Below are positions 1 through 64,000 of a stretch of DNA of 64,000 nucleotides, one piece after another. Source of the stretch: Rhizophagus irregularis (lineage: Eukaryota; Glomeromycota; Glomeromycetes; Glomerales; Glomeraceae). The position numbers were made by a program, and so were the translations under genes. The notes beneath the pieces were generated by a model, which was not told where the DNA came from, searched no databases, and saw only the letters and a list, made by a program, of their open reading frames with translations. Each line of letters starts with the position of its first letter. Positions within the stretch are counted from its first letter, which is position 1. The stretch is taken from the NCBI RefSeq assembly GCF_026210795.1, contig NC_089452.1:1922001-1986000 (forward strand), in the 5' to 3' direction.

Positions 1-2623
1 ATAGCTTCTGAATGTGTTTCATATGACATTCCTAAATTAGTTAAAGATATTATGTCATTTGATGAATTCTTATTTATTTCTTCTGCTTCTTTAATTTGCT
101 TCTGCAATTCTACTGTTTGACTTTTACTTTTTTTATTTATCCATTCGTGTAAAATATCATAAATTTCTTCTGCTTGTGGTCGATTTAACGGATCTGCGTC
201 CAAACATCTTTTAATTAAGTAAATAATTAGTTGAGGCACTTTAATATTAAACCTTGGCCTGAATCCTTTACAAATTTTTATTGCTAAATTTTCATCATGG
301 CTAATGTCATGATATGGAGGTAATCCAGAAATTATTTCATACATAATTATACCAAAACTATAAATATCTGAAGCTTTTGTATAATTTTGTCGTCTTAAAA
401 TTTCAGGAGCTATATAAGATAAAACACCATATATGTTATTTTTTGCACTTTCTAATGGATTACAATCTGCAGGTTTACATAATCCCATATCAGCTATCCA
501 CATATTAAATAATGAAATTAGTATATTTCCACTATGTAAATCTCGATGAATAAATTCATTTTTGTGAATACAATCAAGTCCACATGCAAGTCCTAGTAAA
601 TGATTAAGCTTGCTATTCCAATTTAATTCATTATGGTTTGTATCTAAGTAATTTCGTAAGCTTCCTCCCTCTGCATAATTTAAAACCATTATATAATCTT
701 TTGTTTCTGGATTCTGAGTAATTCCATAGAACTTTATAATAAAATTTTTGAAATTATTAAATCTACTATGTAATGCAATCTATATATTAAAATATGTTAA
801 TAAAAATTAAATTTTCAATTGAGAATAAATAGATGAAATTTATAGTACCTCATTCATAAATTCTAATGTAATGTTTCTTGAATTATTTAAACTTTTTAAA
901 GCCACTAGCATATTTCGATATTTTCCATCATTCCAAATTGCTTTATATACTTTACCATATCCACCTTTTGCAATATATTTAATATCATAAAATCTATCAT
1001 AAGGTATCCATTCTAATGCTTCTCCTAAATCGTAATGAGCTAATAATTGAGTATCTTGAATAAATTTATCAATATTATTATTCCCACTAGTCCAATTTAT
1101 AAATTTCTTATGAAATTCACATATACCATCACATTTTTCACACAAATCACTTAAAATCATCATATAATTCTTTGTTTTTGGATCTTGAGTTATTCCATAA
1201 AATTCATAATTTCCATTAATCTACAAATGTACTAAAAAATTAGTAAAAATAACAAAACTAAAATTCTAAACTTTAATTAAATAATACCTTATTTGTAACT
1301 TCTAATTTAATATTATTCAGATTAATACGCTTCAGAGTTACAAACATATTTTGATCATATCTTTCCCAATTTTGATTATATATATCCCAATTATAAATAT
1401 ATCCATCAATCCAATTTGCTCTAAATACTCCAATTTTTTCATTATATTTAATATTACAAAGTCTATTATAAGGTATCCATTCTAATGCTTTTTTAGATAC
1501 TTCATATTTATCATGTGTTGATAGCTGAGTATCTTGAATAAACTCATCAATATCATCATTACCACTAGTCCAATTATCATATTGCATTACATATATAATC
1601 ACATTTTTTACATTTGTCACACAAAACAATCATATAATTTTTTGTTTGTGGATCTTGAGTTATTCCATAAAATTCATAATCACTTTTAATCTACAAATAT
1701 ATCAAATTAGTAAAAAAATATAGTAAAAGTTTAAAATCTTAAAAATTCATTAAGTATACCTTATTCATAGATTCTAATGTAATATTTTTTGGATTATTTA
1801 AGTTTTTCAAAGCTACTAACATGTTTTCATTAGATCTTACCCAATTTTCATTATCCCGTTCATAAATATATCCATCAATCCAATTTGCTCTAAATACTCC
1901 AATTTTTTCATTATATTTAATATTACAAAATCTATTATAAGGTATCCATTCTAATGCATTTACCCTATAATAATAAGTATGCTCTAATAGCTGAGTACCT
2001 TGAATAAACTCATCAATATCATCATTACCACTAGTCCAATTATCAAAATTTTGTTGAAAGTGTATTGCATTACATATATAATCACATTTTTTACATTTGT
2101 CACACAAAACCACCATATAATTTTTTGTTTGTGGATCTTGAGTTATTCCATAAAATTCATAATCACTTTTAATCTACAAATATATCAAATTAGTAAAAAT
2201 ATATAGTAAAAGTTTAAAATCTTAAAAATTCATTAAGTATACCTTATTCATAAATTCTAATGTAATATTTTTTGGATTATTTAAATTTTTCAAAGCTACC
2301 AACATGTTTTCATTAGATCTTACCCAATTTTCATTATCCCATCCATAAATATATCCATCAATCCAATTTGCTCTAAATACTCCAATTTTTTCATTATATT
2401 TAATATTACAAAATCTATTATAAGGTATCCATTCTAATGCTTTTTTAGATACTTCATATTTATCATGTGTTGATAGCTGAGTACCTTGAATAAACTCATC
2501 AATATCATCATTACCACTAGTCCAATTTTTAAAATTTTGTTGAAAGCGTATTTCACTACATATATAATCACATTCTTTACATTTATCATTAAGAAATGAC
2601 TGAAATGGATTTTTTAAACTCAT
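1..2623 (-). CDS. Tyr-kinase-like protein with four tandem head/N-lobe exons (3' end outside window)
   Basis: Probable protein kinase of the expanded Glomeromycotina family. Exons on the minus strand: 2243-2623 (ATG at 2623), 1760-2173, 1288-1690, 849-1220 and catalytic exon 779 to beyond base 1. All four introns are 67-69 nt with GT-AG ends. Exons 1, 2 and 4 are multiples of three; exon 3 is 403 nt and frameshifted. Each head exon carries a Cys-rich motif (CDKCKKCD type), the W-T-S-G-N linker, an A-L-E-W-I-P-Y motif and beta1-beta3. Exon 4 has a near-normal glycine loop (AKGGYGKVY) and VALK. Exons 1-3 have a shortened loop (NEKIGVFRANW) but keep VALK. The catalytic exon shows YAEGGSLR, HRDLHSGN, DMG in place of DFG, and APE. 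HRD and the Lys suggest activity; DMG is seen again in a second kinase of this window. The substrate is unknown. Gene structure is predicted from splice signals only. Confidence 0.8.
849..2623 (-). repeat. Tandem array of four duplicated kinase head/N-lobe exons
   Basis: Four copies of one coding module, each ending in the same donor context (AAG or GAG then GTA) and, from copy 2 on, each starting after TTTGTAG with an I-K-S-D-Y-E-F-Y-G-I-T-Q type beta4 strand. Introns 2174-2242 and 1691-1759 are both 69 nt and almost identical, so copies 1-3 are recent duplicates. Copy 4 is more diverged and is the only one with an intact glycine-rich loop. Confidence 0.85.
1288..1690 (-). pseudogene. Frameshifted copy (exon 3) of the kinase head-exon array
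   Basis: Compared with the neighbouring exon 2, about 17 nt are missing just after the Cys motif, where exon 2 reads H-F-Q-Q-N-F before the D-N-W-T-S-G linker. The exon length (403 nt) is not a multiple of three. The incoming frame stops at a TGA soon after N-A-I, while the rest of the module stays open in another frame. Skipping it joins exon 2 to exon 4 in phase. Its splice sites look intact, so it may be skipped, give a truncated transcript, or be an assembly error. Confidence 0.65.
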
Positions 2624-4085
2624 TTACAGTTCAATAAAGATTTAGTAAAATAAAGAATAAAATAATAAAATAATAAGGTTTGTACGAAATGTATTTTGCA
2701 GGAGAAACAGAAAAAAAAAGAATTTCAGCGTAGCGTGATTATAAAGACAATACTTATGCAATAATCAGGTGATTTGCGTCTACTAACCTAACAAAGAGAG
2801 TTGCATATTGCATAAATGAACATGCACCCTTTTTGTGTGCCAGGTTCGTGGCGCAGAAAGTTTTTAAAAAACATCATTAAGGATTTTTTCTTTGATATAA
2901 AGTTTTTAAACTTATATTGCAGATGTAATTTCACCTGCTCTGCAAGTTTAATTAGTATTCGGAAGAAGATTATGAATGCCAATTTTGACTTTACATATAA
3001 ATGATTGATTCTACCGTCTTTGTTGATTGTTTCCAAAAATGGATTTCGTGAAAGAAAAATTTTTGTTAAATAGTCAATAATGATATTTAAAATTGCCTTT
3101 ATCGCTCTAAGTAAACTTGAAGAGCAGCCAAAATTAAGGCATACGTTAATCAATCAATCAACGCAAACACAATTATCTAGTAATTTTTGAAGTTATATGT
3201 TATTAGAAAAAATTTTCTCTTTATGATTTTCGTTGCTCCTGGCTTCCCAAGAACAGGTTACAGTACATTTCGCTGAAAGTCATTTCACCAAAAGGACGTT
3301 TCACCGAAAAATAGGGCCAACATTATGCAGAATTATAAATAACTCAGGCCAGAGATTATTTTTCGGCAAAAATGGCTTTCGGCACAAAAAAGGGATGCAC
3401 CGAATGACGTACGTAATCAATTTTGCCGATTGTTTCATTTTTTGACAAATAAAAATTAATAGCTTGCAAGATTACAAGACTTAAATTTTATTGTTATCTG
3501 AATATTAAACTGTCTGGAGAGAAGCGAAGGATTATTATTTATGTCTATAAAATATGAAAATTTGTGACCAGCACTAAAGTTTTTTTGCCATCACGTGAAC
3601 TTCAGCTAATGAAATCGCAAATTTTGTTTTATCTTTTCATGTTCCGGACTTTCAACGGTTTTCCGTTTCCTAGTAATATTATCATTTATCACTTGGATTT
3701 TTGCTACTTAAATTCAAATTATCAAAATTCATGATAAGCTCTAATACTATTAAGACTAATTAAAATTGGGAATATAATGCATTAATATATTATAATAAAG
3801 TCGCAAGTTAGTTGCATAACTTGACTCAAATTATTATTACTGCAATTTGTTTTCGTATAATGATAAATGGAGTAAAAGTTTGAGAAGGTAAATTATTAAA
3901 AAGAAAGAAAAAAATAAAGTAGAATAAAACCTATCTATTTTATATTTGTTATAAAGTCAAATAATTATGTATAATTATGTATAATGTCATAATATCTTAT
4001 CTTAATAAGTATTAACAGATAATCCAAAAGTCAAATTGTAAAATATTTTTTAGGAACTTCTTTGTTTACAATATTTGTAGATTAT
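2624..4085. other. Intergenic, no gene supported
   Basis: AT-rich spacer upstream of the kinase. A 121-codon minus-strand open frame (2788-3153) has no recognisable domain. At 3255-3315 there is a short run built on TTTCACCGAAA-like words, also seen near 23130-23200. Nothing else is supported. Confidence 0.5.
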
Positions 4086-4240
4086 TTTGAGTATTGCTAA
4101 ATATCACCTCTGGTGATTGTCAATATTTGTCACCTTACCCAGAATTAGAGTAGAATTTTGGGCAGAATTAAAAATGTCATGAAACTCCGCCCATTAATAT
4201 TTGCTAATGCTGGTGCAATGAAAAACACCTGCGGTGAGAT
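4086..4240. repeat. Dispersed repeat, copy 1 (related to 41890-42005)
   Basis: Shares with 41890-42005 the ordered words GAGTATTGCTA, TAGAATTT, AAAAATGTCATGAA, TCCG, TAATAT-TGCTAAT-TGGTG and CAC-TGCGGT. No open frame. Probably an old noncoding transposon remnant. Confidence 0.5.
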
Positions 4241-4249
4241 TTAGAAATA

Positions 4250-4620
4250 CCAATTTTTTTTCTTTTTTTAGGTCAGTTCAAATTTTCTTTTTTTTGTAAG
4301 TTGAGTTCAGCAGATTCTTTTCTTTTTGTAGGTTGTTTCAATTTTGTTGCTTTTCAGAGTCTTCTTTTTTTTGTAGTTTAGTTCTGGATTTTTTTCATTT
4401 GTAGATTGTTTTGGTTTCTTTTCATCAGACGTTTCATGGTTCTTTTCTTTTATGTAGGTCAGACATTCTGGAGTTCTCTTTCTTTTTTGTAGGAATACTG
4501 ACCCTTGTGACTTGGACAATTGCAGATACTATATGAGGGGAGTTTTGGTTTTCAGTTAAGTTAGACGTTCTTATGTTTCTTTTTTTTTTAGGTTGTTTGA
4601 CTCCGAATGAACCTGAACAT
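4250..4620. repeat. Degenerate purine/pyrimidine minisatellite
   Basis: On the minus strand the segment is a loose repeat, about 20-24 nt in period, of words such as ACAACCTACAAAAAGAAAAG. The 70-codon Lys-rich minus-strand frame here (4307-4519) is a by-product of the repeat. The same kind of repeat occurs on the plus strand at 23620-23860. Confidence 0.5.
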
Positions 4621-4999
4621 ATTATAGATAATTTTTGGTTGCAATAGGTGGTTTTATAAGGAAGGGAATTTTAATAATGTATTTAATGTATTTGTATTTT
4701 GTTTATTTTTATTTTTTATTTAATTTAATAAAGTAGAATTAAATTTATGTAAATACAACTACAATAAACTGTAAAATAAATAGACCAAATCGTATAAATT
4801 TCAGTGATCAAATCATGTAAATTCCATATGAATCCCGTGTAAATTCTGTATCCAAACCATATTTTTAGTTATACGGAATTGTGCATTTTCCCGTATTCTT
4901 TCAACGGACTATCATTATCATGATACGTTATTTCTAAGAAAAAAAATCGTATGAAAACTTTATATAAAACGTATCCAATTTTTTTATAGGGCAAAATAT

Positions 5000-5332
5000 C
5001 GGTACATATAATTCGTTAGCAAATTATAATGCGGGTCAATATCTAGTTCTTGCCAGTAACTTTTTGGCCAATAATAATTTCAAAACTCATATGCTCGTTA
5101 ACTCAGCCAAAGTTGCGGTGCTGGGCAAATTGAGTATCAGTGTAACAAAAATATCGGTATATGTTGTTATACATTATCATAAAGGGACAAAGGAATTGTA
5201 TCGAAATATGTTATATCATGAAATTAGATATAATATCGGTATAATGAGGTTTTTTTATTAGTTGCGAAACAGGACAAAGGAAATTCATCGGTATATGTCA
5301 ATTATCTATCGGTATATCGAGGTTAGACTGTA
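5000..5332 (-). mobile_element. Terminus of a pogo/Tigger-like element or MITE
   Basis: Read on the minus strand from 5332 the sequence begins ACAGTCTAACCTCGATATAC, which resembles pogo/Tigger-type terminal repeats (family knowledge), with a TA at the border. Inside are subterminal repeats: CGGTATA words at several places, and GGACAAAGGAA near 5187 and 5271. The opposite terminus was not found, so this is a solo end or a decayed copy. Confidence 0.4.
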
Positions 5333-6100
5333 TTTTGTTCAATATTAGGTTATACAAGAACGATTCATTCAAATACATGTAAAACAGAGACAGGTCATTT
5401 TTATTTTTTCGATTTATTATTCTTGTCGACTGATTTCAATTAAGAATTTAATACAATTATAAAAATATGCAAATGTAATATTGTATCACGTAAGTATAGA
5501 TTTACGTTTCTTCACATGAAACTCCTTTGATCGATCAGATTTTTGAATTTTATAAGAAATTAGCTTATAGATATATGAAATACTAATTCAAGTAAAAGAT
5601 AAACAATAAAGAATTAGTGAATATTTTGTTTATATCAAGAAAAAGAAAAATTCGGTTGTCATAAAGGAAAAGAAATTAAAGTCATATTTGAAAAAAACAT
5701 ATAAAAAAAGTGATTCTGACTGGATATACTAGTATATAGCATTTAAACTTAGTAATTCATTTTCAAAAACTGTTAATTCATTTATGATTATAATTTATGT
5801 TCTCAGCGTATTACGATTCACGATACGGTACTGGGTGTGTAACAATCATAATGCAGATCAGTGCATTGGAAAAAAAATGATCCGAAAAAAAAAAAATTAA
5901 TGGTCGGGATTTCCGATTCTCATGATATTCGGATATACGATAAAAAATTCAGTAAGCAAAATGAATTACTAAAAATGGGTGCAAATAACTAAAGTTAGTC
6001 TAATTTATAATCAGAAGGAAATTTAATTCAATAAATGATATTAATCACAAAAATTTGTTCGTAATACGAAATTTTGTTATCGTAACGCAAGTAACGTGGA
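5333..6100. other. Intergenic spacer
   Basis: AT-rich sequence upstream of the P450; no gene or clear repeat. Confidence 0.4.
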
Positions 6101-6108
6101 TATAAAAA
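6101..6108 (+). promoter_or_regulatory. Candidate TATA box of the first P450
   Basis: TATAAAAA about 115 nt before the predicted start codon at 6223, in a slightly more GC-rich stretch. Based on motif and position only. Confidence 0.3.
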
Positions 6109-6222
6109 TGCGTATTTATTTTCCTCGCGCAAAAAAGTTATCGACTCCCTTCAAAAGTCTATATTAAATTAAATTTTCGATATTTCATTTTACTTACTTT
6201 TATTTCTCCATATCAAAAAACT

Positions 6223-8123
6223 ATGTATCAAACGATCATTCTAGGATCCATTCTATTGGTATCATTTTATATTTTTTATATTTTAAAGCGTGTTTTCAAA
6301 CCAAAATTCGTAAGTAAATTATTTTATTAATTCATTTTTTTATATTAAGTTGCTTTTTATTTTATTTTTTCTTTTTATTTTCTTAGAATATGCCACCTCT
6401 TGTTCGTTATAAGATTCCAATTATCGGTCATACTTATAGTTATACGTTTAATTCCGAAGAATTCCTTAAACAATGCAAAAAGGAGGTTAATAAAATAGTA
6501 AAAAATTTTTGTTTTCTTTTTTTTTTTTACGTCAAATCTATTAACAAATTTAATTTTCGTATTAATTAGTATGGCGATATCTTTAGTATATATGTATGGG
6601 GTCAAGTGAGAACAATAGTCGGTAATACATTTTTATGAATATACTGTATATAAATAATTTTAATGTTCATGACCAATAAAATATTATATAGGAAAAGAAT
6701 ATTCGCAAGAGATATTATCAAGAGATGATGCGTTTAATTTTGGGAAAGCATTTTTCGAAATAATTCCGTATGACTTATTACTTAAACATATCGATATGGG
6801 TTTAGTAAATATGCCAAAATTGCTTAAAGATCATATTTTTTGCAAATTAAATTTTTATTCTGAACGTATGCAAAAATGTCTTCATTCCGCCACTCAAAAA
6901 TATATTGATATTAATGTTCATGATGATCCAAAAGTTTTTAATAATATGTATCCTTTAATAAATAAAATTATTTCTACCCCTGTTGCAAATATTTTTATTG
7001 GTGAAGTAAGTATATATACGTTCCATATTTGTATATATTTATTATTTAAAAATTTTTTTTTATTAAATATTTATTCCTTTCAAAATTTACTTTTTTTTTT
7101 ATAGGAGGAATCGAAATATGATGAAGTTGTAACAACATTTGCAGAATTTACAAGTGATTTATCGACATTAATAAAAATTCCACCGTTTCTTAATTTTTTT
7201 TATCCAGGACTCCTCAATCGCATTCTCGTGAGTTCAGGATTATATAATCCAGCAATTAAACATAGAAATATATTAATTAAACATATTAAAAATCAAGTTT
7301 GTAAACGTTTGAAAGGGAAAGCAAAATATGGTGATTCTTGGAAACGTCCTGATGATTTACTTCAAGATATTATAGAACAAGAAAATATTGACTTTAATAA
7401 TGTTAATTATCCATCATTAGCTGACAAAATGCTTTTATTTCTTTTCGCTTCAATTCATACGACATCAAACGGTTGTGCAAATGCTTTCATGGATTTAGCT
7501 TCTCATCCTCAATATATACAAGAATTATATGAAGAACAATTGGAAGTACATAAAGAAGCTGATGAGAATGGTGTGCTTCCATTTGAAGCTCTTGATAATA
7601 TGAAGAAATTAGATAGTTTTATTAGAGAATCTTTAAGATTAGCTGGTCATATATTAGCACTTGATCATTCTGTATTAAAAGATTACACTTTCTCTAATGG
7701 ATTACAATTACCAAAAGATCATATAGTTAAGATTTATGTTGATGATATTTACCAAGATGAATTATTACAAGGTCCAAGTCCGAAATCATTTGAACCATTT
7801 AGACATTTGGATATAAATGTTCCTGCGTCAAAAATTGGTAAAAATTTTATGTTATTTGGAGGTGGTAAACACGCGTAAGTTTATAACGAATATTTAATTT
7901 TTTTTTTTGCAAATATTTTAAAATTAATTTAATTATCATTAAATTATTTAGATGCCCTGGAAGACATTTTGCTATAAACGAAATCAAATTTTTTATGCAT
8001 AACATTATCTTAAAATATAATATTTATACAGAGAGTGGTAAAATTGAAGGAAGAAAAATGTACGGTCCAACTGCATACCCAAGTTCTGGTGTAGTTATTA
8101 TCGAAAAGAGGAGGGCAAAGTGA
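6223..8123 (+). CDS. Cytochrome P450 monooxygenase, six exons
   Basis: Haem-thiolate monooxygenase, probably anchored in the ER membrane. Exons: 6223-6309, 6387-6485, 6570-6621, 6692-7005, 7105-7874, 7952-8123. Phases join correctly, giving about 497 aa, a normal fungal P450 length. The N-terminus is a hydrophobic anchor (residues about 3-21) followed by basic residues and a PPL-type hinge. The I-helix reads F-A-S-I-H-T-T-S, the K-helix has E-S-L-R (ExxR), then comes an F-E-P-F-R motif, and the haem loop F-G-G-G-K-H-A-C-P-G-R spans the last intron. In the I-helix, His sits where many P450s have Asp or Glu; HTTS-type I-helices are known in some fungal P450 groups. The substrate cannot be read from the sequence. 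The paralogue at 42666-44552 has the same exon pattern, which supports this model. Confidence 0.88.
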
Positions 8124-9600
8124 AATTTTGAAATTGAAAAATAATGAATGGTATCAAAATTTGTTGTTAATATATATTGTATATATATACATATTATTAA
8201 TTATTCTTGAAAATTTATATATTGAAAGTTAAATCTAATTAAATATTTTACGTTATAAATGTAAAATTTAAAAAAATTTTTTTATTCGATTGTAAATTAT
8301 GAAATTTAAAATAATGAAAATTATAAAACGTGTTTCATTAAAATTAAAAAATTTATTAACTACAATTCAATATTTCATTTACAGTAATATCTAAACTGAC
8401 ACACCTAAAGTGATATTTATACTCGATCTCGATTTTTTATTGACAATTATTTTTCCAAAATTTTTATAGGTCTTAACAATTTATAGTACTTTACACTTGG
8501 TGCAAAATATTGCAATTTTTCTTTTTTAGATAATTCAAATTTTATGATATTATCGTAATCCAAAAATGAGTAGAGATATATTAGTAACACTTTATAAATA
8601 TCTGACAATTTGTTTTGTAAATTTATTAGCCACATTTGATTCAGATTATAAACAAATATTAATTGAAAAAAAAAAAATGATTCGACAACTTAGATCACAT
8701 GATTATAGTTAAATAAAATGGTAAAATTATATATAGGAATTACTTTAACCACAAGAAGATTAGCAGAAAAATTAACTCCGAAGTAGATAATGCCGCAATA
8801 TTCCAAAAATGAGCCAAGTAATTCGTAGATTATAATTTTTTACCAATACAATCTGAATTGATTTTCTGCGCCTCTGTGGCGTAGTTTGCATCACGTGAAT
8901 TGATTTTGATCCCTATTCTTGGACAAATGAGCTTTGGACAACAAGCGCAGATTCTATCATCATCATCAGCTCTAACTGTGGGAATTGAAAAAAAAGATAG
9001 CTGACAATTCAGAACAGTAATTTCTTGGAAAATTTTCATTTTGAAGGACGTATTTGCGTAAATATATTGGAAGTACATGAGAAATAACAATCTCTCTCAA
9101 ACCGAATATGGAGCATTTAGTGAATTGTCAAATTAAAAGACTGCTATTTTAATTTTGCGTATTTCATGTCATCGTCACGTATAATTGAAATTCTTAGGGG
9201 TTCATTTAGTTGTTTTTAAATAATATGTTTAAAGTAATTTTCGTCTGGTTTAAAGATTGGAGGAGGTGATAATTGAAATAATGGGAAAAGTTAAGATACA
9301 ATATACTGAAATGACTTTGAGAATTCAAAGTTCAATTTATTTATCATTCATTATTTGCTTATTATTTTTAATAAAAAGAAGAGTGCATTAATCATTATTT
9401 GTTTGGTAAATCAATCCAATTAATTTGCGGTGACTATGGGCTTAGTTATATAATTATATTTATGTAAATTGAGCAAAAATAGTTATTATTTTACCTAAAT
9501 TTTAAATTTAAGTTTATATAATCAATTTTACTTTGACTTGCATAATGTCATCCATTGATGTATAATATACATAAAACACTTTTTTTTTACATAAATTCGT
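8124..9600. other. Intergenic spacer
   Basis: AT-rich. A minus-strand 86-codon frame (8830-9090) contains a short C-A-C-C-P-K-L-I-C Cys motif within slightly less AT-rich sequence, but no family could be assigned. Confidence 0.4.
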
Positions 9601-10020
9601 GTTTATCCGTAATCGAATGCCCAACGAGGAAGAAGTAGTGGATACGGTAAATAATTTAGACAAGGTCTTTTGGACGAAGAAACACCGTCTTTTCGCTCTT
9701 CAAAAATAGAAGAATATACAACTTTGGATAAAGTAGCAAAAGTAGTTAACGAATTAAGAAGAAAAGAAAAGGATAAATCGGCCAAGACAAAGAAAAAGAA
9801 ATGAAATGACGGAAAGAAAGAACGAAATCTCTGGAAATTCAGAAATGGAGAAAGAATGTAAAACGTATGAAAAAGGAAACAGGAAACCGACGCGAGAAGA
9901 GTTCCACGAGTACAGCCAAGTCAGTGCAAGGTGTTCGACCAGGCTCCTGGAAAAGAAGGAATGGGTAAACAAAATCGTCGTAGCAAGCGAACTAGGTATA
10001 AATCAACTGAATGTTTACGT
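9600..10020 (+). pseudogene. Decayed coding remnant of unknown origin
   Basis: Noticeably richer in GC than its surroundings. Two frames carry charged, protein-like sequence that cannot be joined without an indel: R-M-P-N-E-E-E-V-V-D-T-V near 9615, and L-D-E-E-T-P-S-F-R-S-S-K from about 9670, which runs Lys-rich to a stop near 9800. A 116-codon frame follows at 9806-10156. This looks like a mobile-element or host-gene relic. The family was not recognised. Confidence 0.3.
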
Positions 10021-10904
10021 AAATCATAAAAAAGATTTTTTGACGGTATATAGAACTGTAAATTTAATTGTTTTTAGAATTGGGCATTATTATATACATT
10101 TATGCTTTATAAATGTAATTATCGAAGTTTTCGACAATTTATATACTATTACATAAGTTCGATATCACCAACTTATTTGGCTGGTAAACCTCAGTAATCT
10201 GATTTATCGTATGATCATTATGACCTAAAAAAAAATACCAAACACTATTCAAAAATTATACATTATCATAATTTTTATGCGCAGAGGTAGGATATATTAT
10301 TAGAAGATTCTGCAGCAATAAATATTATCATAGAGGCAAAGGTACGTCAATTTAACATAATGTATCAGGCTTTTTTGAAATCTTCTATAGATTAACTAAT
10401 AATTTAATCGTAGCTATAATTTAAATGGTCATTATAAGAGAAAGATTGTAGCAAATTGTAAAAATAGATGATTGTAAAATTAAATATAATGTAAAAAAAA
10501 AATAAAAATAGCTTTTACTAAAATTAATAGTGTTCTTCTGCACATTTTAATGTAACTTTCTCGCCCGATAGATACCATATAAATTGCCTTTTTGATGTTC
10601 AATTTAAATAACATGTGCTATTTAAAGTATACCATTCAGATGTTAATCTAGGTAGTATAACACTTGCTAGTTTATTGACTCGAAAAGTAATAATAATATC
10701 TATAACACATTTGTTAAATCAATAAATTATATAGTAATTACAGAAAATGATTATTAGTTGACTTACCAATTTGATCAAACGTTTGTTGTTATACTTCAAT
10801 GGTGTATTTCGTCTCTGAAAACGTTGTTACAAGTCACGTTGATTACTAATAATGTATTATTTTTAGTTCTCTTTCTGGTGACGCCGTTTCTACTATTGCT
10901 AATA

Positions 10905-11200
10905 AGTAGTAGAAAAAATATTTTCTTTTTTGTAACAATAGATCGGTATAGTAAATTTTATGGAGATTTTTTTTTCATGCAATAGATCGGTATAATTAAT
11001 TTTCTGGGGGTTTTTTTTCATAATCATAAATCAGTATAGTATATTAAATAGTGAGTTATTTTTTCTTTTCTGTAACAATAGATCGCTATAATGAATTTCT
11101 TCGAGATATAGTAACAATAGATATGTAGTACAGTAGATGTAATCTTTTTTAATACTACAATGGAATTTTTTTAAGATAAAAAAAAATGATTTTTTTGTAA
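10905..11200 (+). repeat. AACAATAGAT-GGTATA tandem repeat, outlying copy
   Basis: Several loose copies of a unit of the form AACAATAGAT-GGTATAGTA followed by TTTTCTGGG and a T-run. The same unit builds the arms of the foldback element at 61169-62839, so this is probably a fragment of a related element. Confidence 0.5.
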
Positions 11201-11364
11201 TAATAAACTACTACGGTCCGACTGGTCCGTGATGTAGTAACAAATGATGTACCCTTGAATCGTGTAACAAAAGTCTGTGCTAATTTATATAGTCACAGAT
11301 TATATAATTGTACCTCTCCAAATTAAAAACAAAATATTTTTTTAAAAAAATACGTAAATAATAT

Positions 11365-12827
11365 CTGCTGAATTATTTTCCAAATTATTAAGCCAAAATT
11401 ATATCAAAGTTTTGGAAGATAATGAATATTATGATATTACAATTAAAAGTTGGTAAAAATTTTTCGTGCACATGAATATTTTGTGTTACCGTTCTCCATA
11501 TTTACGACGAAAATTAGCTTCCAATAAAAAGAACAACGATGACGTATTAACTCATATTAAATTTCCAAATATATCACAAGAAATTTTTCAAATTATTTAA
11601 AGGTAAGTTTTTAATTTTCACAATTAAATTTACATATTTAATATTTAAATTTTTTTTATTATAGGTATATTTATGATGAAATTCTTTTGTTGAATGGACA
11701 AAAAACTACAGATATTCTAAATACATTGGTAGCTGCAGATGAGCTTCATCTTTAAGAACTAGTTGATTATTTACAAAAATATTTAATTGAAAATAAGTCA
11801 ATAGAACAACATTTTGTAATTACTCAACAGATTTCTTCATAATCTAATAATTTATTAGAACTTCAAGAATTTTGTACAAATTTAATGGTTCAATCACCCG
11901 AAAAAAATATTCAAATCTTTTGATTTCACCACACTTTCTGAAAAATCTTTAATTTCACTTATTAAAAATGATGATGATTTACAAATGAAAGAAATCGGAG
12001 TGTGGAAATATGTATTAAAATAGGGTCTTGCACAAAATCCAACTCTCATTCCGGATCCTAAAACTTGGCCAGATGATGAATTCAAACCGATGAAAATTAT
12101 TTTACAACATTGTTTGCCTTTAATTAGATTTTTTAATTTATCGTCTAGAGAATTCTCGCAAAAAGTTCGTCCATATCAAAAACTCTTGGATCAACAATTA
12201 TATGAAGATTTATGGAACCTGATGGTGTGTCAAAATACAAAGTTTTACGTCCAAGAAAAATTAAGAATGATGAAATTAAAATTGTTAATTTCCAGATTAT
12301 TGATTCAAAAATTGTTGATTCTAATATTATCTCAACCGTTTCAAAATGGGTTGATAAAGTAGCGATAATTATGAGTAATTATATTTACCAAGAAATTTGA
12401 ATTATGATTAAGAGAAAGTCAAGATGGATTTACTCCTAAAAATTCCATGAATTATGTGATGGAAAAGCTAATTACTGTTACATTTATTAAAGTAAAAGAA
12501 ATGAAGAAATTCTTGGTGGATATAATCCTATGAAGTGGGAAACTACTGGCAAATGGTATTATAATAATAAAAGTTTATTTTTTCTTTAAAAATAAGAACA
12601 TTAAAGATGCAATTTTAAGTAATGTAATAAATGCAGAATATGCATTAGATTATAGCAATACATGTGATCCACATTTCGGCCAAGATCTTAACATATTTTC
12701 TTATAGAAATACTAATTCTTTTAACGTAATTTATTGTAAAGAAGCGATGTATAAAAGAAATATAAGAGACACTGAAAATAAATTTTCAATAGAACATTAT
12801 GAAGTATTTCAAATAATAAGAAGCTAA
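11365..12827 (+). pseudogene. BTB-BACK-TLDc protein pseudogene
   Basis: Relic of a BTB (POZ), BACK and TLDc protein, a large family in these fungi. Visible pieces in order: V-L-E-D-N-E-Y-Y-D-I-T-I (BTB start, near 11412); Y-R-S-P-Y-L-R-R; H-I-K-F-P-N-I; an intron at 11603-11664 between I-I-*-R and Y-I-Y-D; A-A-D-E-L-H-L; F-D-F-T-T-L-S-E-K-S-L-I-S-L-I (BACK); L-P-L-I-R-F-F-N-L-S; then the TLDc pieces L-C-D-G-K, E-I-L-G-G-Y-N-P, and a C-terminal F-S-I-E-H-Y-E-V-F-Q-I-I at 12786-12818, with a stop at 12825. At least four in-frame stops (for example a TAG where the family has Trp in L-K-W-G-L-A) and several frameshifts are present. Intact members act as adaptors for cullin-3 ubiquitin ligases or in stress responses; this copy cannot be translated. 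Confidence 0.8.
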
Positions 12828-14490
12828 ATATATATAATTTCTTGTTAAATAAAATAATAAAAGTTCTATATATATGAAACCAAATCTTGGCTTCTTTTTG
12901 ATAATTATTAATCATGTTAACACGTTTATTTTTATTTGTTAAAGACAAAATCAAATTAATATTTATAAAAGATATAATGATTAATGATACTGTTACATTT
13001 TTATAAATGAAATTCTTGGTAGTGGATTTAACATTTAGAGATATTTTAAAATTTATTAAAGATGTGAATTAATAATTCGTATTTATTAATTTGTACTTAT
13101 TAAAATATTCTAATAATATGGAATATAAATTTTTTTCTCTCACGCGTTTTTCTTCTTTTTTTAGCTCAAACTTTATTTATTCTTTAGAAGTAAAACAATT
13201 TTAATTTCAGTGTTCATCGTTTTCTTAATTGATTTAATTTGTCTCCAAAAGTTCACTGGCAGCGATCAAGATTTTAATTAACGATGTCTGAAGTATTGTA
13301 TTTCTCTAAAGAAAAGCCTCCTTCCATTAATATACCCAAAAAAAAAAAATTAAATAGTGACATGAAAATTATTTATTTTTTTATTTTTATACCAAATTTC
13401 TTCTTGAACTTCAAGATTATTTGAAAAATTATTTGGTAATTTAATATGTGATTTTGTTAACATCAGTTGATAATATTCTTCTATGTGCACGAAATATTTT
13501 TATGTAAGGATCGTTGCCAACTTCAAAATAATATCATATAATATTCAAAATTTCTAAGTAAATTTGGGACAATATAATTTTGGTAAAAAAATTTATGGTT
13601 AATAGAAATCTATATCTAATATGGAAATATTAATCGAAATTCTCATACGTGTTGAAGTTAGTTTTTCTTTCATTTATGCTTTAAAACCAAATAAGTAAAT
13701 TCCGGAAAAAATCTGGTAAACATAATAATGTTGGAGACACAGTCTCATATACCGATATGATAAGCTAAGAAAAATTAAGAATTTTTCAAACACAAAACCA
13801 AACGCTAACTAAAAATGAAACCAACAAACATCAACGTCATTACCAAAGAAAAAACTATGATGTAATACTAGAGGAAATGACTTCAAATTTACTTGGATTG
13901 AAATTAACCTTTTATCTAGGCTGGTCCAGGTACTAACTTTACGAAAGTTAATGATCTATCATAATGTTTTGTCATTGCACAGACAACATAGTGACAACAT
14001 ACTATTGTTCACAATAACCAATCCAATCATGTGATCAAAATCAGAATTGATCACTGATCGCAAAAATAACCAATTAACGCCTGATCAAGCTACACACCAA
14101 TAATTATCAACCCAAATCCCGATTTAATAATAAAATATACCGAAAGTTTTTCATTATAATATATTTGAACCTTAACCATTCTTTTTACTCTTTTAAAAAA
14201 AGAAGAAAAAGAGAAAAAGTAGGTTACTTTTTTTTTAAAAAATAAAACTATGATTTTGTTTATAGTATAAGATTAATTAAAATTGTATAATATTGTTGAG
14301 AATGATTAACTACATATGTATTAAAGTTTATACTTTCATAAGTACAATAATTATTTATGAGATGGAATTTCATTTTTTTTTGATGCCATTTACTGTATAT
14401 AGTAGACAGGAAGTAGTTGATAAAGCTAATTTTAATGCCATTATTCTTATGCAAATGTTATTTATTAGTAAAGACTATAAATAATTATAA
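12828..14490. other. Intergenic spacer
   Basis: AT-rich sequence without a supported gene. A short hairpin (CTAACTTT-ACG-AAAGTTA) lies near 13932. Nothing else stands out. Confidence 0.4.
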
Positions 14491-14722
14491 ATGAGAAATT
14501 ATATAATAATTATAACCAAATCATCAATCTTCGTCCTATAATTAAATTTTACAATAATATACTATAATTAATGAGAAATTATATAATAATTATAACCAAA
14601 TCATAAATCTTCGTCCTATAAGTAAATTTTACAATAATATACTATAATTAATGAGAAATTATATAATAATTATAACCAAATCATCAATCTTCGTTCTATA
14701 ATTAAATTTTACAATAATGTAC
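14491..14722. repeat. 80-bp tandem repeat, about 2.9 copies
   Basis: Copies begin at 14491, 14571 and 14651 (ATGAGAAATT), so the period is exactly 80 bp. They differ at only a few bases (CATCAATC/CATAAATC, GTCC/GTTC). The last copy ends at the stop codon of the minus-strand Cys-repeat gene, so the array is probably its 3' UTR or terminator region. Confidence 0.85.
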
Positions 14723-14724
14723 TA

Positions 14725-16497
14725 TTATAAATTATACACTATTGTATAATCAGGTGTCTTCTTTATTTCATCAAATACATTCTCTATGTTTGATTTGTTT
14801 TGTTTCATATTTATTTCTATTTTTTCCATAATCATTTTTGAAGTAAGATTGTATGTTGATCCTGCATTCTTGTTACTACTTGTAAATCTATTTACTAGAA
14901 TGTTAATTCTTTCCTTGTTAATATTCTTCATGTCTCCAATTTCATCTAATATCTTTTTTGCATACATACAATCTAATGAACAGAACCATTGTCCATTTTC
15001 ATTATACATTTCTCTTTTTTGGTTTTGTTCATTACATGTTTTACATGTTACTTGATTATTAAAATTATCAAATCTTCTTTGATATTTTGTATGACATCTA
15101 GTACAAATTTTGTCATTTATCATCCTATTCATATCTGTAATTCTTTTTTTACATTCAGGACATTCCTTTTTGTTACTATAAAATTTATTACTTCTTTTTT
15201 GATAGCATTTGTAACATTCCCCTAATTTAATAGATTTTTCCAGATAACAATGGATACATTCTCCAATATTTTTAGTTTTTTCATTATTTTTCATTTGTTC
15301 TGAAGGTACTAGAGTTACTTTTTCATTATTGTTCATTTGTTCTGAAGGTGCTAAGCAAGTTTTCTTTTGTTGATAACATTGAAGACATTCTCCTAATTTG
15401 ACTGGTTTATTTTGATGACAATGAATACATTCTCCAATTGGAATATTTTCAATTTTTTTTGAAAGAGTTACTGGCTTTTTTTGTTGAATAGTTTCAATCT
15501 TTGAAGAAGTCACTGGTTTCTTTTGTTGATAGCATTGAAGGCATTCTCCTAATTTGACTGGTTTATTTTGATGACAATGGATACATTCTCCAACTGGAAT
15601 ACTTTCAATTTTTGAAGTAGTCACTGGTTTCTTTTGTTGATAACATTGAAGACATTCTCCTAATTTAACTGGTTTATTCTGATGACAATGAATACATTTT
15701 CCAATTGGAATATTTTCAATTAAAGGAGTCACTGGTTTCTTTTGTTGATAACATTGAAGACATTCTCCTAATTTGACTGGTTTATTCTGATGACAATGAA
15801 TAGAATTTCCAATTGGAATATTTGAAGGAGTCATTGGTTTCTTTTGTTGATAGCATTGATGACATTCTCCTAATTTAACTGGTTTATTTTGATGACAAGA
15901 GATACATTCTCCGATTGGAATATTTTCGATTTTTGAAGGAGTTACTTGTTTCTTTTGTTGGTAACATTGAAGACATTCTCCTAATTTGACTGGTTTATTC
16001 TGATGACAATGAATACACTTCCCAATTGGAATATTCTTGATCTTTGAAGGAGTTACTTGTTTCTTTTGCTGATAACATTGATGACATTCTCCTAATTTAA
16101 CTGGTTTATTTTGATGACAAGAGCTACATTCTCCGATTGGAATATTTTCGATTTTTGAAGGAGTTACTTGTTTCTTTTGTTGGTAACATTGAAGACATTC
16201 TCCTAATTTAACTGGCTTATTCTGATGACAATGAATAGAATTTCCAATTGGAATATTTGAAGGAGTCATTGGTTTCTTTTGTTGATAACATTGAGGGAAT
16301 TCTCCTGGTTTATCCTGATGACAATGGCCAATTGGAATATTTTTAATCTTTTCATTATTTTTCATTAGCTTTAAAGACTCTGATCTTTTTTTTGATCCAC
16401 ATTTAAAGATACCTCCTCTTATAGGATATGATTTATATTTATCACATTTTTCAGTAAATTCAGTATATTTAGTCACATATTTCTTTGGTTGATACAT
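14725..16497 (-). CDS. Cys-rich repeat protein with about ten zinc-ribbon-like modules
   Basis: Single open exon. I take the Met at 16497 as the start (590 aa); the frame stays open to 16602, but that extra stretch is AT-driven Lys/Leu/Phe sequence and more likely 5' UTR. The body consists of about nine or ten modules of 34-40 residues, each C-x2-C-x10-C-x2-C, for example ECIHC then CLQCYQQKK, separated by T-P-S-K-I-E-N-I-P-I-G. Module 1 is degenerate, and two modules have N-S in place of the first Cys context. The C-terminus has further Cys pairs (CPEC, CTRC, CKTC, CSLDC). The spacing predicts one structural zinc per module, which is inference. The function is unknown; a scaffold or nucleic-acid-binding role is possible. 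The near-identical modules indicate recent internal duplication. The Cys spacing resembles the heads of the kinases in this window (CEKC-x11-CKPC). Confidence 0.75.
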   Translation of the reverse strand: MYQPKKYVTKYTEFTEKCDKYKSYPIRGGIFKCGSKKRSESLKLMKNNEKIKNIPIGHCHQDKPGEFPQCYQQKKPMTPSNIPIGNSIHCHQNKPVKLGECLQCYQQKKQVTPSKIENIPIGECSSCHQNKPVKLGECHQCYQQKKQVTPSKIKNIPIGKCIHCHQNKPVKLGECLQCYQQKKQVTPSKIENIPIGECISCHQNKPVKLGECHQCYQQKKPMTPSNIPIGNSIHCHQNKPVKLGECLQCYQQKKPVTPLIENIPIGKCIHCHQNKPVKLGECLQCYQQKKPVTTSKIESIPVGECIHCHQNKPVKLGECLQCYQQKKPVTSSKIETIQQKKPVTLSKKIENIPIGECIHCHQNKPVKLGECLQCYQQKKTCLAPSEQMNNNEKVTLVPSEQMKNNEKTKNIGECIHCYLEKSIKLGECYKCYQKRSNKFYSNKKECPECKKRITDMNRMINDKICTRCHTKYQRRFDNFNNQVTCKTCNEQNQKREMYNENGQWFCSLDCMYAKKILDEIGDMKNINKERINILVNRFTSSNKNAGSTYNLTSKMIMEKIEINMKQNKSNIENVFDEIKKTPDYTIVYNL

Positions 16498-16602
16498 GAT
16501 CAAGTAATTTTTTTTTTTTAAAAAAAAGTGAGTTAGAAATTTAAGAGTTTTTATAGAGTTTAGAAATTTAACAAGTAATTTTTTTTTGAATTGAAACTTC
16601 AA

Positions 16603-17184
16603 AAGATATCATCTCCTTTTATAATATTTTTTTAGTGTAATTTTTGTGTTGTGCATGGTATCTAATTTAATTAGTCATGTTTCATACTCTTAAAGATGAA
16701 TTATTATATTCAGTTAGTACAACTTTAGTCATTGACGTTATAAAATTATTAGTATACTAAAATTAATTTTGTTGATTTTATTATCCAAAATATAAAAAAC
16801 TGAAACAATTTTAATCAAGTATCAATTTTAAATTTACAATTCTTATTTAAATTATAATGTTGTCACAAATCACTATAAAATATAATAGTTTTTTATTCAA
16901 GTTGTGTAAATACAATGAAGAAAATATTTTTGTTTTGAAACAATTTCAATTTTATTATTTTATTGTGCACACAATTTGTAAAGAAAGTGGTTGTAATGGG
17001 ATCACAAAAATCATACCTATGTAGATGCTATAACTCTAATTGATTTGAAACATTTTATGGAACTTAAATGGAATTACCATATAATATATAAATTTCCGTG
17101 TTCCTTTTTTTTTAACGATGCTGACTATAATGTATTATGATAAAATATTTTTTTAGTATAACATTAAATGACTCATATTACCAT
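16603..17184. other. Intergenic spacer
   Basis: AT-rich; presumed upstream region of the Cys-repeat gene. No motif firm enough to call. Confidence 0.4.
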
Positions 17185-17383
17185 CCCTGTAAAAAATCTG
17201 ATCCGTTTTTTATCTTTCCATGCTTTTTCTGTGAATGTATCATTTTCATGGAATTAATAACCTCAAATCATGGAAATTTTCATCTCGCTAACACGGATAT
17301 CCGTGAATGTATCATTTTCACGGAATTTTTACAGAAGACACGGAGAAATAATGGAAATATTCGGAAAAAAATTTTTTATAGGG
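17185..17383 (+). mobile_element. 199-bp MITE, copy 1 (TIR CCCTGTAAAAAAT)
   Basis: Starts CCCTGTAAAAAAT and ends ATTTTTTATAGGG. Flanked on both sides by CAT, a 3-bp target duplication. A second copy of exactly the same length lies in opposite orientation at 61390-61588. Inside are two copies of GTGAATGTATCATTTTCA-like sequence. No transposase, so nonautonomous. The superfamily is open: 3-bp duplications are known from CACTA and Harbinger groups, but the termini fit neither well. Confidence 0.75.
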
Positions 17384-17825
17384 CATACTAAATGATAGTT
17401 AAGATATTTGTAAATCGCGTAACACTATGAGTCATAATTGGTTATAGTTAATAGTTACTTGGTTACTTATTTTTTTCTGAGAAATGGAGTCATATTGTAT
17501 AACCATTATTTGCAATTAATAAGAATTTTCATTTTTTTTATTACTAATAATTAAAATGTAATGTATTAGTCATATATGATTATAATGATTATAGATGATT
17601 ATAAAAATTTATATTGTGTAAATTTTTCATTACCATGCGGATTTTAAAATTGCATCAATGATCCGATTAAACCATCATGTAATATTGATCAAAATGAAAT
17701 AAATCGCGTAATACTACATTTGAGTCATAGTTACAAAATATCAATTATTTATCTATATAAACCCATTTTTGAAAATTTTTTTCTATGGTTCTGCAGTTTT
17801 TTTTTTTAATAAACTGTTAACCTTG

Positions 17826-18040
17826 ACGAGGTATCTCTCTTGTATAAAAAAAGAGTTTGTTTTGCAGTTTTATTAGTAAAAACGCCCATTTCCTGACGAT
17901 GTCTAGGTTTTACATCTGGTCATCACGCGTAACGAGGTATCTATCTCGTACAAAAAGAGTTTGTTTTGCAGTTTTATTAGTAAAAACGCCCATTATTTCT
18001 GGTGATGTCTAAGTTTTACATCTGGTCACCAGTGTAATGA
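17826..18040. repeat. Direct tandem repeat, two copies of about 107 bp
   Basis: The unit starts ACGAGGTATCT at 17826 and 17932. Both copies share AGAGTTTGTTTTGCAGTTTT, TTAGTAAAAACGCCCAT, GATGTCTA-GTTTTACATC and TGGTCA. This stretch is richer in GC than its surroundings. No coding potential. Confidence 0.75.
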
Positions 18041-18960
18041 AGATGGTTGAACTTACTAGACCATGATATGTATAATATAATATACATAATGTGATTGTAG
18101 ACGACCTTGGTTTATTGGAAACGTGATAAACCCATAGCATATGCCCTCTGTCTCCCGGCTGGTCAGCCATAGCATCCCTCTGTGTTTACCGATTGGTGTT
18201 TGAAGTCATAGCTCTAGTTAGTTTCTTCCATATTATTAAGGTGTTTCTCTTCTTTTAATCTGTTTCTTTTCTTTCTCCTATGTGTTTAAAAGATTAAGAA
18301 AACAGATAAGTTTTTTTTTAAATCTTATCCTGGTGGAAAGCATGTCTGTGCTTCGGCTAGTTCGATTCTAGTCTAAGATCACGTTAAATCATTTTTTTTT
18401 GAACCATTTTAGGGCCCTTATCGAAATTTTTGGATATTCGGTGCAAAATAATGGTACAATTTCGAACTAAAAATATATTATCATATAGGTATAAAGACTT
18501 ACAATTATTAGAGTAATTTTTTTTAGAGGAAGTACACCTATTAAATTAATCCGGATATGGAAATGAACTTGGTTCGTATTATTGAAAAATTTTTTTATTA
18601 AAATTGGTTAAAAATTTTATTTCATTTTAACTTTATTATTAATTAAGAGAACGTTTAAATGATTTATTTACCAAATATATATTTGAAATATTTAAAAATA
18701 TGCTTCAAAAGTATTCTACTATACTTTTTTATATCAAATCCTATAGTTAAAATCTCATCTTCCCTTTTTTCGCAAAATTTTTCTGGTAAAAATATATATA
18801 TGTGTATATTCTTTAACAATTTGCTTGTAAATATTCTGCATAATATCGTACAATGACTGATATATTAACAGACCCAAGAAATAATTTTATTTCTACTACC
18901 TTTCCAATATCGTATCTATTGAATCATTGTCAGGTTAAATTGTTAATGGATACCGTATAC
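18041..18960. other. Noncoding spacer
   Basis: Moderate-GC sequence to about 18400, including AGTTCGATTCTAG near 18358, which resembles a pol III B-box. No A-box at a normal distance and no tRNA fold were seen, so no RNA gene is called. AT-rich after 18400. Confidence 0.35.
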
Positions 18961-18962
18961 AT

Positions 18963-19006
18963 CCGAAATTGAGCACCCTTTTTACTATAGGGGTGCTTAA
19001 TTTCGG
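18963..19006. repeat. Hairpin inverted repeat before the pogo-like transposase
   Basis: CCGAAATTGAGCACCC (18963-18978) pairs with GGGTGCTTAATTTCGG (18991-19006) with one mismatch and a 12-nt loop. Its place about 120 nt before the transposase start suggests the left terminus or subterminal region of that element. Confidence 0.6.
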
Positions 19007-19127
19007 GTGGTTTAATAAAAATATCAAAATTTCGAAACTGCAACCTAATTTGTATAGCAAAATGATTTTATAAACACGAGACTTATGCGAAACACATTTA
19101 GTAACTTGTTTTAAACTTTCATAAAAA

Positions 19128-19935
19128 ATGACAAGAAACCGCACAAAGGTTTTACGTATCAAGCGAAGTCGTACTTCATACTCTGTTAATCAAAAGAACA
19201 AAGTTATCACTTACGCTAAGCAACACAGAGGAAATGAAGCGGCAAGAACCTTCCATCTTAATGCCAGTATGGTAGAGCGTTGGGTTACGGCAAGCAAAAG
19301 TTGGGATACTGAAATAAACCAAAACTGTAAACGAATTGGCTCGGGTCAAAAAGCCTTTTATCCCGAGGCTGAAAGAATGCTGTATGTTTGGCTTATTGAG
19401 CAAAGAAAGCAGGGATTGGCTATTATTTATTATACAATCTTACGAATTAAAATGCAAGAAATTTTAAAGGAGCCTGAAATGATATTTTTATATAATGACT
19501 CGGCAAATAATTTGAGTCATATCGGTGGATATCCTCTTTCATGAAAAGATATAAACTATCCTGGCGGCGACGTACAAAAATTTTCCAGAAGCTACCAAGT
19601 CAAACAGAAGAATCTTTAGTTAAATTTCATCAACTTATTCACCGCCTGAGGACTGAAAATCCTTTGATTTATACAATATTTTCAATATTGATGAGACCCC
19701 GGTATGGTTTGATATGGCAGGTAATTTTACTGTTAGCCAAAATTCGCAGCACCGGCAATGATAAAACCAGATTTACAGTGGTTTGATATGTGCCGCGGGT
19801 AAGAAAATCTTTTTAATTTTCAGAAACTTTTAATTTTGCAAAAATTCGTGCAAAAGGGTGAGGGCAAAAATATTTTCGACGTGGTAGTTTAAGAAGAGTA
19901 GCCCTGAAGTTGTAAACGTCTCCTCAGTAACTTGT
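19128..19935 (+). pseudogene. Pogo/CENP-B-type transposase, frameshifted and truncated
   Basis: Starts at ATG 19128. An N-terminal helix-turn-helix of psq/CENP-B type is visible (N-Q-K-N-K-V-I-T-Y-A-K, then N-A-S-M-V-E-R-W-V), then a second DNA-binding region (E-A-E-R-M-L-Y-V-W-L-I-E-Q-R-K-Q-G). A frameshift near 19500-19540 is followed by F-M-K-R-Y-K-L-S-W-R-R-R-T-K-I. Another frameshift near 19680 restores I-F-N-I-D-E-T-P-V-W-F-D-M, the first catalytic Asp of the DDE_1 domain. A stop follows about 30 codons later and the rest of the DDE domain is missing. It cannot make an active enzyme. Confidence 0.75.
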
Positions 19936-20094
19936 CTCATTAGCGTCCCAAAGATTAAGTAATTCATTAAACCTGGCTGTAGAATCAAAACTTGGTTTGA
20001 TACTTATCATAATTAATTTGAGAATTATAAACATAAAAAAAAAGAAAGCAACGAATTATATATCAAATTTCGGTTAAGGTAAAAAAATAATAAT

Positions 20095-20570
20095 TGTTGC
20101 AGATTAGTCAAATGAAAAATCCGATAATTAATAAGAACAGATAAGATCAAATGAGAAACCTTATAAGGCACAATAACAGGGTTAAAGAATTGTCACACAG
20201 ATAATAGATTGGTCAAATGAGAAACCCGATAAGACATAAAAATAGGTTGGTCAAATGATAAGGCATAAAAAATCGATTGGTTGAATGAGAACCTGATAAG
20301 GCATAATAATGTTAAAGAATTGTTGCACAGAATGGTCAAATGAAAACCCGATATGGCATTTCATCCGCTCTCTCTATATAGAAAAGGAAGTTTGTATTCA
20401 CGTTAAAAAATGTGGAAAATATTTGAGAAGCAAGTTAAATATATGATGAGGGAGAGAGTACACATTGAACGTCCATGTAATCATATAATGCAATAAAGTA
20501 AACGCTATTATGTATACAAAACTCAAAACTGGCATTTTATTATTTCGATACCCACACCGCACACTGCATG
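20095..20570 (+). repeat. Repetitive LTR-like segment
   Basis: From 20100 to 20365 the words GGTCAAATGAGAAACC, CGATAAGGCATAA and GTTAAAGAATTGT recur irregularly. They are followed by a TATATAG promoter-like word near 20379, AATAAA near 20491 and CACACCGCACACTGCA near 20560. This order (repeats, TATA box, poly(A) signal, CA end) recalls a solo LTR. Clean TG..CA borders and a target duplication could not be fixed. Confidence 0.3.
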
Positions 20571-20574
20571 TAAG

Positions 20575-21670
20575 GGATAAAGTCCGATATGGGTAAATGA
20601 GCTCTAAAAATAAAATTTTATCAAAAAAAAAGATAAATAATGATTTTAATAATTTAATGATGCATCAGATGTCATAATTAATCTAAAATTAGAGTAGACT
20701 TTCTATTGTAGAGTATTTAACGATTTTGTGGTGATCCATGAAATTTTCCCTCCTTCCATCCGCTGATGACACCTCACTAATTACCTTGCTTTTTCCTTTT
20801 TTGATTATGTAACACTTTTTACTTGTAACATATAATCTCAATTTTGTATCACTGATAATGTTTTGTTTTTTTCGCGAGAAAAAAAATTTTAAAATTTTAT
20901 TAAAAAAAAACAATAAAACCTGTTGTCAATTTAGTTAATCTGTTTTGTTATAATATCAGATTTCAACGGTTTCCTAGTTCGATATTTAGCAACTCGAGTT
21001 TCTATAATGAAATTTTGTATTGTTGTGCAGGCTTTATTTAGTCTTTTTTCGTTCATATTATTTGTGCTAGGATAAACACCTTTTAAATAATATAATTAAA
21101 GTTAAGTTTAATGACTTTTTTTTTACATTTTTTTACAAGTTTCGATATGTAATACTATTTTCTAATGGGTAGGGAATAATTTGAAAATTAGATGACATTA
21201 TTTTATTTTTGCGCCTTTGTATATATTGTGTAATTGTGTAAATATAATTATAAAACTAATTAGTTGTCACTTAATACAGTCCGGGATTTTACCATAAATG
21301 GAATCATTTTTAAGCATTTTGATTGGTAGTGATCTTACCATTTTTGTATATGCTGATCAAAGAATGTTGATCAGAATATTCTATGACTGACATCGCTACT
21401 TTGATCGTTCGAAATGATAAATCTTAGATAATTTTATTATTTTTTCTAATTTATTTCTGTATTTGAAAAATATTTTTTTTTCGCCTAAACTACATCTATA
21501 TCATCTAATTCATTATCTACACTCTGCAAATTTCGTACCTCTTGTAATATGGCTAGCAATTTACTTTTCCTTTTAGATCCTATTCCATAGCACTGCTTGT
21601 GAATACTTTCACTCATTTGTTCTAAAAGATTCTACTTTATGCAAAATCTCTATTCGTATTATGTTGAATT
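20575..21670. other. Noncoding spacer
   Basis: AT-rich. A minus-strand 74-codon frame at 20689-20913 is low complexity. Nothing supported. Confidence 0.35.
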
Positions 21671-21677
21671 CATTCGT

Positions 21678-21992
21678 CTACACCATTGCTTCTTGTTGAG
21701 TTATTGGAATAGGCAGAAATGAAAGAACTGAACTTTTTTTGTAAAACACTTCAATAATATATTCTTGTCGTGCCTTTTTTGCCAAATTACTAAAATTTTT
21801 CAACTGGTCACTCAATTTACTCTCTCCACCTAGACTTTTAAAATCTGTTTTTGTCTCCATTGGATTAAGAAAATTAAGTTTTCTTAAATAAACCCAAAAT
21901 CTTTGACATTCTGTAATTGATTCAGGATAAAAGTATGATAAAGAAGGAGACATGTCGCCATACTTGTGATGGTTTGTCTCACATTTTCTCAA
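21678..21992 (-). pseudogene. Unknown coding fragment
   Basis: A 104-codon open frame without ATG at its start. Composition is protein-like and not low complexity: P-S-L-S-Y-F-Y-P-E-S, then R-F-W-V-Y-L-R-K-L-N-F, then L-S-F-L-P-I-P-I-T-Q-Q-E near the end. It is bounded by stops and has no visible partner exons. Probably an exon or transposon fragment; family not recognised. Confidence 0.3.
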
Positions 21993-23361
21993 ACCTTTTC
22001 GCTCATATGTGATTACTAAATTTGTGAAAAAGGCAGCTCTTTAGCATATGATTTTTCGCACATTATCACTACAATAAAATTAAGAAAAAAGTTAAAATAA
22101 AAATAAAAAAAAATGACAATGAAACTAAAAAAAAAGCATTTAAAATGAAATTATGTCATTATATAGTCATTTTATGGTCTTCATACCTTTTTGAAAGAGA
22201 GTTGATTATGAAAAAATATTCACTGATTATGAAAATACATACCTTTTATGACGTATTTTTATAATTACGTTTTGCAGTTTCAAAGAATATATCGTGAGAA
22301 ATTCTTTCACCAAATCACGTTAATATGACAGGAATTAACCAATTAAAATGTTGGTGTAATTGCCGATCATTCTAGAATCATTCCAGAACGTGATCTGTTA
22401 CACAATCCAATTTTGGAAATATCCCAGACTGTAATACACCTCGCTTACAGTATAAATCAGTGTTCGGAAATGACCTAGCCATTAACCATTCAAAGATTTG
22501 CCTAATCCTTTGTCATAATCATAAATCATTTGGTTTATGCGAAATGATAAATGCCAAATGATGAAAAATGACCGATCATTTAGTATTTAAGAGATTATTG
22601 GACAATTTCTAATTGCGGAATCACGTGATTTGTAAAAGATACTCAAATATTAATCAAAATTTGGATTACTTAGCCAAAATAGTTTTTTTAAGATTTGAAA
22701 TTTTTTTTATTGGCTCTTTTATATATATATAATAATGTCTTAGAATGATTTAAATTTGTTGTTTTGGTATTATTTTTCACCACTCCATGCAAAAACGATT
22801 TATGAAAAAAAAAAATTTAGGCATTTTTCCTATAACATAATTTATCAATTTTTAGTTTTAATTTTTAGTTTGTAATTATACTTAGTTTGTTATATAAATG
22901 ATTAAATAATTTATTTGCTTTAAAATTATTCAAAAATCACGTGATATAAAGCTTTTGCCACTATGAAAATTTTTTTTGTTACATAGATAAAACAAGATTT
23001 TTTTTTTTATATTTTGTTTCTTTACTTTATGTTACTAAATAAGATTATCAAATAAAAACTTTCAAAATATTTAATATTGGTACAAATGGTAAATTAATTC
23101 GTTTGTCATTTCAAGTCATTTTCTAAGATGATTTCCGGTGAAATAACCCTGTTAGTGAAATGAACCTGTCGGTGAAACGATTTTCGGTAAACCCAAAATT
23201 TACCGCTTAAACTACAGTTTATTGTTAAAATAATAATATTTATTAAAAAAAATGTATAAAAATAAAATAAAATACAAATATATTATGAAAAGTTCTTTTC
23301 TAGCTATTGCAAACTAAAACAAAAAGGAACTTTGAATTTCCTAGTAGATAATAATGTGTAA
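21993..23361. other. Noncoding spacer
   Basis: AT-rich. CAGTGTTCGGAAATGACC near 22461 looks like a possible transposon end, but no partner was found. TTTC-GGTGAAA-type words recur at 23130-23200. Confidence 0.3.
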
Positions 23362-23408
23362 CCCTATAAAAAATATAGAAATAGAAATTCAGAAAATTTT
23401 TTATAAGG
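23362..23408 (+). mobile_element. 47-bp micro-MITE of the CCCTATAAAAAAT family
   Basis: Begins CCCTATAAAAAAT and ends ATTTTTTATAAGG (one mismatch to the perfect inverted end). Flanked by TAA on both sides. Same termini and 3-bp duplication as the 199-bp elements, with nearly all internal sequence missing. Confidence 0.5.
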
Positions 23409-23619
23409 TAAATTATGTAAACATTTGGTTCTTCCTTCAAATGCATTGTTAATTAATCATTTTATTGATATGTTTATAGTCTAGATGCATCTAAGTCTTC
23501 TAGAATCTAACCTAGAAAAAAAAAAGAAATATAAGAATGTTTCTTTAACTCAATTAAAAGCCAAACTTCCCCTGTAATCATCCAAGTTGACGTTTCTAAA
23601 GTTTGGAGACTTGTAAAAG

Positions 23620-23860
23620 AAAGACCTACAAATAAAGGAAAAAACTCCTGAAGCATTCAATCTACAAAAAGAAACAACCCATGAAAAAATTAATCCACGT
23701 AAAAGAATTGGCTCATAAAAAGAAACAACCCACGTAAATGAAACAACCCACGTTAAAAGAATTGATCTACATAGAAAGAATTGACTCTCATTAAAAGAAC
23801 TGATCCATGAAGAAGAACTGATCCACAAAGAAGTACCAACCTACAAAAAAATATATATTC
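23620..23860. repeat. Degenerate minisatellite (GAAACAACCCACG-like)
   Basis: Loose repeats of about 20 nt such as AAAGAAACAACCCACGTAA and GAACTGATCCATGAAGAA. Same class as 4250-4620, opposite strand. The minus-strand open frame across it is a by-product. From 23880 to 24260 the sequence is poly-purine with A/T runs and no gene. Confidence 0.5.
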
Positions 23861-24339
23861 AACCTATAAGACAAAAGAAGAAAAAATATAAAATAAAAGA
23901 ATTTTAAAAAGCCTAAGGGAATAAAAAAAAATTTTTTTAAAAAAAATTTTAAACCAAAATTAGAAAAAAAAGGTATTGAGCGAGGAATGTAAGAATAGAT
24001 TTAAGAAAAATTTTTTTTTAAAAAAAGGATGGGTGGCAAAGTTAGGAAAAGGAGGGATGATGAATAAAGTTAATTTTTTTATAAAAATGGGAAGACAAAT
24101 GAAAAGAAGAAAATTTTTTTTAAAAAAAGAAAGGGTAGCGAGTGGGGAATGAAAAAATAAAATCAAAAAAAAAATTTTAAAAGAGGGTGACGAAGCTAGA
24201 AAACAAAGGATAAAAATAAATTTCTAAAAAAGAATAGTGGGTGGGAATACATTAATTTTTTTAAAAAACATTTTGGATGTCAAACGCATACAAAACATAT
24301 CATTTCCATTTCATATACAGATTTCTTATAGGGTATAGG

Positions 24340-24861
24340 AGGACCCAAAAATATATACAGGTAGGGTACACAGATGCGTTATCATCATAGTGGAATTAAA
24401 CGGAGTAAAGTTTTGATTTGCGTACAATTTAAGAATTAAGATTGCGTATTTTTTATCAAAATTTTTATATGTAAAAAATTAGTTTGCATATTTTTGGCCT
24501 AAATTTGGCTAATCTTATATATGTAATATTTACTGTACGTTAACCGCATTGTAATATTTAGTATTAAATTAATTGCGGAAAGAAATTTCTAAGAGCCAAA
24601 AAATGAAATTTTAGAAAAATATTATTGAAAAATAGTAAATTAGGATAAATTCTATTTTTTCACATTAGTATTTGGTTTTATAATAATATAAAAGTAATGA
24701 TAAAATAATTAATAATGTCTAAAATTTTATTTGCGTATTTTTGCAGGATTTTCAATATCAGGTGTCAATTATGTACTACTACTCATATAAAAAGTCTCTG
24801 CGTACAGCTCATAGTAAAAAAATTTTTCGCCACCTGACCCTTATATATATTTCTGGGTCCT
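24340..24861. mobile_element. hAT-like MITE, 522 bp
   Basis: Left end AGGACCCAAAAATATATACA and right end ATATATTTCTGGGTCCT are inverted. Flanks are GGTATAGG and GGTATAGC, a 7/8 match to an 8-bp target duplication. It shares subterminal words (GCGTACAGCTCATA, TCACCTGACCC-type) with the shorter element at 25334-25556. No transposase. Confidence 0.7.
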
Positions 24862-25333
24862 GGTATAGCCGTATGGGTTCTCCCTGTACAAGTATTTTGT
24901 CTGATTTGTAATCAATGTTACGAAAATATTATACAACGGTCTGGTGTTTAAAAAAAAAAAAATATGCATACTAGACCAATCGGATTGTCCGTTATATTGC
25001 GCAATTTCATAATAAAGTTGTACCTGCAGGATTCTTACGGTACATGTAACATTACTTTGTACTCCTTGTTGATCCTCATAGCAAAAATTTTTTTTCTTTC
25101 CTAAATCGTAATAACTAAAAATGATTGGTATTTCTATCTTCCTCTGAAGTAACGTCGTCACTAAAAATTCTTTTGCAATTCAGAGAATATAACAAGAGTA
25201 CAAGACAAAAGCTAATAATAAAAGGTACAATAGTTTTATTAAAATTAAAAAACTGTTTGTTTTATAGAAAAAATGAATATTGCTTGTATTTTAGACAGTA
25301 TTATAAACAAAATAAAATTTTTTGAACATTAAT

Positions 25334-25556
25334 AGGACCCAGAAATATATATAAAAGGGTCAGGTTTGAGTTTGCGTATTTTGAACAATGAAAATCTTTC
25401 CTTTTGAGATAATTTTTGATAATGCCAGTCAGAATTTTATTTCCTATTATAGTAACCGACTGACATTATCATAATTCCGGCTCTGAGAAAATGCGTACAG
25501 CTCATATTAAAAAACTTTTTCATCACCTGACCCCTATATATATATTTCTGGGTCCT
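25334..25556. mobile_element. hAT-like MITE, 223 bp
   Basis: Left end AGGACCCAGAAATATATATA and right end TATATATATTTCTGGGTCCT are inverted, flanked by a perfect 8-bp duplication ACATTAAT (25326-25333 and 25557-25564). It lies about 220 bp before the kinase array start, so it could carry part of that promoter region. Confidence 0.85.
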
Positions 25557-25717
25557 ACATTAATAACGTTTGTAAAAACAAAATATTTTGCTGCAGAATT
25601 ATTTGCATTTCCGGTTAACTATGAAACTGGAAATTGTGCAACATAATAATAAATGTATGTCATTTCGTTTCACATGCTACAAACGAAGGAAAGATGGTTA
25701 TACAAATTTTTTTTCAG

Positions 25718-25726
25718 TATAAAAAT
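25718..25726 (+). promoter_or_regulatory. Candidate TATA box of the plus-strand kinase array
   Basis: TATAAAAAT about 60 nt before ATG 25778. Motif and distance only. Confidence 0.3.
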
Positions 25727-25777
25727 ATTCATTTTAACTGTTAATACATTCAAAGTAGTTTATTGAAACTTAACATA

Positions 25778-28700
25778 ATGTCATCTTTAGGCAACATTAA
25801 AAATTGTGAAAAATGTGTTAAAAGATATACATATTTAGAGTATAAATGGTGTAAACCATGTCAAATAAATAATTTAAAAAATAATTTTACCAACTGGACT
25901 AGTGGAAATGAAAAAATTGATAATTTAATTCAAGGAATGCAATTAAAAATTAATTATCCAAAGAATATAATATTAGAATGGATACCATACATTCAGTTTA
26001 GTAATATTAATGAAATAAAAAAAAGTGATTCTGCTACAGTATATTCAGCAATATGGAATAATGGTCCATTAAATTATGATGATTCTAATAAATATGAATA
26101 TATAAGAAGTCAGTATACAAAAGTTAATTTAAAATGTTTACATAACTCTCAAAATATCACTGATGAATTTTTAGATGAGGTATGAATCTTTGGTTAAGTT
26201 TGTAAATTTTAAAAATTTTTTAATATTAATCTTTTCTTAATGTTGTTGTTTTAATAGGTTGAATCATATTTAATTGACCATAATCGTTATTATAACAATA
26301 ATAAGATATATGGAATATCACAAGATTCAGATACAAACAATTTTATCATTGTTTTTCTAAATGGATATTATTGTGAAAAATGTGGTAAAAAATATACAAA
26401 TATAAAGTATAAATGGTGTAAACCATGTCAGATAAATAATTTAAAAAATAATTTTACAATCTGGACAAGTGGAAATAAAAAAATTGATAATTTAATTCAA
26501 GAAACGCAATTAAAGATTGATCATCCATATAAAATGGGATTAGAATGGATACCATACAATCAGTTTAGTAATATTAATGAAATAAAAAAAATTGATTCTA
26601 CTACAGTATATTCAGCAATATGGAAGGATGGTCCATTAAATTATGATTCTAATAAATATGAATATATAAGAAGTCAGAATACAAAAGTTAATTTAAAATG
26701 TTTACATAACTCTCAAAATATCATTAATGAATTTCTAAATGAGGTATGAATCTTTAGTGAAGTTTGTAAATTTTAAAAATTTTTTATTAATCTTTTCTTA
26801 ATATTTTGTTTTAATAGGTTGAATCATGTTTGATTAACCATAATCGTTATAATAATAATAAGATATATGGAATATCACAAGATTCAGATACAAACAATTT
26901 TATCATTGTTTTTCTAAATGGATATTATTGTGAAAAATGTGGAAAAAAATATACAAATATAAGGTATAAATGGTGTGAACCATGTCAAATAAATAATTTA
27001 AAAAATAATTTTACAATCTGGACAAGTGGAAATAAAAAAATTGATAATTTAATTCAAGAAATGCAATTAAAAATTGATCATCCATGTAAAATAGTATTAG
27101 AATGGATACCATACAATCAGTTTAGTAATATTAATGAAATAAAAAAAAATGATTCTACTACAGTACATTCAGCAATGTGGAAGGATGGTCCATTAAATTA
27201 TGATTCTAATAAATATGAATATATAAGAAGTCAGAATACAAAAGTTTATTTAAAATGTTTACATAACTCTCAAAATATGATTAATGAATTTTTAAATGAG
27301 GTATGAATCTTTAGTAAAGTTTATAAATTTTAAGAATTTTTTAATATTAATTCTTTCTCAATGTTTTGTTTTAATAGGTTGAATCATATTTAATTAGCAA
27401 TGATGATGATGATGATGATGATGATGATAAAATATATGGAATATCACAGGATTCAGATACAAACAACTTTATCATTGTTTTTCTATTAAATGAATATTGT
27501 GAAAAATGTGGTGAAAAATATACAAATATAGAGTGTAAATGGTGTAAACCATGTCAAATAAATAATTTAAAAAATAATTTTACAAGCTGGACTAGTGGAA
27601 ATGAAAATATTGATAATTTAATTCAAGAGATGCAATTAAAAATTGATTCTTATAAGGATATAATATTTGAATGGATACCATTTAGTCAGTTTAATATTAT
27701 CAAAGAAATAGGTAAAGGTGGAATTACTACAGTATATTTAGCAATATGGAAAGATGGTCCATTATACTATAGTAATAATAAATATAGATATACAAGGAAA
27801 TACCAAAATAAAGAAATAACTTTAAAATTCTTACATAATTCTCAAAATATCACTAATGAACTTCTAAATAAGGTATGAATTTTTAGTAAATTTGTTAATT
27901 TTAACAACTTTTTTAATTCCCTTTTAATGTTTTTGTTTTAATAGTATTGTGACTACGGAATATCACAAGATCCAGATACGAATAATTTTATTGTTGTTTC
28001 TTCAAATAATAAATATTGTGAAAAATGTGGCAAAGAGTATGAATATGCAAGTAATTGGTGTAAACCATGTCAAATAAATAATTTAAAAAATAATTTTACC
28101 AACTGGACTAGTGGAAATGAAAAAATTGATAATTTAATTCAAGGAATGCAATTAAAAATTAATTATTCATGGGATATAGTATTAGAATGGATACCATACA
28201 ATCAGCTTAGTAATATTAATGAAATAAAAAATAGTGATTTTGTAATATACTATTCAGCAATATGGAAGGTTGGTCCATTAAATTTTGATAGCTCTAATAA
28301 ATATAAATATACAAGAAGTCAGAATACAAAAGTTGATTTAAAATGTTTACATAACTCTCAAAATATTACTAATGAATTTCTAGATGAGGTATGAATCTAT
28401 AGTAAAATTTTTAAACTTTAAAGAATTTTTTAATATTAATCACTTTTTAATGTTTTAATTTAATAGGTCAAATCATATTTAATTAATGGCAAAATATATG
28501 GAATATCACAAGATCCAGATACAAACAATTTTGTAATTGTTTTTCTAAATGAATATTGTGAAAATTGTGGTGTAAAATATACAAATATAGAGTATAAATG
28601 GTGTAAACTATGTCAAATAAATTATTTAAAAGATAATCTTACAAAATGGACCAGTGGAAATGAAAATATTGATAATTTAATTCAAGAGATGCAATTAAAA

Positions 28701-28931
28701 ATTGATTCTTATGAGGATATAATATTTGAATGGATACCATTTAGTCAGTTTAATATTATTAAAGAAATAGGTAAAGGTGGATTTGCTACAGTATATTTAG
28801 CAATATGGGATGATGGTCCATTATACTATAGTAATAATAAATATAGATATACAAGGAAATACCAAAGTAAAGAAATAGCTTTAAAATTCTTGCATAATTC
28901 TCAAAATATCACTAGTGAATTTTTAAATGAG
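25778..28931 (+). repeat. Tandem array of six kinase head/N-lobe exons (types A-A-A-B-A-B)
   Basis: Period about 480-570 bp including the intron. Exons 1, 2, 3 and 5 are type A (E-I-K-K-x-D in place of the glycine loop, K-V-N-L-K-C-L in place of VALK). Exons 4 and 6 are type B (K-E-I-G-K-G-G, E-I-A-L-K-F-L or E-I-T-L-K-F-L). Exons 2 and 3 and their introns are nearly identical. The A-B order at positions 3-4 and 5-6 suggests duplication of an A-B pair. Confidence 0.85.
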
Positions 28932-30017
28932 GTATAAAATTTTTATAATTTATTTTAGGTGTAATAAATATGAATAATTGGTTTTTATATTTATTGACCT
29001 AATTTGTGAAATTTTCTTTATATATATATATATATTCACTTAACAAATTTTTTTTTAATAGGTTAAAAAATATTCAATTATTTTTGATACTGATGATTTT
29101 TATCAAAATGATAATATAATTAAAATATATGGTATATCTCAAAATCCAGATACAAAAGATTATATTATGGTTCTTGACTATGCAGAAGGTGGAAGTTGTA
29201 ATATTTGGATAAATACTGTAAAAATTATAATAGCAATGGTTTTACATGGGATGTTAAAGGAGATTTATTGTTTGGTGTTATAAAAGGCCTTAAGGCAATT
29301 CATCAAAAACATCTAGTACATTGTGATTTTCATGCAGGAAATATACTACTAAATACGAATTATATATATGATGTTAGATTTCATACTTATATATTTATTT
29401 CAGATATGGGATTATGTAAAGAAGTTCATGATGTCAATCAAAGTAATATTTATGGAGTTATACCTTATGTAGCGCCTGAAGTGTTAAAGGGAAAACCTTA
29501 TACTCAAGCAGCAGACATATATAGCTTTGGCATGATTATGTATTTTATAGCAACTGGAGGACAACCTTTTGCTAATTGTGCACATGATGAAATTTTAGTA
29601 TTAAATATTTGTGATGGAATTAGACCTGAAATAAAAGAACCAGTAGCACCAAAATGTTATATTGATTTAATGAAAAGATGTTGGGATCCAAATCCGGACA
29701 ATAGACCAAAAGCAACTGAATGTTATGAACTAATTAATTCATTTAGGCATGCACGATTTAGTGAAGCAGAAAAATACAGAAGGTTAAATATTTCCTCTTC
29801 TAAAAAAAATAGACAATCAACTCATGCACAAGCTATTTATACATCTCGATTACTTAACCCTTTTACAAAAAATCTACCAAGATATGATAATATTGACAAT
29901 AATTCAATAGAAGTCACTGACTTTACAAAGTAAGTATTGCCAAAAATTTTTGATAGGAGATTTTATTTATTTATTAATTTGAAACTAAATCCTTTATTTA
30001 GATTAACAGATGAGTAG
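25778..30017 (+). CDS. Tyr-kinase-like gene with six tandem head/N-lobe exons; frameshift in catalytic exon
   Basis: Exons: 25778-26179, 26258-26743, 26818-27300, 27378-27872, 27945-28388, 28467-28931, catalytic 29062-29929, last 30002-30017. The first six are multiples of three with phase-0 borders. Introns are 72-130 nt, mostly with GTATGAAT donors and TTTAATAG acceptors. Each head exon has CxxC-x11-CxxC (CEKC, CKPC), W-T-S-G-N, an E-W-I-P motif and beta1-beta3. Exons 2-6 start with the beta4-beta5 piece (Y-G-I-S-Q-D). Only exons 4 and 6 keep a glycine loop (GKGGITTVY, GKGGFATVY); only exon 6 keeps A-L-K in a near-VAIK setting. The catalytic exon has HCDFHAGN (Arg of HRD is Cys), SDMG and APE. 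One base is missing between Y-A-E-G-G-S and L-D-K-Y near 29190-29205, and the upstream frame stops near 29280. It is either an error or an inactivating change. The last intron (GTAAGT at 29930) leads to L-T-D-E-stop. Confidence 0.75.
27399..27428 (+). repeat. (GAT)n microsatellite coding for poly-Asp
   Basis: A run of GAT codons gives nine or so Asp residues between V-E-S-Y-L-I-S-N and K-I-Y-G-I-S-Q in exon 4 of the array. It keeps frame and sits in the short variable loop before beta4. Confidence 0.8.
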
Positions 30018-32797
30018 AATGATAACAGATGAGAAAGGAATTGCCAAAATTGAAAATATTTTTACATGAGAATTATATGTGATAATATATTCTTATTTTT
30101 ATTTTTTTCTAATTTACCGTAGTATTTCTTTATTTTAGTATATATATATCTTTATATTATTCAACACTGATTATAGAGTACATGTAAACTTATGTTTTTT
30201 ACATAAATAAAAATCATTTTGTAATTGAATAATAATTCGAAGAAAATCATTGGTAATCTAAACATATTTTAATATGTTTGATAATTGATAATTTTTTTTA
30301 ATTGATTCTAGTTATTAAATATGTCAAGATTTATTGCGAAAGATATTAAAATATTATATAGAATATGCATATTTAAATACTATAAATGATTATACTTAAA
30401 AAGCTATTTTGCATTTGATAATGCTTTGAACTGACATTATATTATTTTGATGATTATGATTACAATAAAAATTTTCATTTTTTTATATACAGTAAATTAA
30501 AAAAAATGGTGAATGAAAAAAAATTTGACAAACGTACTATATTTAGATTATATTACTAAAATAGCGAGCACGAATTATAAGTAAAAAATAAATACATTCA
30601 ACATGCCGTTACCAATAATTTAAGAATATATAGGTTTAATATATGATAATAATAATAACAATTTATTTTTCTTTTTCTTGTTTTTGTTGATTAAGAGTTC
30701 CCAGTGTGATACTGTCTACTAGTATTTCTTTGTTCAATTAGTTATGTTAAATTGTGGTTTTATTGCCGTTTTCAAAATTATTGACAAAATCCGATTTGCG
30801 AGGTTGTCATGTGATTTTCGTATTGCAAAAAGTGAATCACTTTTTTATACGAATTTTTAATATTTTTATACCAGTTTTTTTTTGTGAATCATATAATTCA
30901 ATGCATAACAATATTCCACTGAAAGTTTCAATATATACTTTATATTAAAAAATGGCATTTTCCTGGGATGATGCAATCAGTGATGCAATTGGCCGCAGCA
31001 GATCACAATCATCGCGTTTTTAGGTCAACTATTTTTTTTTATTTTTGATTTTCAGTTCAATACCGAAATAAATTTTTTAAATCAATTTTTTTTTATTTTC
31101 TTCGGTTCAAACCAAAAAATAAATTTTTTTAATCAAGTTTTTTATTTTTTAGTTCAAATCGAAAAATAAATCTCTATTTTGGTTATTATTTTTTTTTATA
31201 AATTATTAATTATTAATTAACACTAACTGAGACTTTTTTTTACTATTATTTTTTATTGTTCATTTTTTATTGTAATTTTTTTTTGGTTGTCGTTGTAGTA
31301 AATTTTTAATTATATAAATAAAATATTTAATTATATTCCATGATACTAATGCGATACTCGAAAATTATAATTAATATTTTATTTGAAAAATTAAAAATAA
31401 AAATAAAATGTAATATAAAAAAGCGGTGTACATGAAAATAATAATAAAATAAATGTAAATATTTATGTTTCTTACCAAACAATGAGTAATTATTAAATTT
31501 ACGTGATTTTTGTTATTATTTTTCTCTAGTATTTTTATTTATAAACAACAAGGTTAATAATTACTGTATACATGAAAATTAAAAATAATAATTGAAATAA
31601 GATGAAATTAGTTTGAACATACTTTAACAAATAAATTTTATTTTATTAAAGCAAATTGGAAATACACCCAAGCTTCTGACATAATTATATTTAGAATTTA
31701 CCAAGATATTATAATATTGATTATGAATAATGATGTATTTTTGCTATTTTATCAAATTATTCTCTCCAATCTTATCAAGTATAAAATAAATATAGTTACT
31801 AATTTTTAAGAAATAATATTTCTCTAATTGATATTCGTGAATTATAAATAAAGAAAATGACAGTAAATTTAGAAACATAATAAAACTTTTGCTGAAATTT
31901 TTTTGGATGTAATATCTGATTTTCACGCTGCTTTATTAGCAGATGCATTAAATAAATACTTTTTGTTGAATTAGAAAAAGAAATTATTTAGATGATGATA
32001 TCATAAAATTGGTTTAGGTACATATTTCAAACATTCATATTAAACTGATCCGGAATGATTATTCGAACTATGATATAATAAAAAAAAAATTTATATCTAA
32101 ATAACAGGTTGCGGTTTCATTTGATGAATCTAGGAGAAAAAGAAACCAATATAAAAATAAGATAACAAGGTAAAAAAAGCCACAACTTTCGACTTCTCGT
32201 CCAAATAATCCCCAAGCAACAATATTCGAACACACGACCAGAAAAGAATATTAACGTAACGTTCACCATAACCTTTAACAAATTTAATAAATTTCATATA
32301 GTAGAGAAGGCTAAGAGACCACAATTAAAGAATTTGTAAGGATCCCTAATCTATTTACGATGATTATATAAAGTAAATCAGTAGGTGCAAGTTTTTTTAC
32401 AGTAAATGAAAATAAATTTATTTCTGAAATAAATTTTAACTAATAGATTTAGAATGACTAAGTATTTAATCTTAAAGTAACTGTAGCCTATCAATTATTC
32501 TAATAATAATGGTATAAAAAAAAGATATAAATAAGTAGAAATGATGATATTGATTTACCGATCCAAAAAATTTTGTTTGTTATTTTAATTTTTTTTTATT
32601 CTCAAATTTTAATTTTTCTTTTTCGCAAAATTAAGATCTTTTTTTTTTCGCAAAATTATACAGTATATATATCTGTAAAAAAAAGTAATGGGATAAAAAG
32701 TCAAGGTAAGTCATCATATTATTATTTAAAGTGCTATTTTAATAATTTTTTAAAATTTCTTTTATTTTATTTATTTTTATTATTTTTATTTATTTAG
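30018..32797. other. Long AT-rich intergenic region
   Basis: No gene supported. T-runs and short repeats of the type GGTTCAAACCAAAAAATAAA occur near 31040-31170. A slightly richer stretch at 32110-32330 has no convincing frame. Confidence 0.4.
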
Positions 32798-34449
32798 AGA
32801 TGCGATCAGAAAAGCGAAAACCGTATTTAGAAATCAAACAAGCATCAAAAGATTATACGGAAACAAATTTTAGTAGTTTATAATTATTACCAACCAATTC
32901 CATTATCTCATCAATTTTAGCACCATCAGAATATTGTTTTAAATGTAACACCTTATAAAAAAAAATTCAATATTATGGTGTAACGAATGTGAAACAAAAT
33001 TATTTAAAGAAAATTTTTGGTTATTGGACAAGTGAAATAGATTTATTAGATGAATTTATTAAAAAACCCCAATTAACACATTCTGTTAAAGAAAATTATT
33101 TAAAATAATTCCTTTTGATGAATTTGAAAATATAATATTATTAGAAGAAGGTGGTTATAGTAACGTTTATCTCGCTTCTTGGAATAATGGACTTTATTTT
33201 GGTACGATGAAAGGTTAGATAAATGAAGTAGAAAAGCATAATGATGATGTTATTTGGAAATTAATTTATGAAGAAGCTCCTAATAATGTTAGAGAATTTG
33301 GTTTACAATCTTTATCTTTATCTGACAATAAAAAAAAATCTGATGGTTTATTTAATATTATTAATAAATTATAAAATAAGAGAAAATCGCTAGACTTGAA
33401 TATGAGGTGATTGAATTTTTTAATCTCTATATGTTTCTATAATAAATATTGTTCTATTTAATCTTTGAATAGATCACGGAAGGAAATATTTCATTTTCGT
33501 TTAGCGATAAAAGTACAACAGGATCTCAATATGTAGTTCTTAAACAATTAAAAAAAATCAAAGAATATTAATGGAGCTGATTTTATACGTCAGGTATGAA
33601 ACGATTTTATCATAAAAATTAGATAAATTTTATAATAATTTTTTCTTTCTTTTTCCTTCCTCGTCCCCTTCTGATATAGCTTGATTCATATTACACTGTA
33701 ATGAGCTCAGAAAAAAGTCCAATATTATACAGAATTTCTCGGGATTCAGAAACCAACGATTGCATTTTGGTTATGCAATATGCAAACGGAGGAGATTTAC
33801 GTCAATATTTTCAAGATAATTTCAGTTTGTTAAAATTGATTGGTATCAGAAAATTTCCATATTATTAAAAATAGCGAAAGGACTGAAAGCTATACATAAT
33901 CATGGATAAGTACATCGTAATTTTCATGGTGAAAACGTTTTATTAGATATTTCAAAATCTTTTGAAGGTGAAGAAAATGAAGACTTAAAATATAATGTTA
34001 TACAAAATATGATTAATTTCAGATCTTGGATTATGTAATGTATTTTCTGATTCCTTATCATATAGTAAAAAATTTTATGGTATAATACCTTACATAACAT
34101 CAGAAATATCATCAAATATTGGCGATGATAAAAAGAAGAAATATATACTAAAGCTTCAGACATTTATTCTTTCGCGATAATAATGTGGGAATTGACTTCA
34201 GGTCAACAATCTTTTGTTCATTTTTCTCATGATGAAAATTTAATAAAAGAAATTATTAATGGTTTACATCCTGAAATTATTAAAGGAACTCCAAAATCTT
34301 ATTTATATTTAATGATAAAATGTTGGGATAATCCACCTTTAAATAGAACAAATATTAATGAAATTATTGATATTATTGAAAATTGGAAAATTCAATGGAA
34401 TTTAAATACTGAAATAATTGAAGTAGCTGAAATTGAATTAGTAAAGTAA
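32798..34449 (+). pseudogene. Decayed kinase of the same family
   Basis: Recognisable pieces in order: W-T-S-E-I-D-L-L-D-E-F-I (linker, near 33030); I-P-F-D-E-F and E-E-G-G-Y-S-N-V-Y-L-A (glycine loop, near 33145); V-V-L-K-Q-L near 33535; R-I-S-R-D-S-E-T-N-D and V-M-Q-Y-A-N-G-G-D-L-R near 33740-33800; a catalytic loop reading H-R-N-F-H-G-E-N near 33915; S-D-L-G-L-C near 34020; then an open C-terminal part from S-D-I-Y-S-F to the stop at 34447. Several stops and frameshifts separate these. Asp of HRD is Asn and DFG is DLG, so it was probably losing activity before it decayed. The intact C-terminal frame (34183-34449) is not an independent gene. Confidence 0.75.
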
Positions 34450-34953
34450 TGATTAGATTTTTTTAATAATTAAGCTTTTTATTTTGTAGAGATTTAAATT
34501 TCTAATATATATATATTTATATATGTTTATAGTAAAGATAATACGGTAATATATATTTTATAATTTGTTAAATAATTTATTGTATCAAATAAAACAATTA
34601 TACAATATATTTCGTTTCGATAATGTTTGTTGTTAAAAATAAAATATCGGTGGTTAGGTTTAACCAATAAAATTTGTTATATCCAGTTAAAAAATAAGAA
34701 TAAATATTTTACGTAATATTTTATCTCTTGCTATAAAATTGAATTACTAATATTTTATGAAAATATCTTACAGCATACAAATAAATTTCTTTGTGTATTT
34801 TCCCAGGTGTAGATAGTAAATTTCCAAGGTCTTCTTTCAATAAAAAATCCCTGAAACGAAAGATTTTCTTTTATAGATAAATGGTTCAATTTTTAAAAAA
34901 ATTTCAAAATATGTTGAATAAAACAAATTGGATAGTAATAAGAAAGTAAATAA
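34450..34953. other. Spacer between convergent genes
   Basis: AT-rich 3' flank of the decayed kinase and of the RING-like/TPR gene. No gene. Confidence 0.4.
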
Positions 34954-37900
34954 TTATAAGTTGCTAAGGATATCATTTAAATCAAGTAAATTTTCCATTT
35001 CTTTTCTTGAAAAATACTTGTCTTTGAAAATTTCTGGAACATTTGAGAAAAATTGGTGATAATATGGTAACAAATAACCCATCAAACTCATGTTAGGAAT
35101 GGAAGTTATTTTGTTAGGACTATATCCAAATCGAACATAATCTATTTGCTATGTATATTAAAGAATAATATTATATTTTGTTCTGAGAGGAAATTAATCT
35201 GAATAAGTAAATAGGAACATACCATTTCAATAGAATTTATTTCAATTGAAAGTTGAGTACCATATGAGTATGTTAAATTCTGATATTCTATCCAACCTAA
35301 TCCCTCAAGTTTTGACACATCTTCATGTTTTAACATATGCTCACTTTGATTATATTCCTATAATTGAGTTAATGTTACTTTAAAAATATAATGATAGAGA
35401 TTTTAAATAATTAACTTACATTATTATTATATATAAATTTTATAAAGCAATCTTTAGATAATATTTTTTTAACATTTATTTTACAAATAAGATAATAATT
35501 ATAATATCTATAATGTCTAGGCAAATCTAAACGAAGTTTTCCATTTTTAGAATACAATACCAGCCCTAATAAACTTTGATTTTAAAATTATGGTTAATTC
35601 GGTTAATTGGTATATGTCAACTTGACTTAAAGTACTATTATGAATAAACTTTACCTGCTTATATCACTTTCTTGGAATTGACAAAGTTCACTATTTAAAT
35701 TTGTAAGATTTGAAATAAAATATACGTGTTTTTCTAATATATTAAATATATTAAATTATTACAACTTAAATAGAAGATAATAAATAAATTAAATATTTTC
35801 TTACTTTTATACATGTATTTACTAAATTTGTTAGTAATTCCAAGTTTGGTAAAATCACATTCGTCAATTTTACAAACTTTATATAAATATGACCAAAAAT
35901 CCGAATACTTTTGTAATAAATGAATATATGAAAATTCTCTATGGTAATAATCGTTGTATTTATCACTTAATATATATAGCATATCCAAATCTACTTTAGC
36001 TTCATAATACTTATTTAATTCAATATATATTTTACATCTAATTAAAAGCAATAATTTATTTTTGCTAATATTAGGGATTTGATTGATTTTTGTTAATATA
36101 TTATTTAAATCTTTAGAACTATTTTCATTTAGTAAATATTCTAGATGAAATAATTGGAATTTTTCTAAACTATTACTTTGAGAACTCGGTAATTTAAATA
36201 ATTCTGCATACTTTTCAAATAATATTGTGACATTATTGATGTCATTCTTTGTATAGTATGTTAGACCTTTAAGATAATATGCTGAACTATTTAATGGATC
36301 TAATTGTATAATTTTATCAAGATCTAATATAACTTTATCATATTCCTGAATAGCATAGTTTGCAATAGCTCTCTTATTCAAATTATGAATATTTTCTGGA
36401 TCTATAATATTTGCTTCTGTAAAGTATAGTATAGCTTTACTATATTGTTTCATATTATATAAGATTTCTCCATAATAACATAAAACCAAAGAATCCTTCT
36501 TGCTAATATCTAACAACTTGCCTAATATCATTAGAGCATTTAAATAAAATCCTTGTTTTTCATAACTGTATGTATAATTTTTAAGGCATAAATAACTGTT
36601 TGAATCATTTTTTAATGAAATATTATAATATTCTGCAGCTTTCATGTAATCATAATTACCATAATTACGTAATAAGTGACTATTTCCAAGTATTATATAT
36701 AAATTATTTAATTTTACTTTATATTCTAATAACTTTTTTAAAACATCTATTGCTTCTTCATATTTATTTTGTCTAAAATATATTTCTCCATGAATAAAAT
36801 GAGCAACTGGTTTTTTGGGATTTAAATCAATAGCTTCTTCTAAGTATAAGTGTGCTTGTTTATAATTGTCGAGACCCCTATAAATATAAGCTAAAATACA
36901 TCTTGAAGAATAACTTTTAGGAAAAAAATTTAAAAATTCTTTACATAAAGATTCAGCTTTTTCATAATTTTTTTCATTTATTTCTTTTATAATATTTTGA
37001 TATGTTGGATGTTGTTTTTTTGTAATTCTTGAAAGTAATGATGATGATATATTCGAATTTAATTTAATAATTGAATTCATAAATTTCTTTTTTTTAGTTA
37101 ATATAAGTTCAACTTCTGAATTATCTGAATCATCACTGTCATCGGAATTTTCTAATTCAATTGAGGGTAAAATATATCCAGATTCAAAAAATTTTGTATA
37201 TAAATTTTTATAAATTGAATTTTGTGGTAAATATCTAATATCATTATCTTCAATTTTTTCCCGACAATTAGGACATATTTTTTGTTTTAATCTTTTTAAA
37301 TTACTTAATGCTAACATATGTTGGCACTTTAAAATACATAATTGATCAGTTGGTTCACTACTAATTGGACAAGTAATTTCATCTGCTATAACATTTAAAA
37401 TGTTAGAATTTGATGTTTGTTCTTTCTTTAAATATGAATTTAGATTTAAACTTTTTCCTTTTCCCTCTTTTCCTTTTCCAATATTATTACTTAAAATTTT
37501 TAAATCTTCATGATATTTCTCTTTGACAAAAGTTAATAAATTTCGAAATTTTTCTAAAGAATCTTCCAAATTATTTTCACTTAATTTTTGTGTGTATTGA
37601 TCAAAATCAATTTCAATCATTGAAAACATTTTATTATCAATATTATATAAATGTAATAATAATTCAATAGATTTAAACTGAATAAAACTACTTGGTGCTT
37701 TATTAAGTGATTCAATTGCTAAATAATAACAAAGACCATATGTTGCTTTTCGGGATGATCTTTGGATAAGATTTTGTGCAAGATCTAATATTCCAAACCA
37801 TAAAGTATGTGGTAATGCAATAGGTTCATTTCCAGCAAGATCATTTAATAAACCTCCAGCATTTTTCAAAGCTTTAGTGACTTTATTTGATACTTCTTCA

Positions 37901-38967
37901 AATTTTGTTTGAGAACCTAAAATAGATTTGTCTGCAGCATTAACCCATTCTCTTTCCAAAAAGCTCCAGATATATTCCATTAATACCAATTCACTAAATT
38001 TTTTACTAATAATCTTTTCAGAACTTTCAGACCAAATGAAAAGATTATTTTGAATTATTAATATAATTCTCCAATCTATATAATAAGATGCTACTGGATA
38101 TTTAAAACTTAAACTTTGACGCACTTGAGTAAGAAGTGATAAGATTGAACAATTATCATTTGGAAGAGAAACTCCTGCTATTGATAAAATTCCTGGTGTA
38201 ATATTTAATGCAGCTTTAAGAAAATCTTTAGTTCTTCGTATAATTTCTTGAAACCAAGTTTCATCATCACGTAAACTATGAAGAGAATCTCGCAAATGAA
38301 TTAATAAAAAATCAATATTATAATTACGCTTTTTAATAATTTGTTTATCTTGATTATTACTTTGTTGATTGAATTGATTGAAATTTCGTCTAAAATTATT
38401 ATCAAGTCCTATTTCGATAACTTGAGTTGTTTTACGATGAATTTCTGCAAATTTTGCCAAAGAATTATAAACTTTATCTCGAAGTTCTTTACCAAGTACT
38501 ATTGGTGAAAAACATATCCGTTCTAAGACGGTAACCAAAGTTCTTAAATGTAATTCTAATCTAGCAACACTCTCTTTTGAATAATGATTAAAAGGAGTAT
38601 CAACTAAAGCTTCTAATGAATTTGCTAAAACTTGAGATGAAAACTCACTTTGTAAGTTTTCAAAAAGCACCTTCAAAGCATATAAATACTTTATTTCGGA
38701 TAGTTCCTTAATAAGTTCTTTTGCCTTTTCATCAGGCGTGATGAATCCATCTTCTTCTAATTTAAGAAGGATACGATTGTTGGATATATTTTCACACAAA
38801 ATCGTCTTATACGAAAGAGAGTTATTATTTTCTAAGTTTCCAGGAGCAGTATTGGTAAAAGAACTTCCACTCTATTATTATATAAAATTAGTTTTAATGA
38901 TTTGAAATTGATTAAAATTTTAGTATTGCTTAAAATAATAATTTACCTGACTTGAACTTCCTTCCAT
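34954..38967 (-). CDS. Large RING/U-box-like and TPR protein, six exons
   Basis: Exons: 38947-38967 (ATG), 35805-38871, 35655-35733, 35420-35573, 35223-35357, 34954-35148 (stop). Phases join throughout, giving about 1,216 aa. The N-terminal ~430 residues are helical with no recognised domain. Near residue 505 comes a RING/U-box-like motif: C-P-I-S, then L-K-C-Q-H-M-L-A-L-S, then C-P-N-C-R; the usual first CxxC is incomplete. An acidic D-S-D-D-S-D-N-S-E linker follows. Residues about 620-1030 are TPR-like helical pairs (A-H-F-I-H-G-E-I-Y-F, L-Y-I-I-L-G-N-S, S-A-Y-Y-L-K-G-L-T-Y-Y). The C-terminus carries a conserved block with I-D-Y-V-R-F-G-Y-S-P. An E3-ligase or scaffold role is possible by domain logic; no direct evidence. 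The last four exons are short and assigned from splice sites and open phase. Confidence 0.8.
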
Positions 38968-39676
38968 ATTTTTTATTACAAAAAGAAGTAAGAAAAAATA
39001 TTGGTTCTATACTGACGACAGAATTATCGAAAACTATGTAACACAATGGCGTGCAGTAACGTTCCATTTATTTAATGTAACGTGCCGCAAAATATTCGTA
39101 AATTCTAAATGCTGATCAGCGTGATTTATTCTCGAGTAATCATTGGATGTAAATCATGTAATAGTTATTTCACGGGGAGTCACGAATATCAATGATATTT
39201 ATGCGACAACTCTTTTATCTCATGGAGACCAACGTCCAGTGATGGGAGAGAGTGGAAAGGTATAAATGAACTATAAAAACACGTGAGCATGAAAAAAAAT
39301 CACTGGCGACCAACTAGTAAACATGAGATAAATTTAAATCAATCATATTTTATCCGGAATGCATATTATATATAAAACCCGCCAAAACTATCACATACAT
39401 TCTGCGGATCGGCGGATATGAAATCCAATAATATGGTAAGAAACAAATTTTTTAGAAAGTTTGGCAAATAAACAAGCGAAATATATTTATTACTGTAGGA
39501 AAATTCATCCCAAAAATTTCTTAAGTAAATTCAATAAATATTTAATGCATAAAAAATGCGAATTAATATTAAAAATTCTTATACTAGTTAATTTAATAAT
39601 TTCTATAATAAAAAAAATTTTTTATTCAATATTAATTGAGTCATTGCTATTTATTTAATATTAATTACAAATATTA
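38968..39676. other. Upstream region of the RING-like/TPR gene
   Basis: Moderate GC from 39020 to 39430, with no open frame of interest. A TATATAAAAC word at about 39369 points away from the gene. Nothing firm. Confidence 0.35.
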
Positions 39677-39684
39677 AATCTAAT

Positions 39685-40047
39685 TAGGGATGGCAACGGT
39701 CGGTCATGGTCGGTCATCGGTCGGTCATAACCGGTCAAGAACCTTTGACCGACCGACCGACTGTTTGACCGACCGGTCTGACCGACCGGTTAACCGATCC
39801 TGAAAACGTTTGCGAAACGTAATTTAATTGAAATACTTAATAAAAAACGTTTTCGCAACGTTTTCTATTAAAATAATTAAAAAAACGTTTGCGAAACATT
39901 TTTTTTATTAAATTACGTTTCGCAAACGTTTTCAGGATCGGTTAAACGGTCGGTCAAACGGTCGGTCAGAGGTCTTTGACCGACCGATATCGGTCACGGT
40001 CATGACCGGTCATAACCGGTTAATGACCGTGACCGTTGCCATCCCTA
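39685..40047. mobile_element. hAT-type foldback MITE, 363 bp
   Basis: Starts TAGGGATGGCAACGGTC and ends GACCGTTGCCATCCCTA, flanked by a perfect 8-bp duplication AATCTAAT (39677-39684, 40048-40055). Subterminal regions are packed with GGTCGGTCA and GACCGACCG words. The inner part has inverted CGTTTGCGAAACGT/AACGTTTTCAGGATCGGTTAA arms, so almost the whole element can fold. GGGATGGCAA termini and 8-bp duplications are typical of hAT elements (family knowledge). No transposase. Confidence 0.9.
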
Positions 40048-40479
40048 AATCTAATGATTAATAAGCATTAATTTAAATCAATTATAATTGAACAAAAAAG
40101 AAAAATTTTTAAAATATAAAAAATTTTCTCATTGCAAAGTATAAGCAATAATTTTTCTATGGTGCCTTAAGTCTATACTTGACAATAAAAAATATTACAA
40201 AATCTATACATAATAAATTAATACCACCCAACGTAAATCTAGGCGCAAAAATTTTCCATACAATTAAATGTTTTCTTAAATATTAATTTATAATTCTGAT
40301 TTATAAGAAAATTGACTATAAAAAAATACGCTGAAGAGTCATTAGTTCACTTTCTAATTAAGTTATTATTAGGCAATTATTGGATTTTTCATTCAGTAAT
40401 TTAATATATAATTCGTTAAAAACCATTGAATATTCAATAATTGATTAAACCTTCAAATTTCCCACTTTTTGTTGAATAT

Positions 40480-41390
40480 TTTCTTATGAAACAGTTTTAC
40501 CTTCCGTTACTAATTTAATTACACTTGCTACAAATAGTTTATCAGATTTAGTAGGCGTATAATTCTTACTTTTGAAAACTTCGGGAATTATAGAATTATA
40601 ATAAATTTTCTCCATTTTTACATTTTCCTTTCATAAAATCTTTTTAGTGGCAATATCTTCTTTATCTTACTCTAAACAAATGCTATTTGTGTTATATAGC
40701 TAATTATTTTAATGAATAAATTATAAATTAATAACTGTTTTAGTGCAAATATTAAGTACAATACTCTGTAATATAGGTTTTATAAAATAAAAAAAAATGA
40801 TAATTTTAATAAATTTTTTATGCTTAAAATATATTGTTATTTACCTTATACCGTTCACTTTTTCCAATAATGTTTGTTAACTTTTTTTCTGTTTCTTTGT
40901 TTTATGCTGTAATTGTTGATGAATTATCCATTGATTTTGTAAAATAGTATTTGTTAAATGAATTCCATTGATGAAAATCATAAAAATTGCAAATATTTAA
41001 ATACCTTCTTTAATTTCAAGTTGTTTAATATCATCTTCATTGAAATTTATAAAATTATTGGGTCATGTGTAAGTTCCAATAGCTAATCCAGTTTTAGTTA
41101 GGTCATTTTTTCCTTATACAAATTTAGCTTATTTCTATTTAGTTCATAAAATACTAGATTTTAAATGTTAATAATCATTGTTTATTCGTTCATATATGAT
41201 AAACAAATAATTTCTAAGTATTTACTAGTTGTAGCCTGTTGCGTTGAAACAGGATCAATTTAGATAAAAATTTATACCAATGATTTTTTCCTTTTTTTCC
41301 TACAGGTTTGTCTTTCTTTGCATAATATTTTTTACATTGTTCAGGGATTCAACTTCTGAAAATAAGCCATTTGGGTTACAGCATTAATAA
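40480..41390 (-). pseudogene. Decayed coding remnants of unknown family
   Basis: Read on the minus strand, short protein-like pieces appear: Q-C-K-K-Y-Y-A-K-K-D-K-P-V-G-K-K-G-K-N near 41330; T-G-L-A-I-G-T-Y-T-stop-P-N-N-F-I-N-F near 41080 (stop likely from Trp); and I-I-P-E-V-F-K-S-K-N-Y near 40590. Frames differ and stops intervene. They may come from one gene; I could not assign it. Confidence 0.3.
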
Positions 41391-41889
41391 TACTTCACAT
41401 TATATTTATGAAAGAAGTATGGCTAACGTTAATGGTATGATCAGCAGCAGAAAATTTGGGATCGAAAATTTTTTGTACGTAGAAAATCATTGTCAGACCA
41501 TTTCCTGAATGACATTTTACCATTTTACAGAATATATATTTTCCGAAGTCGATTACCTGAATACTAAATTCCAAAACTAGCCCTTTCCTAAAACATACAA
41601 TTTCCCGAATCCTTATCCTAATATCTGAATCCCTATCCCGAACGGGCAATTTCCTGAAATAATATATATAGCAATAAACTGTATTTCTTAAAATTTACTA
41701 CATATTAGTTTATAAATATTGCGTCATAATTCAATATATATATTCAAAGAGATCAGATGAGGGCGATATTATTAAAAAATTTTAAAGGTGCCATATTAAC
41801 ATTTATTAGAATTGAAGTTAGCTATTACTAGGTATTTGTTAATTTCGCAATATAGACAGGAAAATTACTAACAAAAAACACTATCTATA

Positions 41890-42005
41890 AAATATTCTAA
41901 AAGAGTATTGCTACTGATAGAATTTAAGCGGAACTAAAAATGTCATGAAGTTCCGTCGCTAATATCTGCTAATATTGGTGTGGTGATGATCACATGCGGT
42001 CATTT
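41890..42005. repeat. Dispersed repeat, copy 2 (related to 4086-4240)
   Basis: Same ordered words as copy 1 (GAGTATTGCTA, TAGAATTT, AAAAATGTCATGAAG, TAATATCTGCTAATATTGGT, CATGCGGT) in the same orientation. No coding potential. Confidence 0.5.
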
Positions 42006-42364
42006 TTACAAAATTTACTAGTTTAAAATAATTTTTTATTTAACAATTCAACAAATATTATTATTTAGATATATTAAAGTTCTCATAAATGATAGTGAAA
42101 ATTGCAAGTCAAAAAACATTGTATACCATGAAATATTTCACTCTATAAGTAAAATTGTATTAAATAATAATATTTCATATATTGTATAACACCCATACAC
42201 AATTCATTATTATTTGTATAAACTTATAAATTGTATAAATTTATTACATTTATTTCCTACTAACGCCATCATAATAATAGTAAAAACTAGACCTATTCAC
42301 ACTACACTGCATGGCAAATAATTATGTATAAATATGTTATTATTATTTTCTTGACTTAATGGGC

Positions 42365-42402
42365 AAGTCCATCCCCGGCGCAACGCGACGGGTTACGCCT
42401 AG
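42365..42402 (+). mobile_element. Possible Helitron 3' end
   Basis: A GC-rich island: GGCGCAAC (42377-42384) pairs with GTTACGCC (42392-42399) with one mismatch around a 7-nt loop, directly followed by TAG|T, so the terminus reads CTAG-T. A 3' hairpin plus CTRR-T is the Helitron signature. The usual short spacer between hairpin and CTRR is missing and the 5' TC end was not found. Confidence 0.35.
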
Positions 42403-42665
42403 TTGTACAATAAAATAATAGGCAAAAGTGAACAAATTTTATATACTATGATCTCAACAATTTTGGAGGACTTTAAACCAATATACAAGTTAATAAAATT
42501 CACGTAATTTATAAGCTCGATTTTTTGAATTATTCGATTAAATTTTATGAATTTTTTTATTTGACAAGATTATAAGTTTATAACCGATTACAATGTGAAT
42601 CAATTATGGATATTTTATTAATATGAAAAATACATCAATTTTAAAAAAAACTGGTTGAATATAAT

Positions 42666-44552
42666 TCACTTAACCCTCTTTTCAAAAATAATTCCACAAG
42701 AACTTGGAATTGTCAATGGACCGATCCTCTTTTTTTCTTCGATTTTACCACTTTCTGTACGGAAATTATATTTCAAAATAGCGTTATGCATAAAAAATTT
42801 GATTTCGTTTATAGCAAAATGTCTTCCAGGGCATCTAAATAATTTAATGATAATTAGATTAATTTTAAAATATTTGCAAAAAAAAAAAAAAATTTAAATA
42901 TTTATTATAAACTTACGCGTGTTTACCACCTCCAAATAATATAAAATTTTTACCAATTTTTGACGCAGGAACATTTGCATCTACATGTCTAAATGGTTCA
43001 AATGATTTCGGATTTGGACCTTGTAACAATTCATCTTGATGAATATCATCAAAATATATTTCAACTGAATGACCATTTGGTACTTGTAATCCATTAGAGA
43101 ATGTATAATCTTTTAATACACTGTGTTGAAGTCCCGCTATAAATCCTGTTAATCTTAATGATTCCCTAATAAAACTATCTAATTTCTTCATTTCATTAAG
43201 AGCTTCAAAAGGAAGTATGCCATTTTTATCCGCTTCTTTATGAACTTCTAATTGTTCTTCATATAATTCTTGCATATATTCAGGTCGAGATGCTAAATCT
43301 ATCAAAGCATTCGTACAGTTTCTCGATGTTGTACGAACTGATACAAAAATTAATGCACCCATTTTATCTGCTAATGATGAATAATTAACATTATTAGAAT
43401 CAAAGCCATCTTGTTCCATAATATCCTGAAGGAAATCATCAGGACGCTTCCAAGAATCTCCATACTTTTCTTTCTCTTGTAAACGTTTACAAGCTTGATT
43501 TTTAATATGCTTAATTAGTATAGCTTGATGTTTAATTGTTGGATTATATAATCCTGATTTTATGATAATACGATTGATATAATTTTGGAGTCCTGGATAA
43601 ATAAAATCAAGGATTGGTGGGATCATTAAAAATATTACTGAATCACTTGTAAATTCTGCAAATGTTGTTATTATTTCCTCATATTGTGATTCCTCCTATA
43701 AAATGAAAAAAAAAATAATAAAATTTTTTAATATTTTTTTCAAAATATTAAACAAATAGTATATACAGTATACTTACTTCACCAATAAAAATATTTGCAA
43801 TGGTATTAGAAATAATTCTAGTTATTAAATGATGCATATTATTAAAAACCTTTGATTCATCATAATCACCAATATCGATATATTTTTGAGTGGCTGAATA
43901 AAGACTTTTTTGCATACGTTCAGAATAAAAATTTAATTTACAAAAAACATGTTCTTTAAGCAATTTTGTAATGCTTGTATCACTCAAACCTTTAAGTAAT
44001 AAGTCACTCGGGAATTTTTTGTGAAACGCCTCTGTAAAACTAAACGCATCATCTTTTGATAATACTTCTTGCGTATATTCCTTTCCTATTAAAATACATA
44101 TTATTAGTCGCTGACGTTAAAATTATTTATTTATAATATATATTTATATACGCAGATATATTACCAACAATTGTTATCACTCGACCCCATATATATAGAC
44201 TATAGATACCACCATACTAATTAATACGAAAATTAAAATTGTTAATGAATTTGACGCAAAAAGAAAAGAAAAATAATTCTTTATTCTTTTACTAACCTCC
44301 TTTTTACATTGTTTAAGGAATTCTTCGCAATTAAACAAATAACTATAAGTATGACCAATAATTGGAATTTTATAACGAACAAGAGGGGGCATATTCTAAA
44401 TAAAATAAAATAGAATAAAAAATCAAAAAAATATATACACATAATTACTAAAATTATATTCTTACTAATTTTGGCTCGCGAACACGCTTTACACGCTTTA
44501 AAATATAAAGCGATACTAATAGAATAGATCCTAGAATGATCGTTTGATACAT
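42666..44552 (-). CDS. Cytochrome P450 monooxygenase, six exons (second copy)
   Basis: Paralogue of the gene at 6223-8123 with the same six-exon plan: 44466-44552, 44297-44395, 44165-44216, 43778-44085, 42917-43695, 42666-42834. Exon lengths 87, 99, 52, 308, 779 and 169 nt give about 497 aa; the first three lengths match the paralogue exactly. N-terminal membrane anchor, I-helix F-V-S-V-R-T-T-S (Arg where the paralogue has His), E-S-L-R of the K-helix, F-E-P-F-R and the haem loop F-G-G-G-K-H-A-C-P-G-R are present. Exon 4 is more diverged than exon 5. The stop codon lies at 42666-42668. The substrate is unknown. Confidence 0.88.
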
Positions 44553-44800
44553 TTTTCGATGTGAAAATGAAGAAATATTGAAAAAAATTTAATTAATCCA
44601 TCGTGCTACAGAGGACTATTTATTCTATGCAAAGGTTTCACAAAGATTTTACAATGATTTCATAAAAATGTATGCGTGACTGGCTCATTGAGTTACACTC
44701 GTGCTCCGGACCGGGGCCGGCATTTCCAAAAATTTAAATTAGATCGCACAATATTATTTTTTTATTATTTTGAACTTAACAAATTAAGTTTCCATTATAC
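44553..44800. other. Upstream region of the second P450
   Basis: Contains a short GC-rich run near 44705-44732 (GCTCCGGACCGGGGCCGGC) that can form a small hairpin. It may be an element end or a promoter feature. Unassigned. Confidence 0.3.
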
Positions 44801-44809
44801 GCTATAGAA

Positions 44810-45220
44810 ACTATTCTTTTTCTTTTTGTCATAAGTTAGCACCGCATCTTTATTTACGGATAAGTACAAATGTTACAGAACTCGTATTAAAAAAACACAG
44901 AGGTAACGACGGACAACGAAACCCCTATAGCTAACCATTTTATCTACTATAAATAATAAAACACACTAAACTAGATCAAGGAAAAAAACACCAGACGCCA
45001 TCCTAAATCTATATACATCAAAACTAAAAGAAACAACTACTCCTCTCTCTGCTCTTCCTAACCCTCGTCAATTATCTAGGGAATTTACACAGCTGTTTAG
45101 TGCAATGGTACGCCTATACCTGACTTGAAGCCAAATCCCGAGGCTAATTCACGTTCAGACACCCGACGGCCCGAGAATGTTTAAATCCATACAGTAGACC
45201 CAAAATGCGATGACGTCACG
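44810..45220 (-). other. Higher-GC noncoding segment with AATAAA, possible retroelement 3' part
   Basis: On the minus strand this stretch has about 400 nt of balanced composition and no long frame, ending in GTAAATAAAGATGCGGTGC near 44850. That pattern fits an mRNA or LINE 3' UTR. No poly(A) tract or target duplication could be placed. Confidence 0.25.
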
Positions 45221-45393
45221 ATCGTTTCATAATTTGCCAAGTCACGTGATCGCTGATCGATTGCGCCATTTGTATCGAAAATGATTGGTGCCGATGAGAA
45301 TCCAAAACTTCCTAGTTTGTTGTTCCAAGCACGTGTAATTTATTCGATCAATAAAATAATCGATATTATGAGTTAAATGGTTGAGGCATCTCA

Positions 45394-45597
45394 TTAATGA
45401 AGTTTATCTACGGAAATATCGGAAATCCAATAATCTTTATTTACGTTAATTGCGTATGACAGATAATCAAAAAAAGTTGGGTTCTGATACTGATCCTTTC
45501 GAGCGGTGGAATCATACAAATATTTTCTCATATTAGGAATTCTTTTGATTAAAAGAAATAAAAATAAGGTGGTACATCTATACTTACTAACAACCAT
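45394..45597 (-). CDS. Small hypothetical protein or exon
   Basis: The open part from about 45543 down reads R-I-P-N-M-R-K-Y-L-Y-D-S-T-A-R-K-D-Q-Y and on to I-S-D-I-S-V-D-K-L-H-stop. This is protein-like rather than AT noise. Just upstream, GTAAGT near 45587 and a TCAAAAG acceptor near 45545 could mark a short intron, making this the last exon of a small gene. No domain recognised, and no upstream exon could be defined. Confidence 0.35.
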   Translation of the reverse strand: MVVSKYRCTTLFLFLLIKRIPNMRKYLYDSTARKDQYQNPTFFDYLSYAINVNKDYWISDISVDKLH

Positions 45598-45599
45598 TT

Positions 45600-46545
45600 A
45601 TATTTAAGTAACTTTGCGTTAAAATATACTTATCAGTTATTTATTTGTAATTAAAAAATCTTGCTTTTTAATTACTATCAAATAAAATTACTGGCTCTAT
45701 CATAAATTCAGATTGTAAGTAAAACTGATACTGATACATGTTACAATTTCTTTATTATTTACTCGACTAGTTTATATAAGTTTAGAATTTGGAATTTATC
45801 TAAACCAGAACCTCTAAAGTTATTTTTTGATAATTGAAAAAGTAGACATCCGATGACTTTGGAATTGGATTTTAAAAATGGAAGGAGTTTTACTTCTGAT
45901 TTATTAGATTTAATAAAAAAATATAAGGGAGAAAGAGTTATAGCAAATTATTCGATCAGAAGATGATTATAGTTTATTTGATTGTTTGATTACTTTTTAC
46001 TCCTTTTATTCATAATTTCACCGTATAGATTAAATTTTATGTTGATAAAATGAATTTTTTAAATTAATTACATAAATATTGATTATCTTGGAAATTTTAA
46101 TAAAAAATACTTATATTTGTTATCAAACTCTTATTTGTGTGACGTGCGTGAAAAAAATTGAAAATTTAGATTATTTATTTTCAAAAAGAGTTTTATACTT
46201 TAAAACTAACTAATACTTATTTTAATTTATTACGTTATATATTTAATATTTTCATCAATGACAAATAAATTGCGTACATTGAGTAAATGATTTTTAGTAT
46301 GATTTTGGCTAACATGATGAAACGTCACAACGTTGAACGCATTGTACATCAAATTTGTAGTAACTTGCACCTTATATTTAACATTTTGCGCTTTTTTTTT
46401 CTATTTTATTAAAAATTTTCAAGATATTCTTTATGAAATACATTATAATAAAAAGGCACTTTTTACTAATAAATCTTTGTGCGTAATTATTGTTCTAACA
46501 TTATAGGAAAATCTTGCTTGGAATTCCTTAAAGAACCATAAAAAG
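45600..46545. other. Intergenic spacer
   Basis: AT-rich. A short plus-strand frame at 45854-45966 (T-L-E-L-D-F-K-N-G-R-S-F) may be a gene relic but is too short to call. Confidence 0.3.
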
Positions 46546-46549
46546 TTAA

Positions 46550-46990
46550 TTCGCAATTCGCGAGAGATGGATCGGCAGAGCAATTTAATATTAGTATCCA
46601 TAATCTAGAGCCGAAATGCAATTATTGGTAAAGTTTTATTGTAATTTCAAACGTTTAAAAGTACCAAACAAATTCTTGACTTTCTGGCTATCTCTCATTA
46701 AAAAAAAATCATGAGAATATAATCTTCAAAATTGCAAATTCCAAATGAGATCTGAAATTACAAAATTAGACATTTTCGTTAGAATTTACTATTAAAATCG
46801 TCGAGCTGGAGATTATAGGTATATTTAGGCATATTGTATTTTTCAACGATTAAGAACTCTCATAGTGCTGGCCAAATTTTATATTATAGCAATTAAAATT
46901 ATTATAATATGGGCTGCTTTGCTTAATTATAAATAAAACGTACAAAAATTAATATGTAAAATGCTCCACCGATTATTATCGAATTGCGAA
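46550..46990. mobile_element. Inverted-repeat element flanked by TTAA, 441 bp
   Basis: TTAA|TTCGCAATTCG at the left and CGAATTGCGAA|TTAA at the right. The inverted similarity continues about 50 bp inward with mismatches (ATCGG, GAGCA). TTAA flanks recall piggyBac- or Kolobok-type targets. No transposase frame, so nonautonomous. Confidence 0.5.
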
Positions 46991-47014
46991 TTAAATTTTT
47001 AAACGTAATTTTTG

Positions 47015-47400
47015 ACGAATCAAGAAACAAATTAAAAAAATTTGATTTTTAAACAAACTCATATAAAAAAGACCTTTATTTAATTATTAGAAATTTAGAT
47101 TTAAATAATTTAAATAAAATGGATAATTAATCCTGTTAATAAAGATTTTAAAATCAAAAGTGAAATATATATTCTCTTTATTAATGAAAATACAAAAATT
47201 AACACATCTTTATATATCTAAACAATTTCAACTTATTCCTGATTTAGAAAGATACTTTTCAAGATATTAAATTCTTTAGTTGCAATACTTGTTTAAGTAC
47301 TGTAATAATGTTTTTAGATTAAGTTAACAGAAAATGTGCAAAATCAATTAGTGAATTAGAATTTATTGTTGAGATGTTCAAAAATAATTACGGTCAGTAT
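47015..47400 (+). pseudogene. F-box-family-like protein fragment, decayed
   Basis: Pieces in different frames match the pattern of fungal F-box proteins from this lineage: R-N-L-D-L-N-N-L-N-K-M near 47093; I-Y-I-L-F-I-N-E-N-T-K near 47170; L-T-H-L-Y-I-S-K-Q-F-Q-L-I-P-D-L near 47200; and S-I-S-E-L-E-F-I-V-E-M-F-K-N-N-Y-G near 47350. Several frameshifts and stops. The F-box itself is not visible. Identified from memory of family patterns, so tentative. Confidence 0.45.
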
Positions 47401-47900
47401 TGATAATTCCCATAAAAACTTGGGTAAGATTTGTTATGTAAAACAATTATAATAACTTTTTTATGATAATCCATAATTTTACAAAATCTTCGTTTAAACG
47501 TATTAGCCCAACCTTAGATTTCAGAAAATATTTTTCAGATGATTTTTTAAATTTCCGATCCATGTGATTTACGCTTATATAAATTTTTTTACTTTGAAAA
47601 TTAAACTATGTCAATACCAAAACATACACGTTCAAATAAATTGATAAATTTTGAAATTCAAGGAAACTATATTTCTGGAAACGGAATTTTACAAATAATA
47701 ACTATATATAAACTTTAAACATACATTAGTTTATTAAAAGTTTTAAGTTACTTAATTTATCATAAGCTTACATGATTATAAAGTCAATTAAGCTACCAAT
47801 TATACTATAGCTTATAAATAAATTATATTCAATTCACTTGATTTCATCGTCGGTATCTAAATATCAGCAATATAAATAATATAAATATTATTAGTATATT

Positions 47901-49437
47901 TTAAATGTATAAAAATAAGTGGTAAATTATGTTTAATGTACCTCTTAATTGTATTGAATTAGATACTTTCAAGTCGATTAATCGAGAGTCACAAACTATT
48001 AAAGCAATAAAAAGTTAATGATAATCAATTATTTAAAAAATAAAATGTTTAAAAATAGAAAATACCTTCATTATTAACATATGAAGTAATAATGGATGAA
48101 TTAACGGGTTTTGGTAATGAATTACTAAATGTAAACGCTCTACTGGTATATACAGCATCTGAATTCTTTTCATATGAAGTTGAGATATTTGGTATTTCCT
48201 TATCAGCTTCTTCAAATGCCGCTTTAATTTCTTTTCCTTTATAACCGAATTCTTCTATTTCATCATTCTTACCTTTTATAGAATCATCCCAGAAATCAAA
48301 TATATTCTTTAATTCTTCGGCCGTTGGTCTTTCATTTGGATTGGCATTCATGCATTTATAAGCTAATTTCTTATAAAATTCAGGAGTTCCTTTTCCAAAT
48401 TCTGGTCTGAGTCCAATACATATGGCTAATGATAAGCTTAAATCATGCTTATTATTGTAAAAAGGTGGTCTTCCTGATGATAATTCGGCCATAATTATAC
48501 CTACACTATAAATATCGGATGATGATGTATATGATTCTCCGTTTAAGACTTCTGGTGCAATATATGGCATTACTCCATATACTACTCTATCATCTGATTT
48601 TTGTTCATTTGCTGGTCCTGATAATCCAAAGTCTGAAACATAAGGGGAATTACCAATTTGTAAAATATTACCACTATGAAAATCTTTATGACAATATCCT
48701 AATTTATGTAATGAATTTAAGTCATATAATATATAAAATAAACGATCAATTTTATTTTCCCACATAGTGTTGTTAAAGTTATTTGAAAGACTACTTCTCA
48801 AACTTCCTTCATAAGCAAAATTCATAATCATCATAAATTCTTTAGTTTCTGGGTATTTAGTTAATCCATAAAATTTCAATCCATTTTTATTAGAAATTTC
48901 CCAATGTATTTTAAGCTATATTTTAATAAAGTTAAAATAAAATAATTTAAATGATTCTTAATATTAAACACCTAAATGAAATAAATTAAACAAGATACAA
49001 TATATATAAAAACGTACTTCATTTAAATATTTATCTGAGATATTCTGTGATCCATTTAACCTTTTCAAAGCAACTTTTATAGATTTAGGTTCTTGTTTTT
49101 CCCAATTTCCATTAATATATTCATATGCTGATTTACCATCAATCCAAGTTGCAGAATATACTTTGGCAAATCCACCTTCACCAATTTCTTTTATATCTGT
49201 AAATTTATCAAATGGTACCCATTCAAGAAATTCATCGACATAATCTGTTTTATTTTTTTCATTATACATTGTATCTTTTATAAACTTATCAATAACAGAA
49301 TTTCCACTGGACCATCCTTCCATTATTCTACATGGGTCACATTCTTTACACCATAATTCTTCAGTAAAGGGTTTATTACAATACGAACAATTTTTATGAT
49401 TATCTGAGATTTTTAATTTACTAAGTTCGGTTCCCAT
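47901..49437 (-). CDS. Tyr-kinase-like protein, three exons, single head module
   Basis: Exons: 49018-49437 (ATG at 49437), 48066-48915, 47901-47995; about 454 aa. The head has C-S-Y-C and W-C-K-E-C-D-P-C motifs, then W-S-S-G-N, F-L-E-W-V-P-F, glycine loop E-I-G-E-G-G-F-A-K-V-Y and V-A-L-K-R-L. Exon 2 holds beta4-beta5 (F-Y-G-L-T-K), C-H-K-D-F-H-S-G-N (HKD for HRD), V-S-D-F-G, A-P-E and the C-lobe end. Exon 3 gives a tail with L-I-D-L-K-V-S-N-S-I-Q-L. Catalytic Lys, Asp, Asn and DFG are all present, so it is probably active. It is the ordinary architecture against which the two exon arrays in this window can be compared: the phase-0 intron sits at the same place, just before beta4. Confidence 0.85.
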
Positions 49438-50325
49438 TAGGTTATTTTCGTAATATACAGTATTCAAAAAAAGAAAAATAAAATTTTTTTCTTTTTTTTT
49501 ATGGACGAAATATTTTTTTTTTATATTTAATAATGTTACTAATTAAGGCTACTTTAATCATTTAATTTTTTTTTCGGGCCGTATTTTTTCCGATTCATTG
49601 ATCTGCATTAACGGTATCACGATCCACGAGACATTTTCCAAAATTTTAAATTAAATAGACTATTTATAATTTTGAAATTTTTTTTATTGTAATTTATATT
49701 AGTTTATTGATGAAAGTAACAGGCATTTGTAAAATTAAATCAAATTTGAAATAAAAGTTCCAGAAATAATCTTCCATTGAATTTCTGAATTAAAACCCTA
49801 ATTAATAAGTAAATTAAGTTGATATTTATATTTTTATTTTTTTTATATTTTTGAGCATAACTAATATTTTTTAAATATGAGTATAAATTGAAATAAAGAA
49901 TATTCATTATGTTAACATAGTATTTTATGAAAGAAAATAAAAAATTATTTAATTAAAAATAAATTACTATTAATTATGCACCATCATAAACAAATTATTC
50001 AAGTTTACATAATAATTCTTTCACTCTTTTATTATTAAAACTAGAGGATTCCGATGTGCAGTGACTGTGTCTCCGCCAGTTAGCACACAAATAAATAATG
50101 GATATTAACTTATTGTAATAATATGTTTTTATTAATCAGTTGTCCATTCTTAGCTTAAATGATTGTAATTGATATTTATTGATTATAAATATCAAATTGG
50201 TAATATTGCATCTAATTTAAAGATTTTATATAGAATTCTAGATTTAATTATATATATAATAAATTAAGATAGCTAATAAGTCAAGAAATGAAAAAAAAAC
50301 TACAAATAAAAAAAATATTGTTTCC
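49438..50325. other. Intergenic spacer
   Basis: AT-rich upstream region of the three-exon kinase. No motif firm enough to call. Confidence 0.4.
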
Positions 50326-50329
50326 TTTA

Positions 50330-51260
50330 GTAAATTATTTTCTTTTTCTTCCTCTCTTTTTTTTCTGTTCTTGTTTTTCATCTGCTTGTATTTCTACAGT
50401 ATTATCTGCTAAGATTTCTTCCTCCTGTTGGTTACTAATTACATTTTGAGAGTCATCATCTTCATCAAGTAATGATAGGAAGGAGAGCTTTGGGATCTTT
50501 TGTGGATGAGATAAAACTGATGTTTGGCGTTTTTCTCTTTTTTTTGATTTTCATTGATAATGATTTAGCTATTTCAGCTGATGATTGTTGAGTAAAAGAA
50601 TTATAAGGAGTAGATCTTCAATTATAGATAAATATCTTGTTATGTACAAAGAAGAGCCACATAAAATTTTACTGGAAATTGGTAGCAGATGTGCATCTTC
50701 TGGGAAGTGGTATAGTTCAAATGTCAGGGAGTTATTGTTCTGGTTGTCAAGATATTCTCTAGCATTTAAGCCTAAAGTAATTTTATCATCACCAATATCA
50801 GGATTATCAGATGCAACACCTGTTAGTATAATGGATATGGGGCATGAGGAAGATCTTCTTCATCTAGATTAAGCACGCATATACTAGATGCTAATACCTT
50901 TTTGCTTTAAAAAAATGGCAGTTTTTTTTTGGTAAAAAAGAAATTTTGATTAAATGAAACTGATGATTGATGAATAAAAATTATAAGTTTTATACTTTTA
51001 ATAACTTTGATTCTATTGTCATCCACTTCTGTTTCAACAACAGAAAATTTTCCTTGTATTTGGATAATATCTCCCTTGTTAAATCTCTCTAAGTCATTAT
51101 CTCATGTTATGTCTTTTGGGTAGAATGCAATAATGTGAACATAAATATTAATATTTTGATGTCATGATTAACAATGCCCACAGCATTAACAATAAAACTT
51201 GACTTTCTAACTGTCTCATTATGTTGATCAATATAGCAGATTGTATTTAAATTTGCAAGG
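50330..51260 (-). pseudogene. Decayed gene with OB-fold-like segment
   Basis: Read on the minus strand from about 51260: V-H-I-I-A-F-Y-P-K-D-I-T, then R-F-N-K-G-D-I-I-Q-I-Q-G-K-F-S-V-V-E (beta-rich, OB-fold-like), then N-L-D-E-E-D-L-P near 50870, T-G-V-A-S-D-N-P-D-I-G-D-D-K-I near 50820, Y-L-D-N-Q-N near 50750, and a charged Glu/Lys-rich tail near 50350-50500. Stops and frameshifts separate them. The family is likely a repetitive lineage-specific one with nucleic-acid-binding features (inference). The plus-strand frame at 50585-50872 is its antisense shadow. Confidence 0.5.
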
Positions 51261-51993
51261 CATTTTTTTTTTTATTAAAATTTATTTTGCTTTGATTTTT
51301 AATAGAAATAATCTTATATAAATGAATAAATTTATAGAGAAATGTCTTTAAGCACAATACATCTATATATACTTTTTTTTTTTTTTAAGAAAATTGCTTT
51401 ATACTAATAAAACGCGTGTCAATTTTATTGTATAAAAAAGTACTTCAATAATAACGAACAATCCAAAAAGAAAAATTGGCATAACACAGGTATGTCACCC
51501 GAACTGACCATCTCATTCGAGTTAAAACTAAAAGAATAAAAAGAATATCAAAAAATTTAATTTATCAGTTTATCTACTCAAGTGATATGACCTGAAGATT
51601 TAATTAAAAAAAAAAATAAATAAATATAAAAAAAATCATTGGTTATTATATTTTATTTAAATCTATAATATTAAAAAAATTATTTAATAAAAAAAATTAC
51701 AAAGAAACAAAAAAATTAACAATATGTCTATAATTTTATTTTTATTTTTATTTTTATTTAACAGTAATAGTTAGCGATGTCTATAATTTTATTTAACCCA
51801 AAGATAAGATTTTCTGGTAATTTTTATCTTTAAGGGGAAAAAATTTTAGTCGATCATCCCATTTTGACCAGATTTTCGCCAAAATTTTCCCATTCCATTT
51901 TTAAAAATCACCACATGCACAGTTGCCGTGGATACGAAAAAAATTGCCTTTTTGGTAAAAAAGTCTCCAGTTAATCTTTATATTATTATATAC
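51261..51993. other. Spacer upstream of the LINE
   Basis: AT-rich, with TTTTTATTTTTA repeats near 51740. No gene. Confidence 0.4.
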
Positions 51994-52010
51994 ATGTACA
52001 TGAACATGAA
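51994..52010 (+). repeat. LINE target-site duplication, left copy
   Basis: 17 bp identical to 60239-60255; marks the 5' border of the LINE. Confidence 0.85.
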
Positions 52011-52114
52011 AAAAACTCTCTCCCGTTCCTACTTTTTTGTATTATTACAAAGATATAACTTAGAAAATTTATTTTCGTTTTTTCTAATAATCCTATTTCG
52101 TAAACTATAACGGT

Positions 52115-54311
52115 ATGTCCACCCCAACTAGGACTACTCGTAGTGCTGCCCAGAAGGGTATAGACAACCAGGAGCAGGGAGAAACTATGGAAGGAGTTCG
52201 TTGTTGGTACAACTTCTACTGCGCAAGATACTTCGAATAATTTTACTTTCACTCCTAACGATGAGGAGTTTACTACAGTTAAGTCTAGAGCTACCTTACG
52301 TCAAGAAAACAAGAAGAAAAAGAAACAACAACACCAGGCAGCTGCTACTGCAAGATTACCATATAATAGAAAACAACAAGCAGCTTTCAAATGACAGGAA
52401 CTCGACCCTTTCGTTGCTTATAATCCACAAAATACACAGCAAAAAAAGAAAACCAAAACTGGCGAGACCCCGAAAAATGTCGATCCTATTGTAACACAAT
52501 CAACCTCTGCAACACCAACTGCGAACAAAGGAAAAGCTAATGAAGATCATTCAGATGTACTACAAAAGATCAACACACAAGATCAAGATGATCAATCGAC
52601 GCATGATGACTCACATTTTGATGATCCATCTGCCGATAATCAATTGCCTGAAAAAGAAATGGCTGACACCAAATTTTCACCAATCGTCTTGTCTAAACAT
52701 AACACATGGAAAGCTACTTGTACGATTCCGGAGGCGCCTAAAAGTACACAATTTTGTCATTATATTGTTAAAATTATCAAATCAAAAATTGACATCGTTA
52801 CCACTTTTGAAGAAAAAAAACCGATTAGATTGACTGATGATACCAATCAAGAACAAAAATACTGTCACATGATTAGTATTAAAGTTAGTACCGAAGTCGA
52901 TTTAAATAGCTTATGTAATATGACTTTTAAAATGCTTAGTGCAACCGATGGAGAAGAAAATAATGTCGTTTACTCTTTTAAGAAAGTAGAAAATTTACAA
53001 GAAAAACGAAAACAACTTTTTCAAACTCGTGAAAGTCGTACTATCAAGGTATTCAATATACCATTATATATGGAAAATTATAATTTGAAGGCTGTTTTTA
53101 GTCGTTATGGAGAGTTAGAAGAAGATGGCATTACTACACGACTCAAAGGTATATACAGACAAGCTTTTATAACCTACAAAGACGAACTTAGCTTACAACC
53201 CTTTTACGCTCAATGGAGTGTATGGGTGTTTAAAGAATGTCTCTCAGTGGTACCTGTTTTGCTATCTGAAGAAAAAAAATCTGAAAGGTTCCAATTTGCA
53301 GCTAAAATTAATGGTTTACCGTTCAATACTTGTGCACGTGATTTACAACCATTGGTTACTGAAACCAGCGCTGCATCTATTTTTATTCCACGCAACCCCG
53401 TGACATATAAACCTATGAAATATGCTTTTGTATATTTTAGAAATGATGAAGATTTTAGTATTGCAACCAATAATGTATATGAATATGAAGGTCAACAACT
53501 AGAATGGTTCCCGTTAGATACCAAATCTTGTCATAGATGCGGATATACGGGACACGTAGTGAAGGAATGTCAAACGGAATTACGACAACGTTCTAATAAA
53601 TTAAATCGTAATCAACTGCTCCAACAATTTAAAAATCGTAATAAATCTAGATTCAATTCATACGCCGATGCCACTAAGGGAAATAGATATCCTAATAATC
53701 GACAACGGCATTGGAATCAAAATAATATTATCAACCGACAACGTAATAACAATACATACACCTTTAGTGAAGAAGAAATGCAAGCTTGGGGTGACGAAGA
53801 AGATATAAGTGACAACAACTACAACCCAATTCAAGGTGGAACTAAGAAAGGAGGCTCTATGCATGATCCAAATAACAACAAACATACATCTTCACAAAAT
53901 GATTTATCAGAGATTAAAAAACAACTTTCCACTTTAAATGCAATGATTACCGAATTTAGAAAAGAAAATGATATAGTTAGAAAAGAAATTAATTCAATTA
54001 AAGAAACCTTTAAAAATAATAATAATCGTAAAGGTCTCCAACAAAACCCGAACAAATTGCCAATAGTTAACGATAATAATAAGCGTGCCAAACCTGACTC
54101 ATCTTCAAGTGAAAATGATGACAACAATTTAGTGCTTAACTTAGAATCAAGAGTAGAAAAACAAGATAGTTTATTAAATAATATGTTCAATATGATCACG
54201 AAACTTACTGGACAACTTTCCGATAAAGAACAAAATGATTCTACTACAACCAAAATTGCAAGTATTGGGGGTACTAGCAATTCAGCCAACCAGTTCGAAT
54301 CCACTTTTTAA
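52115..54311 (+). pseudogene. LINE ORF1 (RRM-like and CCHC zinc knuckle), broken
   Basis: ATG at 52115 opens M-S-T-P-T-R-T-T-R. A one-base shift near 52200 changes frame, and a TGA at 52392 interrupts A-F-K-*-Q-E-L-D-P-F. From 52395 the frame is open to the stop at 54311. The long open part has two RRM-like regions (T-I-K-V-F-N-I-P-L-Y; A-K-I-N-G-L-P-F ending Y-A-F-V-Y-F), then a CCHC knuckle C-H-R-C-G-Y-T-G-H-V-V-K-E-C, an Asn/Gln-rich stretch and a C-terminal coiled coil (S-E-I-K-K-Q-L-S-T-L-N-A-M). In intact elements ORF1 binds the element RNA and chaperones it. Minus-strand open frames here are shadows. Confidence 0.8.
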
Positions 54312-54317
54312 ATCTTA

Positions 54318-57300
54318 ATGATTGTACAACCCAATAATGACAATTTAATTAATAATTATTTTAACAATCCACCCCCACATTTAATTAATTATAAAAGAAA
54401 AAAGAAAAAGAAGAAAAAAACAAACTTAATGGAAGATAATACAATTCCAAATCAAATTAACGATAACATAGATATGTTTAACGAGCACAATAATCAGAAA
54501 TATTTTACAAAATAGCGGTGCTTAATATATGTACCTTAACAGAATATAAATTGAACAATATTTTTGACTATATAAGAAAAAATGGTGTCGATATAATGGG
54601 TATTACAGAAACACAAAAAGCTGATAAAGAAATTAATTTTTTCAACGCAGATAAAGCTGGATACAAAATTATTTCACATAATGATAATAAAAATGCTATT
54701 GGAAAAGGAGTTATGCTTATAATACGAAATAATTTAGAAAAACATATATTCAATATAGAAAAATTAATGGACGTATATTAATAGTGGATTTTTCCTTTAA
54801 AAATAATAAAAAATTACGTTTAATATTATTTTATAATTTAGCTAATCATCGTACGGGTGTAGATATGAACAACAAAATTAATATGAATACACATGTGATT
54901 AATCATATTAAAATAGCTAAATCTCAAAAAATGGAAATCATTTGTTGTGGTGATTTTAATTTACAATATAGAAGGTTTAAAAAACGACTTGATAATAAAC
55001 AATCTATGCCAAAAATGTTGAAAATTTTTCAGAAATTAGAAAATCTTAATTTATGGGATGTTCATAAAGAAACTTATGACATGGACAATACAAAAGAAAT
55101 AATGACTTACTTTGGTCGTTTTAAATCAAGAATTGATTATATATGGATATCAGAAAATCTTTTCACGAAAACATTGAAGGCTAAAATTATTAATATAAGA
55201 GATATAATTAAAACGGATCATGCCTTATTAACTTTTGATTTTATTAATGAAGATTTGATTTATCCGATTTTACAGACAAAAAAAATGAATACGACTCATG
55301 TAAATTTAATTAGACATATTTTTGATTTTGATAATACTGAAGAAAAAGATCATTTAAATTTTCAAGATGACTTAAAAAAGGTTGCTACTTCTTTTAATTT
55401 AAATGGTTCGATTGAAGAAAAGTGGTCATTTTTTAAAAATAATTTATTGAAAATTAAACAACAACATATTCGATCTAAAGAAATTATAGTTAATGTCGAC
55501 CATGACAAAACATTTCAACATACACAATTATATAAAGATTTACGATACATTGTATATTTAAGAAGAAAATTTAAAAAGAAATTGAGTTTTGAAAAACTCG
55601 CTCTAAATTGGAAATACTACAATAATTATTTAAAACATTTAGTTAAAAGACATTCAATAGATGAAGTGAATTCAACGTATCTCTTATTACAACATAGACT
55701 AAGTCAATTTTTAATAGGTCAATATGTTAAGGAATTAAATGAGATATACGATACATTATTTTCAAAATTTTCACTGGAAATGTTTAATCTAAAAAATGAT
55801 AAAATTAAAGAAGCCATAGATAAACGTTGTGCAGATTTGGCAGATAATCAACGAAGAATGATTGATAATATTACTGAAAATGAAATGAAAAAAATTTTTA
55901 TAGATAGAGTTTTAATTGATGACGAAGATGGAAACAGTATTTTAGTTACTGATGAAAATAAAATCAAAGACATAACTAAAGATCATTTTCAAAATGCAGC
56001 AGGATCAAAAAATCGTACAATAGATGATTTACAAGAGTGGTCTGATGAATATGAACCTATAAGATCAATTAATGAATTAATTTATAATAATTGTCTTGAA
56101 CCAATAACAGATGATGAATGGGATATGGTAATCAAAGATTTACCAATTAAAAAAGCAGTGGGACCAACAGGAATTGCATATGATGAAATTAAAAAGGCTC
56201 CGTCAGAATTTAATCATTTATTAAGAGACATTATAAATGAAGTTTTACGTACTCAAATAATGCCTGAAGACTGGAAACTAGCAAATATATATCCGATCCC
56301 AAAGCCGAAACCTTGGAGGTATAGATTAAATAATACTAGGCCAATCACGTTATTGGAAACAGCTAGAAAAGTTATGATGAAAATAATTACAAAACGTATC
56401 TCGAAGATAATGGTAGAACATCAAATTTTACAAGGATATCAGTACACGGGCTTGCCCTTAAATTCAACTTTTGAACCATTACGAATAATTAATGAGATAA
56501 TTCAACATAGTAATGAACGTGATAAAGAATTATGGATTCTTGCTCTTGACATGTCAAAGGCTTATGATCAGATTAATGTTTTTATGCTTGAAAAAGCGAT
56601 GAAAAGAATTAAATTTCCAGTAGAATTAATTAATTTATTAACAGGTCTATCGATTGGATGGAAAAACAAAGTTTTTACACCTTATGGTTTAACAGACGCT
56701 TTTGATATGCAATGCGGGATTGATCAAGGGGAGATAATTTCACCGCTTTTGTGGATTATTTACTACGATCCTTTATTGACAAAAATTAAGAATTCAAATC
56801 TAGGATACGATATAGATGGTTTTAAAGTTAATAATATTTATGAAAATGTCAAAGAAAAGATTAATTTTAACTTTCCAGGTTTAGCGTATATGGATGATAC
56901 AAATTTCATGGCTGGAAACCAGGAAAATTTAGAGAAAATTTTATCAATTGCTGACACCTTTTATAATCTTAATGATATAAAAATCAATAAGGATAAATCA
57001 GAATTATTGTTAAGAAAAAAATATATCCCAGAATCGTTATCTTTGAGTTTTGGAAAATCGATAGTTAATATTAAACCTACTAGTAAAAAAGGTTCAATTA
57101 GATTACTAGGAGTTTGGTTCAATGCTTTTAATCGAAGAAATCATGTAATTGATCAAATTAAAAATGAAATTAATAATTGCTGCGATTCAATGATCTTACG
57201 AAAAAAATTAACAGATAAACAAATGGCTTTTATCTTTAATGTCTTAATCATTCCAAGAATTGAGTATAGGGCACAACTAATTATTTTATCAGAATATGAA

Positions 57301-59935
57301 TGTAACAAAATTATGGCAAAATTTCGTATTTTATTTAAACATAAGTTAAAATTTATGAAAACTACACCGAATTCAATAGTTCACTTAAAAGAGATGTTTA
57401 ATGTTAAAAATATTGAGGATAATCAATTACAAGCAAAAACGACTAATTTTATCTTACAAATTAATGATAAAAATGAATTGGGAATGATCACTAAAATTCG
57501 TTTATATAATCTTCAACAATTGTTATTTTTAAACGATAATCCTATTTATTCATTACGAGAAAAGATATTATTAGATATAAGAAAATTTTCACGACGCAAT
57601 TAAAAAATCATTATATATTAGAATGTATCAAAATGTTAAAGACTCAGAATTTTAGCATTGCTATTAACGATACGGTAGATAAAATGGAAATAATTGGAGG
57701 AAATATTTTAATTAAAGATATTTTACCTGAAGAAATTTATTTCGATAATTTACGATCAATAAAAAAACCCAATATTATGTTTGCAGACCAAATTTTGACG
57801 TTAGATGGGAAAAATTTATTAACGTTAAAAGAAATTTTGGGAAAACGATTTAAAAAATTTTTTAGTCCAAATAGATCTTTAATTGAAAAGAGTTGGAAAA
57901 TTATAGAAGATTGTATTTTAGATAACAATGAAGTAATAAAAAGACGAATTTCTATTGAAGCTAGGAATAAAATAGGCACTAGTTTTGCTCATAATTTAAA
58001 AGGAACAATTCTAACTAAAATGAATTCAAACTCAGAACCTATAAATAATGGTTTTATTTTTGGAAAAAAGAAGTTATATAACGATATAATTTTAGTTTAT
58101 GGTAAAAATTACAATTTGGGATCTAATAATATAGTATTGGAACATTATATAACGGTTAATAATCCAGATGATTTATTTATGGGTTTAAAAAAATGTTTAG
58201 GATGTTTCTTGGATGAAACAAGCACCATCGGTCCCCTCGAAAGAATACATAAACAAAGTAATTGTTTAGTTAATTTGAGAATAGAAGATGTTTATTTTCT
58301 TGAAAATTATTTACATTCACATGCAATAATAATACATGAAACTGATTCATATATAGTACCAGATATTATTCAATCACATATTGAGTCAAATATATGGCAT
58401 GAACATAATTTTATTATAGAACTATTGCTTTTTAAACAAGATGATATTAGATTAAATATTTTTGAGTCCAATATGCAAAAATCAACGCAAAATTGTATAG
58501 AAAAATATGTTAAAAAAGAAAAATTTAATAAGAACTTAACGATCGAAAAGTTAAACGTCATCAACTACAAATTAATCCAACAATTGGGAGAACAAATTTT
58601 CGTATATATAGATGGTTCTGTTATAAATAATGGAACAGAGAATATTGATGGTATAGCCGGTTTACATTTTTATGATAAAGATCATAAATTAATTGACGAA
58701 TTTTACATTAACATTGAACATTGGATTTCTCCAAGTAAAGCAGAAGTGACAAGTTTTATAATCGCATTGATTATTGTTCATAATATTAGTAATGTCGAGA
58801 TAATTACAGATAATGAATTTATTTTTAATTATTTTAATGATATTATATGCAAAACTGAAATTTATAATACACGTAAATTACTAAAAACACAGAATAACAT
58901 TTATATTTGGGCATTAATTCGACAATTTATAGACTTAAATGAAATAATTATACCAAAAATTACTAAAATCAAAGCACATGACGATGATTTATATCATAAT
59001 TTTTTAGATCAACAAATTAAAGGTCGTTATTCAGATAGAAATAGGGTATTTTTGGTTAATTTTAATTTTTTTCAACTCGATAAAATCGAATATATGCTTA
59101 CATGGAATAATATTATTATCGAAAAACCGATTAGACGTTTCATACGATATTATAATGAAATTTTAAATTTAGAAAAATTTTTTAATCTTCGAAGAAATCG
59201 AAAATATACAATAGATAGTGTAGAATGGGCAATTATGTTCGAATTCTTAAAGGAAAATGAAAACGTTTTACAAACTAATTTCCACACAACTAAACAACGT
59301 CGTTATAAAATTAAGAATTTAATTGAAGAAATTCTGACTGTAGAACAAAGAAAATTGATTAATTTTGATATATATAAGGATTGGAAATGTCCTGTCTGTG
59401 AACGTAAAAAAGAAACTTTTGGATATGTTTGGCGTTGTTATTCAAATCGTAAAAGAATGAGAAATATTATATATTATTCGATTATATGTTTAATTGAAAA
59501 AATTAAAGAATACGATATTTATACCTTCAATGAAACTAAAATAATTGACTTGTTTATAAACGAATCCTTTGGCGAAGTTAAAGTTGACAATAATAAATTA
59601 ACTTTCGTAGATATTATTAAAGGCTTATTTCCTAAATTATTAGCTGATTTCTTACGACAAGAAATTAAAATGACTAAAGTTCATATATTCGAAACTGGAG
59701 TCAAATTTTTAGATTTCGTTTTTGATTCTACACACAAGATTTGGGTTGATAGATGTGATTTACAAAAAGATAAAGAAAAAGTTTAGGCGTTACTAAAGAA
59801 GATAAAAAACAGTATAGTTATGATAAAAATATAGTTAAAAAAGATATTAATCATAAAGTCTATCAAAAGGTAGAAGGGCTTTTGAATAATATATATTTTA
59901 ATATAGAACCTTTAGAGTTTTATAGTTCGTGTTAA
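54318..59935 (+). pseudogene. LINE ORF2 (endonuclease, reverse transcriptase, RNase H), frameshifted
   Basis: Starts at ATG 54318 or nearby. Frame breaks near 54515, 54772, 57600 and 59783 split it into pieces. AP-endonuclease: I-T-E-T-Q, then C-G-D-F-N (near 54950), S-R-I-D-Y-I-W (near 55130), T-D-H-A-L-L. Reverse transcriptase: A-L-D-M-S-K-A-Y-D-Q (near 56545), I-D-Q-G-E-I-I-S-P-L-L-W (near 56715), A-Y-M-D-D-T (near 56885). RNase H: Y-I-D-G-S (near 58605), K-A-E-V, I-T-D-N-E-F, A-H-D-D-D-L-Y-H-N. A C-terminal Cys motif reads C-P-V-C then W-R-C with Tyr where His is usual. Catalytic residues survive, so the breaks are recent. The final piece ends at 59935. Confidence 0.85.
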
Positions 59936-60255
59936 TCAGTATACTATTCAAATAATTTTTTATTATTTTATTTCATTTTATTTTTTAAATATTTTCTTTT
60001 ATTTTCGCCCGATTGGGTTGATTTTTTTTATTATTATTTTTTCTTCTTTTTGTTTAGTTATCCTGGTTCATCAGGAATATAGTAATTTTTAGTATATTCT
60101 AGGTGTTTAGTTTTGTATTATTGTTATGTAGATTTATTCTATTACTGTTATCAAACTAATGACACGTGCTGTAATGTTTCTTTTATAATAAATAAATTTT
60201 TCGTTAACCAGTAAAAAAAAAAAAAAAAAAAAAAAAAAATGTACATGAACATGAA
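59936..60255 (+). other. LINE 3' UTR, poly(A) tail and right target duplication
   Basis: About 280 nt without a frame, including CCTGGTTCATCAGGAATATAG near 60062 (a possible hairpin), then poly(A) at 60213-60239 and the right 17-bp duplication. Confidence 0.75.
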
Positions 60256-60419
60256 CATGAACATGAACATGTACAGAGAAAGTGAACATTCACTATGGAA
60301 ACTTTTTGCGCTGAGTTTAACTGTGCTGCTCAAAAAGAATGTTAACTTGACAGATCATGAAATAGTATGTTGATCATTTTTTATTAAAATGTGAAAAAAA
60401 AAAAATTTTTTTTTTAAAA

Positions 60420-61160
60420 ATTTTTGACGTTTTTGTGATTGAAAAATCAAAAAAAAAAAAATTTTTTTAATCAAAACGTCAGACTTGACGTTTTTGTGAT
60501 TGAAAAATCAAAAATAATTGATTTTTTTTAATCAAAAACGTCAAAATAATTGATTTTTTTAATCAACTTGACATTTCTGTGATTAAAAAATCAAAAAAAA
60601 ATGATTTTTTTAATCAAAAACGTCAGACTTGACGTTTTTGTGATTAAAAAATCAAAAAAAAATGATTTTTTTAATCAAAAACGTCAGACTTGACGTTTTT
60701 GTGATTAAAAAATCAAAAAAAATGATTTTTATTAGCTAAGAAGATTTTATTAGCTAAGAACGTCAGACTTGACGTTTTTGTTATTAAAAATCAAGGAAAA
60801 ATGATTTTTATTAGCTAAAAACGTCAGACTTGACGTTTTTGTTATTAAAAATCAAGGGAAAATGATTTTTATTAGCTAAAAACGTCAGACTTGACGTTTT
60901 TGTTATTAAAAATCAAGGGAAAATGATTTTTATTAGCTAAAAACGTCAGACTTGACGTTTTTGTTATTAAAAATCAAGGGAAAATGATTTTTATTAGCTA
61001 AAAACGTCAGACTTGACGTTTTTGTTATTAAAAATCAAGGAAAAATGATTTTTATTAGCTAAAAACGTCAGACTTGACGTTTTTGTTATTAAAAATCAAG
61101 GAAATTTGATCTTTATTAGCTAAAAACGTCATACTTGACGTTTTTGTTAGCTAAAAATCA
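60420..61160. repeat. Tandem array of about eleven hairpin units, 62-65 bp
   Basis: Each unit runs TTGACGTTTTTGTTATTAAA to TAGCTAAAAACGTCA, so each is an imperfect palindrome with GACGTTTTT/AAAAACGTC arms. Early units have GATTAAAAAATC/GATTTTTTTAATC inner arms; later ones have a diverged but very uniform inner part (AATCAAGGAAAAATGATTTT). Uniformity rises from left to right, with the last unit decaying again. Confidence 0.85.
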
Positions 61161-61168
61161 AAAAAAAA

Positions 61169-62839
61169 TAGTGTACTTTTGTAAAAGTATACTAATAAAT
61201 TAATAAAAGATTTTTTTATAAACAATAGATTGTGTTTAGTGAGATTTATAAAAAAATTTAATGAGACTTTTTTTTAATAATAGTTTGGTATAAAAAAATT
61301 TTCTAGGATTTTTTTTTTTAATAATATAATGGTATAGTACAATAGATAGATATAATAAAATTTTCTGGGATTTATTTTAATAACAATAGCCCTATAAAAA
61401 ATTTTTATCCGAATATTTCCATTATTTCTCCGTGTCTTCCGTAAAAATTCCGTGAAAATGATACATTCACGGATATCCGTGTTAGCGAGATGAAAATTTC
61501 CATAATTTAAGGCTATAAATTCCATTAAAATGATACATTCACGGAAAAAATATGGAAAGATAAAACACGGATCAGATTTTTTACAGGGTAGGTATGATAA
61601 CATTTTTGGTGATTTTTTTTTAATATTAAACAATAGATTGGTATCATAGTACAATAGATTTATTTAATAAGATTTTTGTGATTTTTTTAATAACAATAAA
61701 TTGGTAATAACAATCATTAACTTATTAAGTTAATAATTGTTTTTTAGTAAAATTTTCCAGTAATACTAATACTACTAATAGGTAATAGATAACTTAATAA
61801 ACTTTTATAAAATAGATTAAGATATATAAAAAAATTTGAGATTTTTTTAACAATAGATTGGTATAGTACAATGAATAGATATAAAAAAATTTTCTGAATT
61901 TTTTTTTTAATAATAGATTGATATAAATATATTTTCTGAACTTTTTTTTAACAATAGAGTCATTAGATCAATATAAAAAATTTTTTGATAACAACAGATT
62001 GGTATGTTATAACTTATAATGGATAGATATAAAGAATTTTCTAAGATTTTTTATTAATACAATAGATCAGTTTCTGGAATTTTTTATGACAAATTAATTG
62101 GTATAGTACAAAAGATACTAGGTATAAAATTTCTTGGGATTTATTTTAACAACAATAGGTATGATAAAATTTTTGGTGACTTTTTTTTAATAACAATAGA
62201 TTGGTAATAGACAATTATTACTGTGACTAGTAATTATTGAAAACCAATATGATTTGCCAATTCATTATCAGTTCAGTTTTTAATGATTTTTTATTGTCTA
62301 TTACCAATCTATTGTTATTAAAAAAAACCACAAAAAATTTTATTAAATCAATCCATTGTACTATACCATCCATTGTACTATGATACCAATCTATTATTGT
62401 TATTAAAAAAAAAATAATCACCAAAAATTTAGCATACCTATTGTTATTAATATAAATCTCAGAAAATTTTATTATATCTATCTATTGTACTATACCATTA
62501 AAAAAATCTTGGAAAATTTTTTTATTAACCTTATTAAATGTAATCTATTGTTTTATTTATATTACTTATCAGTAATATTAGTGTTACTGTGAACTATAAA
62601 AAAAATCTTACTAAAAACAATTATTAACTTCAGTTAATAAGTTAATTGTTTATTACCAATATATTGTTATTAAAAAAAATCATGAAAATTTTTTTATACC
62701 AAACTATTATTAAAAAAAAATCTCATTAAATTTTTTTATAAATCTCACTAACACAATCTATTGTTATAAAAAAATCTTTTATTAATTTATTAGTATACTT
62801 TCAAAAATAAACTCACTCACTATATCCAAAAGTACACTA
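61169..62839. mobile_element. Foldback element with large inverted arms
   Basis: TAGTGTACTTTTG at the left and CAAAAGTACACTA at the right. Outer arms share GTATACTAATAAATTAATAA and the next ~120 bp. The centre is near 62255, where 62190-62215 and 62294-62319 are perfect inverse copies (AATAACAATAGATTGGTAAT). The arms are built of tandem AACAATAGAT-GGTATAGTACAAT units. The left arm is about twice as long as the right because it holds the nested MITE and extra units. No transposase. Confidence 0.75.
61390..61588 (-). mobile_element. 199-bp MITE, copy 2, nested in the foldback element
   Basis: CCCTATAAAAAAT to ATTTTTTACAGGG, with a TAG duplication on each side. Same length as 17185-17383 and in opposite orientation, with only scattered differences. 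Nesting shows it inserted after the foldback arm formed. Confidence 0.8.
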
Positions 62840-63400
62840 GTTATTATTTAAAAAAAAGATCATTTGTTTATTTATTATCAGAAAAAAATAGATTCTTGGT
62901 AAAATAAGCCAAAAAAAGAAATTATTATTTAAAAAAAAATTCTTTGTAAAAAAAGACGCCTAAGCGAAAAAAAAGAGCAAAAAAAAAAAAAAATTTGTGC
63001 TTGGTAAAAAAAGTCTAATCAAAAAAATCTAACAAAAAGAAAATTATTATAAAAAAACAAAAAAAAAACAAATTGTTAATAAAAAAAAATGTTTATTCTC
63101 GGTAAAAAAAAATTTAGCCAAAAAAATCTAACCAAAAAATACATTTGCACAAGTTTTTATTATATGGCCTCTATAATTTTCCAAAAAATAGAAAGGACTT
63201 TAAATCTATATTCAAATTACAAAATTCACGTGATTTATTATTCGTTTATTATGGTAAATAAATTTTATAAATTTTTTATTTGTCAGAATTTCGTATAGTT
63301 TATATTAAATGTGAATCAATTTATAACTATTTTATTTGTACTATGTGTTAAAGTTCTAATATGAAAATACATTGAACTTGGAAAAAAAAATCGGTAGCTT
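62840..63400. repeat. A-rich low-complexity region
   Basis: Loose repeats of TTGGTAAAAAAAGTCTAA and CAAAAAAATCTAAC to about 63150, then the 3' flank of the partial P450. No gene. Confidence 0.4.
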
Positions 63401-63405
63401 AAAAT

Positions 63406-64000
63406 TCACTTATTTCTCTTTTCAAAAACAACTCCGCAAGAACTTGGGGATGTCATTGGACCAAGCCTCCTTTTTTCTTCGATTTTACCACTTTCTGTAC
63501 GGAAATTATATTTCAAAATAGCGTTATGCATAAAAAATTTAATTTCGTTTATAGCAAGTTGTCTTCCAGGACATCTAAATAATTTAATGAACAATTGAAT
63601 TAATTAACGTCTACAAAAAAATTAGAAAAAAAAAAACTTCTTAAATATTATACTTACGCATGTTTACCACCTCCAAATGCTAAATAATTTCTAGTGACTT
63701 TTGATGCTGGAACATTTGCATCTAAATGTCTAAATGGTTCAAATGATTTTGGATTTGGTCCTTGTAATGATTCATCTCCATAAATATCATCAAAATAAAG
63801 ATCAATTAAATAATTTTCTGGTACTTGTAATCCATTAGAGAATGTATAATCTTTTAATATAGCGTGTTGAAGTCCCGTTATAAATCCTGTTAACCTTAAT
63901 GATTCTCTAATAAAACTATCTAATTTCTTCATATTATTAAGAGCTTCAAAAGGAAGTATGCCATTCTCATCCGCTTCTTTATGAACTTCTAATTGTTCCT
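63406..64000 (-). CDS. Cytochrome P450, third copy, C-terminal part (5' end outside window)
   Basis: Last exon 63406-63574 and the end of the preceding exon, 63658 to beyond 64000, with the same splice phases as the two complete P450 genes. Visible: E-S-L-R of the K-helix, F-E-P-F-R, and the haem loop A-F-G-G-G-K-H-A-C-P-G-R joined over the intron (63575-63657). It is closer to the copy at 42666-44552 than to that at 6223-8123: the codons around the last-exon splice site and the 3' coding stretch of about 60 nt are nearly identical. The frame is open throughout the visible part. Confidence 0.85.

Follow-up and report, generated by a model that had tools for sequence, protein, structure and literature searches.

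Dscam carries arrays of mutually exclusive tandem exons, and plant tandem kinase-pseudokinase proteins pair whole kinase domains. For Rhizophagus irregularis, passages of one report give 2,533 kinase genes (PMC10234402), parts of another rank the tyrosine kinase domain first in frequency among the motifs of its gene sets (PMC6123716), and an excerpt of a third restricts MLKL-like proteins with Sel1 repeats to Glomeromycotina (PMC8778642). The passages of PMC10234402 and PMC6123716 make no mention of repeated N-lobe exons. In the titles, abstract beginnings and passages that make up our view of the literature, the architecture reported here is not described; a prior description may exist elsewhere, for example in the pseudokinase survey cited in PMC10234402.

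We have analyzed a stretch of 64,000 nucleotides of the R. irregularis genome (contig 24, positions 1922001-1986000; the window) together with the genome itself (146,748,485 bases in 32 contigs). The reading that we favor, and hold with fair though incomplete confidence, is that the locus is a member of a large family in which a fixed string of ATP-incompetent N-lobes would precede a single kinase. The window gene consists of the following parts:

25778..26179 (+), head exon E1: ATG start, Cys head and beta1-alphaC
26258..26743 (+), chimeric exon E2: beta4-beta5 of the preceding N-lobe, Cys head and beta1-alphaC, without glycine loop
26818..27300 (+), chimeric exon E3, without glycine loop
27378..27872 (+), chimeric exon E4, with glycine loop IGKGGITTV
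27945..28388 (+), chimeric exon E5, without glycine loop and with the shortened start YCDYGISQ
28467..28931 (+), chimeric exon E6, adjoining the catalytic exon
29062..29283 (+), start of the catalytic exon in the frame of the array (beta4-beta5, hinge), paralogue-like to about 29215
29202..29933 (+), C-lobe in a frame different from that of the array, its homologous part beginning at about 29215
30002..30017 (+), putative short last exon (GT at 29930, AG at 30000-30001), ending where the gene had originally been predicted to end

The six head exons are homologous tandem copies at a spacing of 567, 557, 569, 516 and 543. Their lengths (402-495 bases) are all multiples of three, and all have GT-AG borders in phase 0, with the donor GTATGA in the five exons E1-E5 and GTATAA in E6, and with the six acceptors TTTAATAG. 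They add up to 134+162+161+165+148+155 = 925 codons and contain no stop, against about 15 under a rough neutral expectation given their divergence. In sizes, splice sites and the total of 925 codons they agree with the original prediction of six homologous phase-0 exons, and the sequence likewise supports its broader proposal of a frame-neutral tandem exon array that precedes a single catalytic part and would encode a protein of several modules. A glycine-rich loop is present in E4 and E6 only; that of E6 is intact (IGKGGFATV, at about 28767-28793), and at this place E1 reads NEIKKSDSATV. E3 is nearest to E2 (91% at the amino acid level across the head domain) and E4 to E6 (86%). Because the pairs E2/E3, E4/E6 and E1/E5 are each more alike than either partner is to any outside copy compared, we read the window gene as a recently reshuffled member of the family.

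E2-E6 each open with a stretch that we take by its motif, as we do the other beta strands and alphaC in these exons, to be beta4-beta5 (for example KIYGISQDPDTNNFVIVF); a CxxC...WCxxC head follows, and then beta1-beta3 and alphaC. Since the exons after the first carry beta4-beta5 of the preceding N-lobe, every splice junction would complete an N-lobe, and the predicted repeat module at the protein level is a Cys head with a full N-lobe. The modules had been proposed to consist of a head with half an N-lobe each; E2-E6 hold more than that. Two further loci in the window bear on this plan:

48049..49542 (-), single-head kinase gene for comparison: one head exon and one catalytic exon
849..2623 (-), second array, of a divergent subfamily, with the same chimeric plan
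2623-2243, 2173-1760, about 1710-1290 and 1220-849 (-), heads of the second array
about 779 to past the window start (-), catalytic exon of the second array

The head exon of the single-head gene ends past alphaC and has an intact glycine loop, and its catalytic exon begins before beta4. In the second array the third head (about 1710-1290) is frame-broken, and a GG loop occurs in the 1220-849 head only. One whole seven-module protein of the family (locus L010) matched Zn_ribbon_NOB1 with 40.9 bits (cut-off 24.9); single window modules scored under the cut-offs. An AlphaFold prediction of E3 (with the six window exons) had a mean pLDDT of 39.9, too poor for use, and we infer the fold of the degenerate modules from homology.

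How common are such arrays? When E6 was used as the query, all 150 scored rows (of 4,569 candidates) spanned the whole chimeric exon, and they fell into 95 clusters, most gaps lying close to a multiple of 545 bp. From the 94 clusters outside the window we drew 32 at random (sample 1; 18 of the 33 multi-hit and 14 of the 61 single-hit clusters), and every one proved to be an array, with 3-9 heads. Sample 2, chosen independently of the array, comprised 16 of the 99 catalytic-exon rows among 139 Pkinase search rows; eight of these 16 loci had 2-8 heads within the roughly 4 kb fetched and the rest had one. The gene had been thought unusual for a fungus, an expectation that fails within its own genome. 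The longest array that we read has 20 heads (C2:5556392-5566198, spacing 489-504); its 20 exons splice to 2,795 stop-free residues ahead of the catalytic exon, heads 1 (with the Met) to 19 are loopless, and head 20 has the loop, GKGGFGKVYKANW. A 16-row array lies at C2:5520825-5528612 (spacing 476-506), with a stop in one row. Split heads, with frame breaks or gaps, numbered eight of 246, in addition to the third head of the second window array. Exact matches to the head motif numbered 875 genome-wide, and a reversed-pattern control gave none; dividing 875 by the fraction of fetched heads in which the motif is matched (25/53 or 85/246) gives a rough genome total of about 1,900-2,500 heads. No relatives of E6 outside this genome were found in viral_contigs or genome_contigs, neither of which is a fungal collection.

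The glycine loop is distributed very unevenly along the arrays. A GG loop was found in 36 of the 39 heads adjoining a catalytic exon, E6 among them, versus 5 of the 198 other heads, figures that are a plain count and not a probability, the copies being related. The five are E4, the second heads of L006, L016 and L031, and the last head of L027, an array for which the fetched stretch showed no C-lobe match. The single head of L036 was scored as loopless because the match ended short; by eye it reads EGGFGTIY. Individual residues were counted in an alignment of 180 heads out of the 193 from sample 1 and the window, with split or short heads dropped and one single-head gene kept apart. Among the 28 adjacent heads, the second loop glycine occurred in 27, the VAIK lysine in all 28 and the alphaC glutamate in 22; among the 151 upstream heads the corresponding numbers were 10, 138 and 96. 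For the four head Cys the counts were 27, 27, 27 and 28 in the adjacent group and 149, 149, 147 and 151 in the upstream group. Upstream, then, the Cys head was kept and the glycine loop lost. On a tree of 247 modules (FastTree, loop columns removed) the loop state changed at least 25 times, which suggests repeated loss on a weakly resolved tree and a short alignment.

Spliced products were modeled for 34 arrays, after eight of 42 had been set aside for split heads or the lack of an adjacent C-lobe match. Phase-0 sites alone were sought, and the phase of the models is thus built in. A spliced model was obtained for 23 arrays. Of these models 21 are open and have plausible introns, encoding 459-1,518 residues, a few of them shortened by the fetched stretch; the flawed models are L024, with an internal stop, and L028, with an impossible intron. 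The L009 model ends early, in its split C-lobe, and the models of sample 2 end where the fetched stretch ends. For the other 11, including both window arrays, a start, a site or the catalytic join was missing. A further scan of splice sites found a listed phase-0 donor for 146 of 175 heads, some of the 29 failures showing a GT by eye, and an acceptor for 138 of the 142 tried.

The seven-module product of L010 has one Pfam kinase domain, at its C-terminal end. There the last head and the catalytic exon make one continuous domain (Pfam 4-254 of 258), in line with sequence matches to PDB, the best solved chains being TAK1, RIPK1, STK17B and roco4. HRD-like and DMG/DFG-like motifs are each present in 27 of the 33 listed catalytic ORF pieces, the others lacking one or both or being fragments. 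Each fetched array has at most one C-lobe (one of them in two pieces), and the upstream modules have none. The one upstream N-lobe that was joined across its junction and tried had no Pfam match; arrays may therefore be inconspicuous in annotation, and this blindness of Pfam to upstream N-lobes may be the reason that they are not obvious there.

The catalytic part of the window gene departs from the single open exon that had been predicted. The frame of the array, followed from 29062, ends at a stop at 29281-29283, and the C-lobe, with the motifs HCDFHAGNI, DMGL and APE, lies in another frame. Compared with paralogue catalytic ORFs (24 compared, nine listed), homology in the first frame ends about where that in the second begins, near 29215, and this points to a frame break there and not to missing sequence. 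An intron that would rescue the frame was considered, and fitting GT..AG stretches exist; the compared paralogues keep the stretch as coding, so a frame break is likelier. The nearest relative of this catalytic exon by DNA is that of L050, on C4 (85-89% identity), which is clearly decayed, yet open across the site matching the break. Either the window gene is broken, by its sequence, or the assembly has an indel near 29215. With HCD in place of HRD, the C-lobe out of frame and no full splice model obtained, the window gene by itself may be a pseudogene with an intact array and a dead kinase, to which we give an even chance and which is compatible with the reading favored above. All six of its head exons are open, however, and a single indel error is conceivable should the assembly be the one of PMC10234402, built from Nanopore reads and polished with Illumina ones. 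The window gene is an ordinary, possibly broken, member of its kinase family.

Comparison among arrays gives a view of their descent. Of 180 heads, 121 had their best match in an array other than their own. Module-by-module matches were found among L002, L010, L017 and L024 (seven heads each), between L004 and L005 (six each), and between L006 and L031 (four each), and these collinear arrays sit on different or distant loci. Other related arrays, L007, L009, L011 and L012, have 4, 3, 9 and 6 heads. Between collinear arrays the dN/dS of position-matched upstream modules had a median of 0.45 (49 pairs, 0.24-1.02) and that of the last module a median of 0.55 (eight pairs, 0.33-0.60), these pairs not being independent of one another. 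Inside the window array the values ranged from 0.52 to 2.04 with a median of 0.78 (15 pairs), and inside the 20-head array the median was 0.76 (171 pairs); from these two medians, young copies are near-relaxed, evolving loosely yet open. The 47 head exons surveyed have no stop versus about 131 expected neutrally (about 83 in a set of 21 exons, 33 in one of 20, and the 15 of the six window exons). In five pairs of collinear arrays introns and exons were about equally similar by substitution, with more gaps in the introns. Open frames and a dN/dS below 1 thus contradict the suspicion of a dead array as far as the family is concerned; for the window gene, given its frame break and HCD, it may be right.

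In the layout that the sequences show, a start exon (Met, Cys head and beta1-alphaC) is followed by n-1 chimeric exons and one catalytic exon (beta4-beta5 and C-lobe). Phase-0 splicing of all exons, if inclusion is full, would then give one long protein of complete ATP-incompetent N-lobes, each with a zinc-ribbon-like head, followed by one normal kinase domain. For the terminal kinase, the upstream modules may provide multivalent docking or regulation. Kinases are often regulated through contacts on the N-lobe surface, above all near alphaC, so a string of N-lobes could offer several binding sites, for partners or for the terminal kinase itself. Arrays would lengthen and shorten through recombination among exon-intron units that resemble each other, and a new upstream copy would lose its loop afterwards.

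Other explanations of the upstream heads have to be considered. According to the original prediction, they could be alternative ATP-binding halves that splicing swaps, as homologous tandem exons of equal phase, and the loops of both E4 and E6, would permit. However, 193 of the 198 upstream heads are loopless, so that swapping should yield inactive kinases, nearly all of the alternative heads being unfit for an active one, and the exons after the first also carry beta4-beta5 of the preceding N-lobe. We regard such an exchange as highly improbable. Because the loop is nearly always confined to the last repeat, the upstream heads are probably regulatory or docking modules, fixed and not interchangeable as ATP-binding parts. 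Alternatively, cassette splicing might include varying numbers of upstream modules and always retain the last head and the catalytic exon, so that the kinases would differ in repeat number and share one active site. Phase-0 junctions with similar sites would leave any upstream subset in frame. Against this, some collinear paralogues hold module number and order (7-7-7-7, 6-6 and 4-4), a hint that in these the complete set is of importance; other related arrays, as listed above, differ in number. On balance cassette splicing seems unlikely.

The upstream heads could also be debris of unequal crossing-over, without function and tolerated in the 5' part of the gene. The decay of the loop, the split heads, the dN/dS near 1 within the window array, the decayed state of L050 and an intron divergence by substitution no faster than that of exons all fit this explanation. 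It is at odds with the median dN/dS between collinear upstream modules, with the absence of stops from 47 head exons and with the near-invariant Cys of the heads, and we find it improbable.

The kinase expansion of R. irregularis, so far as passages of PMC10234402 and PMC6123716 report it, probably includes array genes. If arrays make up much of it, the proteins would be larger than domain annotation implies and organized differently, and the rule that only the last lobe can bind ATP would provide a clear test of half a kinase as a repeat domain. More tentatively, AM fungi might possess hundreds of kinases in which up to 19 ATP-incompetent half-kinase modules, each of them completed over a splice junction, are strung together as the sensor. 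Recombination of exon units would reshuffle the number and sequence of the repeats and spare the one active site at the end, and the whole would amount to a recognition system of modular kinase N-lobes.

With Dscam-like arrays the family shares homologous tandem exons of the same phase that are freely skippable. Unlike Dscam exons, the copies are no functional substitutes for one another: nearly always only the last has the ATP loop, and with 193 of 198 upstream heads loopless the exons are not of equal function. As in protein kinases of the tyrosine-kinase-like group (PF07714/PF00069), the last head and the catalytic exon of L010 form one continuous domain; compared with ordinary kinases, the array genes add N-lobes in front (19 in the longest read), without a C-lobe and nearly always loopless. 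Plant tandem kinase-pseudokinase proteins such as Yr15, as outlined in partial accounts, similarly join a degenerate kinase-derived part and an active kinase in one chain. Those proteins have at least two full kinase domains, which none of the fetched arrays has; the arrays instead repeat only the N-lobe and its Cys head, in long strings.

The longest head array described here, on contig 2 of the same assembly, has a reading frame that is open along its whole length; each head combines a four-Cys zinc-ribbon-like part with the beta1-alphaC part of the kinase N-lobe. The second array in the window belongs to a different subfamily from the main array of six head exons. Its frame is broken in the third head, the glycine-rich ATP-binding loop is found in the last head only, and its catalytic exon extends past the window start. 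The closest DNA relative of the window's own catalytic exon, on contig 4, has decayed through indels and the insertion of some 450 bases.

Features of the window and related stretches of the assembly
849-2623 (-), second head array
7105-7878 (+), cytochrome P450 gene part
14725-16608 (-), open frame of 627 residues with Cys-rich repeat units
25333-25557, 225-base element with inverted ends of 33 bases (94%)
35734-38871 (-), open frame of 1,045 residues with tetratricopeptide repeats
42913-43695 (-), cytochrome P450 gene part
52395-59786 (+), retroelement-like stretch
G000:C2:5556392-5566198 (L037, L049), array of 20 head exons spaced 489-504 bases
G000:C4:3467300-3468900 (L050 1-1601), closest relative of the catalytic exon

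The repeat unit of the 627-residue frame is about CxxCHQNKPVKLGECxxCYQQKK, and its one Pfam match, to DUF7922, is marginal, scoring 25.3 bits where the cut-off is 25. The two P450 gene parts are alike and lie in opposite orientation. Within the retroelement-like stretch, one ORF matches RRM and also has a CCHC-like motif, and further ORFs carry a reverse transcriptase and an RNase H, these two overlapping in different frames.

The 225-base element lies approximately 220 bases 5' of the main array's ATG. All 40 candidates scored, out of 654, were near full-length, with identities of 91-94% when the query itself is excluded. The element is a MITE-like repeat.
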